Shown here one piece after another: positions 1 through 64,000 of a stretch of 64,000 nucleotides of DNA (the first letter of the stretch is position 1; each line of letters starts with the position of its first letter). The notes beneath the pieces were generated by a model. It saw nothing but the letters and a program-made list of their open reading frames with translations, made no database searches and was not told the origin of the DNA. This stretch comes from an uncultured Arenicella sp. (lineage in GTDB: Bacteria > Pseudomonadota > Gammaproteobacteria > Arenicellales > Arenicellaceae), in assembly GCA_938048185.1 (NCBI GenBank), contig CALIVT010000005.1, positions 62,001 through 126,000 on the forward strand, given 5' to 3'. Both the position numbers and the translations under genes were made by a program.

Positions 1-293
1 GTAACGTCGGCGTCGTCTTTGTTATCTGCGGCCACGCGTTTTAAGCGGCAAATGGCAACAGGCTCTTCGTCTACGCGACCACGGCGGCACGCCGGTTCAC
101 AGGGGCGGTCGCAGGTTCGCCCCAGTACGCCTGGGAAAACATTGGATTCCCAATTGACCATATACGCGTCGCTGTAACGATGCTGACCAATTAAACGAAT
201 ATATTCGGGAACGGGAGTGTGCGCAGGACACGCGTGCTGGCAATCGACTACTTTATGGAAGTACTCAGGATTGCTGATGTCGGTAGCTTTCAT
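1..293 (-). CDS. FAD-dependent oxidoreductase with N-terminal [4Fe-4S] domain, 3' part cut by window edge
   Basis: Only the first 97 codons are visible; the gene reads off the left edge. The ATG is at 293. The peptide carries the cysteine pattern of the Fer4_20 domain found at the start of GltD (glutamate synthase small subunit), dihydropyrimidine dehydrogenase and related FAD/NAD(P)H oxidoreductases: CQHACPAHTPV at about residues 18-28, then CDRPCEPACRRG at about 61-72 and a further Cys near 82. These would bind two [4Fe-4S] clusters that pass electrons to a flavin domain lying outside the window. The substrate cannot be told from this fragment. It could be GltD or one of the stand-alone family members often paired with other redox subunits. 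Confidence 0.75.
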   Translation of the reverse strand, partial: MKATDISNPEYFHKVVDCQHACPAHTPVPEYIRLIGQHRYSDAYMVNWESNVFPGVLGRTCDRPCEPACRRGRVDEEPVAICRLKRVAADNKDDADV

Positions 294-532
294 TTAGCTA
301 GAAGTCTCAGATTTGTTCTATAGCCATAACACTCAAGCCATGGGCTAAAATTTCAGTCAATCAATCTTCCAAAATTTGTCTTTAAGGCGGCTAGCTAAAG
401 TTGCCTAAAAACGACCTTTTGTTCGCTCGATGTTAGCACGCTCATTTCAGGTCGACCACCGAATTTTCACGACTCGATCCGGGCCGATAAGAGTTCGCTT
501 AATTTCCAATTATGAGACTTAAATTATCAAAA

Positions 533-1069
533 TCACCACCAGTATTTGCCCCACATGTTTGGATTAGCCCAGTTGTTGGAATTTAACCAGTCGGGTGTCT
601 TTTTATAATCGGCGATATTGTATTTAAATAGGGCGTATTCGGTCTCGTCTGCGTGATACGACGCCACTTTGCTTAGCGCAAAACTAAACAAATCGGTGAG
701 CTGCCAAGTTCCATTATTTATCGGCAAGCAAATACAATATTGTGGGCTTAGCACATCACGTAAACGCGCCAAAATCTGCATGCCCTTGGTTTTATCGAGA
801 TGTTCGAACAGGTCAATCGCGATCGCGACCCCAAAACGAGCATCAAGCTCCCACAACTGGTCGATATCGTTGCTGCTTATATGGGTAACGTTGCAGTCTT
901 GGCCGAGCACCGCTTTCTGCTCACGATAGTTGCTCAAAATATTCGCATCGCAATCGCCGATAAGTAATATCTCCTCAGCTTGCGCTACGTTAATTAAGGT
1001 CTCTATATCGAACAAAGCGTCGCTCGGGTAAGTCATAGTTTTGGAGCCTGATTTTAAGTTTCTGTCCAT
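533..1069 (-). CDS. Small SAM-methyltransferase-like protein (DUF6231-like)
   Basis: A protein of about 178 aa. The segment EEILLIGDCDANIL resembles a Rossmann-type SAM-binding beta1-loop, and a later IDLFEHLDKTKG matches the position of the D/E-H-L element that follows strand 4 in class I methyltransferases. The C-terminus ends with NMWGKYWW, which I associate, without being able to search, with the DUF6231 family of gammaproteobacteria. No substrate can be proposed. It is divergent from parC. The start is uncertain: ATG 1069 (chosen, with AAGG about 9 nt upstream), TTG 1078 and ATG 1036 are all possible. Confidence 0.6.
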   Translation of the reverse strand: MDRNLKSGSKTMTYPSDALFDIETLINVAQAEEILLIGDCDANILSNYREQKAVLGQDCNVTHISSNDIDQLWELDARFGVAIAIDLFEHLDKTKGMQILARLRDVLSPQYCICLPINNGTWQLTDLFSFALSKVASYHADETEYALFKYNIADYKKTPDWLNSNNWANPNMWGKYWW

Positions 1070-1232
1070 TGTAATCAAGCCTTGCGCTGAGCGGACGATT
1101 TTTGCATGGATATTTGCGTTTCTACTGTTCTAAGTTTGCTCGCAAATCACTTTAATCCTTGCTCAATGCGGAGGCTTTCAGTAGTCTTTAGCCTTAATTT
1201 TCCAGTCTCGATTTTCTACCAAATACGCACTA

Positions 1233-3500
1233 ATGAATGATCATACTGAGCAGCAAGCCCTAGCGGAATTTGCTGAACAAGCGTACTTGAATTACTCGAT
1301 GTACGTAATTCTCGACCGCGCCTTGCCATTTGTCGGCGATGGCTTAAAACCTGTGCAACGACGCATTGTTTACGCGATGTCTGAGCTCGGCTTGCATAAT
1401 GCAGCGAAGTACAAAAAGTCAGCACGAACCGTCGGTGATGTGCTGGGTAAGTTTCATCCACACGGCGACAGTGCCTGTTATGAAGCGATGGTGTTAATGG
1501 CGCAGCCATTTAGTTATCGCTACCCATTTATTGATGGGCAGGGCAACTGGGGTTCTACCGATGATCCCAAATCTTTCGCCGCTATGCGCTATACCGAGTC
1601 GCGCTTAGCGCCCTACGCGCAAAGCCTGTTGTCGGAATTAGGACAGGGCACCAGTGATTGGCAGCCGAACTTCGATGGCACCATGAAGGAGCCGACTAAT
1701 TTGCCTGCGCGTTTGCCGAACATCTTGTTGAACGGCGGGTCGGGGATCGCCGTTGGCATGGCCACTAATATCCCGTCTCATAACGTTCGAGAAGTCGTCG
1801 GCGCGTGTGTGCATTTGCTCGAGAACCCGAAAGCGTCCGTCGAAGATTTGTGCGAATTTGTTCAAGGGCCTGATTTCGCTACTGCGGCTGAAGTAGTGAC
1901 GCCTAAGTCACAAATCCTCGACATTTATAATACCGGCAATGGTTCAGTGCGCCAGCGTGCGGTTTACAGTAAAGAGGACGGCAATATTGTGGTGCACGCA
2001 TTGCCATACCAAGCCTCTGGCTCAAAAGTATTGGAGCAGATCGCAGCGCAAATGCAGGCTAAAAAGTTACCGATGGTCAGTGATTTACGCGATGAGTCTG
2101 ACCAAGATAACCCAATTCGCTTAGTGATTGTGCCGCGCTCGAACAGAGTCGATATCGATGCGGTTATGGGGCATCTATTTGCGACCACCGATTTAGAAAA
2201 AAGCTATGGAGTGAATATGAATATGATCGGCCTTGATGGTCGACCACATGTTTATAATTTGCGAGAGACGCTTAAAGCCTGGCTTAAGTTTCGTATCGAA
2301 ACGGTGCGTCGTCGTTTGCAGTATCGATACGACAAAGTCACTGATCGTCTGCATATTTTAGAAGGTTATTTAGCCGCGTTTTTAAATATCGACGAAGTGA
2401 TCGCGATTATCCGCGCCGAAGATAAGCCAAAACCTGTATTGATGGAGCGTTTTGGTATTTCGGAGCGCCAAGCCGAAGCCGTTCTCGAGCTGAAATTACG
2501 CCACCTGGCCAAGCTCGAGGAAATGAAAATTCGTGGCGAGCAAGAAGAGCTTGAAAAAGAACGCGAACGATTAGAGTTGTTGTTAGGGTCTGACGCTCGA
2601 CTAAAAACGTTGGTCAAAAAAGAGCTAATTGATGACGCTGAAGAATTTGGCGATGCACGTCGTTCACCGTTGGTCGAACGCGAAGCTGCGAAGGCCATAG
2701 ATCAAAGTGAGTTAGTACCCAGTGAATCAATCACCGCCGTACTTTCGTCACAAGGTTGGGTCCGTGCGGCCAAAGGTCATGAAATTAACCCGCGGGAGTT
2801 GAACTACAAGTCGGGTGATACGTTTGCCAGCGCGACTCGTGGCAAATCTAATCAAATGTTAGTCGCGCTGGATTCAACCGGCCGAACTTATGCGGTGCCG
2901 TCACATAAACTGCCATCTGCACGTGGCCAAGGTGAGCCATTAACCAGCAGCGTTACGCCACCAAGTGGTGCTACCTTTAAAAGCGTGATGATGGGGCCTG
3001 ACAAAGATCAATACGTCATGCTCAGTGATGCAGGTTACGGTTTTATTTGTGAAATCGAAAACATGCTCACCAAAAATAAGAAAGGTAAGGCGACGTTGAG
3101 TGTGCCAAAGGGCGCCCAGGCGTTGCCAGCGTTAAAAATAAACAGTTTGGAATTTGATCATATTGCGGTGGTGACTACGGCCGGTTATTTGACTATTTAC
3201 GCGGTCACCGAACTTCCTGAGTTGGCCAAGGGCAAAGGTGTAAAGCTCATTAATATTCCAAGTAAGCTCTTAAAAGAGCGCGCTGAATATGTCTTAGGCG
3301 CAACGACGTTTAAAAAGGGTCAGCATGTATTGGTGCATGCGGGTAAGCGTTATTTGCGTTTGAAAGGCCAAGACCTAGATCATTATATGGGCGAGCGCGG
3401 CAAGCGTGGCCGTAAGCTCCCGAAAGGGTTTCAGGCGGTAAAAGCCATTACCACCGAAAAGGCCTCGGCTACCCAAGACGATATCTTAATTGACGACTGA
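1233..3500 (+). CDS. parC: DNA topoisomerase IV subunit A
   Basis: 755 aa, close to the 752 aa of E. coli ParC. Topoisomerase IV (ParC2-ParE2) decatenates daughter chromosomes and relaxes supercoils. The winged-helix breakage-reunion domain is clear, with the catalytic tyrosine in [12 protein letters not shown] at Tyr120, the same number as in E. coli. The QRDR segment [12 protein letters not shown] keeps Ser80 and Glu84, the residues usually changed in quinolone resistance, so this looks like the sensitive form. A coiled-coil tower region lies at roughly 390-470 and a reduced beta-pinwheel C-terminal domain follows. parE is not in the window. tal follows 62 bp downstream. Confidence 0.97.
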
Positions 3501-3562
3501 GTGGCTTCAGTTCTAATTTAGTCGACTAACTATTAAGCACTCTAAATAATCGAGAATGAAAT

Positions 3563-4498
3563 ATGAATAAGTTACAACAGCTTCGCACGATGACCGTTGT
3601 GGTCGCCGACACCGGTGAGCTATCTGCTATTGCCGAGTATAAGCCTCAAGACGCCACCACTAATCCGTCGTTACTGCTGAAAGTAGCGCAAGACGCGCAG
3701 TATGCCCACATTATTGATAAGGCGGTCGCCAGCGCCGATGGTGATTTAGGCGATGCCGTAGATAATTTCGGCGTGGATGTAGGGTGTGAAATCCTAAAGA
3801 TAATCCCTGGCCGGGTATCGACCGAAGTTGACGCTCGTTTATCGTTCGATACGGCGGCAACAGTCGCGAAAGCAAAAAAACTAATTGCGCTGTATCAAGA
3901 GCGTGGCGTAGAGAAAGATCGTATTTTGATTAAAATTGCGTCGACCTGGGAAGGCATCAAAGCGGCCGAGCAATTAGAGAAAGAGGGCATCAACTGCAAT
4001 CTAACCTTACTGTTTAGCTTTGCTCAAGCCGTCGCGTGTGCCGAAGCCGGTGTGTTTTTGATTTCGCCTTTTGTGGGGCGAATTATGGATTGGTACAAGG
4101 CAAATGGTGGTAAAGATAGCTACTCGCCACTGGAGGACCCCGGCGTACTGTCGGTTACGCGCATCTATAACTACTATAAGCAGCATGGTTATAGCACCAT
4201 CGTAATGGGGGCCAGTTTTCGAAACACTGGTGAGATCGAGGCACTTGCGGGGTGCGACTACTTAACGATTGGTCCGAATTATTTAGCAGAGTTGCGTAAC
4301 GACAATGATGAACTGATTCGGCGCTTATCGGCGGACGATACTGGGGTCGCGCAAGCAAAGTTAAGTCTTGACGAAAAAGCATTCCGTTGGCTGCAAAACG
4401 AGGACGCGATGGCGACTGAAAAATTAGGCCAAGGCATTCGCGCGTTCGCGGTCGACCAGGTTAAATTAGAAGAGCTAATCGCGCCACGTCTGGGTTGA
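3563..4498 (+). CDS. tal: Transaldolase (TalB type)
   Basis: 311 aa, near the usual 316 aa of the TalB/classical family. It moves a dihydroxyacetone unit from sedoheptulose-7-phosphate to glyceraldehyde-3-phosphate in the non-oxidative pentose phosphate pathway. The Schiff-base lysine lies in [12 protein letters not shown] (Lys124). The catalytic Asp16 is in VVADTGE and the conserved DATTNPSLL motif is at about 30-38. The C-terminal segments [10 protein letters not shown] and GCDYLTIGP are also typical. The start ATG is preceded by an AT-rich leader without a strong Shine-Dalgarno sequence. It follows parC in the same direction and may share its transcript. Confidence 0.96.
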
Positions 4499-4563
4499 TT
4501 TGGCGGGCAGTTTTGCCACACGGCTAAACGCATCGGTTTATCGGTATGTATTTGTTGAGGTTG

Positions 4564-4920
4564 ATGAACTCGGCGCGCACGCTCATCATTTTTTATTGGC
4601 GTCAGCTTAGCGTCTTAGCGCTCGTTATAATTACTGGCTTATCGCTTTTGCCGTTGCCTGCGCTTCCTGCGGTTCCCGGAACGGATAAAACGCTGCACCT
4701 CCTCTCGTATGCCGCGCTTGCGTTTCCGGTTAGCGTCGCCACTAAACGCTCTGCGATGTTTGTATTGCCGTTTTATGCCGGCTGGAGTGGGGCACTGGAA
4801 TTGCTCCAGCCCTTTGTTAATCGGCAGGGTGAATGGTTAGACTTCGCGGCAAACGTCGCGGGTTTGGCGGTGGGTGCTGCGATTGGAATATTGGTTCAGC
4901 GGGTGCGCTTGGCACCTTAG
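4564..4920 (+). CDS. VanZ-like family membrane protein
   Basis: A small protein of about 118-124 aa with three to four predicted hydrophobic helices. The central PGTDKTLHLLSYAALAF segment (D-K-x-x-H) and the later GALELLQPFVNRQGEWLDFAANVAG segment (E-L-x-Q, D-x-x-A-N-x-x-G) are the hallmark motifs of VanZ-like proteins. The function of these short proteobacterial relatives is not established; VanZ itself gives low-level teicoplanin resistance. Two starts are possible. ATG 4546 has no ribosome site, while ATG 4564 follows TTGAGG at suitable spacing and is chosen. It lies after tal and probably forms a loose cluster with it. Confidence 0.8.
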   Translation: MNSARTLIIFYWRQLSVLALVIITGLSLLPLPALPAVPGTDKTLHLLSYAALAFPVSVATKRSAMFVLPFYAGWSGALELLQPFVNRQGEWLDFAANVAGLAVGAAIGILVQRVRLAP

Positions 4921-5035
4921 GCGAGTACCTCGTGCTCCGTCTTGGTGGACGTTTGAGTTTATCGTGTTAGATCATTAGCTCTGCACAAGGTGCGCGGCTG
5001 ATGTGATACGCTGTTAACTGACCCAAGCTCCATGT

Positions 5036-6205
5036 ATGTTGAAAATGCCTGCTGACATAGTCCTGCCCAGAATTTTACAAATTGGTAAACATGCCAGCGC
5101 CGAAATCGCGCGCGTACTTGTTAGTTTAGGTTGTCGAAAGCCTTTGATTGTGACTGACTCTGTGATGTTGCAGCTGGGCTATGTAAGCCGCATTCAAGCT
5201 GTTCTTGACGAGGCCTCGATCTACAGTGACGTGTATTCAGATACCGTGCCCGAACCGACGGTGGTGTCTATTCAAGGCGGTGTTGAGAAAGTCAAACAAG
5301 GCGATTACGACTGCTTAGTTGCGATCGGTGGTGGTAGCCCAATTGACAGTGCTAAAGCTATTGCAGTCTTGGGTAAATTGGGCGGTGAGATGGCCGACTA
5401 TAAAGTGCCGCGTGTGGTCGACGAGCTGGGTCTTCCCGTTATCGCGATCCCAACCACGGCTGGTACGGGCTCGGAGGCAACCCGCGCGACGGTAATTACT
5501 AACGACCTTACTGATGAAAAAATGCTGTGTATGGGCAAGGGCTTTATGCCGGTCGCCGCGTTGGTCGATTATGCCTTAACTCTGAGCTTGCCGTCGCGTA
5601 CGACCGCCGACACTGGTATTGACGCGTTGACCCACGCGATCGAGGCGTACGTCAGTAAAAAAGCCAGTCCGTATACTGATGCGCAAGCGCTTCAAGCGAT
5701 GGGGCTAATTGCACCAAATTTACGCCGAGTGTTCCATAACGGCGATGATGAGGATGCGCGTGCCGCCATGATGCTAGGCGCAACCCTAGCGGGTATTGCA
5801 TTCTCTAACTCATCGGTTGCCTTGGTGCATGGGATGAGCCGACCAATCGGTTCCTTTTTTCACGTGCCACACGGTTTGTCGAATGCAATGTTACTGCCAA
5901 TTGTTACTCGATTCTCTATCGTGGGCGCTGAGCAACGCTACGCAGAGTGCGCGCGAGCGATGGCTATTGCAGATAAAAATGACTCAAATCAGTGTGCGAA
6001 TCGCAAATTAATCGATGAGTTAGAGCAAATTAATCGAGAATTAAGTGTTCCGACGCTTGCGGAATTTGGTACAAGTAGGTCGCATTTTGAACAAGTCAAA
6101 AAACTCATGGCCGAGCAGGCCATCGCCTCAGGCTCTCCAGCGAACAATCCTCGCGTGCCTTCATTTGTCGAAGTTATTGATTTATATGAAAAACTTTGGG
6201 ATTGA
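5036..6205 (+). CDS. Iron-containing alcohol dehydrogenase (group III)
   Basis: 389 aa, typical for group III alcohol dehydrogenases. The NAD-binding motif GGGSPIDSAKA is at 98-108. Metal ligands are visible as Asp196 and His200 in DTGIDALTHAIEAY, His265 in ALVHGMSRP and His279 in HVPHGLSNAM. The PTTAGTGSEATR segment that lines the active site is at 139-150. It would interconvert an alcohol and an aldehyde or ketone; the physiological substrate is unknown. It is separated by 115 bp from the VanZ-like gene and may have its own promoter. There is no good Shine-Dalgarno sequence before ATG 5036, and ATG 5045 is an alternative. Confidence 0.92.
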   Translation: MLKMPADIVLPRILQIGKHASAEIARVLVSLGCRKPLIVTDSVMLQLGYVSRIQAVLDEASIYSDVYSDTVPEPTVVSIQGGVEKVKQGDYDCLVAIGGGSPIDSAKAIAVLGKLGGEMADYKVPRVVDELGLPVIAIPTTAGTGSEATRATVITNDLTDEKMLCMGKGFMPVAALVDYALTLSLPSRTTADTGIDALTHAIEAYVSKKASPYTDAQALQAMGLIAPNLRRVFHNGDDEDARAAMMLGATLAGIAFSNSSVALVHGMSRPIGSFFHVPHGLSNAMLLPIVTRFSIVGAEQRYAECARAMAIADKNDSNQCANRKLIDELEQINRELSVPTLAEFGTSRSHFEQVKKLMAEQAIASGSPANNPRVPSFVEVIDLYEKLWD

Positions 6206-6400
6206 TTGTGGTTTATGTGAAGGAAATACACGCTATCAGTTGAGTTAATTTGCTAGCTGCGCTAAATTGTACCGGCAGTTTTCGGAGAATCGCTTTGAAA
6301 CATTTAGTCTCATTTTTTAAAAAAGTTGACCTGAAGTTTTCAGTTTGTATTGCGCTGTTGGAATACATCGTCGTTTTTTTGAAAATTGGCCCCTCGTTTT

Positions 6401-6432
6401 TTGACAGCCCCCGTATCAGCAAAAAATAAAAT
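6401..6432 (+). promoter_or_regulatory. Possible sigma-70 promoter for the TonB receptor gene
   Basis: A perfect -35 hexamer TTGACA at 6401-6406 is followed by an A/T-rich stretch with weak -10 candidates: AAATAA after 17 nt or TAAAAT after 20 nt. It lies about 45-70 nt before the TTG start of the receptor. The -10 is poor, so this is tentative. Confidence 0.3.
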
Positions 6433-6470
6433 ATTACGGAACAAATAACTAACATAAGTGGAGATAGATT

Positions 6471-9251
6471 TTGAATAAAACTAAACTCGTAAATTCGATC
6501 GCGCTGGCGATCGGAGCCAGTATAGTGGCAAGCAATGCCAGCGCGCAGTTAGAGGAAATTGTCGTAACCGCAACCAAGCGAGCCGAGAGCTCACAAGACA
6601 TTCCAGTCGCAATTCAGGCGATTGGTGAACAAGCTCTCGAAGAGCTTGGCGTTAGTACTTTTGATGAGTATGTCAAATACCTGCCCAACGTTACTCAGCA
6701 AGGCCGTGGCCCGGGCCGTAGCGAAATTTACATTCGAGGCGTTGCCAGTGAGCAATCCAATAACACCGTATCGTCGGTACAAGGCTCGGCTCCGACTGTA
6801 GCACTTTACCTTGACGAGCAACCTGTTGCATTTGGTGGTCGTAACCTTGATATTTATGCAGCGGACTTGCAGCGAGTTGAAGTGTTGCCTGGCCCTCAAG
6901 GTACGCTGTTCGGCGCAAGCTCACAGGCTGGCACCGTGCGTTTGATCACCAACAAGCCATCCACAGAAGGGTTTGACGCGAGCGTGAGTGCTGGCTACGC
7001 GATCACCTCTGGCGGTGATCCAAGCGCTAACTTAGAAGCAGCTTTTAATGTGCCATTGTCTGACACAGTCGCATTTAGAGGTGTTTTCTATTCTGATAAC
7101 CAAGGCGGTTGGATCGACAACGTTCCCGCCTCGTTCAATCAAGATGAAACTGAATTGGTTCGGGTATTCAACCGAAACCAAGCGTTTGGTCGTAATGCTG
7201 CGCTAGACGCAGATGTTGCCGATACAAATAACTCCAACGTTGTCGAAGAAAACTGGAACGATGCGCGTTACACCGGCGCACGTTTGGGTGTTTCGTGGGA
7301 CATCTCTGAAGATTGGAATTTATTGGTTCAACATACTAATCAAGACCTTGAAACCGATGGTTCTTTCGAATACGGCGCGCAGACGGGTCAAAGTGATCAG
7401 TCTCAGAGTTTCTCTCCAGAGCGTAATAATGACTCATTTGGTTTAACCACTTGGACCGTAGATGGTCGCTTAGGCGCGCTTGATGTCGTTTATACCGGCG
7501 GCTTTTTAAAGCGTGAAGTAGACACTTTACTTGACTACACCTCGTACAGCTTTACCGGCGGTTATCAATATTACTACATTGCGTCTGCGCCAAATGATGC
7601 AGACCAAATTTTTGATTTACGCAAACAGTTCGTCGACTTAACTGAAAGTGAGCGCACAACTCACGAATTACGCTTTCAAGGCGAAATTGGTGATCGCTTT
7701 CAATTCACTGTCGGTGGATTTTTGGATGACGTCGAAACCTCTTCGCAAGGTCAGTTCCAATATTTTGGTTCACTGGCGGCCGGTATTGATACCGGTGTGC
7801 GTCCGCGTAACTTGACCGATGGCGTTAACAACATCAACGCTCGAAGTCGCCCCACTATTTTTGTTAATGACTTTACCCGTAACGAAGAGCAAACGGCTCT
7901 ATTCGCCGACTTTAGCTTTGAGTTAAGCGACAGCTTAACGTTTAGCGCCGGCGCTCGTTATTACGACATTGACTTCGGTCTGCGTGGCGCAACCGGTGGC
8001 TCATTTGGTTGTAAAGGTCGTGATCCAAGTACCTTGCCAAACTCTGATGGCACCGTTAACGTCAACGCACGTGACCGCGTGTCAGTTACTCGCCCGGACG
8101 GCACACCTGGTTGTACGACCAACGCTGGTAATGACGTCACCGCTCGCTTAGCGGCGTTAGGCGGCGGTACTGAAGAGTCGATTCGTTCTTTCTTTGGCGG
8201 TGGCACAGATGCACTGCTTGGTGATATCGCGGCTGGCAATATTGATATTGGCGCGATTGATGGTAGTGGTACGTCAAACCAGTCAGACACTATTTTCCGT
8301 TTTACGGTTGATTGGAAAGCCAGTGATAGCGTATTAGTTTTTGGTACGCTTTCTGAAGGTTTCCGTCCGCAAACTTTGAACCGAAATGCCGGCTCTGGTG
8401 CGTTTAACAGCAGTGGACCATTCGCTGGTTTCCGTGTTCCTGCGGTAGTAGAAACGGATGAGCTGACTAACTTCGAAGTCGGTATCAAAGGTGATTTCTT
8501 AAACGATCGTTTACGTTTGAACGCAACCTACTTCAACTCGGAAATCGACAACTTACAAGCAACGCGTTTTGATCCATCGAATATTGGTATTTTGGTATTC
8601 CTTGAAAACGTAGGCGATGCTGAAGTTCAAGGTCTTGACGCTGACTTCACGTGGGTGCCAACCGACAATTTGACAATTCAAGGCGCCGCGTCTTTTATTG
8701 ATTCTGAAATTACTCGTTTGAATGGCCCGCTACAAGGCATTGCTGCACCAGTTGGCAGTGAGCTTCCGTTTACTGCGGACTTCTCGTTCAATGTTCGTGG
8801 TCGTTATGATTTCGAATTCAGTAGCTTTGGAGCCGATGCTTATGTTCAAGGCGGACTGGTTTACACCGGCGACAGCTTTGCTAACATCGTTGCTGATGCG
8901 AATTTGATCGAAGACAATACGCGACGTCTATACGGTCGTGGTACTGGCTTGCAAATTCAGAACCTACCGGGGACGTTTGGCGCCTCGAGCCAAGCAACCG
9001 CTATTCCAGGTTCATTCGGTACCACGCCAGATGGTCAGTTCTTTCAAGCAGGTCGTTTCATTCAAGAGTCGTATAGCCTTGTGAATGTTGCAGCCGGTTT
9101 TGATAAAGACAACTGGGGTCTTGAGTTATATGTTAACAATCTGTTTGATGAAGACGGCATTGTGAACATCAACACCTTTGAAGGTACTCCGAAAGTTTCG
9201 GTGACGCGTCCACGGACAATTGGTATGCGTTTCCGCTGGAGCTACGAGTAA
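6471..9251 (+). CDS. TonB-dependent outer-membrane receptor
   Basis: 926 aa. Translation starts at TTG 6471, placed 5 nt after GTGGAGA. A signal peptide is seen at 1-25 (hydrophobic IALAIGASIVAS core, cleavage after NASA), followed by the TonB-box-like LEEIVVTATKRAES typical of TonB receptors of marine gammaproteobacteria. The plug domain carries VEVLPGPQGTLFGASSQAG near 140-160. The rest is beta-barrel with many aromatic-alternating strands and ends in RFRWSYE. It imports an unknown ligand using TonB-ExbBD energy. It stands alone, with about 265 bp upstream and a strong terminator about 100 bp downstream. No cobalamin riboswitch or Fur-box is evident upstream. Confidence 0.93.
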   Translation: MNKTKLVNSIALAIGASIVASNASAQLEEIVVTATKRAESSQDIPVAIQAIGEQALEELGVSTFDEYVKYLPNVTQQGRGPGRSEIYIRGVASEQSNNTVSSVQGSAPTVALYLDEQPVAFGGRNLDIYAADLQRVEVLPGPQGTLFGASSQAGTVRLITNKPSTEGFDASVSAGYAITSGGDPSANLEAAFNVPLSDTVAFRGVFYSDNQGGWIDNVPASFNQDETELVRVFNRNQAFGRNAALDADVADTNNSNVVEENWNDARYTGARLGVSWDISEDWNLLVQHTNQDLETDGSFEYGAQTGQSDQSQSFSPERNNDSFGLTTWTVDGRLGALDVVYTGGFLKREVDTLLDYTSYSFTGGYQYYYIASAPNDADQIFDLRKQFVDLTESERTTHELRFQGEIGDRFQFTVGGFLDDVETSSQGQFQYFGSLAAGIDTGVRPRNLTDGVNNINARSRPTIFVNDFTRNEEQTALFADFSFELSDSLTFSAGARYYDIDFGLRGATGGSFGCKGRDPSTLPNSDGTVNVNARDRVSVTRPDGTPGCTTNAGNDVTARLAALGGGTEESIRSFFGGGTDALLGDIAAGNIDIGAIDGSGTSNQSDTIFRFTVDWKASDSVLVFGTLSEGFRPQTLNRNAGSGAFNSSGPFAGFRVPAVVETDELTNFEVGIKGDFLNDRLRLNATYFNSEIDNLQATRFDPSNIGILVFLENVGDAEVQGLDADFTWVPTDNLTIQGAASFIDSEITRLNGPLQGIAAPVGSELPFTADFSFNVRGRYDFEFSSFGADAYVQGGLVYTGDSFANIVADANLIEDNTRRLYGRGTGLQIQNLPGTFGASSQATAIPGSFGTTPDGQFFQAGRFIQESYSLVNVAAGFDKDNWGLELYVNNLFDEDGIVNINTFEGTPKVSVTRPRTIGMRFRWSYE

Positions 9252-9347
9252 GGTTAAGAACAGCGATGTGTTGCGTCGGCTAAGCAGGTGAGTCACTTTT
9301 CGATTTTCTGCTATACGTGTCGGCGTTAGTCGCTAACCAGTAGTGCT

Positions 9348-9377
9348 AAAAGGCGAGCTCTTGGGCTCGCCTTTTTT
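9348..9377 (+). terminator. Rho-independent terminator after the TonB receptor
   Basis: A perfect 11-bp stem, AAAAGGCGAGC pairing with GCTCGCCTTTT, has a 6-nt loop and runs into six T residues. It isolates the receptor gene from the sulfotransferase genes. Confidence 0.92.
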
Positions 9378-9419
9378 GTTAGTATTCGATATTAAACCTG
9401 CAACCTCTAAAGACCCATC

Positions 9420-11429
9420 ATGCAAGACGCTGAGCACTCTCCGAGCATTATTCAAAACGCCATGAGCTTGGCGACGTCGAGCAAATATGAGCAAGCTATT
9501 AAACAGCTTGAAGAGCTCGGCAGCGCGCTCGACAATAGTGCTGAAGCCCTTTATATAAAAGCTGTTTGTTTGCGCAAGCTTAAGCAAGAACCGGCGTGCA
9601 TTGACGAATTAAAAAAAGTGCTGCAACTCGACCCCGCGTATGTGCGAGCACATCAGGAAATGGGGCACGCTTATTTAGCGCTTGCTTGTTTGAATGATGC
9701 GGAAAACTCCTACGCCAAAGCGGTTAAAATGGATGCGGCATTGATTGCGAGCTGGCGAGCACTGGCAAGCTTGCACGAAAAGGCCGGCCGTAAAACCGAG
9801 CTCGAGCATGCTCGCCACCAAGTGCTGCAACTTGAGCAGTTACACCCGGCATTACAGGCCGTAAAAAGTAATCTTAATCGAGGCAATTTAGATGCTGCTG
9901 ATCAAATTTGCCGTGATTACCTACAAAAAAATAAGAAGGACGTCGAAGGCATGCGATTACTCGCGGCGATTGCGATGCAAGCCAAGGTGTTCGATGACGC
10001 GGAATTTATATTAGAAAGCGCGGTTGCCTTTGAGCCAAACCACATTGGTGCGCGTTTCGACTACAGCAACGTGCTCATTAAACGACAAAAGTTTGGTGCA
10101 GCGCACCAAATAGCACAGCAATTGAACACGCTAAAGCCAAACGAAATGCAATTCAAAGCTTTGCTCGCCTCGACGACGACGGGTGTTGGCGACACGGATC
10201 GAGGCATCGCCTTGTACCAAGAATTAATTGCTGACTATCCCGACACAGAGCAATATCATCTATTGCTGGGTCATGCCGAGAAGACTGTCGGCAACTTGGC
10301 GGCGGCAATTGAAAGCTATCAAAAACTGTATCGACAGAAACCTGATTTTGGTGATGCGTTTTGGAGTCTTGCGAACACTAAAACCTATAAATTTACAGAT
10401 GCCGAAGTAGCGCATATGCAAGATTATCGTGGCCGCCCGCAAACATCTGATATTGATAAGGTGCACTTCAATTTTGCCTTAGGTAAAGCTTTAGAAGACC
10501 GCAAGGACTTTGATGGTGCGTTTCAAGCTTACGAGCAAGGAAATTTTTTAAATAAAAATATACTGAATTATCGAGCACCGGAAATCGCCAAGCGTATTGA
10601 CTGGCAAATAGAGCGATGTAATTCAAATTTGTTCGAACAACGCGGCGACATTGGCTGCGCTGATAACGCCCCGATCTTTGTGGTGGGTTTGCCGCGCTCT
10701 GGTTCGACATTACTAGAACAAATTTTGGCTTCTCACTCGCAGGTCGACGGCACTTTGGAGCTGCCGAATATCCCCAGCCTTGTGCGTCGTTTACAAGGGC
10801 GTGATAGTTTTAAAATTGATGAGGAGCCGCAATATCCGAAGATATTAGGTGAGCTGGATGTGACGTATTTATCAAAATTTGGTCAACAATATATTGATGA
10901 AACCAACGTGTTTAGAGAGTCCGCCCCTTATTTTATCGATAAGATGCCAAACAATTTTTTGCACATCGGTTTAATTAAATTAATTTTGCCGAACGCGAAA
11001 ATTATCGACGCGCGCCGCCATCCAATGGCGTGCTGCTTTAGCAACTTCAAACAGCTATTCGCCGAAGGCCAAGAATTTACATACGGTTTAGCTGAGGTGG
11101 GCGAGTACTATCAGCATTATTTGCGTCTGATGGATCATTGGGATGCTGTGTTGCCCGGTTTTGTCTTGCGCGTGCAACATGAAGATGTGGTCGACGATTT
11201 AGAAAGCCAAGTTCGGCGAATTTTAGATTTTTGCGACTTACCTTTCGAGGAATCGTGTTTGGAATTTTACAAGACTGAACGCAATATTCGCACCCCGAGC
11301 TCAGAACAAGTACGCCAGCCTATTTATAAAACCGGTCTCGAACAATGGCGCAACTTCGAGCCCCATTTGCAACCGTTGATTGAAGCGCTTGGCGCTGAGG
11401 TGCTTAGTCGTTACCCGATTCCAAAATGA
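9420..11429 (+). CDS. TPR-repeat protein fused to a sulfotransferase domain
   Basis: 669 aa. The N-terminal 400 or so residues are tetratricopeptide repeats (for example AVCLRKLKQEPACIDELKKV and AHQEMGHAYLALACLNDAEN). The C-terminal part is a PAPS-dependent sulfotransferase (Sulfotransfer_3 type): the 5'-phosphosulfate loop FVVGLPRSGSTLLEQIL is at about 419-435, and a 3'-phosphate segment RHPMACCFSNFKQLF lies further on. The family transfers sulfate from PAPS to hydroxyls or amines of sugars, peptides or small molecules; the acceptor here is unknown. The TPRs probably bind a protein partner or acceptor. The stop overlaps the next sulfotransferase by 4 bp, so the two are translationally coupled. 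Confidence 0.88.
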   Translation: MQDAEHSPSIIQNAMSLATSSKYEQAIKQLEELGSALDNSAEALYIKAVCLRKLKQEPACIDELKKVLQLDPAYVRAHQEMGHAYLALACLNDAENSYAKAVKMDAALIASWRALASLHEKAGRKTELEHARHQVLQLEQLHPALQAVKSNLNRGNLDAADQICRDYLQKNKKDVEGMRLLAAIAMQAKVFDDAEFILESAVAFEPNHIGARFDYSNVLIKRQKFGAAHQIAQQLNTLKPNEMQFKALLASTTTGVGDTDRGIALYQELIADYPDTEQYHLLLGHAEKTVGNLAAAIESYQKLYRQKPDFGDAFWSLANTKTYKFTDAEVAHMQDYRGRPQTSDIDKVHFNFALGKALEDRKDFDGAFQAYEQGNFLNKNILNYRAPEIAKRIDWQIERCNSNLFEQRGDIGCADNAPIFVVGLPRSGSTLLEQILASHSQVDGTLELPNIPSLVRRLQGRDSFKIDEEPQYPKILGELDVTYLSKFGQQYIDETNVFRESAPYFIDKMPNNFLHIGLIKLILPNAKIIDARRHPMACCFSNFKQLFAEGQEFTYGLAEVGEYYQHYLRLMDHWDAVLPGFVLRVQHEDVVDDLESQVRRILDFCDLPFEESCLEFYKTERNIRTPSSEQVRQPIYKTGLEQWRNFEPHLQPLIEALGAEVLSRYPIPK

Positions 11430-12049
11430 TTGTTTCGCACCAGCACAGGTTCATTTTTTTTGCAGTGCCGAAAACAGCCACCCACGCGATTCGCGAGGCC
11501 CTGAGAGCGCATAAGGGCGAGCAAGATTGGGAGCAACAACGACTGTTCGGTAAGCAACAAATACCCATTACTGAGATAATGGCTATCAAGCATGGACATA
11601 TCACGGCCCAAGAAATCTTCTCGGTATTGCCCTCTGAGCAATCGCTTGACTACTATAAATTCGCTTTTGTACGAAATCCATATGATCGCTTTGTATCAGC
11701 TTGCGCGTTTTTAAATAGAGGCAACCCCGAATTCGGTGCACGCCCGACCGAATGGATGAAGAATGCGCTCGCACGCAGTCAATTTCGGCAACGGGTACTG
11801 ATTCGCCCGCAGTGCAGTCAATTAGAGGATGCAAACGGCGAATTAGCAATGGATTTTGTTGGTCGCTATGAAACCTTGCAGCCGTCGCTCGATGAACTGT
11901 TTAAGCATTTGGGTTTGCCTCCGACCGTGCTTGAACTAAGAAACCGATCAGATCATCGCCACTATCGTGACTATTTTGATGCAGACCTGGAGCGACAGGT
12001 CGCAGAACTCTATCGCAAGGACCTAGCGCTCTTTAATTATTCGTTCTAG
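11426..12049 (+). CDS. Sulfotransferase family 2 protein
   Basis: 207 aa. The N-terminal segment FIFFAVPKTATHAIREAL (about 9-26) is the degenerate P-loop that binds the 5'-phosphosulfate of PAPS, where family 2 members have VPKxAxT/S. FAFVRNPYDRFVSACAF is the 3'-phosphate-binding motif of Sulfotransfer_2 proteins. These enzymes usually sulfate polysaccharide or glycolipid hydroxyls. The ATG lies inside the end of the TPR-sulfotransferase gene (ATGA overlap), which indicates an operon and perhaps a shared acceptor. It converges with the AspH-like gene 27 bp away. The acceptor is unknown. Confidence 0.85.
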   Translation: MIVSHQHRFIFFAVPKTATHAIREALRAHKGEQDWEQQRLFGKQQIPITEIMAIKHGHITAQEIFSVLPSEQSLDYYKFAFVRNPYDRFVSACAFLNRGNPEFGARPTEWMKNALARSQFRQRVLIRPQCSQLEDANGELAMDFVGRYETLQPSLDELFKHLGLPPTVLELRNRSDHRHYRDYFDADLERQVAELYRKDLALFNYSF

Positions 12050-12076
12050 TTGGCCGTAACGGGTCTCATGTCAGGC

Positions 12077-13060
12077 TTATGTTTTAAACCGGGGCAATTG
12101 ATCAACGTTTAATGCAGCGCGCAATATTCGTTGCATGATGATCGGGTTAACGCCAACATTGTTGCTTGCGGTCACCAATGCCCTTGGGTTTGGTCGTAGT
12201 CGTTTGGCCGTGCGATTTAGAATGCTTCGATATTGATCGACCCCCGCAGAATCGTAACCGTATAACAACCATGTTTCGCGCCAATCTTTAGCAAGGTCAT
12301 TGAGCAGCTCGCGGTATTCCTTTACTAGGTTGACGTTGTTATCAGGGTTAGCCCCAACATCTATGATTAGTTCTCTGGCAATCGCCTCAAGCTCTCCAGG
12401 CGCCATTACCGGCGCGACGTTAAACCGTTCTGTTTTCGGTTGCGCATTATGCGCTGGTACGTAGTTTAGCTCGTTTAAGTGCGAGTTGAATTCTTTGCTT
12501 TGAAAGTCAGGCGCAAAGCGCGACATACTTTCGACCATATTCCAAAAGCGTGCGGAGCCCGCTGTGTCGACCACTAAATGTACGCGATCGAACGCACTTT
12601 GGTTTACGACCTTGTGTTTTCGCCATGAGTCGAAAATCCAGCATTCGCCAGCCCCCATATTAACAACCTCGTTATCGCAATAGAAACTGACCTCGGGGGT
12701 TGTGGTGATCGGAATATGAATACGTACGCGGTCATACCAATGATAATTGAAGTCTACGTGCTCGGTTACTTCGGCCCCAGCGGCGAGTTTCATTAGCCTT
12801 GAGCGGGCAATGACTTCATTGAAGTTTGCCATAATTTGACGAATATAGTCACAGCGCCCCAAGTGCTTAGTCGGGCGCATTTCGCCCGAAAAATTGTCGT
12901 TGTCTAGGCCATTAAGTGACACCAACGGAATGGCCGAGTTGCCATTGATTCTACTCGGGTGCGCCATCCAAGCTGAGTCGTCAAATTGACTCAGCTCTTG
13001 CTTTAAACGGCTTATGTCAAAGCGAAACGGGAGACGTATAAATGGATGTGTTAACTTCAA
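12077..13060 (-). CDS. Aspartyl/asparaginyl beta-hydroxylase-type 2-oxoglutarate oxygenase
   Basis: 327 aa. It has the AspH/LpxO-type double-stranded beta-helix: H101-V-D103 in EHVDFNYHWYDRVRIHIPI, a distal His149 in SWRKHKVVNQS, and Arg159 in DRVHLVVDT as the probable 2-oxoglutarate ligand. The N-terminal part (SWxxHPS-like, near 30-36) and an all-alpha C-terminal extension after about residue 200 complete it. Family members hydroxylate Asp/Asn side chains, lipid A acyl chains or small molecules. This gene is last in a minus-strand group after a BCCT transporter (22-bp gap) and a GBBH-like oxygenase. I therefore infer that it hydroxylates an imported quaternary-ammonium compound or an amino-acid relative, but the substrate is not known. 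Confidence 0.82.
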   Translation of the reverse strand: MKLTHPFIRLPFRFDISRLKQELSQFDDSAWMAHPSRINGNSAIPLVSLNGLDNDNFSGEMRPTKHLGRCDYIRQIMANFNEVIARSRLMKLAAGAEVTEHVDFNYHWYDRVRIHIPITTTPEVSFYCDNEVVNMGAGECWIFDSWRKHKVVNQSAFDRVHLVVDTAGSARFWNMVESMSRFAPDFQSKEFNSHLNELNYVPAHNAQPKTERFNVAPVMAPGELEAIARELIIDVGANPDNNVNLVKEYRELLNDLAKDWRETWLLYGYDSAGVDQYRSILNRTAKRLRPNPRALVTASNNVGVNPIIMQRILRAALNVDQLPRFKT

Positions 13061-13082
13061 TTAGCAACTCATATTAAATTAA

Positions 13083-14702
13083 CTATTGATCGTCCCACGA
13101 CCCTCGGCGGCTCCAAGGATCATGCTCTGGGGTATCAGTGACGTCGATGACAGGGTCGTCTACATGGGGTTGTCGGCGTAGATCATAGCGCCCCATTTTG
13201 TAGATCGAAACGCACAGCAATACAGAGATAATTACCAGCGGAAAACCGCCGACGATACTCGCAGTTTGCAGTGTTTGAAGGTCTCCGAAAAATAAGAGAG
13301 TGATTGGTAAGAAGCTTAAGGCACCGGCCCAAAATAAACGGTTCCAACGCATTGGCTCATCATCAACTTTGGTTTGCACAACTGACGCTAAGATATACGA
13401 AATTGAGTCAAAGGTGGTGGCCAGAAAAATAATGGCTAGCACGGTGTACAAGGCGATTACGACAGTTTTTAGCGGTAAGCTGCCGAGAATTGCGAAAATT
13501 GCAGCGTATTGTGACTCGCTATTTAAGATATTTACCACATCGACTTCGCCGCTCAGTTGCAAGCTAATACCGTAGTTACCCAACACCATAAAGAACAGGG
13601 CGCAACCAAGTGAACCAAAACACAGTGAGCCGATAATCATATTTTTCATGGTTCGGCCATAAGAAATGCGAGCAATAAATAAGCCGATGGTGGGTGCGAA
13701 CGCCAGCCACCAAGCCCAGTAGAAAATAGTCCAATCTTGCGGGAACTGAGTGTCTTGATAGCCGTTCAAACCACCGAAAGGCTCAAGGTAAGTTGCCATT
13801 GAGAAAAAATTCTCAATAAGCACCGCGATCGAAGATAACGAGGCTTCTGCGATAAAAACGGTGGGGCCGACCACAAATACGAAGACAAGCAATATCAGCG
13901 CCAGCAATAAGTTGATATTCGATAGAGTTTGAATGCCTTTCTTAATGCCTGAGTACGCGCTCGCTCCAAAGATCGCAGTCGCTAAGATCAAAACGAAAAT
14001 TTGCATGGTTACGTTTTTCTCAAAACCAAAGAGGATATGTAAACCCTCATTGAGCAGCGGCGCGCCTAGGCCTAGGGTGGTCGCGCCACCGCCTAACATA
14101 CCGAACACAAACAAGATGTCGACGATTTTGCCTAATACACCACGCACGTTACGGTTGCCGATCACCGGTGCGAGTGCTTCAGAGAGCTTTAAGGCGCGAT
14201 TCTTACGCACATGATAAAAGTATGCAATTGGTAGGGCGGGTACTAAATAGATTGACCAGGCAATTGGTCCCCAATGAAAAATGCCATAGGCCGATGCCCA
14301 TTCCATCGCCTCAGCGGTGCCGCCTTTGCCTAAGAACGGCGGGTCTTGATAGTAGTAGGCCCATTCAATCGGTGCCCACACCATAATGCCAACGCCGATT
14401 CCTGCGCAAAATAACATCGATGCCCACGAGCTGGTTTTAAATTCGGGGGTCGAGCCGGGCTCACCCAATTGCACATTCCCGATCGGAGAAATCGAGATGT
14501 AAAGCATAAATAAGAAGGCACCCACTCCGAGCAGTAGATAGGTGACACCGAAATTAGTGACCAGGAAATTACGTGCAATTTTTACCCATTCTGCACCTTG
14601 TTCGGGCCAAATGATAAGCGGAACAGTGATGCTGAGCAGCATTAGCAAAGACCCGAAAAAGGTCGGCTTGTCAATCAGTCTAAAAGACCCCTTAATATTC
14701 AT
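13083..14702 (-). CDS. BCCT-family betaine/carnitine/choline transporter
   Basis: 539 aa with about 12 transmembrane helices. The signature MVWAPIEWAYYYQDPPF (near 106-122) and the TM8 signature region FYWAWWLAFAPTIGLFIARIS, rich in tryptophans that form the aromatic cage for trimethylammonium groups, identify the betaine-carnitine-choline transporter family. It sits between two iron/2-oxoglutarate oxygenases on the same strand, so catabolic uptake of gamma-butyrobetaine, carnitine or a relative is more likely than osmoprotection. There is no long regulatory C-terminal tail of the osmosensing type. The cosubstrate (Na+, H+ or exchange) cannot be read with certainty. Confidence 0.93.
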   Translation of the reverse strand: MNIKGSFRLIDKPTFFGSLLMLLSITVPLIIWPEQGAEWVKIARNFLVTNFGVTYLLLGVGAFLFMLYISISPIGNVQLGEPGSTPEFKTSSWASMLFCAGIGVGIMVWAPIEWAYYYQDPPFLGKGGTAEAMEWASAYGIFHWGPIAWSIYLVPALPIAYFYHVRKNRALKLSEALAPVIGNRNVRGVLGKIVDILFVFGMLGGGATTLGLGAPLLNEGLHILFGFEKNVTMQIFVLILATAIFGASAYSGIKKGIQTLSNINLLLALILLVFVFVVGPTVFIAEASLSSIAVLIENFFSMATYLEPFGGLNGYQDTQFPQDWTIFYWAWWLAFAPTIGLFIARISYGRTMKNMIIGSLCFGSLGCALFFMVLGNYGISLQLSGEVDVVNILNSESQYAAIFAILGSLPLKTVVIALYTVLAIIFLATTFDSISYILASVVQTKVDDEPMRWNRLFWAGALSFLPITLLFFGDLQTLQTASIVGGFPLVIISVLLCVSIYKMGRYDLRRQPHVDDPVIDVTDTPEHDPWSRRGSWDDQ

Positions 14703-14756
14703 AATTCTCCGATGATGTTTTTTACTATTTTTATTAGATTTTTTTTGTCGTTTTTA

Positions 14757-15884
14757 TTAACTAGATGCCGTGTGTTGGTCGAGCATTCGAATTCGGCTAT
14801 TTATTTCGTTGTGTTCAATGTAGTAGCCGCGCAAATGGCGCGCTCCACTATTGGGGTCAAAGGCTGTCCGCCCGTGTAGCACGCGTTGATTATCAAAAAT
14901 AACCATCTCACCGTTGTGCAAAGACGTTTCGATATTATAGGTTGCCCCGCGAATACGACACATGAGTTCGCGATAGGCTGCATAGAAAGAGTACATCAAA
15001 TCGCCATCAAAATCAGGGACACCCGCCAAGTGAGCGTTAAAGGTCAGTGTACTAAACTTGCCATCAAGGGTTCGGCCGATAACGGGGCGGTGATATCGAA
15101 CGTCGTCCTTACTGTCTAGAAAACGCCAAGGCACATTTAGTTCGCACAGTGTTTGATAATGTTCTGGGCAGTCGCGCTCGAAGTCTTCGATAATTGCCAT
15201 GGCATCAGCGAACACGGAGTCGCCGCCCTGAGCGTCGTTGCGGTAGCAATGTAGAAATTGATTGCCGGGCACAAACTCTTGATTGGCAAGGTCGGTGTGC
15301 AGCGGCAGCGCGAGCGCGGTGTAAGCTAGGTTGTTGGGCTCGGGCTTACTTTTTACTTCGAACACGACGCCGTAATTACTTTCTCGTTTGAAGCCAATCA
15401 GGTCACCGAATTTTTCGCCCGCGCTTAAGTCGTCTTCTAAGTTGTCGATCAGAATAATGCCAGTTTGCTTAAGTGTCTGGAGCGCATTGAGTAGGGCATT
15501 GGGGTGCTCGGTACACGTTTTCGCGTTAAACCGTGGCAGCGACCGCATTTCCTTTGCGGCCCAGCTTTTACGTTCTATGGCAGCCGGGTCATAAAAGGTT
15601 TGCCCGGGTTTATGGTCGAATAACCATTGAGCTGAATAGTGTGAGGCGTTGGCTTTGTTTGGCCAATATATCGTTAAACGTGAATGAGCCGCATTAACGT
15701 CATAGTTTTCTGGCTCAATATCCAAAGAGACGGTGGTTAGATCAAAGGTGCGCTCACCGGTTTGCGGATGCAACTCATCTTGATCGTTATCGCGCAACCA
15801 AATAAACGGCGCAGTTGATTGACTGCCGTCTGGCCAACTAAGTAAGAATGATCGCGTTTTGCGTTGAATATGGGTAAAATTCAA
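14757..15884 (-). CDS. Gamma-butyrobetaine-hydroxylase-like 2-oxoglutarate oxygenase lacking the zinc cysteines
   Basis: 375 aa with the two-domain layout of gamma-butyrobetaine dioxygenase: a GBBH-like N-terminal domain (FIWLRDNDQDELHPQTGE, 27-44) and a TauD-type catalytic domain. Iron ligands are His196-x-Asp198 (LPLHTDLAN) and His337 (RVLHGRTAF), and an Arg for 2-oxoglutarate lies in ARHLRGYYIE. The Cys-x-Cys-x2-Cys that binds zinc in true GBBH is absent; the equivalent stretch reads NDQDEL. The second copy at 22206 keeps it. It starts the minus-strand group with the BCCT transporter and AspH-like oxygenase. It may act on a different trimethylammonium or amino-acid substrate. Confidence 0.85.
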   Translation of the reverse strand: MNFTHIQRKTRSFLLSWPDGSQSTAPFIWLRDNDQDELHPQTGERTFDLTTVSLDIEPENYDVNAAHSRLTIYWPNKANASHYSAQWLFDHKPGQTFYDPAAIERKSWAAKEMRSLPRFNAKTCTEHPNALLNALQTLKQTGIILIDNLEDDLSAGEKFGDLIGFKRESNYGVVFEVKSKPEPNNLAYTALALPLHTDLANQEFVPGNQFLHCYRNDAQGGDSVFADAMAIIEDFERDCPEHYQTLCELNVPWRFLDSKDDVRYHRPVIGRTLDGKFSTLTFNAHLAGVPDFDGDLMYSFYAAYRELMCRIRGATYNIETSLHNGEMVIFDNQRVLHGRTAFDPNSGARHLRGYYIEHNEINSRIRMLDQHTASS

Positions 15885-16036
15885 AATTTACTGGCGTTTA
15901 CAAATGATTTTAATACTGACATTCTCATTCTGACTAATATTGAAATCTAATACAATTGATAATGCGGCGTTTGCTTAGCTGTTAAGCACGCTGAATTTCA
16001 CTATCAACCGTCAATACCGCTGAGGCGAGGGTTTAC
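15885..16036. promoter_or_regulatory. Divergent promoter region between GBBH-like and choline-dehydrogenase-like genes
   Basis: 152 bp shared by two divergent genes of the quaternary-amine locus. It is A/T-rich, especially near 15900-15965, but I see no convincing -35/-10 pair or palindrome. Confidence 0.4.
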
Positions 16037-17695
16037 ATGCATTACGATTATATTATTGTTGGCGCTGGTTCTGCCGGCTGTGTATTAGCAAACCGCTTGA
16101 GCGAAGACCCAACGATTAGTGTCGCGTTGCTCGAAGCTGGCGGAAAAGATCCGTGGTGGGAGTGGCAAATTCATATGCCGGCCGCGCTGGCATACCCCAT
16201 GAATGGTACGCGTTATAACTGGGATTATCACTCGGAGCCTGAACCTTACCTTGGTGGGCGCACAATGCACTGCCCACGCGGCAAAGTTTACGGTGGGTCC
16301 TCGTCGATCAATGGCATGTGTTATATCCGTGGCAATGCACTGGATTACGATCGCTGGGCTGAAGAGGACACGTCTTTGAGTCACTGGTCATATAAACATT
16401 GCCTGCCGTATTTTATTAAAGCTGGTAATCGAGACATTGGCGCGGACCCGTATCATGGTGATAGTGGTCCGCTCAGTATTACCAAGGGTGGTAGCGATAA
16501 CCCTTTGTTTGCGGCCTGGATCAAGGCTGGCCAAGAAGCGGGTTACCCGTATACCGAGGATATGAACGGGTTTCAACAGGAAGGGTTTGGACCCATGGAC
16601 CGCACCACGCGCAATGGTTCGCGAGGCTCAACTGCGATTGGTTACCTGCGGCCTGCGATGAAACGGCCAAATTTAACAGTTATTAAGAGAGCGCATGCAA
16701 CGCGGTTATTAATGAACGGCAAGCACGTTACCGGGGTAGAGTACGTGCGCGGTGCTAACGTTAGCCAAGCTCATGCAACCAAGGAAGTTATCCTCGCTGG
16801 TGGGCCTATTAATAATCCGCAGCTTTTAATGTTGTCGGGTATCGGTCCAGCGCAACAAATTAGCGAGCACGGCATCACCGTGCAGCATGACCTGCCGGGC
16901 GTGGGTGAAAATTTACAAGACCACTTAGAAATTTATCTGCAAATGGAATGCACTCAGCCGGTGTCGTTATTCAAGCATTACAATTTGGTCGGCAAAGCGT
17001 TAACCGGTGCTCAGTGGTTGTTTACGCGCACCGGTTTAGGCGCGAGCAATCATTTTGAGGCGGGCGGCTTTATTCGCAGCAAGGTGGGTGTGAAGCATCC
17101 TGACTTGCAATATCATTTTTTCCCGATGGCGGTGCGCTACGATGGTCAAAGTCCAAACGGCGGCCATGGTTTTCAAGCGCATGTTGGCTCGATGCGCTCG
17201 CAAAGTAAAGGCTGGGTAAGACTGGCCTCAGGCGATTATCGAGACAAACCGAAAATTCAATTTAACTATATGTCCAAGGATGAAGACTGGGAAGAGTTTC
17301 GTGCGGCCGTTAGATTAACGCGCGAAATATTTTCGCAAGATGCGTTCAAACCCTATGCCGGTGAAGAATTATCACCCGGTGCTGATATTCAAAGCGACGA
17401 AGAACTTGATGCATTTCTCAGAGACGCGGTGGAGTCGGCCTATCATCCTTCGTGCTCATGCAAGATGGGCAGCGATGAAATGTCAGTGGTCGATGGCGAT
17501 TGTAAGGTGCGTGGCTTAGACGGTTTACGGATTGTCGACTCCTCAATTATGCCATCGATCGTGAGTGGCAATTTGAATGCGCCAACCGTGATGTTGGCCG
17601 AGAAAGCCGCTGATATAATTAAGGGGCATGATGCATTGCCGGCGAGTGATGCGCCGGTATACGTCGCAGAGAACTATTCTGAGAACCAGCGTTAG
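16037..17695 (+). CDS. betA: GMC-family choline dehydrogenase-like flavoprotein
   Basis: 552 aa, like BetA (about 555 aa). The FAD dinucleotide motif YIIVGAGSAGCVLANRLSE starts at residue 5. The GMC signature 1 is CPRGKVYGGSSSINGMCYIRG and signature 2 is GGPINNPQLLMLSGIGP. The catalytic His470 is in AYHPSCSCKMG, the motif shared by choline dehydrogenases. It would oxidise choline to betaine aldehyde and glycine betaine, linked to the respiratory chain. No betB or betI accompanies it, so a different hydroxylated substrate of the neighbouring carnitine-type locus is possible. The 3' end overlaps the convergent gene by 4 bp. Confidence 0.85.
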   Translation: MHYDYIIVGAGSAGCVLANRLSEDPTISVALLEAGGKDPWWEWQIHMPAALAYPMNGTRYNWDYHSEPEPYLGGRTMHCPRGKVYGGSSSINGMCYIRGNALDYDRWAEEDTSLSHWSYKHCLPYFIKAGNRDIGADPYHGDSGPLSITKGGSDNPLFAAWIKAGQEAGYPYTEDMNGFQQEGFGPMDRTTRNGSRGSTAIGYLRPAMKRPNLTVIKRAHATRLLMNGKHVTGVEYVRGANVSQAHATKEVILAGGPINNPQLLMLSGIGPAQQISEHGITVQHDLPGVGENLQDHLEIYLQMECTQPVSLFKHYNLVGKALTGAQWLFTRTGLGASNHFEAGGFIRSKVGVKHPDLQYHFFPMAVRYDGQSPNGGHGFQAHVGSMRSQSKGWVRLASGDYRDKPKIQFNYMSKDEDWEEFRAAVRLTREIFSQDAFKPYAGEELSPGADIQSDEELDAFLRDAVESAYHPSCSCKMGSDEMSVVDGDCKVRGLDGLRIVDSSIMPSIVSGNLNAPTVMLAEKAADIIKGHDALPASDAPVYVAENYSENQR

Positions 17696-18657
17696 TAGTC
17701 TGAACGGCCATTAACGACAACCTCTAAGCCTTGTTCTTCGGGCTCGTTGTCGCTGAGCAACGCTGGAAAGCCGACACCTAATACCTGCTCGTCGCACGCG
17801 TCTTCTAGGCGGCGTATAATATTAGAAGACCACTCGCGTGGCCCATAACGTTTCTGCCCGTCTTTAAAAATGTCAATTAGCAGTGGCGAAATTTCGACCG
17901 GCACATGGTTGTTGGTCGCGAGATCATGAAATAAACCGATGTCCTTTAATACTAAGTCCATCGTAAAGCTTATATTGCGACTGCCGTTTAAGATCACCTG
18001 AGACTCTGTCTCATGCACAAATGAGTTTCCCGATGAGGCTTTGATCGCTTCGTAGGCGACATTGGTGTCCATGCCCATTTTTTTTGCGACAAGCCACGCT
18101 TCGGATAAGGCGGCCAGATGGGCGGTGGCTAAATAGTTAGTGATCACTTTAAGCACGGATGCCGAACCCAGCTCGCCGGTGTGTATCACCTTGCGGCCCA
18201 TGGTCGTAAGCAATGGCAGGGCGATATCAAAGGCCGCGCGCTCACCACCCGCGAAGATCGCAATGTTACCGGTATCGGCTCGGTGGCACCCGCCAGAGAC
18301 CGGACAGTCAACCGGTAGCGCGCCTGCTGCCGACACCAATGCGCCGATCCGTTTTACTTCCGCTTGATCAGTGGTGCTCATCTCGAGCCAGACCTTGCCC
18401 GAACTTAAGCCTGCGATGACGCCATCTTGCGCTTCCATTACCGTTGAACAAGCGCTCGGCGAGGGTAGGCAGGTAATAACAATATCGACGATTTTAGCTA
18501 AGTCTTTTGCACTGTTTGCCGCGGCTGCGCCGCGCGCTACAAAACCAGCGACCAGCTCCTCGTTTAGGTCTCGTACTACTAAATCATAGCCGTTGCGCAA
18601 CAAACTACCTGCTAGCTTACCACCAACGTTGCCTAAGCCTATAAAGCCTATTTTCAT
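17692..18657 (-). CDS. NAD(P)-dependent 3-hydroxyisobutyrate-dehydrogenase-family oxidoreductase
   Basis: 321 aa from ATG 18657, which follows an excellent AAAGGAGG ribosome site; an upstream in-frame start at 18678 would place that site inside the gene. The Rossmann motif is MKIGFIGLGNVGG, the substrate-binding motif DCPVSGGCHRADTGN, and the catalytic lysine lies in SASVLKVITNYLA. The family oxidises beta-hydroxyacids (3-hydroxyisobutyrate, tartronate semialdehyde, gamma-hydroxybutyrate). Beside a choline-dehydrogenase-like gene and carnitine catabolism genes, the substrate may be a hydroxylated quaternary-amine acid, but this is inference. It converges with the betA-like gene and lies 137 bp downstream of the GlxA-type regulator. 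Confidence 0.85.
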   Translation of the reverse strand: MKIGFIGLGNVGGKLAGSLLRNGYDLVVRDLNEELVAGFVARGAAAANSAKDLAKIVDIVITCLPSPSACSTVMEAQDGVIAGLSSGKVWLEMSTTDQAEVKRIGALVSAAGALPVDCPVSGGCHRADTGNIAIFAGGERAAFDIALPLLTTMGRKVIHTGELGSASVLKVITNYLATAHLAALSEAWLVAKKMGMDTNVAYEAIKASSGNSFVHETESQVILNGSRNISFTMDLVLKDIGLFHDLATNNHVPVEISPLLIDIFKDGQKRYGPREWSSNIIRRLEDACDEQVLGVGFPALLSDNEPEEQGLEVVVNGRSDY

Positions 18658-18794
18658 GCTTACCTCCTTTAGACGCACCTTACCTCGTTTAGGGGCTCGA
18701 GGTTGGTTAACTCAATTGATTTGAGATTTTCGCAGTACATTAGTCGGTTTGTCAGTCGAGAACGCGACGCGCAATGACCTTACACTCTCGACCG

Positions 18795-19739
18795 TTAAAC
18801 CTTCTGTCTAAGCTGCAATGGGCTCAGCGTATAACGTTTTTTAAATGCTCGAGCAAAAGCCGACTGACTATTAAAGCCACTTCTCACCGCGACTTCTTGA
18901 ATTGAGATGTCGCTATCAAGCACCAGCTTGCGCGCAAGCTGTAGCCTTAGCCGCAGATAATACGCCGCCGGTGAAAGTCTTAAATATTTGTTACTGAGAA
19001 GCTCTAAGGTTCGATTCGAGACTCCACATTGATCTGCTAACCGCTTTAAACTAATTGGTGTCTCTAGATTTCGCTCCATCGTTTCTAATGCTTTGGCGAG
19101 TCTCGGCTCTCGGTATTTTAGTCGGCCTAACGACACCATCGACTGCTTGTCTGTGGCTGCTCTAGGGTTGTCATAAATAAACACACTGGCCACATCGAGA
19201 GCCAGCGAAGGGCGCTGACTCACGTGTAAATAGTGCAACAGCATATCCAGTGTCGGTGACGCGCCGCCACTACTCCAAATATGATTGTCGATAACAAAGC
19301 GCTCGCTGACAACATGCAGGTTTGGGTAGGCGAACGCAAAATTCTCTATGTCTTCCCAATGGGTAGTGACCCGATGCGTGTCGATGACCGCCGCCCGAGC
19401 CAGAACCCACGTGCCTGCTTCAACTGAGAAAATTGTTTTAAAGTTGCGCGCAGTCTGTCTGAGTGTGGTCAATGCTGAGCTTGGTGTGTGTCGTTGGTGG
19501 TTAAAGCCTGCTAATACAATGAATACCTCGCCGCGCTCGTTGCGGGTTAACGCGCCGTCGACCTGAATGTCGATACCGCAGGTGAGTCGAATCGCATTGC
19601 CGTCTAACGACAGTAGGCGCCAGTGAAACAATACTGAGCTGGATAGGCGATTGGCTGCGCGCAGCGGGTCAATAATTGACGACAAGCTCATCATTGAACT
19701 ATCCGGCAAGACTAAAATACTGACGTTGGTAAGTTTCAC
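18795..19739 (-). CDS. GlxA-family AraC-type transcriptional regulator, probable carnitine catabolism regulator
   Basis: 314 aa: an N-terminal DJ-1/PfpI-like (GATase1-like) domain at about 1-180 and a C-terminal AraC double helix-turn-helix (LKRLADQCGVSNRTLELLSN and IQEVAVRSGFNSQSAFARAF). This is the architecture of CdhR, GbdR and ArgR-like regulators that sense carnitine, betaine or arginine in pseudomonads. It starts with GTG at 19739 and is divergent from the BKACE-cdh-GBBH operon, as CdhR is from its target genes. I infer that it activates the operon in response to carnitine. A 21-bp-spaced direct repeat in the divergent interval is a likely binding site. Confidence 0.88.
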   Translation of the reverse strand: MKLTNVSILVLPDSSMMSLSSIIDPLRAANRLSSSVLFHWRLLSLDGNAIRLTCGIDIQVDGALTRNERGEVFIVLAGFNHQRHTPSSALTTLRQTARNFKTIFSVEAGTWVLARAAVIDTHRVTTHWEDIENFAFAYPNLHVVSERFVIDNHIWSSGGASPTLDMLLHYLHVSQRPSLALDVASVFIYDNPRAATDKQSMVSLGRLKYREPRLAKALETMERNLETPISLKRLADQCGVSNRTLELLSNKYLRLSPAAYYLRLRLQLARKLVLDSDISIQEVAVRSGFNSQSAFARAFKKRYTLSPLQLRQKV

Positions 19740-19764
19740 GTGCTTTCTGTATGTGCGACCTATT

Positions 19765-19799
19765 TCGCTTTATGTATAAAAAATATCGATTTATGTATA
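19765..19799 (+). promoter_or_regulatory. Direct repeat TCGNTTTATGTATA, likely AraC-type operator
   Basis: Two 14-bp copies differing at one base, at 19765-19778 and 19786-19799, are spaced exactly 21 bp (two helical turns). They lie in the divergent interval between the GlxA-type regulator and the BKACE gene. AraC-family dimers commonly bind such tandem half-sites. The binding protein is inferred, not shown. Confidence 0.55.
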
Positions 19800-19855
19800 T
19801 CACGAAATGCTCAATTTGCGATGCTAAAGCATCGATATTTCTACGTGGACTTGCT

Positions 19856-20764
19856 ATGCCCTTAGCCCCAAATAAAGACGTTTTTATCACCTGTGCGGTA
19901 ACCGGTTCAGGTAACACGCAAGACCGCAGTCCTGAGGTGCCGCGCTCACCTAAAGAAATCGCCGACAGCGCAATAAAAGCGGCCAAGGCTGGGGCTGCGA
20001 TCGTTCATTGCCATGTTCGTGATCCTAAGACTGGAGTGGGCTCGCGTGACCCTAAACTTTATCGAGAACTTACTGAACGCATACGCGAATCGGAAACCGA
20101 TGTCGTGCTGAACCTCACTGCAGGAATGGGCGGTGACATGGTTTTTGGGTCACCGTCGTCACCTTTACCGCTTGCCAAGGGCACCGACATGGGCAGCGCC
20201 GAAAGCCGCTTAGAGCCAATTGCTCAATGCCTGCCAGAGATTTGTACTCTAGATTGCGGCACAATGAACTTTGCCGAAGCTGACTACGTTATGACCAATA
20301 CGCCGGGCATGCTTGAGGCCATGGGCCGCATGATGACCGAGCTGAATGTTAAACCTGAGATTGAAGCCTTTGACACGGGTCACTTGTGGTTCGCAAAGAA
20401 ACTTGTAAACGATGGCATTTTAAACAGTCCGGCAATGGTGCAACTCTGCATGGGCATTCCGTGGGGCGCACCGGACGATTTAAATACGTTTATGGCGATG
20501 GTGAATAATGTGCCGGATGAGTGGAACTGGTCAGCGTTTTCAATAGGGCGCAATCAAATGCCATTTGTTGCCGCTGCGATATTGGCGGGCGGTAATGTGC
20601 GTGTTGGTTTAGAAGATAATCTCTGGCTCGATAAAGGCGTGTTGGCGACCAACGAAGCATTGGTTGAGCGTGCGGCTACTATTATTCACGCGATGGGCTC
20701 GACGATATTAACGCCAGCCCAGGTGCGTGAGAAGCTCGGCTTAACAAAGCGAGCGCCGCAATGA
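19856..20764 (+). CDS. BKACE-family beta-keto acid cleavage enzyme (probable dehydrocarnitine cleavage)
   Basis: 302 aa from ATG 19856, preceded by GTGGA. An in-frame start at 19751 would add 35 residues unlike the family and run through the operator repeats. The DUF849/BKACE fold is clear: AAIVHCHVRDPKTG holds the zinc-binding H-x-H. Other family segments are LNLTAGMGG, LDCGTMNFA and GGNVRVGLEDNLWL. In carnitine catabolism this enzyme condenses dehydrocarnitine with acetyl-CoA to give betainyl-CoA and acetoacetate. The assignment rests on its 4-bp overlap with the carnitine dehydrogenase-thioesterase gene. Confidence 0.9.
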   Translation: MPLAPNKDVFITCAVTGSGNTQDRSPEVPRSPKEIADSAIKAAKAGAAIVHCHVRDPKTGVGSRDPKLYRELTERIRESETDVVLNLTAGMGGDMVFGSPSSPLPLAKGTDMGSAESRLEPIAQCLPEICTLDCGTMNFAEADYVMTNTPGMLEAMGRMMTELNVKPEIEAFDTGHLWFAKKLVNDGILNSPAMVQLCMGIPWGAPDDLNTFMAMVNNVPDEWNWSAFSIGRNQMPFVAAAILAGGNVRVGLEDNLWLDKGVLATNEALVERAATIIHAMGSTILTPAQVREKLGLTKRAPQ

Positions 20765-22176
20765 GTTTGCTAAGCCGAGCAGCCGTCATCGGGGGCGGCG
20801 TCATCGGAGGCGGCTGGGTGGCCCGCTTTTTGTTGCTGGGCGTGGATGTAACGATTTACGACCCAGACCCAGACGCTCAGCGTAAAATCATGCAGGTTCT
20901 GGACAACGCTCGGCAATCATTGCCGGGCCTTTATGATCAGCGTTTGCCGAACGAAGGCCAGCTTAGGTTCAGCGCTACGCTAGCCGATGCCGTCTCGAGC
21001 GCTCAGTGGATATCTGAGTGTGTGCCCGAGCAATTAGCGCTAAAACAAAAAGTGTTTGCCGATGTTCAACAACACTGTTTGCCGGACGCACTCTTGGCAT
21101 CTTCGACGTCAGGGTTCAAACCCTCTGAGTTACAACAAGGCTCTGCTGCGCCCGAGCAAATCATTGTTGCTCACCCATTCAATCCGGTGTACTTGATTCC
21201 GTTGGTCGAGTTGGTCGGTCATAGTGCTAGCATCGCACGAGCAAGCGATATACTTGAAACCTTGGGTTGCTACCCCTTAGTTGTGCGTAAAGAAACAGAC
21301 GCGCACATTGCTGATCGATTGCTTGAAGCGGTTTGGCGCGAAGCGTTGTGGCTAGTGAACGACGGTATCGCAACGACTGAGGAAATTGATAACGCGATTG
21401 TCTATGGTTTTGGTTTACGTTGGGCGCAAATGGGTTTGTTTGAAACCTATCGAGTTGCCGGCGGTGAAGCGGGCATGGCGCACTTTATAAAGCAGTTCGG
21501 TCCCGCGTTGGCGTGGCCTTGGACTAAGTTAATGGACGTGCCCGAACTCACAGACGAGCTAGTTAAGAAAATTGCGGCGCAGTCCGACGAGCACTCAAGC
21601 CAATATTCAATCCGCGAACTAGAACGCATCCGAGATAAAAACTTGGTTGCAATAATGCGCAGCCTAAAGTGGACCAATTGGCGGGCCGGACAGTTACTTA
21701 ATAATATGGATCAAAAGCTCAAACAAACGCCAACCGGTGCGGGCCAGCTATTGCAAACTATTAATCGCGTAATACCCAGTAGTTGGACCGACTACAACGG
21801 TCATATGACGGATGCGAGTTACGCCGAGGTGTTCTCTTTCGCAGGTGATGCTGTGATGAAACTGATTGGAGCCAACCAGGATTATATAGACCGTGGATTA
21901 AGCTACTTCACCGTTGATGTGAAAATCAGTTATATCCAAGAGTGTCACCAGGGCGATGGTGTGACTGTCGTTACCCGTATTAGCGATGGTGAAGGTAAAA
22001 AATTGGGGCTAGAGCACGCGTTGCGCAACGATAAAGGTGAGCTGCTAGCAACGTCTGTGCAACTGCTTTTACACGTTGATTTAAGGGCGCGTAAAACTTG
22101 CATGCCAGAAGCTCCGGTTAGAGAAACCCTGTCACGCTTAGCGCGGTCGCATCAAACATTGGCCGCACCGTTCTAA
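20761..22176 (+). CDS. L-carnitine dehydrogenase fused to a thioesterase domain
   Basis: 471 aa. Residues 1 to about 315 form a 3-hydroxyacyl-CoA-dehydrogenase-like NAD enzyme: Rossmann motif AAVIGGGVIGGGWVARFL, catalytic-region ECVPEQLALK and AHPFNPVYLIPLVELVG. From about 335 a hotdog thioesterase follows, with VIPSSWTDYNGHMTDASYAE containing the D-x-N-G-H-M signature. The N-terminal part oxidises L-carnitine to 3-dehydrocarnitine. The C-terminal part would hydrolyse the betainyl-CoA made by the BKACE enzyme, releasing glycine betaine. Such fusions are known for some carnitine dehydrogenases. The start overlaps the BKACE stop by 4 bp, so the consecutive steps are translationally coupled. Confidence 0.9.
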   Translation: MSLLSRAAVIGGGVIGGGWVARFLLLGVDVTIYDPDPDAQRKIMQVLDNARQSLPGLYDQRLPNEGQLRFSATLADAVSSAQWISECVPEQLALKQKVFADVQQHCLPDALLASSTSGFKPSELQQGSAAPEQIIVAHPFNPVYLIPLVELVGHSASIARASDILETLGCYPLVVRKETDAHIADRLLEAVWREALWLVNDGIATTEEIDNAIVYGFGLRWAQMGLFETYRVAGGEAGMAHFIKQFGPALAWPWTKLMDVPELTDELVKKIAAQSDEHSSQYSIRELERIRDKNLVAIMRSLKWTNWRAGQLLNNMDQKLKQTPTGAGQLLQTINRVIPSSWTDYNGHMTDASYAEVFSFAGDAVMKLIGANQDYIDRGLSYFTVDVKISYIQECHQGDGVTVVTRISDGEGKKLGLEHALRNDKGELLATSVQLLLHVDLRARKTCMPEAPVRETLSRLARSHQTLAAPF

Positions 22177-22205
22177 ATATGAATTAACTGGATCTAGAAA
22201 CGTTT

Positions 22206-23384
22206 ATGAAACTCTATAGCGCTGCCACACCCGATACCTTGTCTTGGCCTACGGATATCCGCATTGAGCGTCATGAGCTTGAGGGCAAGGCGATTATCAT
22301 CCATTGGAGTAACGCGCGGCAAAGTCGTTTTCACCCTCTTTGGTTACGTGACAATTGCGCGTGCGATGGATGTTTGCACGCGGTGAGTCGCGAACACATA
22401 TTTGATATCAAAGACGTTCCAGCAGATATACAAGCGTCTGAAATAAGACTCGATAAAGGCGGGAATTTAGAAATCAAGTGGAATCATGAACAGCATTACA
22501 GCCGTTTTAATACTGGGTGGTTATACGCGCACAGCGGCTTGGTGCCTGAGCCGAGACAAGCGCTGAGCGTGTGGACCAGTGACGATCTGAATGAACCCAT
22601 AAGTTTTGAGGTTGACGGCCCGGACGTTAGCGATGCGCAGCTCAACGACGTGTTGGAAACGGTTGCCGAGTACGGTTTGGCACGCTTGCGCGGAGTCGGC
22701 TCTGAGCGAGACACGCTTGAGAGTCTCGCCTTACGGGTTGGCCCAATTCGTGAGACGCAATTTGCACGCGTGTTTGATGTGATCTCGCGGCCTAACGACA
22801 CCGACAGTAACGCCTACACCAATGAAGCACTCTCGTCGCACACTGATATACCTACCCGAGAAAGCCCGCCTGGGCTGCAATTATTGCACTGCCTTATCGC
22901 GGACGCGCGGGGCGGCGAGAGTACGATGGTCGACGGTTTTAAAGTGGCACACGACCTAAAAACTCTATTCCCCGAGGACTATCAAAATCTCGTTACTACG
23001 AATTGGTGTTACGCCAGCCGCGCGGGCGATTCTGATTATCGCTGGACCGCTCCCGTCATTGGCTTAGATAGTAGTGGCGAGGTGTCCGAGCTACGCCTTC
23101 TGCCGTTCTCGCGCGCGCCGCTAATGACCGAGTACGATAATATCGAAGTGAGTTATCGTGCGTTGCAGCGCTTTATGCGCATGGCGAACGCGTCAGAATA
23201 TCAAATTCGATACCCGTTTAGAGCAGGCGACTTAGTGATATTTGATAATCGTCGTATCTTGCATGGGCGAACTGAGTTTTATCCGCAGACCGGCGAGCGC
23301 GCGTTGCGGGGCGTCTACCTAGATCGAGATGATATGCATTCCTTTTTGCGACGCTATCGCAATACAAAAAACAGACAGGGCTAG
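22206..23384 (+). CDS. Gamma-butyrobetaine dioxygenase
   Basis: 392 aa, the size of bacterial GBBH. The N-terminal domain has WLRDNCACDGCLH with Cys51, Cys53 and Cys56, and a His near 97 that completes the structural zinc site. The catalytic TauD-type domain has His212-T-Asp214 (SSHTDIPTRE), His353 (RRILHGRTEF) and an Arg in ERALRGVYLD. It hydroxylates gamma-butyrobetaine to L-carnitine using O2, iron and 2-oxoglutarate. It is third in the operon with the BKACE enzyme and carnitine dehydrogenase (29-bp gap), so gamma-butyrobetaine can feed directly into carnitine degradation. No sign of transfer or damage. Confidence 0.93.
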   Translation: MKLYSAATPDTLSWPTDIRIERHELEGKAIIIHWSNARQSRFHPLWLRDNCACDGCLHAVSREHIFDIKDVPADIQASEIRLDKGGNLEIKWNHEQHYSRFNTGWLYAHSGLVPEPRQALSVWTSDDLNEPISFEVDGPDVSDAQLNDVLETVAEYGLARLRGVGSERDTLESLALRVGPIRETQFARVFDVISRPNDTDSNAYTNEALSSHTDIPTRESPPGLQLLHCLIADARGGESTMVDGFKVAHDLKTLFPEDYQNLVTTNWCYASRAGDSDYRWTAPVIGLDSSGEVSELRLLPFSRAPLMTEYDNIEVSYRALQRFMRMANASEYQIRYPFRAGDLVIFDNRRILHGRTEFYPQTGERALRGVYLDRDDMHSFLRRYRNTKNRQG

Positions 23385-23426
23385 CATTTGTGCTCGTCGT
23401 TGCGCCGGTGTCGTGTCTACGGGCGG

Positions 23427-23840
23427 TTACGCTGGGAACCGATCTTGATCTGAACCAATATCAACGGTCTCGCCGGTTTCAACAAAGGTGCGATTAACGT
23501 TCGATGAACCGTAGATAACCATCGCATAAACTGGACTGTCGCTGTCGTTAATTAGTTCGTGCTGTACGCCAGGCGATAGAAATGTCGAATCGTATTTCGA
23601 GCAAATAACTTCCTCCTGACCGTTTAGGATAATCTTCAGTGTGCCTTCTAGAACGGTAACTTGCTCTTCGGCGTTGTGTGTGTGCGGCGGAACTGACGTG
23701 CCAGCCGGCATTAAGGTAATACCTGAATGGATTGCTGTAGCCCCTATTTTTTTATTTGCGATAAGGTGGTTAACAATACCGAGGCCGCGTGGCACTTCTG
23801 GTAACTCGTCGAACGGTAAGTGGTTTACAGATGGTTTCAT
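23427..23840 (-). CDS. Cupin-domain protein
   Basis: 137 aa, a single beta-barrel cupin. Motif 1 is GTSVPPHTHNAEEQVTVLEGTL (H-x-H and E ligands) and motif 2 resembles STFLSPGVQHELIND with a His. This small cupin type includes metal-dependent sugar isomerases, dioxygenases and lyases, and the sequence alone does not decide between them. It converges with the gamma-butyrobetaine dioxygenase gene and is divergent from the semialdehyde dehydrogenase gene, with a long intergenic stretch on that side. Function unknown. Confidence 0.75.
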   Translation of the reverse strand: MKPSVNHLPFDELPEVPRGLGIVNHLIANKKIGATAIHSGITLMPAGTSVPPHTHNAEEQVTVLEGTLKIILNGQEEVICSKYDSTFLSPGVQHELINDSDSPVYAMVIYGSSNVNRTFVETGETVDIGSDQDRFPA

Positions 23841-24147
23841 GATGGTTTCTCGTTGATTAAATTGTAATAAATGAAATTATGCGTAAGCGCACCGCGTATT
23901 CACAAGAGCCAATGAATTGAAGAACCGTGGTGCCATCATCACGACTGTTCACGCTAGGCTCGACTTACTGGTTTTCTGGCCCTATCCATATGTTAAAAAC
24001 CGGTCCTCGTCGCCTTGATCCCAAGGCTCTAATCTTAGCGTAATAGATTTAGGGTACGGCTATTCGGCGAGCTAGCGCGAACCGGTATGGTCCACATTGC
24101 TTGTGCTTGGTGCCATTTACGCCAGAAGAAGAACGAGGAAATTAGAA
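23841..24147. other. Divergent intergenic region, 307 bp
   Basis: It lies between the cupin gene (minus) and the semialdehyde dehydrogenase gene (plus) and must hold both promoters. I find no convincing promoter pair, terminator or repeat. A GAGGAAAT ribosome site ends it just before ATG 24148. Confidence 0.5.
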
Positions 24148-25659
24148 ATGCAAGTTAGAAATTATATTAACGGTCAATGGGTGGATACGTTTAAGGGCGA
24201 TGCGTTACCGTTGCTAAATCCCTCTAACGGCGAGGTGCTTGGTGACGTGCCTATGAGCACGTTTGATCAATCTCGTGAGGCCACCTTTGCAGCGGCGGAG
24301 GCGTTCCAAACTTGGAGCAAATTACCGCTGCCAAAGCGTATGAATTTTATTTTCCAGATGCATCAAGCGATGGTTGATAATCATGAGTTGCTTGCAGAGT
24401 CTATTGCGATTGATCAAGCAAAACACATAGCCGAGGCGCGCGGCGAAGTGCAACGCGTTGTCGAGATTTTGCAAATGGCGTGCACTATTCCGGCGCTGAT
24501 TCAAGGCGAGACAATTACTGGCATTGCCAACAATATTCATGGTCGCGTAACGAAGGCGCCACTGGGCGTGTTTTGTGGTGTTGCGCCGTTTAATTTCCCT
24601 GCGCTCGTGTTTGGTTGGTTTATTCCGTTTGCAATCGCGACCGGAAACACTTTTGTTTACAAACCCTCGTCTGATTCGCCACTGTTCATGCAACGAATGA
24701 TGCAGTTAATTCATGACATCGGTTTGCCGGCCGGCGTAGTGAATATAATTCATGGTAACCGTACTGTGGTTGAGGCTTGGTACGAGGACGATAACGTGGC
24801 GGGGCTATGTTTGGTGGGCTCTACTCCCACCGCCAAAGCGATGGCCGAAGGCTGTGGCCGCAATGGTAAGAAAGCGATGTTGCTCGGAGGCGCTAAGAAT
24901 TCATTGGTGGTGATGGAAGATGCGCCAATGGACTTGTTGATCGAGAATATTCTTATTTCAGGTTATGGCTCTGCTGGCCAACGTTGCTTGGCCTCGTCCA
25001 ATATTATCGCGGTATCCGAAATCTACGACGACGTAGTTGAGCGCTTGGTCGATGCATCTCGAGACGTGACTGTGGGCGATGCAATGAACCCTGATATATT
25101 TATGGGGCCAGTTATCAATGCAGCCGCTAAAAAGAGAATTGAGGGCTATATTCAAACGGGCGTCGACGAAGGTGCCACTCTTGCTTTAGATGGGCGTAAT
25201 CCGTCGGTGCCGAAGAATATCAGCAACGGGTTTTATGTGGGCCCAACGGTGTTCACTGATGTAAACCCTGAAATGGTAATTGCGGAAGAGGAGATCTTTG
25301 GCCCCGTCGTAAGCGTTATGAAAGTGGGGTGTATCAACGGTGCGCTGCGAGTGGTAAATGCTCAGAAAATGGGTAATGGCGCGTGCATTTTTACGCAAAA
25401 CAGTTATTACACTGAGAAATTTATTGAAGATGCTGATGTCGGTATGGTTGGCGTCAATGTCGGAGTGTGTGCACCGCACCCGTATTTGCCGTTTGGCGGC
25501 ATCAAAGATTCTCTCGTTGGTAATAACAAAGTACAGGGTAAAGACGCTATCGACTTCTTCACACATAACAAGACTGCGACTATTCGTGTCGTCGATCCCG
25601 AGGGCGGAACGGGCGCCGCGAGTAAGGACAACAGCGTTAGAAGTTGCGTCGCTAATTAA
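24148..25659 (+). CDS. mmsA: CoA-acylating (methyl)malonate-semialdehyde dehydrogenase
   Basis: 503 aa from ATG 24148, which follows GAGGAAATTAG; an in-frame start at 24097 would add 17 residues before the conserved RNYINGQWV. The catalytic Cys280 is in GSAGQRCLASSN, the form seen in MMSDH. The family segments GVAPFNFPALVFGWFIPFAI and FGGIKDSLVG are present. It converts malonate semialdehyde or methylmalonate semialdehyde plus CoA to acetyl- or propionyl-CoA, the last step of beta-alanine, valine or inositol breakdown. A tautomerase-like gene and a TTC38 protein gene follow in the same direction. No other valine or inositol genes are here, so malonate semialdehyde is plausible. Confidence 0.9.
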   Translation: MQVRNYINGQWVDTFKGDALPLLNPSNGEVLGDVPMSTFDQSREATFAAAEAFQTWSKLPLPKRMNFIFQMHQAMVDNHELLAESIAIDQAKHIAEARGEVQRVVEILQMACTIPALIQGETITGIANNIHGRVTKAPLGVFCGVAPFNFPALVFGWFIPFAIATGNTFVYKPSSDSPLFMQRMMQLIHDIGLPAGVVNIIHGNRTVVEAWYEDDNVAGLCLVGSTPTAKAMAEGCGRNGKKAMLLGGAKNSLVVMEDAPMDLLIENILISGYGSAGQRCLASSNIIAVSEIYDDVVERLVDASRDVTVGDAMNPDIFMGPVINAAAKKRIEGYIQTGVDEGATLALDGRNPSVPKNISNGFYVGPTVFTDVNPEMVIAEEEIFGPVVSVMKVGCINGALRVVNAQKMGNGACIFTQNSYYTEKFIEDADVGMVGVNVGVCAPHPYLPFGGIKDSLVGNNKVQGKDAIDFFTHNKTATIRVVDPEGGTGAASKDNSVRSCVAN

Positions 25660-25707
25660 GGCGATAGCGGGTCCGATATTACGTTTCATAATACTACGAG
25701 GAATAAA

Positions 25708-25926
25708 ATGCCATACATCGAAGTGAATGTTTTTGCAGGCGAACTTAGCCAAGCACAAAAAGAAACCTTGATCCAAAAGGTAACCACAGCGGTCACTGAT
25801 ACCACCAGCGAGAAAGTTAAAGATGTGACGTGGGTCGTGATCAAAGAGGTCGCCAGCGGGAGTTGGGGTGTGGGTGGCAACGCGCTAGGCTTAAGTGACA
25901 TTAATAAGTTGATTGATGGTGGGTAG
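25708..25926 (+). CDS. 4-oxalocrotonate-tautomerase-family small protein
   Basis: 72 aa. Met-Pro start (MPYIEVNVFAGELSQAQKE) gives the catalytic N-terminal proline of the tautomerase superfamily. The later SGSWGVGGNAL matches the GHFGIGG segment of 4-OT. The two substrate-binding arginines of classical 4-OT (Arg11, Arg39) are not at the matching positions, so the substrate is probably not oxalocrotonate. The superfamily also includes malonate-semialdehyde decarboxylase and haloacrylate dehalogenases. It is 48 bp downstream of the semialdehyde dehydrogenase gene, which suggests a joint role in handling a semialdehyde. Confidence 0.8.
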   Translation: MPYIEVNVFAGELSQAQKETLIQKVTTAVTDTTSEKVKDVTWVVIKEVASGSWGVGGNALGLSDINKLIDGG

Positions 25927-26043
25927 TGCGTATAGATTTCCCAACCACTTCTGAGCTATTAATAGTTGATCACACAGTAAGAGTGACTAGTTGGCTTACG
26001 CGTCGTCACGGGAATAATAGGGATACAGGAGATAGATATAGTA

Positions 26044-27441
26044 ATGAAATATACTGATGTTCGCGGCCTAGAACTGACGGTCAACAACGCCAAAGCTCTA
26101 AGTGCTTACAACAAGTCGATTGCTGCAAACGCTGAGTACCGAATTAGCGCAGCTAAGTATATGGAGCGCGCTGTTGTCGAGGATCCAAATTTCACGATGG
26201 CATACTGTGTGCTCGGCTACTACATGATGGCCGCTGAGGCGATGGCACCTGAGGGTGCAGCCAGAACTTATTTAGAAGAGGCGGAAGCAACTAATCTTGA
26301 GCAAGTAACGCCTCGCGAGCGTGCCAGTGTTGCGGCACTAAGAGCGTGGGTTGAGGGGCGGCAAGATGATGCCACCGTGATATGGGAAAAAATCCTTGAT
26401 GAGCACCCTCTCGATCTGCTGACCATGCAACTCTTGCACTATCGTTGTTTTTGGTTAGGTAAAAAGGAAAGCATTCGAGATTCAGTATCAAGGTATTTTG
26501 GCCACTGGGATCCAAGCATGCCCAATTATTCAAACGTGTTGGGCATGTATTGCTTTGGTTTGAATGAGAACGACGATAGCGCCAGAGGTCTTGAATATGG
26601 TCGACGAGCTATTGACCTCAATAAAGATGACCTCTGGGCTGTGCACGCGGTATCACACGTGTTGAATGACCGTGGTGAGCAACATGCGGGTATTTCCTTT
26701 CTCAAACAATTTGACACTACCTGGAGTGATCGCAATGCAATACGCGAACATTTGTGGTGGCATGAAGCATTGCTATGGTGGGAGCTGGGTGATTTCGATA
26801 AAACGCTCGAACTTTACGATCATCACTTTGCAAAAAACATTACGCCATTTTACTTAGATGTTCAAAACTCGGCTTCGATGTTGTGGCGTTTAGAAAGCGT
26901 AGGCGTTGACGTTGGTGATCGTTGGATGCAAATCAGTGACGCGGCGATAAAGCGAATCGACTACCGTTATCTGCCTTGGACCGATGTACATGTAGCAATG
27001 ACATTGGGTCGTACCGGCAAACAAAACGAGTTAGATGGTCTTTTGGTATTAATACAAGACGACAAAGTAAAAGTGCGTAATGCTCGGATGTACGCGGCGC
27101 TTGAAACCAATTCTGCGGTTTGTCGAGCGATTAGCTCTTACTGCAACGGTGACTATTCTGCAGCGCTTGAAAGCTTATTGGCGGTGCGCTCGGATAATTT
27201 TAGACCTCTTGGGGCCAGTAACGTTCAGCGCGATGTGATCGCAATGATGGCTGGTATCGCTGCGTTAAAGGCCAGAGAGTTTGCTACTGCGCGCGCGGTG
27301 TTTGCGCAGCGTTTAGAAGCAAAGCCGAGCAATCAAATGACCTGGCTATTTTACGCCGACGCGGCACAAGGGTGTGGCGATCACGACGCCGCGGACCGCG
27401 CGAGAGCCAAAGCGAAAACCGTTCAGGGGTTAAGGGTATGA
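26044..27441 (+). CDS. Tetratricopeptide repeat protein 38 (TTC38)-family protein, copy 1
   Basis: 465 aa, soluble and helical throughout, without a signal peptide. The opening TDVRGLELTVNN, the ITPFYLDVQNSASMLWRLE segment and repeated TPR-like helices (FTMAYCVLGYYMMAAEA, RASVAALRAWVEGRQDDA, DLWAVHAVSHVLNDRGE) match the TTC38 family, whose biochemical role is not established. GGAG lies close upstream of the ATG. A clearly similar paralogue lies at 35009. Copy 1 follows the semialdehyde dehydrogenase and tautomerase-like genes after 117 bp and precedes a TonB receptor, so a link to the same catabolic locus is inferred. Confidence 0.75.
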   Translation: MKYTDVRGLELTVNNAKALSAYNKSIAANAEYRISAAKYMERAVVEDPNFTMAYCVLGYYMMAAEAMAPEGAARTYLEEAEATNLEQVTPRERASVAALRAWVEGRQDDATVIWEKILDEHPLDLLTMQLLHYRCFWLGKKESIRDSVSRYFGHWDPSMPNYSNVLGMYCFGLNENDDSARGLEYGRRAIDLNKDDLWAVHAVSHVLNDRGEQHAGISFLKQFDTTWSDRNAIREHLWWHEALLWWELGDFDKTLELYDHHFAKNITPFYLDVQNSASMLWRLESVGVDVGDRWMQISDAAIKRIDYRYLPWTDVHVAMTLGRTGKQNELDGLLVLIQDDKVKVRNARMYAALETNSAVCRAISSYCNGDYSAALESLLAVRSDNFRPLGASNVQRDVIAMMAGIAALKAREFATARAVFAQRLEAKPSNQMTWLFYADAAQGCGDHDAADRARAKAKTVQGLRV

Positions 27442-27823
27442 GAGATCAGTAAATGATCAATTTACGGGCATAAATGCCATTTATAAGAAGGCGTAAAGGA
27501 TACGCATTATTTAGTCTGCTTTTGTTCAAAAGGTAGATGTATTTGTGAGTGAATATTTCTTAAGTAATTGATTTTAAATGATTAATTGGCTCCATGTTAA
27601 TTGGTGTTTCCGGTCCTTGTTGGTGGTGCGTTTACTCTGCAAACTGCTTAGTGCGAATAGTTTATTCGGTTTGCCAAGGCTTAAGTTAACTTTTTTTTAG
27701 ATACCCGCAGTTCCCCACACCCCACCAAAAAAGAAAGTTTCTTAGGCCTTGGGGATCGTTAACGACGTGTAAATCAAAAAAACTAAAACAGATTACTTAG
27801 TTAACACTAAGGTGGAGGAATCA
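27442..27823. other. Intergenic region, 382 bp, upstream of the second TonB receptor
   Basis: A/T-rich. Two small hairpins follow the TTC38 stop: GATCA/TGATC at 27444-27458 and GGCAT/ATGCC at 27467-27478, neither with a proper T-run. A run of eight T residues lies near 27693 without a stem. No GGTACC boxes and no cobalamin-riboswitch features are seen. The receptor promoter must be here, but I cannot place it. Confidence 0.45.
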
Positions 27824-30193
27824 ATGAAAAATAATGACCGCGGTGCTGCTCGAAAAGTGAGCATGTTCATGGCATCAATGCTTGCGATAAGCGGTGCTAG
27901 CGTGACAGCGCAAGAATCCAATGGCTTCGTATTAGAAGAGATCGTTGTGACCGCTCAGAAACGCGCCGAAAGTCTTCAGGATACACCCATTGCTATTACC
28001 GCTTTCACGGCCAATGATTTAGAAACTAAGGGTATCGACGATATCTCACAAATTGCTGCGTTGACCCCAAACCTTCAATTCGATACCACCGCCGCGTTAA
28101 GTGGTTCATCGTCGGCTGCGGTTGTGTTTTTACGCGGTGTTGGCTCGCAAAGCTTTCAAATAACTGATGACCCTGGCGTTGGTACTTACGTTGACGGCGT
28201 GTACGTCTCGACCTCTATCGGTGGCGTACTAGACGTGATTGATATCGAACGCATCGAGGTGCTGCGCGGCCCACAAGGCACTTTGTTTGGACGGAACACC
28301 ATCGGTGGTGCGATTAATATCACCTCTGCTCGACCCAACGCAGAGCAAGAAAGTTATTTTTCTGCAACCGTAGGTAATTTCAATCGTTTAAATTTCCGCG
28401 GCAGTACTGACCTGGCAATAAATGATAGCCTGGTGGTGAAAATCTCAGGTGGTACCAAGCAAGCTGATGGTTTTATTGAGCACCTGATAACCCCAACCTC
28501 CTTGCCAAACAGCAATACGACCGATGATCGACAGCGCAGCCGGAGTGGCGATGATTTAGGCGACGATAACGAAGTAGCGGGCCGCGTCTCATTGTTGTAT
28601 ACGCCCACCGATTCGCTCGAACTCTACGCTACCTTTGACGCATCAAGAGTGAGAGAAACCTCTGCGCCGTCTTCGTTAGTTGGCACCGTTCAAGAGGGCA
28701 GTCTAGTCGGCTTGTTTTACAATAACAGCACCTTCCCGGGCGTTCCTAGCGTCGCCGATCAGCTCGCTGGCCAAATACCAGGTTTTCAAGGTTCGGTATT
28801 GTTCAACAATCAGTTCGTTGCTCCGGATCCGTCGCGGCAAACGTTTGCGACGGGGCCAAACGGTACGAATATCGATGTCTACGGCGCTTCACTAACTGTG
28901 TCTTATGACATAAGCGAAAACTTAGAATTTAAATCTATCAGTTCTTTCCGTGAGACTGAGGCACTATTCAATCGAGATGCTGACGGCTCTCCTTTGACCG
29001 TTACGCATGGCTCAAACGATTTTGAACACGAGCAGTTCTCGCAAGAATTTCAGTTAGTGGGGAATGCACTAAGCGGCAAGTTAGACTGGATCGCAGGGGT
29101 CTATTACTTCCGTGAGGACGCGAGCGATTTCTTTCGCGCGCCAATCACCTTCCCGTTCGGTACGGGTATTCTAAACTCTGAAGTTGAGAATGAAAGTATC
29201 GCTGCGTTTGGCCAGGTCACCTATCGTTTCAGTGACAAGTTCGCTGTAACGGGTGGAATTCGCTGGACTGAAGACGAAAAACAGTTGTTGCCTGATTTTA
29301 GAACGGAACTTGGTACCGGCGTTGATTTTTTGCCATTCACGAATAACGTAAATGGAGTTCGGCAGCCCAATGTGCCGTTCGCAGTCGTTTCTGAAACGTT
29401 CAGCGAAGTCACTCCACGCGTTAGCGTCGAGTACGATGTGTCGGATTCGTTGTTAACCTACGCCTCATACAGTGAAGGCTTTAAAAGCGGCGGGTTTAAT
29501 GGCCGTCAACCTTTTCCGCGCCCAGCAGGTGTTATTCAATTTGATCCCGAGACTCTGAAAACGTTTGAGGTTGGTGCAAAATGGCAGAGCTCTAATAACC
29601 GCTTTCGGGTTAACGCCGCTGCATTTACCACCGAGTACGACGATATTCAGTTAACCGTGTTTGAGGGTATTGCGCCCGGCACGCAAAATGGTGGCGATGC
29701 TGAAATTGACGGTGTTGAATTAGAAGTGACGGGCATTTTGGCGGATTCATTACAATTTAGATTGGCAGCCAGTTACCTAGACGGGGAGTATGTGCGGTTG
29801 ATACAAGACCCAACCAATAATAATGCCACGCCTTTCCCAATCACTAATCAATTAGCGAATTCGCCAGAGTTCAAAGGCAGCATTGGTGTTGACTACACCT
29901 TTCCACTTGGCGCAAAAGGGGATCTAACCCTAAGCGTTGATTCAGCCTACTCGGACGAGGTGTTCAACAACGAGGCAAACTCAGAACTACTGCGTCAACC
30001 ATCGCATACGGTCTACGATGCGCGCCTGGTCTACGAGCCAAGCGATTCCACGTGGAAGGTTACCCTTTGGGGGAAAAACCTTGGCGACGAACGCATTATT
30101 GTCTCAGGCGATGCGAACCCCGCGATCGGCTTCATCGAGGCCAATTTCAATCGTCCTCGCGAATATGGAGTTACGTTTAGCAAGCGATTCTAA
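27824..30193 (+). CDS. TonB-dependent outer-membrane receptor
   Basis: 789 aa from ATG 27824, directly after GGTGGAGGAATCA; an in-frame GTG at 27812 would lie within that ribosome site. A signal peptide with the MASMLAISGASVTAQ core is followed by LEEIVVTAQKRAESLQDTP. The plug has IERIEVLRGPQGTLFGRNT and GAINI. The barrel ends in the typical REYGVTFSKRF with a C-terminal Phe. It imports an unknown compound, probably the one processed by the surrounding genes. A hairpin and a glutathione transferase gene follow. Confidence 0.94.
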   Translation: MKNNDRGAARKVSMFMASMLAISGASVTAQESNGFVLEEIVVTAQKRAESLQDTPIAITAFTANDLETKGIDDISQIAALTPNLQFDTTAALSGSSSAAVVFLRGVGSQSFQITDDPGVGTYVDGVYVSTSIGGVLDVIDIERIEVLRGPQGTLFGRNTIGGAINITSARPNAEQESYFSATVGNFNRLNFRGSTDLAINDSLVVKISGGTKQADGFIEHLITPTSLPNSNTTDDRQRSRSGDDLGDDNEVAGRVSLLYTPTDSLELYATFDASRVRETSAPSSLVGTVQEGSLVGLFYNNSTFPGVPSVADQLAGQIPGFQGSVLFNNQFVAPDPSRQTFATGPNGTNIDVYGASLTVSYDISENLEFKSISSFRETEALFNRDADGSPLTVTHGSNDFEHEQFSQEFQLVGNALSGKLDWIAGVYYFREDASDFFRAPITFPFGTGILNSEVENESIAAFGQVTYRFSDKFAVTGGIRWTEDEKQLLPDFRTELGTGVDFLPFTNNVNGVRQPNVPFAVVSETFSEVTPRVSVEYDVSDSLLTYASYSEGFKSGGFNGRQPFPRPAGVIQFDPETLKTFEVGAKWQSSNNRFRVNAAAFTTEYDDIQLTVFEGIAPGTQNGGDAEIDGVELEVTGILADSLQFRLAASYLDGEYVRLIQDPTNNNATPFPITNQLANSPEFKGSIGVDYTFPLGAKGDLTLSVDSAYSDEVFNNEANSELLRQPSHTVYDARLVYEPSDSTWKVTLWGKNLGDERIIVSGDANPAIGFIEANFNRPREYGVTFSKRF

Positions 30194-30200
30194 TCTTGAA

Positions 30201-30233
30201 CACCCCACGCTCAGTGTGCCTGAGAGTGGGGTG
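30201..30233 (+). terminator. Intercistronic hairpin between TonB receptor and GST
   Basis: An 8-bp plus 5-bp stem (CACCCCAC-G-CTCAG against CTGAG-A-GTGGGGTG) closes a 5-nt loop. No T-run follows, so it is more likely an mRNA-stabilising or partial-termination hairpin than a full terminator. Confidence 0.55.
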
Positions 30234-30261
30234 CTTACCTTACTAAATATGGAGTGAAACA

Positions 30262-30891
30262 ATGAAACTTTACTATACGCCGGGCGCTTGTTCATTAGGT
30301 CCACATATCGCGTTGGAGTGGTCTGGAGCCGACTATCAAACCGAGGCAGTACCGTTCTCAGATGAGCGACTCAACGAAATATACCCAGAAGGGAATGGCA
30401 AAGTGCCAATATTGGACCGCGAAAACGGGTTGCCGCCGTTGACTCAATCACCAGCGATATTGCGCTACATTGCAGACCGCTACCCTGGTGCGAGAATCGG
30501 CAGCAGTGACTCGGTCGACGAGCTCGCAGAAATTAATCGATGGTTGGTGTTTTTGTGTGCTGATCTACACCCGGTTTTTCACCCAGTGTTTGTGGGTGAT
30601 CGCTACACTACAGACCAAAGTCAAACTGCGATTGAAGCGGTCGAATCTGCTGCTAGAACACTGATTAGAAAAGAACTAGAAGTGCTCGAGAGGCATTTAC
30701 AGGGTCGTATCTATATTGTTGGAGACTCGCCAACGATTGTTGATGCTTACGCATTTCCCATGTTGCGATGGGCGCAGGTAAAGTTACCTGAAAAACTTGA
30801 GAATACGCCTAACTTACAACGTTTACATGATGCACTGGCGGCAGACGCAGCGGTACAAAAAGTAATGAATGCCGAAGGCTTAACGAGTTAG
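30262..30891 (+). CDS. Beta-class glutathione S-transferase-like protein
   Basis: 209 aa. The N-terminal thioredoxin-fold domain begins MKLYYTPGACSLGPHIAL with Cys10, the glutathione-linked residue of bacterial beta-class enzymes. TQSPAILRYIADRYP carries the SNAIL/TRAIL-type Gln-Ser glutathione-binding motif. The helical C-terminal domain has IVGDSPTIVDAYAFPMLRW with the N-capping Asp. The role may be conjugation, dehalogenation or isomerisation. It lies 68 bp after the TonB receptor and has its own GGAG ribosome site. Confidence 0.88.
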   Translation: MKLYYTPGACSLGPHIALEWSGADYQTEAVPFSDERLNEIYPEGNGKVPILDRENGLPPLTQSPAILRYIADRYPGARIGSSDSVDELAEINRWLVFLCADLHPVFHPVFVGDRYTTDQSQTAIEAVESAARTLIRKELEVLERHLQGRIYIVGDSPTIVDAYAFPMLRWAQVKLPEKLENTPNLQRLHDALAADAAVQKVMNAEGLTS

Positions 30892-30906
30892 TTTCTCCTC
30901 TAAACT

Positions 30907-30933
30907 TAGCCGCCATCTTGGCGGCACTTTTTT
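30907..30933 (+). terminator. Rho-independent terminator after GST
   Basis: The stem GCCGCC/GGCGGC (30909-30914 with 30920-30925) has a 5-nt loop and is followed by ACTTTTTT. It separates the plus-strand GST gene from the convergent FNT gene. Confidence 0.8.
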
Positions 30934-30956
30934 ACTGTGTCCCGTCTGTTGAACGT

Positions 30957-31745
30957 TTAAGTGGGGGGGTATAGCTGGTCGCTATCAAGTTCACTGACCT
31001 TCCAATACGCCAAGGCCACAAATATTGCTCCGCCGATAATGTTGCCAACGGTTACCCACACTAGGTTATGTAGTACAGCGACGATTGATATAATCTCGTT
31101 TTGTTGTGTTAACCAAGCGATGCCCAGCAGTGTCATGTTGGCCACGCTGTGTTCAAAGCCGCTGGCGATAAATGCGTACAGGCACCAAAATATAACGACA
31201 CATTTCGCAATGTCACTGTCTACCCGCGCAGACATCCACAATGCTAAACAGACGAGGAAATTACATAAGATACCTCTAGCAACGAGCTCGCTACCCGACG
31301 AACTGGTTTTGTATAACGCGGTAGATTGCAGTAGCGAGCCGGCGTCGACCAATGTTGCTGCGCCGCCGCCGGCCACAAAGACAAGGGCCAGGATTACCGC
31401 GCCGATTAGATTGCCCACCCAGCAAATTGACCACACGGCTAATAGGTCACGCAATTGGATGTTGCCGTGCAGCAGGCCTAAACTCATGTAAAGAGTGTGA
31501 CCGGTAAAGAGGTCTGAGCCAGCGAATACTACTAAGGTAAGTGCTATTCCAAACGATATGCCCATCACCAATTTTTGATACCCAGGTGCGATATCGGCAC
31601 CCACGCTGAAAATTAATATGATACCGAGCCCTATATACGCACCGGCTAAGGCAGAACTTATTATAAAAGCGAACATGTTCGACTTGACCGCGCGTGCCTT
31701 CTTTTGTGCAAGCGCTGTGAGCGTGTTTATGGTTTTTACGTGCAT
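30957..31745 (-). CDS. Formate/nitrite transporter (FNT) family channel
   Basis: 262 aa with about six transmembrane helices. The family features are AGAYIGLGIILIF at the first helix, GSDLFTGHTLYMS (FTGxN-like, here FTGHT), and CNFLVCLALWMS with the GILCN-type motif. The late segment LHNLVWVTVGNIIGGAIFV matches the NLxPVTLGNxxGG signature. FNT channels pass formate, nitrite, hydrosulfide or small acids. Its neighbours do not decide the substrate; formate is attractive because purU and a probable formate dehydrogenase lie about 7-12 kb away. It is divergent from the DapA-like gene. Confidence 0.9.
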   Translation of the reverse strand: MHVKTINTLTALAQKKARAVKSNMFAFIISSALAGAYIGLGIILIFSVGADIAPGYQKLVMGISFGIALTLVVFAGSDLFTGHTLYMSLGLLHGNIQLRDLLAVWSICWVGNLIGAVILALVFVAGGGAATLVDAGSLLQSTALYKTSSSGSELVARGILCNFLVCLALWMSARVDSDIAKCVVIFWCLYAFIASGFEHSVANMTLLGIAWLTQQNEIISIVAVLHNLVWVTVGNIIGGAIFVALAYWKVSELDSDQLYPPT

Positions 31746-31809
31746 GGCGGTTCATCGTTTCTAGTCGGTTTTATAGATAGAAACAGTCTATTAATCACAT
31801 TTTGCTCGC

Positions 31810-31929
31810 AAGTACCGGTAAACAGTTGCCCGAGAGTACCAATCTAGCCGTTGCTCTAACTGGTACCTAAAATTTGTAAGGTACCGGTTCTTTAATCGTA
31901 TTATCGGAATTAATACAGTGTTTGGTACC
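31810..31929 (+). promoter_or_regulatory. Cluster of GGTACC/AGTACC boxes upstream of the DapA-like gene
   Basis: GGTACC occurs at 31862, 31880 and 31924, with AGTACC variants at 31811 and 31835. The pair at 31862 and 31880 is 18 bp apart and the second continues as GGTACCGGTTCTTT. The same arrangement recurs at 34758-34789. MocR-type regulators bind spaced direct repeats, and a mocR-like gene lies between the two sites, so this is the probable operator. It also lies in the promoter region of the divergent FNT gene. Confidence 0.6.
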
Positions 31930-32025
31930 AGTAAAGACTTGTCTCTGCTAAACCAGCGCTCCTTACATTAGCCAACGTTTGTGCTGGCGTGAGCGAGTAG
32001 CTAAGACCACAAGAGGATTCAAACA

Positions 32026-32925
32026 TTGAAAATAACCGACGACCGCCTGTACGGAGGCGTATATAGCTATGTCATGACACCCTTCAATAAGAATGGAGAT
32101 GTCGATCATGGAGCCTTAGCTGCGTACATCGAAGGTCTAATTGCGTCAGGACTTGACGGAGTAACCGTTAATGCAAGCACCACCGAAGTGCATTACTTGC
32201 AAGAAGCCGAACGAAAAGCCGTGTTTGAGACTGTGTGCAAGGTCGCGAAAGATCGAGTAGTGGTTAACGCAGGTGTTGGAACTCATTCGACGCGTCAATC
32301 TCTGTACTTTGCTGAGCATGCGAAAGAGGTTGGGGCAGACAGGTTAATTTGTGAGCTGCCAACCTTTTTTAAAATTAATTTTGAAGACGCATACCGGCAC
32401 TACGCGACCATTGGCGACACCATTGGTTTGCCGTTGAGAATTTATAATATAACCGCTCCGACCCATAACGATTTTACTCCGCATCAAGCATTGCAATTGG
32501 CGAACATCGAGATGGTTGACTCGTTCAAAGAGGCTACCGCAGACCCGCTAAGAACTCGTGATGTCGTAAATTTAGTCGGTGATCGAGTGCAGGTCTATTG
32601 TGGCTTTCACTACTTGTTACCTGAGGTAATTGAGTTTGGTGCGGTCGGTTGGGAGGGTGGAATGCATCCCGCGTTCGCGCCTCTAAGTGTGCAGCTGTTC
32701 CGCGCACTTATCGAAGATGTTGACAGTGAAGAGTCAAAAAAATTGTTCAAGCGGCTCGCGCCGTTATACTTTTTTATGAAGACCTATGGTGTGACACAAA
32801 CCGTAAAAGCAATGGATGAATGGACCGATTCAAGCTTTGGTATTCCAAGGCCACCGCAATACGTTTTACCCGACGTGGCCAGGTCAAACTTACACGGCAT
32901 ATTAAAACAGCTGGGAGTGATATAA
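32026..32925 (+). CDS. Dihydrodipicolinate synthase-family aldolase/lyase
   Basis: 299 aa, a TIM-barrel of the DapA/NanA class I aldolase family. The Schiff-base lysine is in MVDSFKEATADP and the partner tyrosine in PLRIYNITAP. The usual GTTGE loop reads VNASTTEVHYL, keeping the Thr-Thr-Glu but not the glycine pattern, so the enzyme is probably not housekeeping DapA. Members cleave or form 2-oxo acids. It starts with TTG 32026 after AGAGGA. It lies downstream of the GGTACC boxes and upstream of the MocR-like gene, which suggests that it is a regulated catabolic aldolase. Substrate unknown. Confidence 0.85.
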   Translation: MKITDDRLYGGVYSYVMTPFNKNGDVDHGALAAYIEGLIASGLDGVTVNASTTEVHYLQEAERKAVFETVCKVAKDRVVVNAGVGTHSTRQSLYFAEHAKEVGADRLICELPTFFKINFEDAYRHYATIGDTIGLPLRIYNITAPTHNDFTPHQALQLANIEMVDSFKEATADPLRTRDVVNLVGDRVQVYCGFHYLLPEVIEFGAVGWEGGMHPAFAPLSVQLFRALIEDVDSEESKKLFKRLAPLYFFMKTYGVTQTVKAMDEWTDSSFGIPRPPQYVLPDVARSNLHGILKQLGVI

Positions 32926-33195
32926 ATTTTTCCTATCGAGATTCGCGCTTAATTTTTTTAGCGACAGCGATTGTCGTGTACTAACGTTACAATTGTCGTC
33001 GACTCGAATGGCGTTGAGGTGCGACGTGTTCAAGGTTTTGCACTTTTGTCCTAGCCATTTATTTCTTTTGAGCGTATTCTATCTATCGGTAGGTAGTTTT
33101 CATGTGTTGCAGATGATTAAGCTTGAGTCCGAATAATATGGCGTCATCATCGCACTATCTGCCTACAAGAACCGAAAGTTAACGAGGGCGGGTGT

Positions 33196-34698
33196 ATGTT
33201 ATTGGTGACTATCGACAGAAATTCTAAGCGATCACTACAAGAGCAAATAGTAAACGAAATTCTTGATCACATTGAGAAGGGTGTGTTGACACCGGGTTCT
33301 AAGATTCCCTCGTCGCGGATGCTCGCGCAGGAGCTAAAATTATCGCGAAATACGGTAATGAATGCATATCAACGTCTTCTAGCTGAAGGCTATATTGAAA
33401 CTGCTGCGTCTTCCGAAACTCGGGTAAGTCGCATTCTGCCAAAGGATCTGGTTGGGGTTGCCGTAGATGAAACTGCGCGCACTGTTGCTAAAGAAGTAAG
33501 CGGTGCGCGAGCGAAACCTAAACATGCCCCCGTGATATTTTCCGGCCCGGTTCAGGAAATAGTCAACAAAAATGGTCGACGTATTCTTTATGATTTTTGG
33601 GTAGGACGAGCTCATCAAACGTTGTTCCCGAGTAAAATATGGCAAGAGCTGTTGCGAGATTGCGTGAGTTATTCATCGAGGCAATTAGCGCAATACGGCA
33701 ACCCAGCAGGTTTGGAGCCATTGCGTGAAGCCATCGCTGAGCATGTGCGCTATACCCGGGCAATACCGACTACGGTCGACCAAATTGTTATTACTGTTGG
33801 CATTCAAGAAGCCCTGAATATCATTGCGCGGCTATTTGTTACGCCAGGCTCTAAGGTATTGATTGAGAACCCGTGCTATCAGGGAGCCGCCTTTGTGATG
33901 CAAAGTTACGGTGCCGACTTAGTGCCTATTCCGGTAGACTCTCAGGGCCTTGATGTTGACGCCTTGCCCGAAGGTGACAACCGTTTGATCTATACCACGC
34001 CATCACATCAGTACCCGTTGGGTGTAACCATGTCGCTAGAGCGACGACAAAAGCTGATTGAGTGGGCAGAGAGAACGGGCGCGTATATCATTGAAGATGA
34101 CTATGATAGCGACTTTCGTTATGACAATGCGCCGCTGCATGCGCTCTCGGGTTTAAGTAAGCATGGACATGTAATATACATGGGTACTTTTTCGAAGTCG
34201 GTCGGTGCAGGCCTGCGATTGGGCTATATGGTGCTGCCCAAGCAATTGGTAAAGCCAGCAGTTCACGTTAAGACATTATTGAATAATCACAATGGCTGGT
34301 TAGATCAAGCGGTGATGGCAAAGTTTATCCAAGAGGGACATTTTGAACGCCACCTAAGAGTTATCCGTAAAGACTATAAAGTGCGACGAGATATCTTGAT
34401 CGAAGAGCTACGCCGTAACTTTGGCGATGTTGATATTCGAGGAGTTGGTGGTGGCATGCACATTACTTGGACCTTGTCAGACGATTTTCCCGTTGACGCT
34501 GAAGCGCTAAAACGCGAGGTGGTCAAAGTTGGGGTAGGGTTGTATACGATGAATTCAGGCGGTGCAATCGAGCTGTCAAAGACCGACAAAGGCTCGCGTC
34601 GAATAATTCTGGGCTACTCATCACTGGATTACCGACAAATTATCGTAGGCATGCGCCGAGTTAAGGAAACCGCACAACGCTTAAGTTTGGGCCGATAG
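33196..34698 (+). CDS. MocR-type (GntR-aminotransferase fusion) transcriptional regulator
   Basis: 500 aa. An N-terminal GntR winged helix (SLQEQIVNEILDHIEKG and LAQELKLSRNTVMNAYQRL) is joined by a linker to a fold-type I aminotransferase domain. The PLP lysine is Lys334 in MGTFSKSVGAGLRLG, and the IIEDDYDSDFRY segment is present. MocR proteins (PdxR, GabR, TauR) use PLP adducts of amines or amino acids as effectors. The gene lies between two loci with identical GGTACC-type boxes and is the likely regulator of both. TauR controls taurine genes in some bacteria, but no such box is seen near xsc here. 270 bp of non-coding DNA precede it. Confidence 0.93.
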   Translation: MLLVTIDRNSKRSLQEQIVNEILDHIEKGVLTPGSKIPSSRMLAQELKLSRNTVMNAYQRLLAEGYIETAASSETRVSRILPKDLVGVAVDETARTVAKEVSGARAKPKHAPVIFSGPVQEIVNKNGRRILYDFWVGRAHQTLFPSKIWQELLRDCVSYSSRQLAQYGNPAGLEPLREAIAEHVRYTRAIPTTVDQIVITVGIQEALNIIARLFVTPGSKVLIENPCYQGAAFVMQSYGADLVPIPVDSQGLDVDALPEGDNRLIYTTPSHQYPLGVTMSLERRQKLIEWAERTGAYIIEDDYDSDFRYDNAPLHALSGLSKHGHVIYMGTFSKSVGAGLRLGYMVLPKQLVKPAVHVKTLLNNHNGWLDQAVMAKFIQEGHFERHLRVIRKDYKVRRDILIEELRRNFGDVDIRGVGGGMHITWTLSDDFPVDAEALKREVVKVGVGLYTMNSGGAIELSKTDKGSRRIILGYSSLDYRQIIVGMRRVKETAQRLSLGR

Positions 34699-35008
34699 TT
34701 TATTTTCGGTGATTATTCGCTGTGCTCGATTCGCCAAGAGTCGTTCGTCTAGGCCTTGGTACCATCGGACGTCATGGTACCGGTTCTTGTTAGATAGCCG
34801 CCTTTATCACGATAATTTAGCCATTAAACATTTACTGTCGTAGTCATTTCGATACCGTTTTTTAGATTACGGTTTGATTCGTCAGTGGTTAAGTTCACAA
34901 GACTTACTTCAGTACTGGTTTAAGTCCTTTCTACTAATAAGTTTCGCGTTTATAAAAACAATTAATGCGAACTCTTAAAACCTAAATTAGCACTTTTAAG
35001 GAGGTACT
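34699..35008. other. Intergenic region, 310 bp, upstream of TTC38 copy 2
   Basis: It contains the paired GGTACC boxes listed separately. Further down AGTACTGGTTT (near 34911) resembles half of such a box, and an imperfect inverted repeat AGTTTCGC/GCGAACT lies near 34940-34975. The region ends in a strong AAGGAGGT ribosome site. The promoter presumably lies between 34800 and 34980. Confidence 0.5.
34758..34789 (+). promoter_or_regulatory. Paired GGTACC boxes upstream of TTC38 copy 2
   Basis: GGTACC at 34758 and 34776, 18 bp apart; the second extends as GGTACCGGTTCTTG. The first 13 bases of that box are identical to the box at 31880, and the spacing to the preceding GGTACC is also identical. 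A probable operator for the MocR-type regulator whose gene ends 60 bp upstream. Confidence 0.6.
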
Positions 35009-36412
35009 ATGAAATTAACAGATGTTAGAGGCTTAGAGCTAACAACGGACAGCCCTAAAGCCGTAGAGCACTTTAACGCGTCGATAGCGGCCAATGCTGA
35101 ATACCGACTGTCGGCCGGCGACTTGATGGCAGAGGCCATTGAAGCGGATCCGAATTTCACAATGGCGCATTGTGTTATGGGTTACTACATGAAAAGTGCT
35201 GAAGCTTTTGCTCCACCGGAAGCATCGATGGAGTCTTTATTAGCCGCAGAAGCGACCGACTTGAGTAAAGTTACGCCACGTGAGCGCGCGAGTGTTGCGG
35301 CGCTTCGAGCTTGGGTTGAAAACCGTCAAGACGACGCTATCGCGATTTGGGATAGCATTCTTGATGACCATCCGACGGACCTATTGACCTTGCAATTGGT
35401 TCACTATCGCAATTTCTGGCACGGTAAGGCAATTGCGATTAAAGACTCGGTCGCACGTGCATTCCACGCATGGGATGCGAGCATGCCTAATTTCTCAAAT
35501 GTACTGGGTATGTACAGCTTCGGTTACAACGAAAACGGCGATAAAGTGCGCGGCTTAGAGTTGGGCCTGCAAGCGGTTGAGCTGAATCCAGACGACCTAT
35601 GGGCTGTACACGCCGTGTCACACGTTTATCACGATACGGGTGACAAAGATAAAGGAATAGCGTTACTCTCTGGGCCGAAGCCCGAGTGGGACGACAGGAA
35701 TGCAATTCGTGAACACCTGCGTTGGCACGAGTCCATTTTACACTGGGATAAAGGCGACTACGATCGAGTTTTAGATCTCTATGATAACCACATAGCGAAA
35801 GCGATCACGCCTTTCTATTTGGATATTCAAAATACCGCCGCTGTGTTGTGGCGCTTAGAGTGTGCCGGAGTAGATGTTGGAAGTCGTTGGAAAGATCTAA
35901 GTGATGTTGTTGCACAACGAGTCGTAACGCGCAACCTTCCGTTTACTGACGTGCACCTTGCAATGGTGCTTGGTCGGACGGGTGAAAAAGACCGCATGAA
36001 CCAGCTCATTAGCTCGATTCGGTCAGATGCAGACACGGCCAGAAATTCACATGAAATGTCGTCGGCTGAAACTGATCTCGCTGTCTGCGAAGCGGTTGAT
36101 GCATTCTGTCAGGCTGACTATAAAACCGCCATTGACAAGTTGCTGCCTGCCCGCTGGAATGGTTACCGTTCGCTCGGCGCAAGTGATGCGCAACGAGACG
36201 TTATCAGTGTCATGCTTGGGCAAGCCGCGCTAAAGGCAAATGAGAACACCTTGGCGCGATCAATATTCGCGCAACGTGTCGAATCTAAGCCTGCGAGCCA
36301 GCTATCGTGGTTATGGTATGCGACAGCACTCGAAGAGTGCGGTAATGAAACCGAGGCACAGCAAGCCCGTTCGCGCATGCTCACGCTAGATGGGTCTTTA
36401 GCGGCGGCCTAG
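35009..36412 (+). CDS. Tetratricopeptide repeat protein 38 (TTC38)-family protein, copy 2
   Basis: 467 aa, soluble, without a signal peptide. It is a clear paralogue of the protein encoded at 26044: shared stretches include SIAANAEYR, TPRERASVAALRAWVE and SNVLGMY, and the two align end to end with few gaps. TPR-like helices run throughout. An AAGGAGGT ribosome site precedes the ATG. Unlike copy 1 it has GGTACC operator-like boxes upstream and stands next to the MocR-type gene. It converges with an AGCS symporter gene across a long hairpin. Function unknown; a role in the same catabolic locus is inferred. Confidence 0.78.
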   Translation: MKLTDVRGLELTTDSPKAVEHFNASIAANAEYRLSAGDLMAEAIEADPNFTMAHCVMGYYMKSAEAFAPPEASMESLLAAEATDLSKVTPRERASVAALRAWVENRQDDAIAIWDSILDDHPTDLLTLQLVHYRNFWHGKAIAIKDSVARAFHAWDASMPNFSNVLGMYSFGYNENGDKVRGLELGLQAVELNPDDLWAVHAVSHVYHDTGDKDKGIALLSGPKPEWDDRNAIREHLRWHESILHWDKGDYDRVLDLYDNHIAKAITPFYLDIQNTAAVLWRLECAGVDVGSRWKDLSDVVAQRVVTRNLPFTDVHLAMVLGRTGEKDRMNQLISSIRSDADTARNSHEMSSAETDLAVCEAVDAFCQADYKTAIDKLLPARWNGYRSLGASDAQRDVISVMLGQAALKANENTLARSIFAQRVESKPASQLSWLWYATALEECGNETEAQQARSRMLTLDGSLAAA

Positions 36413-36436
36413 GTAACGGCCTATAGCACTAACGTG

Positions 36437-36476
36437 TTCGTTCCCCTGTTGGTTTGCAAATCGGCAGGGGAACGAA
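36437..36476. terminator. Bidirectional hairpin between convergent TTC38 copy 2 and AGCS genes
   Basis: A perfect 12-bp inverted repeat, TTCGTTCCCCTG and CAGGGGAACGAA, has a 16-nt loop and is followed by TCGATTTTCC. It probably ends both convergent transcripts, although the T-runs are short. Confidence 0.65.
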
Positions 36477-36531
36477 TCGATTTTCCACCTAAATTTCTGT
36501 CCTCTAAACGCTGTTTATTAACCGGTCTGGG

Positions 36532-38061
36532 TTAGATTTTTCTGGCTTCTAGCCTCTTCCAATAGTCCGCTATCTCTCGCTTCACGACCGGAGCCATAAA
36601 GCCAAGACCGATAATGTTAGCCAGCGCCATGGCGAACACCATTGCGTCTGAGAAATCCAATACTGCGTCAAGTTTTATCGCGCAGCCTAGCATTACAAAC
36701 ACACAGAAGATTACGTTGTAACTCATTTTGGTTGCGGTGCCGTTACCAAACAGATAAACCCAACCCGCTAAGCCGTAGTAAGACCATGCAACCATCGTGG
36801 AGTACGCAAATAGAATAATTACCACGGTAAGCACATACGGAAACCAAGGGATGACACTGGCGAAGGCAGACGAGGTGAGCTCAACACCACTGATGCCGGT
36901 TGCTCCGGTCACACCAGGTTCGTAAACAGTGACGATAATAACCAGCGCGGTGATCGTGCAGATAACGACGGTGTCGATGAACGGTTCAAGCATCGCGACA
37001 TAACCCTCAGTTACCGGTTCTTTGGTTTTAACTGCGGAGTGTGCGATGGATGCCGAGCCGATACCGGCTTCGTTCGAGAATGCCGCTCGGCGAAAGCCTA
37101 AAATTAGCACACCGATCATACCGCCGGTTACGCCTTCAGGGCTAAACGCGCCCTCGATGATGGCTAAAATCGCAAACGGTAGCTTGTCCGCGTTGGCGCC
37201 GATAACGATCAGAGCGGTGATTACGTATAAGCCCGCCATAAAGGGCACTAGTTTGCTAGTCACTGCGGCGATCGATTTAATGCCACCGACAATAACGAAG
37301 GCGGTCATGATTCCTAGTATCGCGCCCACAAACCACGCTTTATTGGCAAAATAGCTAGCCTCTGCGCCGGTGGTCTCAACGAAAATCACATACGCTTGGT
37401 TGGACTGAAACATGCAGCCAATGCCTAAGGTGCCGATAACGATACAGATAGCGTAATAGACGGCCAAACCCTTGCCGAGCTTTGGAAAATTTAGCGCGGC
37501 CATGCCTTTTTCAAGATAGAACATGGGGCCGCCAAACACACTCCCATCGGGGTTTTGTTGGCGGTACTTAACGCCTAACGTACACTCCGCGAATTTTGAC
37601 GACATGCCAACAAGCCCGGCAACAATCATCCAGAACGTTCCGCCCGGGCCACCGATGGAAATCACGATCGCCACGTGGGCCACATTGCCGACTCCGACCG
37701 TGCCAGAAACAGCGGTTGTTAAGGCTTGAAAGTGCGACACTTCACCGGGTGTGTGCTTGTCGTCTTTGGAGTAGTCGCCGCGGACAATTTTCAAGGCGTG
37801 ACCAAACCCGCGAACGTTTATAAACCCAAGGTAGAGCGTAAAGAACAAACCGCAACTGACTAACAGCATCACAATCACTGGCGCATCGGCGCCAGCGATT
37901 GGCACCGACACAAAAATTACGTCTGACATAGCTTTTGCGATTGGCTTGAACCACTCGTTAACGCTCTCATCGAAGCCCGCATACGCAGTATTGGAAAATG
38001 ACGCTATGGCAAACGCGACTATGCTCAGAACGGATACGCGCAGGGTGTTTATATCTCGCAT
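36532..38061 (-). CDS. Alanine/glycine:cation symporter (AGCS family)
   Basis: 509 aa with 10-11 transmembrane helices after a short N-terminal hydrophobic segment. Family hallmarks are HFQALTTAVSGTVGVGN, the following GGPGGTFWMIVAG, and RAAFSNEAGIGSASIAH. It takes up alanine or glycine with Na+. It is divergent from purU in a region handling glycine-betaine-derived one-carbon units, which fits glycine traffic. No glycine-riboswitch motif is apparent in the 195-bp leader, although such switches precede relatives in other bacteria. Confidence 0.93.
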   Translation of the reverse strand: MRDINTLRVSVLSIVAFAIASFSNTAYAGFDESVNEWFKPIAKAMSDVIFVSVPIAGADAPVIVMLLVSCGLFFTLYLGFINVRGFGHALKIVRGDYSKDDKHTPGEVSHFQALTTAVSGTVGVGNVAHVAIVISIGGPGGTFWMIVAGLVGMSSKFAECTLGVKYRQQNPDGSVFGGPMFYLEKGMAALNFPKLGKGLAVYYAICIVIGTLGIGCMFQSNQAYVIFVETTGAEASYFANKAWFVGAILGIMTAFVIVGGIKSIAAVTSKLVPFMAGLYVITALIVIGANADKLPFAILAIIEGAFSPEGVTGGMIGVLILGFRRAAFSNEAGIGSASIAHSAVKTKEPVTEGYVAMLEPFIDTVVICTITALVIIVTVYEPGVTGATGISGVELTSSAFASVIPWFPYVLTVVIILFAYSTMVAWSYYGLAGWVYLFGNGTATKMSYNVIFCVFVMLGCAIKLDAVLDFSDAMVFAMALANIIGLGFMAPVVKREIADYWKRLEARKI

Positions 38062-38185
38062 TTTGTGGTGGCCCCTAGTAAGTGCAATTTTAAGATAGCG
38101 TAAAGCTTGCCGACGGGCTTGTCCATCGAGCTGTCGAGAAGCAGTTTTAAACTTTCTCGTGAAAAAATCGATTAAATTTTCATTG

Positions 38186-38222
38186 TAATGTGGAAAGTAT
38201 GTGATAAATTCACTCTACATTA
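38186..38222. promoter_or_regulatory. Nested inverted repeats in the AGCS/purU divergent region
   Basis: The outer arms TAATGTGGA (38186-38194) and TCTACATTA (38214-38222) match at 8 of 9 positions. Inside lies GTGA-TAAAT-TCAC (38201-38213). The spacing is one base short of a CRP site, so CRP binding is doubtful. A regulator of the one-carbon genes is possible. Confidence 0.35.
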
Positions 38223-38256
38223 AGTTTTCTACCTTTGTATTATTAGGATTTTTAGA

Positions 38257-39111
38257 ATGTCGCATAGTTATCGCATTGTTTTCGACTGCCCCGATCAAGT
38301 GGGGATTGTTACCCGGGTGGGCGAAATTATTACTCAAAATGGCGGTTGGATCTCACAGGCGAACCACCATTCTGAAGAAGAAAGTAACTGGTTTTTTTCA
38401 CGCATTGAAGTGATCGCGGATTCGTTGTCACTTAGCCGACAACAACTTGACGACGCATTGCGCCCGCTCGCTCAAGAGTTGAAAATGAACTTGAAGGTAG
38501 TCGACAGTGCGAGACCTAAACGCGTGGTTTTGATGGTTAGTAAGGGCACTCACTGTTTAGCCGATTTATTGGATCGCTGGAAAAGTAAGGAATTGTTTTG
38601 CGACATTGTCTGTGTAATTTCGAATCATGACGACATGCGCGGTTTGACTGAGTTCTATGGTATTGACTACCACCATGTGCCGATCGAAAAAGACAATAAG
38701 CAAAAAGGCTTCGACGCGGTAGAAAAGATAGTTGACGACTATCATGCTGACACCATTGTGCTGGCCCGTTATATGCAGATTATTCCGCCAGCCTTGTGTG
38801 AAAAGTATCAGTATCAGGTGATTAACATTCATCATAGTTTCCTGCCGTCATTTATTGGCGCTCGCCCCTATCACCAGGCTCATAGGCGTGGCGTCAAGCT
38901 TATTGGGGCGACTTGTCACTACGTTACTCAGCAGCTCGACGAAGGCCCAATTATTGAGCAAGATGTGGCACGGGTAAATCACAGCGACGCCGTAGAAACG
39001 CTAGCGCGACTTGGCAAAGATGTTGAGAAAACGGTGCTGGCTCGAGGCTTACGCGCGCATTTAGAAGACCGGGTGCTGGTACACGGTAATAACACTGTCG
39101 TGTTTAACTAA
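38257..39111 (+). CDS. purU: Formyltetrahydrofolate deformylase
   Basis: 284 aa, the standard PurU size. An N-terminal ACT domain (about 1-80, starting SYRIVFDCPDQVGIV) is followed by a formyltransferase-fold domain with the catalytic region VINIHHSFLPSFIGARPYHQ and the late LDEGPIIEQD Asp. It hydrolyses 10-formyl-THF to THF and formate. It is the first gene of a unit with a dimethylglycine-dehydrogenase-like gene 21 bp downstream, which suggests that its job here is to release formate from methyl groups oxidised on THF, for oxidation by the nearby formate-dehydrogenase-like complex. Confidence 0.96.
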   Translation: MSHSYRIVFDCPDQVGIVTRVGEIITQNGGWISQANHHSEEESNWFFSRIEVIADSLSLSRQQLDDALRPLAQELKMNLKVVDSARPKRVVLMVSKGTHCLADLLDRWKSKELFCDIVCVISNHDDMRGLTEFYGIDYHHVPIEKDNKQKGFDAVEKIVDDYHADTIVLARYMQIIPPALCEKYQYQVINIHHSFLPSFIGARPYHQAHRRGVKLIGATCHYVTQQLDEGPIIEQDVARVNHSDAVETLARLGKDVEKTVLARGLRAHLEDRVLVHGNNTVVFN

Positions 39112-39132
39112 TATAATTATTGGAGCATCAAC

Positions 39133-41583
39133 ATGGCTAAACAGCTTCCGTCTTCCGCCCAAGTCGTTATTGTTGGCGGCGGTGTCATTGGTTGTAGTAT
39201 CGCGTACCACCTCACCAAATTAGGCATGAATAATGTCGTTCTATTGGAACGCAAGCAATTGACTTGCGGCACCACTTGGCACGCCGCGGGCTTGGTGCCG
39301 ACTTTGCGTGCTAACTACAGCATGTCGATGCTGGCTAATTACAGCGCCAGTTTATACGAAACCTTAGAGGCGGAAACCGGCCAAGCAACCGGGTATACGC
39401 GCAATGGTTCGCTCACCGTTGCCACTAATAAAGAACGCTTTAGTGAACTCAAGCGGGGTGCGTCGATGGCAAAAGTTGCCGGCTTCCCGTGTGATGTTAT
39501 AGACCCTGAACAAGCCCGAGACCTATGGCCGCTGCTAAATATTGATGATGTAATTGGCGCAGTTCATTTACCCAATGATGGCATGACAAGCCCGGTAGAT
39601 GTGACTCAAGCCTTAGCTATTGGTGCGCGCAAAGGCGGTGCGCAAATCTTTGAGCACACTAAAGTACTCGATATGAAGCTTAAGGGCGGCAAGGTAGCGG
39701 GTGTTATTACCGAAAAGGGTGACATCGATGCTGAATACGTGGTCAATTGTGCGGGCATGTGGGCACGCGAGTTTGGTAAAAAAGCAGGTGTCAGCGTGCC
39801 GCTGCATGCCGCCGAACATTTCTACGTCGTGACTGAGCCTATTCACGGTTTAGATCACGGCTTGCCGACTTTGCGCGATATGGATGCCTATAGTTACTTC
39901 AAAGAAGATACCGGCAAGCTGTTGGTTGGTATGTTTGAACCCGATGCCAAGCCATGGGGCATGGACGGCATTCCAGAAGATTTTTGTTTTGATGAACTGC
40001 CTGAGGATTTTGACCATTTGATGCCGTACCTAGAAATGGCAATGCATCGCGTTCCGCAAATGGCTGAAACCGGCTTGCAAGTGTTTTTCAACGGCCCCGA
40101 ATCGTTTACGCCCGACGATGCGTATCATTTAGGAGAGGCGCCTGAGTGTAAAAACTATTTTGTCGCTGCGGGTTTTAATTCAGTGGGCATTCAATCCGCT
40201 GGGGGCGCTGGGAAAGTACTGGCTGAGTGGATACAAAAAGGTCATGCTCCTCAAGATTTATGGGGCGTTGATATTTTGCGCAATATGCCATTTCAAAATA
40301 CTCAACGTTATTTGGAGGAACGTACAACCGAGTCACTGGGCTTATTGTACGAAACTCATTTTCCGTTTAAGCAATATAAAACTGCGCGCGGTGTGCGCCG
40401 TTCGGTGCTGCACGATAAATTAGCATCACTGGGTGCTGTATTTGGTTCAGATAATGGCTGGGAACGTGCTAACTGGTTTGCCAACGAGGGGCAGACGCCG
40501 GAATACGAATTATCGTTCGGTAGGCAAAATTGGTTTGACAATAACAAAGCCGAACACCAAGCAGTGCGTAATGCTGTGGGTGTGATTGACCAAAGTTCAT
40601 TCTCGAAGTATCAAGTAGAAGGTCCCGACGCAGAAACGTTTTTGAATCGTGTGTGTTCAAATGACGTGGCGGTGCCGATTGGCAAGATGGTCTACACACA
40701 GTTTCTCAATGACCGAGGCGGTATTGAGGCGGATGTAACGGTTACACGTCTTGCTCAAGACAAGTATATGGTCGTCTCTGGCGTGGCATGCCAAACTCGC
40801 GACATGAACTGGTTACGCCGAAATAAAGACGCAGATGAGGTCGTTATTATTAATGATGTCACTTCGGCCTATGCGGTCGTTACCGTTATGGGGCCAAGGT
40901 CTCGTGATACCTTAAGCAAGCTGACGCAGGCCGATATGAGTCATGAAGGCTTCCCGTTTGCAACCTCGCGTGAAGTTGATATGCAATACGCGATCGTACG
41001 TGCCTCACGAATTACCTACGTGGGTGAACTCGGTTGGGAACTATATATACCCACCGAGTACGCGCCAAGCGTGTACGAAGCGGTATTAGCGGCCGGTGCC
41101 GAGTTTGGCATTAAGCCCTATGGTTATCACACCATGAATTCTTTACGTATCGAGAAGTGTTATCGCCATTGGGGTCACGATATTACCGATGAGGATACGG
41201 CGCTTGAGGCTGGCCTAGGGTTTGCGTCAAACTTTAACAAACCTAATGGTTTTACCGGCAAAGAAGCGCTGCTTGTACAAAAAGAGCAAGGCCCACTGAC
41301 CAAACGTTTTGTGGCGTTCCTATTTGAATCCCCCGAGCCTCTTTGCTATCACGAAGAGCCCATCTGTGCGAACGGCGAAGTGGTTGGACGAGTCACGTCC
41401 GCTATGTTTGGCCACACAGTGGGCGCGACAATCGCAATGGGTTACGTAGAAAATGCTGAGGGTGTCACTAAAGACTGGCTTGACGATACTCAGTTTGAGA
41501 TTGAAGTTGAATGCGAGCGTTACAACGTTACTCCATCGTTGCGTCCTTTCTATGATGCTAAGATGGAGAGAATTAAAGCGTAA
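39133..41583 (+). CDS. Dimethylglycine/sarcosine dehydrogenase-like FAD and folate enzyme
   Basis: 816 aa, the length and layout of DMGDH/SARDH: an N-terminal DAO-type FAD domain (VVIVGGGVIGCSIAYHL), then a GcvT-like folate domain and a C-terminal aminomethyltransferase barrel. His50 in CGTTWHAAGLVP matches the histidine that carries covalent FAD in DMGDH. It demethylates dimethylglycine or sarcosine and passes the methylene group to THF. The choice between the two substrates cannot be made by eye. It sits between purU and an XRE-cupin regulator. A good TTGGAGC ribosome site precedes the ATG. Confidence 0.9.
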   Translation: MAKQLPSSAQVVIVGGGVIGCSIAYHLTKLGMNNVVLLERKQLTCGTTWHAAGLVPTLRANYSMSMLANYSASLYETLEAETGQATGYTRNGSLTVATNKERFSELKRGASMAKVAGFPCDVIDPEQARDLWPLLNIDDVIGAVHLPNDGMTSPVDVTQALAIGARKGGAQIFEHTKVLDMKLKGGKVAGVITEKGDIDAEYVVNCAGMWAREFGKKAGVSVPLHAAEHFYVVTEPIHGLDHGLPTLRDMDAYSYFKEDTGKLLVGMFEPDAKPWGMDGIPEDFCFDELPEDFDHLMPYLEMAMHRVPQMAETGLQVFFNGPESFTPDDAYHLGEAPECKNYFVAAGFNSVGIQSAGGAGKVLAEWIQKGHAPQDLWGVDILRNMPFQNTQRYLEERTTESLGLLYETHFPFKQYKTARGVRRSVLHDKLASLGAVFGSDNGWERANWFANEGQTPEYELSFGRQNWFDNNKAEHQAVRNAVGVIDQSSFSKYQVEGPDAETFLNRVCSNDVAVPIGKMVYTQFLNDRGGIEADVTVTRLAQDKYMVVSGVACQTRDMNWLRRNKDADEVVIINDVTSAYAVVTVMGPRSRDTLSKLTQADMSHEGFPFATSREVDMQYAIVRASRITYVGELGWELYIPTEYAPSVYEAVLAAGAEFGIKPYGYHTMNSLRIEKCYRHWGHDITDEDTALEAGLGFASNFNKPNGFTGKEALLVQKEQGPLTKRFVAFLFESPEPLCYHEEPICANGEVVGRVTSAMFGHTVGATIAMGYVENAEGVTKDWLDDTQFEIEVECERYNVTPSLRPFYDAKMERIKA

Positions 41584-41588
41584 CTCAG

Positions 41589-42197
41589 TTGAAATCGAAC
41601 GTGGCGGAACTAAATACTCCCAATATTAATGAAGAGGCCATTCGCATCGGCCTGCAAATTCGCGACCTGCGTAAAGCCAAGGGCGTGACTCTTCAGGCCA
41701 TGGCCGAGGGTATTGGTCGCTCGGTTGGTTACGTTAGTCAGGTCGAGCGCGGCGTGTCGGTGTTGCCCATTCCCACCTTACAAGCAATTAGCGAGCTGCT
41801 CGGTGTGCAAGTGACGTGGTTTTTTCATACAGAAACTGAACAACCGCTTGAAGAATTGGGGCACGTCGTTCGGCGCGATACTCGTCGACATTTAAATTTT
41901 GCCGGAACCGGGATTCACGAGCAATTGCTCTCGCCCAGTTTGAGTGGTGAGATGTTAATGATACTGACAACGTTTTCGCCGGGTGCCGTGACCGATCAGC
42001 AACAGCGTAAACGTTCAGGTGAGGAGGGTGGTTATATCAAGTCAGGCAACCTGGTGTTAAGTATTGGTGATCAAGTATTCGAACTAAACGCAGGCGATAG
42101 TTTCACCATCGGTAAAGATGAGTTGTATCACATCAAGAATCCAGAACCGGAGCAGAGCGCTGTGGTGGTTTGGGTTATTTGTCCACCGAGTTACTAG
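41589..42197 (+). CDS. XRE-family regulator with C-terminal cupin domain
   Basis: 202 aa. Helix-turn-helix: IRDLRKAKGVTLQAMAEGIGRSVGYVSQVERG at about 25-56. The cupin follows: GGYIKSGNLVLSIGDQVFELNAGD and a His in DELYHIKNPEP. This architecture is common among regulators of amino-acid, polyamine and betaine catabolism that sense a small ligand in the cupin. It begins 5 bp after the DMGDH-like gene, so it is probably co-transcribed and controls this unit. The start is uncertain: TTG 41589 or GTG 41601, neither with a good ribosome site. Confidence 0.88.
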   Translation: MKSNVAELNTPNINEEAIRIGLQIRDLRKAKGVTLQAMAEGIGRSVGYVSQVERGVSVLPIPTLQAISELLGVQVTWFFHTETEQPLEELGHVVRRDTRRHLNFAGTGIHEQLLSPSLSGEMLMILTTFSPGAVTDQQQRKRSGEEGGYIKSGNLVLSIGDQVFELNAGDSFTIGKDELYHIKNPEPEQSAVVVWVICPPSY

Positions 42198-42220
42198 CGT
42201 TTTTCGGTTCAGTCAGCGGC

Positions 42221-42997
42221 CTACTCGTTAATTAATTCGACCAACTCAGCGGCAGACTTTCGTAGCTTTGGAAGTTGCGCTATCGCTTGCTCCATACTTA
42301 GGCGCGCGCTGGGAGCATGCATTGCCAAAGCGCCAAAGAAAATACCGTCGGCGTTCCTTAAGGGCACCGCTACCGCGACCATGCCTTGCATAAACTCTTC
42401 ATTATCGGTGCCGATGTCCTGTTGGCTTAACCGTTTGAGTTCATCTTTAATCTGATCAACATCGGTTAACGTGCTTTCTGTGTATTTCTCGAAATGCAGT
42501 TTTGACAACAAACGGCTGCGTTTACTTGCGGGTAGGTTATTCAAGAACAATTTGCCGCTTGCGGTGCAATAGATTGGCACACGGTCATTTTTTTGTAGCT
42601 GAATTCTCAACGGCCAATGCGTTTCGACTCGGTCAAAGTAGACCATCTGCGAACCGTCGGGAATCGAAATGTTGCAGGTTTCGCCGATCTCTTCCGATAA
42701 GCGTTTGAGAATGCCGTGGCGCTCAGTGCGCCAATGATCATTATTGCTGAAAATACCCATCGCCATCTTGGACAGCCGACGCCCGGGTAGGTAGCCTCGG
42801 CCATCAAGCCGTGGTTGCAGGTAGCCTTGGTTCTCAAGCATGGTGCAAAGACGATGAATAGTGGGCTTTGGGAGCTTTAATTTTGCGTTAATTTCAGTCG
42901 CAGTTATCGACGTTGACGATTCGGCGACGGTTTCTAAAATTGCTAAAACTCTTAGAGCCGCAGAGGATTTTTCGTTTTTATCAGCTTTTCTAGACAT
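42221..42997 (-). CDS. IclR-family transcriptional regulator
   Basis: 258 aa. An N-terminal winged helix (SITATEINAKLKLPKPTIHRLCTMLENQGYL) is followed by the IclR effector domain (ETCNISIPDGSQMVYFDRVE, and GMVAVAVPLRNADGIFFGALAMHAPSAR). It converges with the XRE-cupin gene and is divergent from the small-protein gene and the molybdopterin oxidoreductase operon. Control of one or both units, or of itself, is likely. The effector is unknown. Confidence 0.92.
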   Translation of the reverse strand: MSRKADKNEKSSAALRVLAILETVAESSTSITATEINAKLKLPKPTIHRLCTMLENQGYLQPRLDGRGYLPGRRLSKMAMGIFSNNDHWRTERHGILKRLSEEIGETCNISIPDGSQMVYFDRVETHWPLRIQLQKNDRVPIYCTASGKLFLNNLPASKRSRLLSKLHFEKYTESTLTDVDQIKDELKRLSQQDIGTDNEEFMQGMVAVAVPLRNADGIFFGALAMHAPSARLSMEQAIAQLPKLRKSAAELVELINE

Positions 42998-43150
42998 TCG
43001 GTGTTATTAATTTCGAGAACTGTCAATGCTTAGTCTAAGTGATTTCAATTATTGTTCATATAATTAGTTGGACTATTGATAGAGAAAAGCGTTCTTTGCT
43101 AGACGCGATGCGTCAGTTCTATACTGAATCCATTGATTGAGGTAATAGAC

Positions 43151-43342
43151 ATGAAATCGTTTAGAAAAGACCAAATAAGACCTGCGAACGCTCCTAGTAA
43201 TATAGTTATGCCCGCTGCTAAGGTTACGCCCATCTTGCAAGTGGTCGATCCCAAAAACGGGTATTCTAAAGTTCATAACGTGAGATCTTGCGGTAATCGC
43301 AACCGCACGACTAATTTCGACTTTGTTGGCGTTGCTGGTTAA
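43151..43342 (+). CDS. Unrecognised 63-aa protein with its own terminator
   Basis: ATG 43151 follows TTGAGGTAATAGAC, a good ribosome site; an upstream in-frame TTG at 43133 is less likely. The peptide is polar and basic, starts MKSFRKDQIRPANAPSN, has one Cys (RSCGNRNR) and ends FDFVGVAG. It has no signal peptide or membrane helix, and I recognise no family. The isolated position between the IclR gene and the molybdopterin oxidoreductase operon, and a textbook terminator 35 bp after the stop, show that a discrete short transcript is made. Whether the product is the peptide or a small RNA is open. Confidence 0.45.
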   Translation: MKSFRKDQIRPANAPSNIVMPAAKVTPILQVVDPKNGYSKVHNVRSCGNRNRTTNFDFVGVAG

Positions 43343-43376
43343 GTCGATCTAAGTAAAAACCACAGCCTAACAGCGT

Positions 43377-43408
43377 AAGCCTGTCAGATTACTGACAGGC
43401 TTTTTTTT
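43377..43408 (+). terminator. Strong rho-independent terminator
   Basis: A perfect 11-bp stem AAGCCTGTCAG/CTGACAGGCTT with the 4-nt loop ATTA is followed by a run of T. It ends the short transcript over 43151-43342 and lies about 140 nt before the molybdopterin oxidoreductase start, so that operon needs its own promoter between 43409 and 43550 or read-through. Confidence 0.93.
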
Positions 43409-43550
43409 GCCTGTTTATTAGTCGCACTGAACTCCTTATAATTATTTCTTATGAGCTAATATTTTTTATTTATGATAAATTAATGATAAATAAAGTCTCA
43501 AAAATCGTTGTATTAATTCACTGATTTTTCCCGATAAGTTAGGCCACGGT

Positions 43551-46454
43551 ATGAACCATCCAATTGACTCGCTCCCTGAATTTGAGAATCACGCGGAGCA
43601 GGACACTAAGTTCACGACTTGCTATATGTGTGCGTGTCGCTGTGGCATAAAGGTGACCACGGAGGGCAACGAAGTTCGCTTTATTCAAGGCAACCCGAAT
43701 CATCCAATCAACAAAGGCGTGTTGTGTGCCAAAGGCAACTCTGGAATCATGAAACAGAGCTCGCCCGCTAAGCTGCGCTCGCCCTTATTGCGCAGACCAG
43801 GCACTGAGCGTGGGGCAGGTGAGTTCGATGAAATTTCTTGGGATCAAGCGCTGGATATATTGACTAAGCGACTGAAACACATTCGTGCGACAGACCCCAA
43901 GAAGCTTGCTTTTTTCACTGGCCGCGATCAAATGCAAGCGCTAACTGGGTTTTGGGCTAGCCAATTCGGTACCATTAATTGGGCTGCGCACGGTGGCTTC
44001 TGTTCAGTGAACATGGCGGCGGCCGGTTTGTATACTACTGGGCATTCGTTTTGGGAGTTCGGTGACCCCGACTGGGACAACACTAAGTACTTTATGATGT
44101 GGGGTGTTGCCGAAGACCACGCGTCGAACCCGATTAAGATTGGGCTGAAAAAACTAAAAGAACGTGGTGCGAAGTTTGTCGCGGTTAACCCAGTTAGAAC
44201 CGGCTATCAAGCGATAGCAGATGAGTGGATTGCGGTACGCCCAGGTACCGACGGCATGTTAGCGCTGGCAATGGTGCACGTGTTGTTGCAGCATGACCTG
44301 TTCGATGACGAGTTTTTGGTGCGTTATACCAACTCACCACGCTTGGTGGTCAATACGCCCGGTCAGCAAGGCGACGGTTTATTTTTGCGCGATAACGATG
44401 GCGCAGCCTTGGTTTGGGATTTGCAGAGCGAGAAATTTGTCGACAGTGACCGCGTGGATATAAGCCCAGCATTGTTCGGCGATTTCGTGGCGCCTGACGG
44501 TCGCCCGGTGCGCACGGTAATGAGTTTACTCGCCGATAAGTACCTAGTCGATGAATACGCACCGGAAGTTGCGGCTAAAGCCTGTGGTGTGCCTGCTGAA
44601 ACAATTGAACGCTTAGCGTTAGAAATGGCGCACGTTGCGTTTAAAGAAAGTATTACGATTGACTGCGAGTGGACGGATTGGGCCGGTCGTAAACAAACTC
44701 AATTTGTGGGCCGACCCGTATCGATGCACGCAATGCGCGGCATTTCCGCGCACTCAAATGGTTTTCAAACCTGTCGCGCGATTCATTTGTTGCAGATCAT
44801 GCTAGGTACCATTGACTGCCCTGGCGGCCACTTGGCCAAACCGCCATTCCCGAAACATATTCCACCGCATCTAAAACCCGCGCGTGATATGGCGCCGAAT
44901 ACGCCACTGAGCTCCGCGCCACTTGGCTTCCCGACTGAGCCGGAAGACTTATGTATTGATGGTGACGGTAATCCACTGCGAATCGACAAGGCATACTCTT
45001 GGGATGCGCCAATTGCGAACCACGGTTTGATGCACATGGTAATCAGCAATGCGGTTAAGGGTGATCCGTATGAGATCGATACCTTAATGCTGTTCATGGC
45101 GAATATGGCATGGAACTCAAGCATGAATACGGCCAATACTATGGCCATGTTGCGCGAGAAACGTGAGGACGGTGAATACAAAATCCCGTTTATCGTGAAC
45201 TCCGACGCGTTTCATTCGGAAATGGTTAATTACTCTGATTTGGTGTTACCTGACACCACATTTCTAGAGCGCTTCGATACTATCTCAATGCTCGATCGGC
45301 CGATTTCAGAACCGGACGCGGCGTGTGATTCAATCCGTCAGCCGATTCTCGAGATTGATCGGAATGTTCGGTCTTGGCAAGAAGTATTGATTGATCTGGC
45401 CGGGCGCCTGGATTTCCCGGCCTTCAAGAATGGGAACGGCGAGAATAAGTACCAAGATTATAAAGATTTTATTATTAACTATGAACGTGCACCGGGTATT
45501 GGCTTTTTGGCTGGTTGGCGTGGTAAAGACGGCGACCAACACCTCTGCGGTGAACCGAATCCAAAGCAGTGGGAAAAGTACATTGAAAATGAATGCTTCT
45601 TCAAATACGACTTGGCCCCGAATCAGCGCTATATGCGCCACGCGAATCGAGATTATTTAGAGCTGGCCCAAAAAGCCGGCTGGGTTGGTTCGACTGATCA
45701 AATTATGATCGAGGTTTATTCTGAAACGTTGCAAAAATTCCGTTTGGCCGGTCAAGGGCTATATGACGGCCCGATGCCAACCGACGAGCAGCATAAGCAG
45801 CGGCTCACCGAGCATTTTGATCCCTTACCGTTTTACTATCAGCCGCTAGAACAACAGCGTATCGATAAAGGCGAGTATCCATTTCACGCAGTGACTCAGC
45901 GTCCAATGTTTATGTACCATTCATGGGACTCGCAAAATGCGTGGCTGCGCCAGATCACTTCGCAAAATTATTTGTACATGAACCGCGATGAATGTGGCCG
46001 TTTGGGCATCGACGATGAAAGCTGGGTGTGGGTGGAATCGCACAACGGCAAAATTCGCGCGCAAGTTAAGCATATGGATGGGGTAGAGGCCAACACGGTG
46101 TGGACTTGGAACGCCATCGCCAAAGCGCCTGGTGCTTGGGGCTTAAAGAAAGATGCGAATGAGAGCAAAGATGCGTTTTTACTGAATCACTTAATTTCGG
46201 AACTACTGCCACCGAAAGCCAGTTTCGCTGATATCACGAATTCAGACCCAATAACAGGTCAGGCCGCGTGGTATGACTTGAGCGTGAAAATCACCCCCGC
46301 GGCAGCGGGCGAGACCGGCGCATGGCCACAGTTTGATGAAGTTAAGCCCCTGCCTAATCAACCTTCGTCGCCCGCAGAAATAAGCTATGCAACGCATGCA
46401 AACGTTAACCTTAAACGCAGCTTTAAAGACATACTGACGCGAGGTGCAAAATGA
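43551..46454 (+). CDS. Molybdopterin oxidoreductase catalytic subunit, probable formate dehydrogenase
   Basis: 967 aa. An N-terminal [4Fe-4S] site is Cys24, Cys27, Cys31 and Cys59 (TTCYMCACRCG and GVLCAKGN). DMSO-reductase-family domains follow, with VNPVRTGYQAIADEWIAVRPGTD. Cys151 in AAHGGFCSVNM lies where the family supplies the Mo/W ligand, so a cysteine-ligated enzyme of the formate dehydrogenase or polysulfide/thiosulfate reductase type is expected. There is no Tat signal, so it should be cytoplasmic. Partners are an FeS subunit (4-bp overlap) and a DmsC-like anchor, with folD behind. The surrounding one-carbon genes favour formate, but the substrate is not proven. Confidence 0.85.
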   Translation: MNHPIDSLPEFENHAEQDTKFTTCYMCACRCGIKVTTEGNEVRFIQGNPNHPINKGVLCAKGNSGIMKQSSPAKLRSPLLRRPGTERGAGEFDEISWDQALDILTKRLKHIRATDPKKLAFFTGRDQMQALTGFWASQFGTINWAAHGGFCSVNMAAAGLYTTGHSFWEFGDPDWDNTKYFMMWGVAEDHASNPIKIGLKKLKERGAKFVAVNPVRTGYQAIADEWIAVRPGTDGMLALAMVHVLLQHDLFDDEFLVRYTNSPRLVVNTPGQQGDGLFLRDNDGAALVWDLQSEKFVDSDRVDISPALFGDFVAPDGRPVRTVMSLLADKYLVDEYAPEVAAKACGVPAETIERLALEMAHVAFKESITIDCEWTDWAGRKQTQFVGRPVSMHAMRGISAHSNGFQTCRAIHLLQIMLGTIDCPGGHLAKPPFPKHIPPHLKPARDMAPNTPLSSAPLGFPTEPEDLCIDGDGNPLRIDKAYSWDAPIANHGLMHMVISNAVKGDPYEIDTLMLFMANMAWNSSMNTANTMAMLREKREDGEYKIPFIVNSDAFHSEMVNYSDLVLPDTTFLERFDTISMLDRPISEPDAACDSIRQPILEIDRNVRSWQEVLIDLAGRLDFPAFKNGNGENKYQDYKDFIINYERAPGIGFLAGWRGKDGDQHLCGEPNPKQWEKYIENECFFKYDLAPNQRYMRHANRDYLELAQKAGWVGSTDQIMIEVYSETLQKFRLAGQGLYDGPMPTDEQHKQRLTEHFDPLPFYYQPLEQQRIDKGEYPFHAVTQRPMFMYHSWDSQNAWLRQITSQNYLYMNRDECGRLGIDDESWVWVESHNGKIRAQVKHMDGVEANTVWTWNAIAKAPGAWGLKKDANESKDAFLLNHLISELLPPKASFADITNSDPITGQAAWYDLSVKITPAAAGETGAWPQFDEVKPLPNQPSSPAEISYATHANVNLKRSFKDILTRGAK

Positions 46455-47245
46455 AGCTCGGACTGGTAATTGACTTAGACACTTGTGTGGGTTGTCATGC
46501 GTGCGCGACTGCGTGTAAGCAATGGAACACCTCGGGTACCATCGGTCCGTTGTCTGATCAGGACCCGTATGGCAAAGACCCTAATGGTTCATGGCTGAAT
46601 CGTATTCGTACCTTTGAGGTAAAAGAGCCGGAACCTTTGCCAACAAAAGGCCAAGGCTGTGGTTCCCAGAAGTTTGACTTGCACGCCTTAGCAACTGAAG
46701 GTACATCCGCGTTATTAAGCGATGCTTCGCCAGCAAGTAAAACGGTTCACATGCCGATGTCCTGTATGCAGTGTGAGGACGCCGACTGTGTCACGGTATG
46801 CCCAACCGGTGCGTCGTATAAGCGTGAGGAAGACGGTATTGTGTTGGTCGATCAAGATAAGTGCATGGGCTGCAATTTGTGTTCCTGGGCGTGCCCATAC
46901 GGTGCTCGCGAGTTAGACGAAGAGCAGGGTGTAATGAAGAAGTGCACGTTGTGCGTCGATCGTATTTATGACCAAGCTCTACCCGAGTCCGAGCGTCAGC
47001 CGGCGTGTGTGCTGAGCTGCCCTACTAGCTCGAGGGTGTTTGGTGATTTTGATGACCCAACCTCAAAGGTGAGTCAGTTGGTGGTTGAACGAAATGGTCA
47101 GCCATTGATGCCTGAATTAGGTTACAAGCCGACCAATCAATATTTACCGCCGCGAAATAAAGAAGCAGTGGCGATGATGGCTAAGACTAATGAGCCGGCC
47201 TTATCAAAACTGAAGAAATGGGCAAATCGCGTGATCGCGCGATAG
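46451..47245 (+). CDS. Four-cluster ferredoxin-like electron-transfer subunit (DmsB/FdhB type)
   Basis: 264 aa. Four Cys clusters are visible: CVGCHACATACKQWN near 14-28, CMQCEDADCVTVCPTGA near 98-114, CMGCNLCSWACPYGAR near 138-153, and CTLCVDRIYDQ...CVLSCPTSSRVFGD. This is the pattern of DmsB, NrfC and FdnH subunits that pass electrons between the molybdenum subunit and a membrane anchor. It lacks the C-terminal transmembrane helix of FdnH. The start overlaps the catalytic subunit gene by 4 bp, and the anchor follows after 16 bp. Confidence 0.93.
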   Translation: MKLGLVIDLDTCVGCHACATACKQWNTSGTIGPLSDQDPYGKDPNGSWLNRIRTFEVKEPEPLPTKGQGCGSQKFDLHALATEGTSALLSDASPASKTVHMPMSCMQCEDADCVTVCPTGASYKREEDGIVLVDQDKCMGCNLCSWACPYGARELDEEQGVMKKCTLCVDRIYDQALPESERQPACVLSCPTSSRVFGDFDDPTSKVSQLVVERNGQPLMPELGYKPTNQYLPPRNKEAVAMMAKTNEPALSKLKKWANRVIAR

Positions 47246-47261
47246 TGCTCGGATTAATAAT

Positions 47262-48200
47262 ATGAAACCTGCATTTTCAGTTCTGTTTTTTACCGTCACG
47301 TCGGGCATCGGTTATGGCCTGTTAATCTGGCTGGTGCTGACGCATTTAATGACGAGCGGCGACTTTGGTATTACTCACTTTATGATCGTTGGTTTTATCG
47401 GTTTAACCTTAGCAACCTTAGGTTTGTTATCGTCGACCTTGCATCTAGCAAACCCGAAAAACGCGTGGCGAGCGTTTAGCCGCTTTCGCACATCATGGTT
47501 ATCGCGCGAAGGTGTATTTGCCTTGGTCTTCTACCCGGTTTTTTTGGCCTACGCGTTATCGGTGTATCTCAATAACGGTGACGCGACTATTATTGTTAAA
47601 GCGCTCGGCATCGTCTCTATTAGTATCGCGCTCGCGACCTTAATTTGCACGGGCATGATTTACGCCAGCTTAAAACCGATTCGGCAATGGCATAACCCAC
47701 TGGTTACACCGTTGTACTTGAGCTTCGGTTTGGTCAGCGGCGCGTTAGCGTATTCAATGCTGCACCTCGCACTAACAGGCTCACTATCATGGCCTGTAAG
47801 CCAAGCGTTTCTGGTGTTGATTGTGATCTCGTTTATCGCCAAGATGCTTTACTTCAACTCGATTGGCAAGCCTGACGGCTCGACCATAAGTACCGCGACC
47901 GGGTTTAGTCAAGCGCAGGTGCGATTGCTTGATGCCGGGCATAATGCGGACACTTTTTTGACAAAAGAGTTTGTTTTCGACGCTGGCGCGATTAAACTTC
48001 TACGTCTCCGATGGTTGATGGTTGTCTTGGCGTTTATCGCGCCGATACTTCTGATGCTGGCGGCGCATAAATTGAATATTGCGCCATTGGCTTATTTGGC
48101 AATGGCCTGTTTATGCGTCGGCTTGTTTATCGAACGTTGGTTGTTCTTCGCCGAAGCGAGACATGTTGTTCGTTTGTATCACGGTGACCAACAGACTTAA
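47262..48200 (+). CDS. DmsC-family membrane anchor subunit
   Basis: 312 aa with about eight hydrophobic helices. It resembles the DMSO reductase anchor DmsC: an N-terminal PAFSVLFFTVTSGIGYGLLIW, FSRFRTSWLSREGVFA (the conserved SWLSRE motif) and LHLANPKNAWRAF. It anchors the complex to the cytoplasmic membrane and exchanges electrons with quinone. With a cytoplasmic catalytic subunit the complex would oxidise its substrate inside the cell and reduce quinone. folD follows 31 bp later, in the same transcript. Confidence 0.9.
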   Translation: MKPAFSVLFFTVTSGIGYGLLIWLVLTHLMTSGDFGITHFMIVGFIGLTLATLGLLSSTLHLANPKNAWRAFSRFRTSWLSREGVFALVFYPVFLAYALSVYLNNGDATIIVKALGIVSISIALATLICTGMIYASLKPIRQWHNPLVTPLYLSFGLVSGALAYSMLHLALTGSLSWPVSQAFLVLIVISFIAKMLYFNSIGKPDGSTISTATGFSQAQVRLLDAGHNADTFLTKEFVFDAGAIKLLRLRWLMVVLAFIAPILLMLAAHKLNIAPLAYLAMACLCVGLFIERWLFFAEARHVVRLYHGDQQT

Positions 48201-48231
48201 ATTCTTAACCCTCAATCAATAATAAAACACG

Positions 48232-49080
48232 ATGACTGCATTGATTTTAGACGGCAAAGCCGTTGCCAAGAAAACCGAAGAAGAGCTTTCACTTAGAGTT
48301 GCTAAATTGAAGGAGGCGGCGAATGGTGCTACTCCAATTTTGGCAACGATTTTGGTAGGTGCAGACCCAGCGTCGGCGACTTATGTAAAGATGAAGGGCA
48401 ACGCGTGTTCGCGCATTGGAATGGAGTCGATTCGAGTTGAGATGAGCGACCAGACCAGCACCGAAGAGTTGTTAGCTAAGATTCAAGAGCTCAATGAAAA
48501 CCCCGATGTGCATGGTATTTTGTTACAACACCCAGTCCCCAGTCAAATTGATGAGCGAGCCTGTTTTGATGCCATTGATTTGAGCAAAGATGTCGACGGA
48601 GTGACGTGCCTAGGTTTCGGGCGTATGGCGATGCAAGAAGAAGCCTATGGCAGCGCAACACCGCAGGGAATTATGCGTTTATTAGACGCTTACGATATTC
48701 AATTGCAGGGCAAGCACGCAGTTGTCGTTGGCCGCAGCCCGATATTAGGTAAGCCTATGGCATTGATGTTACTTAACGCGAACGCCACGGTTACGGTTTG
48801 CCATTCACGCACGCAGAACCTACAAGATTTTGTTGCTCAAGCTGACGTGATTGTTGGCGCAGTGGGTGTGCCCGAATTGATCAAGGCCGATTGGATTAAA
48901 CCAGGCGCGGTGGTGGTTGATGCCGGCTATCATCCTGGTGGTATCGGCGATATCGAGCTTGCGCCATTAGCCGAGAAGGCCAGCGCGATAACGCCGGTGC
49001 CCGGCGGTGTTGGGCCCATGACGATTAACACCTTAATCTATCAGAGCGTTGCAGCCGCTGAGAAAAAACTGTTGTCGTAA
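48232..49080 (+). CDS. folD: Methylene-THF dehydrogenase / methenyl-THF cyclohydrolase
   Basis: 282 aa, the standard FolD size. The substrate-site Tyr-x3-Lys is in [18 protein letters not shown]. The folate motif is [13 protein letters not shown] and the NADP site is [17 protein letters not shown]. The C-terminal signature [12 protein letters not shown] is intact. It oxidises 5,10-methylene-THF to 10-formyl-THF. Being last in the molybdopterin oxidoreductase operon, and near purU and the DMGDH-like gene, it completes a route from N-methyl groups to formate and CO2. The gene may be a dedicated copy; whether another folD exists cannot be seen here. Confidence 0.96.
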
Positions 49081-49141
49081 TCAAGGTATTAACTTGGTGA
49101 AGGAGCACATACGATAGTATCCAGTGCATGGTTTGTTAACC

Positions 49142-49176
49142 TAAAATTTAAGCGAATAATTTTCGCTTAAATTTTA
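49142..49176. terminator. Bidirectional terminator between folD and the Lin0512 gene
   Basis: A perfect 15-bp inverted repeat, TAAAATTTAAGCGAA and its complement, has a 5-nt loop. A/T-rich outer arms give a U-run in both directions. The right arm overlaps the stop codon of the minus-strand Lin0512-family gene. Confidence 0.85.
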
Positions 49177-49512
49177 ACCAGCAAAGCAGACCAGCACCAC
49201 CACATTAACGACGACCATCAAGTCCTGGCCATTTTCAGCTGGTACATCTAGCCCACCTAGCTCAGTTTGAATCGTGACATCGCCATAAGGAAATTCGTTC
49301 GCTACCGCATCGGTATCAATTAATTCAGGTTTTTGCGCGCCGACTTTTACAATGAGCTGCATGTCGTCACGCGTGTATTCAATGTGCGGGAAAAAGTTAA
49401 TGCTCGAGTGTCTAATCGCGTCGGACACCGCGCGTTTGGCAGCTTTAGTGTAGTCCCCACCATGTACGTCTACGCCCATGCCCATTTCGGTCAAATATCG
49501 TTTTAGTGCCAT
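49174..49512 (-). CDS. Lin0512-family conserved protein
   Basis: 112 aa. The N-terminus LTEMGMGVDVHGGDYTKAAKRAVSDAIRHSS carries the E-M-G-x-G-x-D-x-H-G-x-D-x-T-K-A-A pattern of the lin0512 family (TIGR02058), whose function is unknown to me. It is soluble. The conserved Asp and His residues could bind a metal or a pterin-like ligand, but this is a guess. It is the last gene of the minus-strand xsc-pta-cobS-cobT series, 26 bp after the CobT-like gene, and has an AGGAGA ribosome site. Confidence 0.8.
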   Translation of the reverse strand: MALKRYLTEMGMGVDVHGGDYTKAAKRAVSDAIRHSSINFFPHIEYTRDDMQLIVKVGAQKPELIDTDAVANEFPYGDVTIQTELGGLDVPAENGQDLMVVVNVVVLVCFAG

Positions 49513-49538
49513 TGTCGTCTCCTGTTTGTAACGCGAAT

Positions 49539-51260
49539 CTATACTGCTCGGCTCAATAACTCGGCTATTGCAAAGAAATCTTTTGTAACTAATTCATCAC
49601 TAAGGCTAATAGACATACTTTCGCGGTAGTAAGCGGTTAGATCTAAACCCACACCTAAGGCGCAAAGCTTTATATCGGGTCGTCGTTCAATGCTGGCAGC
49701 TGCCGCAGCTAGGTGCTTGTCTAAATAGCGGTCTGAATTCGCAGCATGGGTTGCGGTGTCCATTGGCGAGCCATCCGATAGCATGATAATTATCTTGTTG
49801 TGCTCTGGTCGAATTTGAATGCGCTCTGCGGCCCAAAGCAGTGCTTCGCCGTCAATGCCCTCTCTAAATAAATCAGACCTCAATAAGCCAGCTATTGATG
49901 AGCGAGCGCGTCGCCAAGGTGTTTCCGCTGCTTTGTAAACTGTGTGGCAAATCGAGTTTAACCGTCCGGGGTTTTCAGGCTTGCCCGCAATTGCCCACTC
50001 TTTTAACACCTTGCCACCATTCCAGTCGGTCGTAGTGAAACCCAATAGTTCAGTTTTAATGTCCGCCAGTTCAAGAGATTTTGCTAGTGTGTCGATCAGC
50101 GCAGCAACTTTTTCGTTATGGTGAGTCATTGACCCCGAGTTGTCGATCACAATACTGACCACACAATCGCTCGCTAGTGTATTTTTCTCGCGTCGAAAAA
50201 GTCGATGATCGTTGGGGGACGTAACCAGCTTCGTCAAGCGCGCTGAGTCTAAGTGACCTTCTTCTTGGTCGAACCTCCAGCCGCCGCGCTGCGGGTTAGA
50301 CACTAATTGCTTTAGGTGACGTGCAACACGATGAGTGTTGACACTTTGCAAGCGAATGCGCTTGTCCAATTGCGCGCGTAGCTTTTTCAGTTGTGCGGCG
50401 CGAATAACATCGGTGGTAAAAACAACTTTGTCGTAGGCGCTGTTGAAAATTTTATACTCGTACGCAGCGCTTTCGTTATCAAGGTCATCAACCTGAGACG
50501 CTGCAACGCTCAGAACTATGCTTGAATCATCGCCGTCTAACCATCTCATATTGAGTTGTTTATTATTAGCAAGCGAGCGGATGGTATCTTTTAGTTGTGA
50601 ATCGTCGTCACCATTAGCATCGTTAGCTTGATCGATCATGCGGCCAACTTCGTGGGCGATACCCAACGCATGCTTGGCAAACACACTTTGGTCACCAATA
50701 TTTTTTTTGAATTCGTAGAAATGACGTTTTAGCTCTTCAGAAAACCCCCAGCGCGTGCCCTCGATTAGATCTTCTATTTGTTCTGGAATAGTTTGTGAAT
50801 GTAAACGCGACCAGCATACGACGTTAATCGTAAACAGTAGCATGCCGATATTATTTTCGACCAGAGACGATGCCGCTGCCTGATGCGCCCAAAATAAAAA
50901 CCGATTCCTAAGGTTCGACTGTATACCGGGCAATGAGCTTGGCGCCAGCGCCTCGCACCGGAGTTGTTCCAGCAATTCGAAAACCAATTGTTCAATGGGC
51001 TGGTTCGGCACGCGCGTTATGTGCTCCGTCAAATCGCTATAAACAAGCCGCAGCGCTATGCTGTCTGCGACACCTCGCAATTGGTGGGTACGGTGCGTCG
51101 AAAAATCGAGGTGTAAATACGGCGCTTGTAGTAAAAACGGACTATCCTGAACGACCAGATGATGCCCGCGAAAATACACAGACGGCTGATTCGAAATAGC
51201 GCGCACAGTCGCCGCACACCAATTTTCGAGTTTTTGTTGCAGAACCTCTTGGCGTTCCAT
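49539..51260 (-). CDS. CobT-like VWA-domain protein
   Basis: 573 aa. The C-terminal half is a von Willebrand A domain with the MIDAS motif VIDNSGSMT near residues 369-377, and the CobT-type segments LGFTTTDWNGG and IIIMLSDGSPMDTAT. The N-terminal half is helical, as in CobT. CobT with CobS forms the AAA+ chaperone part of aerobic cobaltochelatase, which needs CobN. No cobN or corrin gene is here. The gene follows the CobS-like gene by 14 bp and the Xsc/Pta genes upstream, so the pair may load a metal or remodel another enzyme. Shorter than typical CobT (about 630 aa), with less of the acidic linker. Confidence 0.85.
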   Translation of the reverse strand: MERQEVLQQKLENWCAATVRAISNQPSVYFRGHHLVVQDSPFLLQAPYLHLDFSTHRTHQLRGVADSIALRLVYSDLTEHITRVPNQPIEQLVFELLEQLRCEALAPSSLPGIQSNLRNRFLFWAHQAAASSLVENNIGMLLFTINVVCWSRLHSQTIPEQIEDLIEGTRWGFSEELKRHFYEFKKNIGDQSVFAKHALGIAHEVGRMIDQANDANGDDDSQLKDTIRSLANNKQLNMRWLDGDDSSIVLSVAASQVDDLDNESAAYEYKIFNSAYDKVVFTTDVIRAAQLKKLRAQLDKRIRLQSVNTHRVARHLKQLVSNPQRGGWRFDQEEGHLDSARLTKLVTSPNDHRLFRREKNTLASDCVVSIVIDNSGSMTHHNEKVAALIDTLAKSLELADIKTELLGFTTTDWNGGKVLKEWAIAGKPENPGRLNSICHTVYKAAETPWRRARSSIAGLLRSDLFREGIDGEALLWAAERIQIRPEHNKIIIMLSDGSPMDTATHAANSDRYLDKHLAAAAASIERRPDIKLCALGVGLDLTAYYRESMSISLSDELVTKDFFAIAELLSRAV

Positions 51261-51274
51261 TGATCTAGGTTAAC

Positions 51275-52255
51275 CTACTCGAACCAAGCGCTGATCGATT
51301 CGCTTTCAGGTAGTTCTTTGTCGAACGCGCGTTGAAAGTATTCGGCGATGATTGAGTACTCAGCCTCATCACATTTATTTAAAAATGACAGCCTAAACGA
51401 CGCTGCGATGTCATGAAAAATTTGTAGGTTCTCGGCCCAAAAAATCACCGTTCTGGGTGACATTAAGGTTGAAATGTCGCCCGCGTTAAAGCCATGCCGA
51501 GTGAGGTTGGCCAGCGCTACCATCGAGCTAATATTTTTACGACCTTCATCAGTGTCAAGTGCGGGTACACGGCTCAATACAATATTCTCTTCGTCTTCAG
51601 GCGCTAAGTAATTTAACTTCGCAACGATATTCCAGCGGTCAATCTGCGCTTGATTCATCATCGAGGTACCATGATATAAACCAGTTAAATTTCCTAGGCC
51701 AACGGTATTTGCAGTGGCAAATAGTCGAAAATTAGGATTCGGTGACAGCACTCGGTTTTGATCAAGTAAGGTGAACTTACCTTCGCGTTCAAGGATGCGC
51801 TGAATTACAAACATCACTTCAGGGCGAGCCGCGTCTAGCTCGTCAAATATCAACGCGACTGAACGTTGAATCGCCCAGGGCAATATACCTTCTTGAAACT
51901 CGGTGACTTGTTTGTTGTCTTTAAGCACCACGGCATCTTTGCCGATTAGATCCAAGCGGCTAATATGGCCATCGAGGTTAACTCGTACACATGGCCAGTT
52001 TAAGCGCGCGGCGATTTGCTCGATGTGAGTCGATTTACCCGTGCCGTGCATGCCTTGCACCATCACGCGGCGATTGTGGATAAAGCCCGATAGAATAGCC
52101 AGAGTGACATCCGCATTAAACCGATAAGCCTCGTCAATTTCGGGCACATGTTCGTCGCGTTCGGCAAAGCAGGGGACCTTTAACTGAGAGCTAAAACCAA
52201 AGAGTGCTTGCGCGGTCTTATACTCGGTAGGCGCTAGTGTATTTAAGTCTGTCAT
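51275..52255 (-). CDS. CobS-like AAA+ ATPase (MoxR/CobS class)
   Basis: 326 aa, the size of CobS. Walker A is GMHGTGKST (68-76), Walker B is ALIFDELDAARPEV, and FRLFATANTVGLGNLTGLYHGT is a sensor-1 region specific for CobS-like proteins. It hydrolyses ATP as a ring with its VWA partner to drive metal insertion or protein remodelling. An AAGGAT ribosome site precedes the ATG. The gene is 18 bp from pta and 14 bp from the CobT-like gene. The client is probably not cobaltochelatase, since no CobN gene is in the window, but CobN could be elsewhere on the chromosome. Confidence 0.88.
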   Translation of the reverse strand: MTDLNTLAPTEYKTAQALFGFSSQLKVPCFAERDEHVPEIDEAYRFNADVTLAILSGFIHNRRVMVQGMHGTGKSTHIEQIAARLNWPCVRVNLDGHISRLDLIGKDAVVLKDNKQVTEFQEGILPWAIQRSVALIFDELDAARPEVMFVIQRILEREGKFTLLDQNRVLSPNPNFRLFATANTVGLGNLTGLYHGTSMMNQAQIDRWNIVAKLNYLAPEDEENIVLSRVPALDTDEGRKNISSMVALANLTRHGFNAGDISTLMSPRTVIFWAENLQIFHDIAASFRLSFLNKCDEAEYSIIAEYFQRAFDKELPESESISAWFE

Positions 52256-52273
52256 CGTATCCTTGGGCCGCTG

Positions 52274-53218
52274 TTAGGTGTTTGGGTTTGACGCATTTGC
52301 ATAAATAGAAGCGAGTGCGGTTGCCGCTAAACGAGCTGCCGCGGGGTCGGCTCTAGAGGTAAGCACAATCGGGACTTTAGCGCCCAATACAATGCCGGCC
52401 GCAGCGGCGCCCATGAAATAAACCATTTGTTTAAATAATGCGTTACCGGTTTCAATATTAGGAACCAACAATACATCGGCGTTACCCGCAACCGGGTGAT
52501 CTATCTTCTTTAATTTTGCTGCCGCTGGCGATACGGCATTGTCGAATGCGAACGGCCCGCCAACTAATGCACCGTTAACCTCGCCTGCGTTTGCCGCCGC
52601 GACAACGTCGGCTGCTTCCATACTGGATTTTATTGCTGGAGTCGCGACCTCAGTTGCTGATAAAACGGCGATTCGAGGTTCGGAATACCCTATCGCGTGC
52701 ATCAGACTTGTGACGTTACGCGCAATGTCTAGCTTAATCGCAACACTCGGTTGAACGTTAATCGCAGCGTCAGTAATGCAAATAGCAGCATCTGAATTTG
52801 GCACGCTCATGTGAAAGACATGGCTTAACCGTGTGCCCGTTCGCAGCCCACGTTCTTTGTCTATCACCGCTTTGAGTAGGTGGTCGGTGTGTATGTTGCC
52901 TTTCATTAAAGACGAGACCTCGTTACTTCGAGCCAATGCGACAGCAGCCTGTGCTGACGTGCTTTCATCCGCGGCGCCGACAATACGAAAGCCTGAAATA
53001 TCCCACTGCATTTCCTTAGCAGCGGCGTTGATACTGCTTTTATCGCCCACTAAAACAGGCGTTATTAGGTTTTCGTCAACCGCCATTTTTACGCTGCGCA
53101 TCACTACCGGTGAACCAGCATTGACGATGGCGGTGGTGGCGCGCGGCAACGGCGACGCTCGAGTTAACAGTGTGGTTGGACATTCTACGGGTGTAGAGCA
53201 AAGAAAATTGTCGGCCAT
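52274..53218 (-). CDS. pta: Phosphate acetyltransferase of the sulfoacetaldehyde pathway
   Basis: 314 aa, the short form of the phosphate acetyl/butyryltransferase family. The family features are LMKGNIHTDHLLKAVI, RLSHVFHMSVP, VPNIETGNALFKQMVYF and GAKVPIVLTSRADPA. It would convert acetyl phosphate from Xsc to acetyl-CoA. Position right after xsc supports this over phosphate butyryltransferase. A CAGGAGA ribosome site precedes the ATG, and a strong terminator sits about 20 nt upstream of the start. Confidence 0.88.
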   Translation of the reverse strand: MADNFLCSTPVECPTTLLTRASPLPRATTAIVNAGSPVVMRSVKMAVDENLITPVLVGDKSSINAAAKEMQWDISGFRIVGAADESTSAQAAVALARSNEVSSLMKGNIHTDHLLKAVIDKERGLRTGTRLSHVFHMSVPNSDAAICITDAAINVQPSVAIKLDIARNVTSLMHAIGYSEPRIAVLSATEVATPAIKSSMEAADVVAAANAGEVNGALVGGPFAFDNAVSPAAAKLKKIDHPVAGNADVLLVPNIETGNALFKQMVYFMGAAAAGIVLGAKVPIVLTSRADPAAARLAATALASIYANASNPNT

Positions 53219-53237
53219 GAGTTAGGTCTCCTGTATG

Positions 53238-53272
53238 CAAAAAAATAGACGCCAAGGTATCTTGGCATCTAT
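53238..53272 (-). terminator. Minus-strand terminator or attenuator between xsc and pta
   Basis: Read on the minus strand, ATAGATGCCAAG pairs with CTTGGCGTCTAT (12 bp with one G-T pair, 4-nt loop) and is followed by seven T residues. Only about 20 nt separate it from the pta start, too little for another promoter, so it either limits read-through from xsc or acts as a regulated attenuator. No recognised riboswitch is seen in the 117 nt upstream. Confidence 0.85.
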
Positions 53273-53389
53273 CAATTCTAATACGTTACTCTTAAAAACT
53301 ATAATCAGTTGGTACAACAGCCCGCTTTTCTTCAATGCGATAACAGCTTGCAGCTAGTTCAAGGCATGCGTACCCAATCTTTATATTTT

Positions 53390-55153
53390 TTATACGTAGT
53401 CTTTATACTTTTCTAGATAACGAGTTGGCTTGGCCAGCGCATCTTTGCGGAATGGGTCACCTAATTCACGCGTGCACATCACTTCGATTACACAGGTTTT
53501 GCCTTCATTCATTTGCATATCAACTGCTTTCTTTAACGCCGGGCCAACGTCTTCTAGTTTATCGACAACGATACCTTCTGCGCCCATCGCGATGGCAATT
53601 TGCGCAAAGCTCTCACTTTCCAACTCGCCTGCGACAAAGCGCCGGTTGTAGAAGTCCACTTGGTTCTTCTTCTCAGCACCCCATTGACGATTATGAAACA
53701 CCACCGCGGTAACTGGAATGTCGTGTCGCACGCAGGTCATGATTTCAGTCATGCTCATCGCCCAAGCACCGTCACCCGCGTAGGCAATCGCAGGCCGTTC
53801 GGGCGCGGCTGTTTTTGCGCCAATCATCGTTGGCAGCGCGTAACCGCAGTTGCCGAAACTCATGGGCGCGAAGAAAGACCGTGGTCGCTCAAAGCGCAGG
53901 TAACTGTGTGCAACTGAGTTAATGTTGCCGATGTCGGTAGACACCATTACGTCAGCCGGCATGGCTTTTTCAAGCTCGCGCAATACTTGGCGAGGGTGCA
54001 GCCAGTTGCCTTCTTCGCCCTCAGCTTCGGCGATCATGTCTAAGCTGTAGTCATCTTTTTCGTGAATCCACTCGTCGAGCTCTTGTTCCCAAGCTGCTTT
54101 CTCAGATGCAATTTCAGCCGCGCGTTCTGCTTTATTCGCATCGCACGCAAGTTCACGACCATCCAACAATCGAGTCAACGCAACCGCAGCCGCTTTCGCG
54201 TCACCGCAAATTCCTACCGAGATTTTCTTAACCAAACCAAGCATTTTGTGGTCGGCATCGATTTGAATGATCTTAGCGTCTTTGGGCCAGTAGTCCATGC
54301 CATGCTGAGGCAATGTTCCAAACGGGCCAAGGCGTGAACCCAAGGCAATGACCACGTCGGCTTTCGAAATAAGCTTCATACCGGCTTTGGAACCTTGGTA
54401 GCCCAGAGGGCCACACCAAAGTGGATGACTGGCTGGAAATGAATCATTGTGCTGGTAGCTGTTCACAACCGCGGCGCCAAGGCGCTCGGCAAGTGTTTGG
54501 CATTCGGCCATGCCGTCCGCCATCACTACTCCGCCACCAGATACAATAACCGGGAACTTAGCTTGAGCTAGAAGGTCCGCTGCCTCCTGTAGAGTGCGTT
54601 CGCCGCCGGGGCCGCGATCGAGTTTTTGTGGCTGTGGAATTTCAACATCAATATCACCATAGAAATAATCGCGCGGAATATTTAGTTGTGTTGGCCCAAT
54701 TTCAGAATGAGCGCGATCAAAACAACGGCCGGTATACTCAGCCATACGCGCTGGATGGTTTACGTGACCTTGATACTTTACGAACTCTTGGAACATGGGC
54801 AGTTGCGCGGCTTCCTGAAAACCGCCTAAACCTTGAGTGACCGTGCCTGTTTCCGGTGTAATCATGACGACTGGGCTATGAGCCCAATATGCAGCCGCAA
54901 TAGCGGTTACACAATTAGAGATGCCGGGGCCATTTTGACCAATGACAACACCGTGGCGGCCTGTTGCGCGAGCATAGCCGTCAGCCATATGCGCCGCACC
55001 TTGTTCGTGTACCACTGGAATTAGGCGAATGCCGGCGGGCGCGAAGATATCCATCGCATCCATAAAAGCCGAACCCATAATACCGAATATATCAGTAACC
55101 TCATTTGCTACTAACGTCTCAACGAACGCTTCACTGGGAGTCATGCGAGCCAT
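53390..55153 (-). CDS. xsc: Sulfoacetaldehyde acetyltransferase
   Basis: 587 aa, a ThDP enzyme of the acetolactate-synthase superfamily. Residues typical of Xsc are MGSAFMDAMDIFAPAGIRL and the ThDP-activating Glu50 in VVHEQGAAHMADGYARATGR. The ThDP/Mg motif is AYAGDGAWAMSMTEIM, and the sequence ends KPTRYLEKYKDYV. It converts sulfoacetaldehyde and phosphate to acetyl phosphate and sulfite. Sulfoacetaldehyde comes from taurine, isethionate, sulfoquinovose-derived compounds or choline-type sulfonates; none of the upstream enzymes is in the window. A sulfite handling gene is also absent. Divergent from gmd. Confidence 0.94.
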   Translation of the reverse strand: MARMTPSEAFVETLVANEVTDIFGIMGSAFMDAMDIFAPAGIRLIPVVHEQGAAHMADGYARATGRHGVVIGQNGPGISNCVTAIAAAYWAHSPVVMITPETGTVTQGLGGFQEAAQLPMFQEFVKYQGHVNHPARMAEYTGRCFDRAHSEIGPTQLNIPRDYFYGDIDVEIPQPQKLDRGPGGERTLQEAADLLAQAKFPVIVSGGGVVMADGMAECQTLAERLGAAVVNSYQHNDSFPASHPLWCGPLGYQGSKAGMKLISKADVVIALGSRLGPFGTLPQHGMDYWPKDAKIIQIDADHKMLGLVKKISVGICGDAKAAAVALTRLLDGRELACDANKAERAAEIASEKAAWEQELDEWIHEKDDYSLDMIAEAEGEEGNWLHPRQVLRELEKAMPADVMVSTDIGNINSVAHSYLRFERPRSFFAPMSFGNCGYALPTMIGAKTAAPERPAIAYAGDGAWAMSMTEIMTCVRHDIPVTAVVFHNRQWGAEKKNQVDFYNRRFVAGELESESFAQIAIAMGAEGIVVDKLEDVGPALKKAVDMQMNEGKTCVIEVMCTRELGDPFRKDALAKPTRYLEKYKDYV

Positions 55154-55250
55154 AAATACCTATCCTATATACGAGAAAACTATTAAGTTTTAAAAGTTGA
55201 AAAGCGTAATCATAGAGACCTCGCTATTGAGGCCTTAGGTTATCAATCTG

Positions 55251-55270
55251 TTTCGTGAAATTCAACGAAA
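55251..55270. promoter_or_regulatory. Palindrome upstream of xsc, possible operator
   Basis: TTTCGTGAAATTCAACGAAA is a near-perfect inverted repeat (TTTCGT/ACGAAA arms with a TGAA/TTCA core offset by one base) in the divergent xsc-gmd interval, about 100 bp from the xsc start and 145 bp from gmd. It resembles a dimeric regulator site; the regulator is not identified. Confidence 0.35.
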
Positions 55271-55414
55271 TTTTTTCATTAATGACTATACAAGTCTCAT
55301 TTTTGGCGGTTTTTGGTGTTCGCTAAGCTGCTTTGTTTTTACAAAACATTTAGCTACACTTGAGGTTATGTCGAGCTTTTATATAAGCTGCAAGTAGATT
55401 TTGGATCCCAAAAA

Positions 55415-56530
55415 ATGAAAAAGGCGTTGATTACGGGCATTACCGGTCAAGATGGTTCTTATCTGGCCGAATTTTTACTCGAGAAGGGATACGAAGTTCA
55501 TGGAATAAAACGACGAGCATCGTCGTTCAATACCGAACGTATAGACCACCTTTATCAAGACCCGCATGAAAAAGACCAACGCCTATTCTTGCATTATGGT
55601 GATTTGACCGATACGTCGAATCTTACACGGCTTATCAGCGAGATTAAGCCTGATGAAATATACAACTTGGCCGCGCAAAGTCATGTGGCTGTCTCGTTTG
55701 AGGTGCCTGAATATACGGCTGATGTCGATGCGCTTGGAACTCTACGTTTGTTAGAGGCAATACGATTTCTCGGGTTAGAAAAAACCACTCGTTTTTACCA
55801 AGCAGCAACGTCTGAGCTGTTTGGTTTAGTGCAAGAAACGCCGCAAAAAGAAACGACTCCGTTTTACCCGCGTTCTCCGTATGCGGTGGCGAAGCTTTAT
55901 GCATATTGGATTACTGTTAATTATCGAGAGTCATACGGCATGTACGCTTGCAACGGTATCTTGTTTAATCATGAGTCGCCGCGCCGCGGCGAGACCTTTG
56001 TCACCCGGAAAATTACTCGAGCTTTGGCGAATATCGCGCATGGCCTAGAGCAGTGCCTCTACTTGGGTAATATGGACGCGCTGCGAGACTGGGGACATGC
56101 CAAAGATTATGTACGTATGCAGTGGCTGATGTTACAACAAGAACAAGCCGACGATTTCGTGATCGCGACGGGTAACCAAATATCAGTGCGTGACTTTGTA
56201 CGTTTGTCGGCAAAACATATTGGTATTGAGTTAGCGTTTAACGGCGAAGGCTTAGAAGAAGTTGGAGTCGTTACCTCAGTTGATTCTAATATTGCGCCTT
56301 CTATTAATGTTGGCGATGAATTAGTTAAAGTCGACTCGCGCTATTTTAGGCCCGCTGAAGTTGAGGCATTACTTGGTGACCCCAGCAAGGCAAAAGAGAG
56401 GCTGCAATGGCAACCAGAACTCAGTGTAGAGCAGCTTTGCGAGGAGATGGTTGCAAATGATTTGGACGTGGCTAAACGTAACGCCTTGTTAAAGACCCAT
56501 GGTTTTAACATAACAACTGGGCGCGACTAG
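55415..56530 (+). CDS. gmd: GDP-mannose 4,6-dehydratase
   Basis: 371 aa, the standard Gmd length. It has the NADP-binding [21 protein letters not shown] start, the [16 protein letters not shown] active-site segment (Thr and Glu), and the catalytic Tyr-x3-Lys in [33 protein letters not shown] is also diagnostic. It converts GDP-mannose to GDP-4-keto-6-deoxymannose. fcl starts 3 bp downstream and manC follows, forming a GDP-fucose operon for surface polysaccharide. Confidence 0.97.
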
Positions 56531-56533
56531 TTA

Positions 56534-57499
56534 ATGAACAGAGTATTTATCGCGGGCCATCGCGGCATGGTTGGCTCAGCTTTGCACCGCTTACTAAGCC
56601 AAATGCCAGAAACAGAACTGGTTACGCGTGAGCATTCGGAATTAGATCTTTGTGACCAGGCTCAAGTGGATACCTTTTTTAAAAATCAGGCGCTTGATGA
56701 GGTCTATTTGGCGGCGGCTAGGGTCGGGGGTATTTATGCCAACCATACCTATCCGGCTGACTTTATTTACCAGAATATTATGATGCAGGCTAACGTTATT
56801 AACTCGGCCTATCGTGCCGGAATAGAAAAGCTACTTTTGCTTGGGTCATCATGCATTTATCCGAAATTAGCAGTGCAACCAATGAGCGAGTCTGAATTGC
56901 TGAGTGGAAAATTGGAACCAACGAATGAGCCATATGCCATTGCAAAAATCGCTGGAATAAAGCTCTGTGAAAGTTTTAATCGACAATACTGTGTTGATTA
57001 TCGATCACTCATGCCTACAAATTTGTATGGCGAAAATGATAACTTTCATCCCAAGAACAGCCATGTGATTCCGGCTATGTTAAGGCGTTTTCATCAGGCC
57101 AAGATCGCGGGTGATAAAAGTGTTGTAGTTTGGGGATCAGGCACGCCCTTAAGAGAGTTCTTGTACGTTGACGATATGGCTGAGGCTTGTGTACATGTAA
57201 TGAATTTGTCGAAGGCTAACTATCAAGCACAAACGCAAGAGCGCGTTTCTCATATAAATGTTGGCAGTGGCATTGATTGCTCAATTTCACAGTTAGCACA
57301 AACCATAAAAACGGTGGTGGGTTTTGACGGTGAGATAGAGTTTGATCACTCTAAGCCCGATGGTGCGCCTAGGAAGTTGCTAAATGTCTCTCGTTTAGAG
57401 ACCTTGGGCTGGAGTGCAAAAATTGGCTTAGACGAAGGCTTAAGAAAAACCTACGCGTGGTTTCTAAGCAACGAGCAAACCCTGCGAGGTATTAGTTAA
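56534..57499 (+). CDS. fcl: GDP-L-fucose synthase
   Basis: 321 aa. The NADP motif is [17 protein letters not shown]. The catalytic Ser and Tyr/Lys lie in [12 protein letters not shown] and [17 protein letters not shown]. It epimerises and reduces the Gmd product to GDP-L-fucose. The family segment [20 protein letters not shown] is intact. It lies between gmd (3-bp gap) and manC (13-bp gap) in the same transcript. Confidence 0.96.
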
Positions 57500-57512
57500 T
57501 GGGACTACTTAC

Positions 57513-58925
57513 ATGACTCCTGTTATTTTATCAGGTGGTGTCGGCTCACGTTTGTCGCCGCTGTCGAGCGAGACGCACCCCAAACAGTTCTTGAATTTGG
57601 TTGATCCTGAGTTGAGCATGTTGCAGCAAACCGTTCAACGTGCAAGCGGCGTACCTGAGATGCAACCACCGATGATCGTATGCAATGAAGATCATCGCTT
57701 TATGGTCGGTGAGCAATTGCAGCAAATTGGAATCAAAGGCGCGTCGATTTTATTAGAGCCCGAAGGTCGGAACACCGCGCCAGCAATTGCCTTAGCGGCA
57801 TTTCTAATAGCGCAAGATACGCCTGAAGAGTTGATGTTAATAATGCCAGCTGATCACGTAATCGAAGATACGGATCGGTTCGTCAGTGTTGTTTCCAACG
57901 CTGTCGAATTGGCAAAACGGGGTGAGTTAGTTACATTCGGAATTGTCGCGACGAGTCCTGAAACTGGTTATGGCTATATAAAATCGGGCGAAGCTTACGC
58001 TGGCGGTGCTTATAAAGTGACCGCCTTTAAAGAAAAGCCAGATGTTCAAATGGCGCAAACCTATCTTGATAGTGGGGATTACTTTTGGAACGGTGGGATA
58101 TTTCTTTTCTCGGCAGCAAGTTATCTAGAGCAACTAAAACTCTATGCTCCGGAAGTCTATCGTGCAACTGAGAGGGCTGTGTCTGGTGCGCAGCGAGATT
58201 TGGATTTTATACGAGTTGATGAATCTGAATTTCGCGCCAGCCCGTCAATCTCTGTTGATTACGCGGTGATGGAAAAAACCGAGAAAGCGTCGGTAATGCG
58301 ATTAGACGCGGGTTGGAACGATGTCGGTTCTTGGTCCGCATTGTGGGATGTATCAGCTAAAGATGAGCACGGTAATGCGCTTCAAGGCGACGTAATTGTC
58401 TCGCAGACCTCAAATTCGTATGTTTACTCAGAGACAAAGTTGGTGTCAGCACTGGGTGTAAAAGACTTAGTTATTGTCGAGACTGATGATGCGGTTATGG
58501 TTGCGCATCAAGACCAGGCGCAAAACGTAAAAGACTTTGTTCAGCAGGTAATGACCCAGGAACGTTCTCAGCTTAAACATCATCGTAAAGTTTATCGGCC
58601 TTGGGGTTGGTATGATTCGATCGACGTCGGTGAGCGTTTTCAAGTTAAGCGAATTCAAGTTAAGCCTGGTGCTAAATTATCAGTTCAAATGCATCATCAT
58701 CGGGCTGAGCACTGGGTGGTTGTTAAAGGCACCGCTGAAGTTTTAAATGGCGAGACCGTAAGCTTACTCACTGAAAGTCAATCCATTTATATTCCCATTG
58801 GTGCCAAGCATTCGTTACGCAACCCGAGCGATAGCCAACTTTTAGAAATCATAGAAGTGCAATTAGGTTCTTATCTTGGCGAGGATGATATCGTTCGTTT
58901 TGAAGACAATTATGGCCGAGTTTGA
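57513..58925 (+). CDS. manC: Mannose-1-phosphate guanylyltransferase / mannose-6-phosphate isomerase
   Basis: 470 aa, a bifunctional type II enzyme. The pyrophosphorylase motif is VILSGGVGSRLSPLSSETHPKQF (the family's usual W after L is S here). FKEKPD and the LDAGWNDVGSWSALWDV segment follow. The C-terminal cupin PMI domain has HRKVYRPWGWYDSID and KLSVQMHHHRAEHWVVVKG. It makes GDP-mannose, the precursor for Gmd. Third gene of the operon. No transcription terminator is obvious in the 226 bp before the convergent sugar-transferase gene. Confidence 0.96.
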   Translation: MTPVILSGGVGSRLSPLSSETHPKQFLNLVDPELSMLQQTVQRASGVPEMQPPMIVCNEDHRFMVGEQLQQIGIKGASILLEPEGRNTAPAIALAAFLIAQDTPEELMLIMPADHVIEDTDRFVSVVSNAVELAKRGELVTFGIVATSPETGYGYIKSGEAYAGGAYKVTAFKEKPDVQMAQTYLDSGDYFWNGGIFLFSAASYLEQLKLYAPEVYRATERAVSGAQRDLDFIRVDESEFRASPSISVDYAVMEKTEKASVMRLDAGWNDVGSWSALWDVSAKDEHGNALQGDVIVSQTSNSYVYSETKLVSALGVKDLVIVETDDAVMVAHQDQAQNVKDFVQQVMTQERSQLKHHRKVYRPWGWYDSIDVGERFQVKRIQVKPGAKLSVQMHHHRAEHWVVVKGTAEVLNGETVSLLTESQSIYIPIGAKHSLRNPSDSQLLEIIEVQLGSYLGEDDIVRFEDNYGRV

Positions 58926-59151
58926 ACTCACTGCGAAACGCTCATTAGATAATTTTAGCCCTAATATTGATTTAGCGAACTCATAACGCGCCGATAGGCT
59001 CAGAACGGGGAGAGAAAGTGCGCCGCTGGCAACCCCGACGAGAATATCACCGACACTGAACCTCGGCCCAACCCACATTTGCAATTACTCGGTAATCAGC
59101 GCGATGTCTGTAGCTGCAAGGCACGCTTGGTAAAAACACATCAGCTAGTAT

Positions 59152-60573
59152 TTAATACGTATTTCTATAATTCATAACCGTGCCGACAGTTCTGAATAAT
59201 ATTCGAATATCGAGCGGTACCGACCAGTTGCGAATGTACTCTAGGTCATAACGGACTCGCTCTTCCATATCTCTGATTTTCGCCGTTTCACCTCGGCAAC
59301 CATTTACTTGAGCCCAGCCTGTGATTCCGGGGCGGATTTTGTGGCGGCCCATATAACCCGATACCTTGTTTCGATAGAATTCATTGTGCGCCACTGCATG
59401 TGGGCGAGGCCCGACCAGGGACATGGTCCCTTGAACAACATTAAATAGTTGCGGCAGTTCATCTAGCGATAGCTTTCGCAACCAAAAACCAACACGCGTC
59501 GTACGTTTGTCATCGCGGGTCGCTTGGGCTACGTTATCGCCGTCTTCGGTACAGGTCATTGATCGAAATTTCCAAACAATAATTTCCTTACCATCTTGAC
59601 CGTAGCGATGTTGTTTGAAAATAACGGGCCCAGGCGATTCTAGTTTTATCGCTAAGGCGATGAACAATAATACTGGGCCTAGTATTATGATCAAAAGTGA
59701 TGAAACTATAATATCTTCAGCGCGCTTTATCGCTCCTGCGCTGCCGTGCATCGGTGAAGCTGACATGTTCATTATCGGCAGTCCGACGATTTCGTCCATT
59801 GAGTAATTCGCTAAGTTAAAGGCAAACACATCTGGAATAAAATACACATTGGTCGCTGTGTTAGCTAATGAGTTTTGTAATTGTTGAATTTTCTCGTTAG
59901 CGTCCAGCGGAAGAGCAATCCACACTTGGTCAATGGCGCCGTCGTTGCTTTTGCGTTGCGCCTCAATATAAGATTGAATGTCATCGAGGCTCCCAATTAC
60001 GGGTACGCCGTTATGGGTTTGGCCTATCAAATTGTAGTTGTCGTCAAAGAAGGCCACAGGACATAAGCCTGCCCACGTTTCACGTACAATCGAGCTGCAC
60101 GCTCGGCGTCCGAGCGCGCCGGCACCGGCGATAATTACCTTTTTCTGATTAAGTCCTTGGGTTCTTAAACGTCGCAAATAGTAGCGCATCATAATTCGAA
60201 AACCGGCCATGCCGGTAAACGCAACAACGAATGTCCAACCGAACCAGAGGCGAGAAAAAGTTTCACCCGACTTGCTTAAAAATGTGATTAGCCCGACGCA
60301 TAAGCTGACACATATCCATGCCGCAGATAGGCTTGCTAACTCGCGATATATCCAGCGGCCGCGCCACGCTCGGTAGACCGAAAATAGGGTGAATATATTG
60401 GTAGTTAGAAAAACAACCAACAACAAAAGGAGCGGGTAATATCCTGGTGGCATAGGCCAACCTTTTCTAAAATAATAGACCACTAGTGCGCTTGTTATGA
60501 TGATCGAGATGTCGACCAATCTAAGCGCTGCGCCCATCAATTCTGCCCGCTCAAGAAAATGGCGTCGCTGCAT
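59152..60573 (-). CDS. Undecaprenyl-phosphate sugar phosphotransferase (WcaJ type)
   Basis: 473 aa. Four N-terminal transmembrane helices are followed by a CoA-binding-like Rossmann domain (KKVIIAGAGALGRRACSSI, near 145) and then the bacterial sugar-transferase domain: RAEDIIVSSLLIIILGPVLL, KFRSMTC, LRKLSLDELPQLFNVVQG, SLVGPRPHAV and KIRPGITGWAQVNGCRG. It moves glucose-1-phosphate, or another hexose-1-phosphate, to undecaprenyl phosphate to begin polysaccharide repeat-unit assembly. It is on the opposite strand to both flanking polysaccharide groups. Confidence 0.93.
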   Translation of the reverse strand: MQRRHFLERAELMGAALRLVDISIIITSALVVYYFRKGWPMPPGYYPLLLLLVVFLTTNIFTLFSVYRAWRGRWIYRELASLSAAWICVSLCVGLITFLSKSGETFSRLWFGWTFVVAFTGMAGFRIMMRYYLRRLRTQGLNQKKVIIAGAGALGRRACSSIVRETWAGLCPVAFFDDNYNLIGQTHNGVPVIGSLDDIQSYIEAQRKSNDGAIDQVWIALPLDANEKIQQLQNSLANTATNVYFIPDVFAFNLANYSMDEIVGLPIMNMSASPMHGSAGAIKRAEDIIVSSLLIIILGPVLLFIALAIKLESPGPVIFKQHRYGQDGKEIIVWKFRSMTCTEDGDNVAQATRDDKRTTRVGFWLRKLSLDELPQLFNVVQGTMSLVGPRPHAVAHNEFYRNKVSGYMGRHKIRPGITGWAQVNGCRGETAKIRDMEERVRYDLEYIRNWSVPLDIRILFRTVGTVMNYRNTY

Positions 60574-61139
60574 GTGTACCTTTAGTAAAGTGCTTGTCGC
60601 AAGCGTGTGACGCCAGCGACGAATTTAAAGAGACACCCCTTACGACCCTTTTTGATGCTAATCCGCCTTTTAAAATCAATGATTTATCTAGTCAGACAAT
60701 AGCTGGTCTAAATTTTTTCAACGAAAAACAAAGTACACCGACTGCAAGACACTCGTCCAAAATATTTAATTTTGTTAACACATCTGGGTGTATGCCGAGT
60801 GTCGATCGTCAGCTTTCTCGCGACCATTAAACCGAATTGTCTAAACTGAGTGTCATGTTTTAACGTGCGTATTACAGACATGAATTTTGCTTATGTTGAC
60901 CTTTGTCAAAAAGCGTGTCTAGAATAAAAAAGGTTAAAAATATTCGATCAAAATTTGATATTAAACCTAATTTGTACAGCAATGCGGCTGCTACTCTGAT
61001 GGTCTGACTGGCTACCACTTAGCCCTTTCTCATGTGTTTAATCCAATTAATTTCGAGCATCATATTTAACCTTTTTACTACCTATTTATTACTCATTGAA
61101 ACTCAGTGAGTCGCTTTATCTATACTCAGTGGAGACTTG
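60574..61139. other. Intergenic region, 566 bp, between WcaJ-type and ugd genes
   Basis: The longest non-coding stretch. It is A/T-rich after about 60690 and carries one good promoter candidate (listed separately). A 78-codon open frame at 60594-60830 starting with TTG looks unconvincing. I see no tRNA, repeat array or riboswitch. The length suggests complex regulation of the polysaccharide genes. Confidence 0.5.
60896..60925 (+). promoter_or_regulatory. Probable sigma-70 promoter for ugd with palindrome over the -35
   Basis: TTGACC at 60896-60901 and TAGAAT at 60920-60925 are separated by 18 nt. The -35 is part of TTGAC-CTTT-GTCAA, a perfect 5-bp inverted repeat (60896-60909), a good place for a repressor. 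The start codon of ugd is about 215 nt downstream, which would give a long leader. Confidence 0.5.
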
Positions 61140-62504
61140 ATGAAAGTAACTTTTTACGGGATCGGTTATGTCGGGCTGGTGCAAGCCGCGGTGTTGGCCG
61201 ATGCAGGCCACGATGTCTGTTGTGTAGACATTGATGGACAAAAAATCGATGATCTAAAAAACGGGCTTATCCCCATTTATGAACCCGGGCTATCGCAGAT
61301 CGTCGCCAATAATTATGAGCAGGGACGTTTAATTTTCACCACCGATGCTAACCGCGGTGTTGAGTTTGGCGAGCTCCAATTTATTGCGGTTGGAACACCA
61401 CCGGACGAGGATGGTTCTGCCGACCTGAAGTATGTGCTGAAGGTTGCGCAAACGATCGCAACGCACATGTCCGAACCAAAAATCATTATCGGTAAATCGA
61501 CTGTCCCTGTTGGTACCGCAGAAAAGGTTCAGACAAAAATTTCAAAGGTTTTGGATAAGCGTGGAGTGGATATCGATTTTACTGTTGTGTCTAATCCGGA
61601 GTTTTTGAAAGAGGGCGATGCGGTGAAAGATTGTAAGCGCCCTGATCGAATTGTTATTGGTACAGACTCCGAGTTCGCCGAGCAAAAGCTACGCGAGTTG
61701 TACGCGCCATTTAACCGCAATCATGATCGAATTATTGTAATGGACATCCGCAGTGCTGAGCTCACTAAGTACGCGGCGAATTGCATGTTGGCAACGAAAA
61801 TTAGTTTTATGAATGAGATTGCCAATATTGCTGAGTTTGTCGGTGCTAATGTTGAAGCTGTTCGGCAAGGAATAGGCTCTGACTCGCGTATTGGTTACAG
61901 TTTTATTTATCCTGGGTGTGGCTACGGCGGCTCGTGTTTTCCAAAGGACGTGCAGGCGTTAATACGTACGTCGGACCAGGCTGGTTATGAGAGCAAAATT
62001 TTAAACGCCGTTGAGTCTGTTAATCAGCGTCAAAAAGCAAAGTTATACGATTATATTTGCGCGCATTATCAGATAGAGAAAGATCAAGGTGGGTCACTGG
62101 CAGGCAAGCGTTTCGCGCTGTGGGGCTTGTCATTTAAACCTAAAACAGATGACATGCGTGAGGCACCAAGTCGGGCGTTAATGGAGGCGCTTTGGGAGGC
62201 CGGCGCGACGATACAAGCTTATGACCCGGAAGCGATGGACGAGGCTCAACGTTTGTATGGAAACCGCAGTGATTTAACGTTAATGGGCACGAAAGAAGCG
62301 GCGTTAAAAGGCGCTGACGCCTTAGTGATTTGCACTGAGTGGCAGAGTTTTCGTGCACCCAATTTTGGTCTAATTCAAAGCGAGCTCAAGCAACCGGTAA
62401 TCTTTGACGGTCGCAATTTATTCGATCTAAAAAATATGCATGACAAGGGCATTCACTACACCAGCATTGGTCGCGTTGGTTTGAACGCCAGCCAACGCTT
62501 TTGA
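61140..62504 (+). CDS. ugd: UDP-glucose 6-dehydrogenase
   Basis: 454 aa from ATG 61140, preceded by GTGGAGA; an adjacent TTG at 61137 is in frame. NAD motif: [21 protein letters not shown]. The catalytic cysteine is about Cys266 in [17 protein letters not shown], and the lysine lies in [20 protein letters not shown]. It oxidises UDP-glucose to UDP-glucuronate for acidic polysaccharide. The central and C-terminal domains are intact ([13 protein letters not shown]). A GT4 gene follows 38 bp later. Confidence 0.96.
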
Positions 62505-62542
62505 GTCCTATTTGAGTTTAATTTAGCCGAGTAAAGAAGCGA

Positions 62543-63733
62543 ATGAAAACGACCTATCTTATTAACTCTCTTGAAGGCGGTGGCGCCGAGCGTGTTTTCT
62601 CCGAGCTTATAGGCATGGCTGCCAAAGATGCTGAGCTATCAAATCCGATAGAGGTGATTTTATTGGATATTAGACCTGAGGCGTATCGATTGCCAGATAC
62701 CGTGCGGGTGCATCGACTTGGTAAGAGCGCTGGCTTTCCTAGTGCGATTATTCAGTTTCTTAAGGTACTTTATCTGTTTCGCGAACTGCGCCCAGATAGG
62801 TCTGTTAGTTTTTTAAGTCGCGCTAATATTATTAATATTATCAGCGCCAAAATTTTTAATTTCCAAAGTGTAGTTAGTGAGCGTAGCAACACACTCGGGC
62901 GTCTATCGGGGAAATATAGCGGTATGAAGCGAGGTTTGGTGGCTCTGATTTACCGGCGCGCGGATAAAGTGATCGCAGTTTCTAATGGTGTTGCGGAATG
63001 CTTGATCAAGGAATTTGGTATTACGCCCTCGAAGGTCTCGGTTCTCACGAACCCGGTTGATTTTAGGCATATACAGGAACAGGCATATGCTGATAATAAA
63101 TCTATACTTGCTGGTGAATCGAATCATCAAGGCACAGGCAGTATTATCGCGATGGGTCGTTTGGTCGATAGCAAACGATTTGATGATTTGATTCGTGCCT
63201 ATGCCGAATCGGGTCAGACTTGCGGTTTGACGATTTTAGGTGATGGGCCAAATCGACAACAGTTGATTCGACTCATCGAAGAGCTAAACCTAGCTGATCA
63301 AATTCAACTAAAGGGCTTCGTAGGTAACCCATATGCTGAACTAGCGCGCGCGAATTTTTTCATATTAAGCTCTAGTCTAGAGGGCTTTCCGAACGCCTTG
63401 CTTGAAGCGATGGCGTTGGGCAATGCGGTAATTTCTACCGATTGTAACGACGGTCCGCGTGAGATATTGGCACTTAGCCAGACGATTGCCTCTGGCAACG
63501 TTGAAGTCACTGAATTCGGTCTAATGGTTGGCGTTGGCGATTGCAGCGCAATGGCGCAGGCGATAAATTGCTTGGCCAATGATGAGCGCCTTCGAATTCG
63601 ACTCGCGGCAAACGCGAGACGTCGAGTGATGCAATTTTCCAAGCAAGAGTTCTATCAAAAATACACGAAATTGCTTGAGGGAATTAGTGGCGCTAAAGCA
63701 AATAAGGTTTGTCACGCTGGCGGGCAATCGTAA
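62543..63733 (+). CDS. Glycosyltransferase family 4 protein
   Basis: 396 aa, a GT-B fold. The N-terminal loop is LEGGGAERVFSELI, the classic glycine-rich acceptor-side motif. The C-terminal half has IIAMGRLVDSKRFDDLIRAYAE and LTILGDGPNRQQLIRL, and the nucleotide-sugar site LEGFPNALLEAMALGNAVIS with an E-x7-E-like arrangement. It would add a sugar to the lipid-linked repeat unit. Donor and acceptor cannot be assigned. In operon with ugd and the following membrane-protein gene, whose start is 1 bp beyond the stop. Confidence 0.92.
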   Translation: MKTTYLINSLEGGGAERVFSELIGMAAKDAELSNPIEVILLDIRPEAYRLPDTVRVHRLGKSAGFPSAIIQFLKVLYLFRELRPDRSVSFLSRANIINIISAKIFNFQSVVSERSNTLGRLSGKYSGMKRGLVALIYRRADKVIAVSNGVAECLIKEFGITPSKVSVLTNPVDFRHIQEQAYADNKSILAGESNHQGTGSIIAMGRLVDSKRFDDLIRAYAESGQTCGLTILGDGPNRQQLIRLIEELNLADQIQLKGFVGNPYAELARANFFILSSSLEGFPNALLEAMALGNAVISTDCNDGPREILALSQTIASGNVEVTEFGLMVGVGDCSAMAQAINCLANDERLRIRLAANARRRVMQFSKQEFYQKYTKLLEGISGAKANKVCHAGGQS

Positions 63734-63734
63734 G

Positions 63735-64000
63735 GTGTTTGACGGCCTTAAAATTGCTGTTGCTGTGATTGTGCTGGTCGTTGCTGCTCACCACTTGGTA
63801 CGCTCCCGCGCCAGCGCGGCACTTATGCTTCTGTTTGTGCTTTTCTTTATGCGCTTTGTTTTAGCGTCTTTTCATTCAATCACTTACCCGCCGTTATTGG
63901 GTTCGTTTTCGCTTATGTCGTTGGCGTCACTTGCGTCGCTCGGTGCGTGTTTTTTATTACTTCCTTTAATTAAACCCCGTGGACATTCGCGGTGGGTGAT
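63735..64000 (+). CDS. Membrane protein, 3' part cut by window edge; possible O-antigen ligase/polymerase
   Basis: An open frame begins near GTG 63735 and runs off the right edge: 88 codons are visible. The peptide is very hydrophobic, with helices around IAVAVIVLVVAAHHL, LMLLFVLFFMRFVLASF and a third near SLMSLASLASLGACFLLLPL. Position after a glycosyltransferase in a polysaccharide locus suggests a Wzy- or WaaL-like polymerase/ligase, but no diagnostic motif is yet visible. The start is uncertain: the ribosome site is poor. Confidence 0.5.
   Translation, partial: MFDGLKIAVAVIVLVVAAHHLVRSRASAALMLLFVLFFMRFVLASFHSITYPPLLGSFSLMSLASLASLGACFLLLPLIKPRGHSRWV

Follow-up and report, generated by a model that had tools for sequence, protein, structure and literature searches.

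A CobS/CobT-like pair genetically linked to sulfoacetaldehyde acetyltransferase: a candidate AAA+/VWA remodelling motor

The genome of an uncultured Arenicella sp. encodes a CobS-like AAA+ ATPase and a CobT-like VWA protein downstream of xsc, the gene for the ThDP-dependent enzyme sulfoacetaldehyde acetyltransferase (Xsc). By analogy with the Rubisco activase CbbQO, we propose that the two proteins form a dedicated AAA+/VWA remodelling motor for this subfamily of Xsc, hereafter window-type, a reading to which we give an even chance (the window is the whole stretch of DNA analysed, 64,000 nucleotides). Xsc is the hub of the aerobic breakdown of taurine, isethionate and sulfoacetate, an important route in the sulfur cycle. 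The term hub is also applied to it in an excerpt of PMC6453916. The initial annotation had already suggested an AAA+/VWA pair with a client other than CobN, and this is borne out by a conserved neighbourhood, by the position of CobS outside the alphaproteobacterial-type clade and by a genome devoid of CobN.

Table 1. Features of the xsc–cobST region, in window coordinates
Feature	Position	Strand	Basis
xsc, ThDP-dependent sulfoacetaldehyde acetyltransferase, window-type subfamily	53390..55153	-	TIGR03457, 75-row clade, C-terminus
Terminator-like hairpin, 13 pairs and T run, between xsc and pta	53244..53273	-	consensus scan
pta, phosphate acetyltransferase	52274..53218	-	PF01515 E 1.1e-37; NF006045 348 bits, cut-off 282
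CobS-like AAA+ ATPase	51275..52255	-	TIGR01650 500 bits (below cut-off), alignment, tree
CobT-like VWA protein	49539..51260	-	CobT_C 185.5 bits; TIGR01651 338 bits (below cut-off 759), MIDAS columns
Lin0512-family protein, optional third gene	49174..49512	-	PF09585 106.7 bits, structure model
Molybdopterin oxidoreductase, Fe-S protein and membrane anchor	43551..48200	+	generic family matches only

All five genes first read on one strand (xsc, pta, the CobS-like, CobT-like and Lin0512 genes) were confirmed, running on the minus strand from 55153 to 49174, and the gaps downstream of pta, originally given as 14-26 bp, measure 18, 14 and 26 bp. The xsc–pta gap is 171 bp long and contains the terminator-like hairpin, which may reduce expression of the downstream genes; by the same consensus scan, the region as a whole has 6 terminator-like sites compared with 8.8 expected in shuffles. 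Judging from its family, Pta would convert the acetyl phosphate made by Xsc to acetyl-CoA. No family model names the plus-strand trio, which we take to be a SoeABC-type sulfite dehydrogenase; it is probably of this type and would clear the sulfite released by Xsc. The trio is a neighbour and lies outside the motor, and similar trios also occur on three other stretches with xsc and cobST (L028, L046 and L047). Carnitine and choline genes are present within the same 64-kb window.

The window's Xsc is a clear member of its family (1062.9 bits against the TIGR03457 equivalog cut-off of 676.4) and falls within a 75-row clade in the tree. The CobS-like and CobT-like proteins score below the equivalog cut-offs of their families (500 bits against 558.55 for TIGR01650, and 338 bits against 759.05 for TIGR01651). 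Both carry their motifs in the alignments: the CobS-like protein has an intact Walker A (GMHGTGKST) and Walker B (FDELDA), and the MIDAS of the CobT-like protein is complete (D373-S375-S377, T410, D496). An ATPase gene with intact Walker motifs thus adjoins a VWA gene with an intact MIDAS, as expected of an AAA+/VWA pair.

We considered whether the pair is simply the motor of a true cobaltochelatase whose CobN is encoded elsewhere in the genome. The two proteins share the sequence families, the cobS–cobT gene order and the Walker and MIDAS motifs of the CobNST enzyme, and CobS and CobT chains from PDB match the profiles at E-values of 1e-176 and 5e-128. The pair differs from CobNST in having no CobN, a distinct CobS clade and xsc as a neighbour. 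The window's own genome (98.2% complete) has no match to PF02514 (CobN/BchH), in line with the absence of cobN noted originally, and CobN was not found in 15 of 21 CobT-bearing relatives. CobN was also sought in 50 named genomes with a CobT-like gene, chosen by us from the loci of the best 80 among 140 confirmed relatives; 22 have it, which suits the cobaltochelatase reading, and 28 do not. Moreover, some CobN loci appear to have a motor of their own. We inspected 15 CobN loci, ten from the 22 CobN-bearing named genomes and five from 14 CobN-bearing relatives. None has CobS or CobT in its flanks, and eight have a ChlI/ChlD-type motor (TIGR02442) among the matches listed; at another (L180, from G007) the CobN-like protein is of a different type, and the remaining six show no ChlI/ChlD among the matches listed.

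The CobS tree that the initial annotation had called for, built without rows of 250 aa or less, separated the window's CobS and all 70 xsc-linked CobS rows from a 17-row alphaproteobacterial-type clade (support 100/99), whose service to CobN is assumed from annotation and family. In a sister group of the window's CobS type, xsc is not nearby, which speaks against Xsc as the client, and hemH is found on six and cbiX on four of seven stretches. The CobT-like proteins are shorter than the alphaproteobacterial type (median 573 aa in 104 rows versus 612.5 aa in 16 rows), and their middle region is usually less acidic. In short, neither CobN, nor scores at the equivalog cut-offs, nor placement in the alphaproteobacterial-type CobS clade marks the pair as part of a CobNST enzyme. 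We rejected the cobaltochelatase reading because CobN is missing, the CobS rows branch separately and CobN has a motor of its own at eight of the 15 loci; we regard it as highly improbable.

What then accompanies the pair? Loci were chosen by similarity to the window's CobT. Of 140 confirmed relatives the best 80 were kept, and xsc is present in 52 of their stretches, at a median distance of about 1.1 kb from cobST (48 measured). Of the 42 stretches among these that extend 7 kb or more to either side of cobT, 33 contain xsc. The neighbourhood is conserved in relatives, contrary to one of the outcomes that would have refuted the initial reading; genetic linkage to one client enzyme is apparent, though nine of these 42 well-flanked loci lack xsc. 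In the wider set, no family other than CobS and CobT themselves is found as often as Xsc (68 of 110 stretches, or 66 of 106 once duplicate contigs are removed); an IclR regulator comes next (55 of 110), and any other cluster reaches at most 31 of 110. Four duplicate contigs, two with xsc (L052 and L085) and two without (L108 and L109), were left out of the trees and of a count over 144 stretches and are included in the counts over 110 and 80 loci. L072 and L121, which have short pieces of Xsc, were scored as xsc present.

The association is also seen when genomes are approached from the side of Xsc. Orphan-type CobT is encoded in eight of nine drawn class genomes with window-type Xsc (at least 77% identity; window's genus left out), namely G142, G208, G216, G253, G255, G319, G392 and G555, with G388 as the exception; in six of the eight, xsc and the orphan-type CobT gene share a contig and lie no more than about 30 kb apart. 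In the class sample, a strong CobT occurs in 10 of 14 xsc genomes versus 3 of 267 others (leaving aside CobT_C matches under about 30 bits and, in G530, a partial match of 62 bits). In five of these ten (G396, G423, G498, G548 and G613), CobT is of the alphaproteobacterial type and is not near xsc. Counting the orphan type alone, the figures are 5 of 14 versus 0 of 267, or 3 of 12 versus 0 of 265 with the window's genus removed (nominal p 6e-5). Because of these counts in relatives and genome samples, together with those on plasmids, we take the arrangement to be beyond chance.

Linkage beyond chance could still reflect nothing but shared transport, if cobST and xsc ride on the same mobile catabolic islands without a joint function. 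Indeed, seven plasmid or secondary-replicon records carry the window's CobS type (68-73% identity), all of them among ten records with window-type Xsc (80-90%). In the CobS tree and the Xsc tree alike, copies from Streptomyces and Amycolatopsis are nested among those of proteobacteria, and some genomes hold cobST or xsc alone. On the other hand, the linkage is kept over gammaproteobacteria, betaproteobacteria and Actinomycetota with differing further neighbours, and proximity persists in all three orientations of xsc relative to the pair (37 divergent, 16 convergent, 16 codirectional). We therefore consider mere hitch-hiking quite unlikely. The correlation of Xsc and CobS distances in a mirror-tree comparison (0.55, L110 and L048 left out) is a value that common descent could also produce.

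CobST is not obligatory for Xsc. A strong CobT was not found in four xsc genomes of the class sample (G388, G434, G525 and G585), and CobT is absent from all three drawn Actinomycetota xsc genomes (G708, G823 and G860); the only CobT-bearing xsc genome of that phylum, G644, is a sampling centre reached via its CobST. On three Rhodococcus plasmids, an xsc of 85% identity is present without CobS. Two of the seven sampled xsc genomes without CobT have window-type Xsc (G388, 80%; G860, 77%), and a universal need of Xsc for CobT was accordingly rejected. That a client should always be accompanied by its pair is stricter than the AAA+/VWA family demands.

The remaining neighbours are more variable. 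TauX/TauY-like genes occur in 32 of 144 stretches, a GMC (IseJ-like) dehydrogenase cluster in 19 of 110 and a SauS cluster in 12 of 110, and Pta splits into two clusters of 31 and 15 (of 110). Entry routes and Pta vary, and the step that these routes share is Xsc. The original proposal of a client in C2-sulfonate or quaternary-amine use is narrowed accordingly, with Xsc as the commonest partner; a quaternary-amine client was dropped, as carnitine and choline genes, present in the window, do not recur consistently in the relatives' maps. The pair might instead serve another sulfonate component that travels with xsc, such as a sulfite-handling protein, a molybdo-enzyme, a transporter or a regulator. 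SoeA-like, TauZ-like, TRAP and IclR genes do recur, but each less constantly than Xsc (SoeA-like and TauZ-like clusters 8 each and IclR 55, against 68 of 110), and we regard such a client as possible but doubtful.

With Xsc as the client, a mechanism can be sketched from the better-known AAA+/VWA machines; both the role of Xsc as physical client and what the pair does to it are our inference. On the model of NorQD and CbbQO, the VWA domain of CobT would be held by a hexamer of CobS, and CobT would in turn take hold of Xsc by way of its MIDAS and possibly also by the conserved C-terminal tail of Xsc. ATP hydrolysis would then open the Xsc active site, allowing activation, loading of Mg-ThDP or release of a dead-end product. 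CbbQO, a MoxR-type AAA+/VWA activase, likewise consists of an AAA+ protein and a VWA/MIDAS protein encoded next to one enzyme, and its client has a conserved C-terminal motif according to an excerpt of PMC5437159. The differences are that the window's ATPase is of the CobS type, with CbbQ chains matching the CobS profile at 42.8 bits, and that the putative client is a ThDP enzyme. NorQD represents the same type of machine, for which PMC13036017 gives a finger-in-pore and twisting model; its client is a membrane NO reductase, and with the CobS-like profile NorQ reaches only 27.1 bits.

The window's Xsc ends in KYKDYV, and all 66 linked Xsc sequences (a count omitting the frame-shifted Xsc of L110) end in KY[KRQ]D[YF] plus one residue, which is V in 64. 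The tail is weak evidence, since the Xsc of the Rhodococcus DK17 plasmid keeps KYKDYV and that of CobST-less G388 fits the pattern save for the last residue. Only 2 of 587 Xsc columns separate linked from unlinked window-type sequences (three unlinked rows only), one of them being that last residue.

What the pair would do to Xsc admits more specific versions. CobST could be a loader that puts Mg-ThDP or a metal once into Xsc or an entry enzyme during maturation. ThDP enzymes normally acquire Mg-ThDP unaided, which counts against this reading, and no metal-transport gene is prominent (a CobW-like cluster appears in 5 of 110 neighbourhoods). For it speak ThiG, found in five sulfonate clusters, and the machine type, NorQD being described as a metal-insertion motor in the same paper (PMC13036017). 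Overall we find a loader unlikely; metal loading, raised in the initial annotation, is one option that nothing found favours. Alternatively, the pair could repair Xsc. On this reading, sulfite released by Xsc beside its ThDP would attack and split the cofactor, leaving a dead enzyme; CobST would open the site and eject the split ThDP so that fresh ThDP binds, with thiG, thiS and thiO-like genes recruited into some clusters as a supply. An excerpt of PMC5753639 blames thiamine disulfide, not cleavage, for sulfite damage to thiamine. We consider repair unlikely too.

We found no open-access paper joining 'sulfoacetaldehyde acetyltransferase' and 'cobaltochelatase', and nothing relevant among the other matches listed. 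Should the remodelling motor be real, a dedicated ATP-driven helper of Xsc would be a new client relationship for the CobS/CobT family and would give a soluble catabolic enzyme, outside Rubisco, its own AAA+/VWA activase. It would also account for many of the cobaltochelatase annotations in CobN-less bacteria, and cobS/cobT would not be safe as evidence of B12 synthesis.

Finally, the Lin0512 protein had been proposed as the third member of a three-protein maturation system. It is a genuine family member (PF09585, 106.7 versus 23.4 bits; TIGR02058, 66.2 versus 56.85 bits), for which the open-access literature gave only papers unrelated by title. As a core part it was rejected: of 144 stretches, many of which are truncated, the family occurs in only 9 (the window, four of its genus, Aromatoleum, Azoarcus, Vreelandella and Gallionella). 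Among 61 relatives, nine have Lin0512: five copies adjoin cobT, those of G018 and G036 are on another contig, and G031 and G050 have no CobT. Lin0512 thus looks like an occasional, optional third part. Its structure model (pLDDT 86.6) has an FtsZ-like fold; the fold search returned 3c8l as the nearest solved structure, a Nostoc protein alike in both sequence family and fold, plus FtsZ- or chorismate-mutase-like folds. Here a Lin0512 gene follows cobT, and in four other lineages two consecutive Lin0512 matches do so.

The names that the initial annotation gave to the genes of the operon of xsc (encoding the ThDP enzyme sulfoacetaldehyde acetyltransferase) were borne out by Pfam and NCBIfam. Neither the CobS-like protein (500 bits) nor the CobT-like one (338 bits), however, reaches the curated threshold for its cobaltochelatase counterpart (558.55 and 759.05, respectively). 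From pta onward the genes are spaced by 14–26 bp; the 171-bp xsc–pta intergenic region contains a terminator-like hairpin that, if real, would make the CobS–CobT (cobST) motor scarcer than Xsc.

Features of the xsc operon and its surroundings in the window
Feature	Position	Strand	Remark
xsc, pta, CobS-like AAA+ ATPase, CobT-like VWA protein, Lin0512-family protein	55153–49174	−	
folD	48232		after the oxidoreductase/Fe-S/anchor trio
Molybdopterin oxidoreductase, Fe-S protein, membrane anchor	43551–48200	+	
DMGDH/GcvT-like flavoprotein (putative)	39133–41583	+	close to the xsc operon
PurU	38257–39111	+	close to the xsc operon
Carnitine/choline use genes	13083–23840		

The adjacency of the pair, for which a client other than CobN had been proposed, to xsc turned out to be conserved. 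Among 20 neighbourhoods of CobT_C matches from relatives, 10 contain xsc, and another (L030), counted apart, stops at pta at a contig edge; xsc is present in 6 of 10 plasmid neighbourhoods. When titled genome records were scanned with an alignment of the CobT-like protein and the best 80 of 140 loci were kept, xsc was present in the fetched stretch of 52 of these 80, and in 33 of the 42 with at least 7 kb on each side of cobT. Such loci come from Comamonadaceae, Burkholderiaceae, Alcaligenaceae, Aromatoleum, Vibrio and Pseudomonas, and, within Actinomycetota, from Streptomyces, Amycolatopsis, Paenarthrobacter and Acidimicrobiales. Over all 110 stretches the Xsc cluster (>60% identity) counts 68 and an IclR regulator 55, with every other cluster at 31 or fewer. 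Of 69 linked cases, xsc and cobST diverge in 37, converge in 16 and run in the same direction in 16, so the two have been rearranged relative to each other without losing their proximity.

Samples drawn independently of CobT neighbourhoods comprised 281 genomes of the class, 299 of the phylum and 72,556 plasmid records. In the class sample, 14 genomes have xsc above the cut-off, and a strong CobT match occurs in 10 of these versus 3 of the 267 others (nominal Fisher p = 4e-13, kinship ignored). Five of the 10 (G396, G423, G498, G548, G613) carry CobST of the other, alphaproteobacterial type, away from xsc. For CobT of the window's (orphan) type alone, the counts are 5/14 versus 0/267 and, with the window's genus removed, 3/12 versus 0/265 (p = 6e-5). 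All 25 xsc genomes of the phylum sample have CobT_C. Seven, including the window's genome, belong to its class and have orphan-type CobT; the other 18, from outside the class, have a CobT above 250 bits, of a kind carried by 114 genomes outside the class, and in them it lies on a different contig from xsc or over 110 kb away, so these 18 carry little weight.

Among the genomes drawn that have window-type Xsc, at least 77% identical to the window's, 8 of the 9 in the class, window's genus removed, have orphan-type CobT, the exception being G388. Xsc at 80–90% identity is found in 10 plasmid records, which include all 7 with CobS at 68–73%; none of these 7 is among the 145 records with best Xsc below 60%. 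The other three of the 10 are from Rhodococcus DK17, DK176 and DK180, with identical score. Ten further records have CobS at 58–64%, and the four placed in the tree joined the alphaproteobacterial-type clade. The CobT-like protein matches 941 plasmid records, by genus mostly Klebsiella, Escherichia and Acinetobacter; among the matches listed, Klebsiella rows are distant (~25% identity) and named 'porphyrin biosynthesis protein' or CobT.

Strong CobT was not found in the class-sample xsc genomes G388, G434, G525 and G585, nor a CobT_C match in G708, G823 and G860, three of the four genomes with xsc among 288 Actinomycetota; the fourth, G644, is the sample's centre, chosen through its CobST. Only G388 (80%) and G860 (77%) of these seven have window-type Xsc, the others being at 48–67%. 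A 75-row clade of the Xsc tree (SH-aLRT 100, quick method) has CobST on the same stretch in 69 rows, elsewhere in the genome in 4, and lacks it in G388 and G860, a ratio that, with rows gathered mostly via CobT, is not a frequency.

A cobaltochelatase reading was rejected on account of missing CobN (the catalytic subunit), a separate CobS clade and another motor at CobN loci. The genome that contains the window (42 contigs, 98.2% complete) gave no CobN/BchH-family match, and CobN is absent from 15 of 21 relatives with CobT_C and from 28 of 50 named genomes examined from the best 80 of 140 loci. In a 118-row CobS tree (midpoint drawing, bootstrap not fully settled), a clade with bootstrap/SH-aLRT support of 100/99 unites 17 rows of the alphaproteobacterial type, some of which come from gammaproteobacterial genomes; its members on L023, L050 and L051 are annotated cobS. 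None of the 70 xsc-linked CobS rows falls inside this clade. At 15 CobN loci from CobT-bearing genomes, tblastn found no CobS/CobT in the fetched stretches, and 8 of them have a ChlI/ChlD-like motor of the TIGR02442 type adjacent or close to CobN; thus CobN, where present, often has another motor at hand. A CobW-like gene occurs at 11 of the 15. Stretch L180 (G007) encodes a CobN-like protein of ~1450 aa among small membrane proteins, a context that to us looks more like an HmuS-type dechelatase than cobaltochelatase; similar three-part matches occur in G003, G005, G008, G012 and G018.

Which protein, then, does the motor serve? TauX/TauY-like genes, annotated as NTF2-family protein and FAD-binding oxidoreductase and presumably a taurine dehydrogenase, occur in 32 of 144 stretches (query's own included), a GMC dehydrogenase cluster, which we take to be of the IseJ kind, in 19 of 110, and a SauS cluster in 12 of 110 (the one member tested exceeds the SauS cut-off). 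Pta splits into two clusters of 31 and 15 loci. Because entry enzymes and Pta vary, and Xsc is the step common to the taurine, isethionate and sulfoacetate routes, Xsc is the likely client. The motor is intact, with Walker motifs in the CobS-like protein and each MIDAS position conserved in at least 103 of 104 CobT-like rows. The motor type is known and the client, as we infer it, new; no paper linking xsc with cobaltochelatase genes was found in the open-access literature.

The three-protein system initially suggested was not supported, as Lin0512 is an optional part. A single gene for it comes after cobT in the window and in four genomes of the window's genus, whereas two matches stand in tandem after cobT in Aromatoleum, Azoarcus, Vreelandella and Gallionella. 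With the predicted structure (pLDDT 86.6), the fold search found Nostoc 3c8l and weaker similarity to FtsZ and chorismate-mutase folds; it gave no catalytic hint, and no open-access paper on Lin0512 was found, judged by title.

Related motors that have been solved suggest how cobST might act. A NorQD study places a VWA finger inside the AAA+ pore and proposes a twisting model for iron insertion (PMC13036017). For CbbQO, mutating the MIDAS is reported mostly to abolish the activation of Rubisco, and a C-terminal motif is common to the client Rubiscos (PMC5437159). The conserved Xsc tail parallels this motif: all 66 linked Xsc examined end in KY[KRQ]D[YF] followed by a single residue (V in 64, T and C in one each), and 58 terminate in DYV. 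Tails are off-pattern in G860 (KYAEYT), G434, G525 and G585; that of G388 (KYQDYM) differs in the last residue only, and Xsc of the Rhodococcus DK17 plasmid, itself without CobS (plasmid alone searched), retains KYKDYV. As a possible client signal, the tail offers a lead but no proof. ThiG is present in 5 of 144 stretches (L054, L059, L073, L128, L168). L054 has the run TauY-ThiG-TauZ-Xsc; in L073, which also has ThiS, and L128, ThiG with a ThiO-like gene (233.6 bits in L128, cut-off 250.8) adjoins IclR-CobS-CobT; L168 has ThiG and no CobST. These stretches fit special care of the ThDP cofactor. In a hypothetical repair role, cobST would deal with ThDP cleaved by sulfite in the Xsc active site.

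A sister group of the orphan CobS type without xsc on the stretch (L033, L034, L035, L038, L040, L112) has hemH on all six stretches and cbiX on four, and its client is likely different. On the Pandoraea oxalativorans plasmid pPO70-1 (L023), alphaproteobacterial-type cobS-cobT immediately follow ureG, within a cluster that also encodes ureD and the urease subunits. In Sphingomonas (L050) and Cereibacter (L051), pairs of this type are found close to genes for BolA and a J-domain protein, and the annotation shows no further cob gene on either stretch; orphan CobST may be commoner than thought among such pairs too.

Near the window's operon, the oxidoreductase trio is probably a SoeABC-type sulfite dehydrogenase, and comparable trios are present on xsc stretches from other genomes. 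The putative flavoprotein and PurU could feed in N-methylated taurine; DMGDH-like genes also occur in L028, L030, L031, L064 and L115. Among the carnitine/choline genes, carnitine 3-dehydrogenase and choline dehydrogenase score above cut-off, and the BCCT transporter and gamma-butyrobetaine-hydroxylase-like genes were named by eye.
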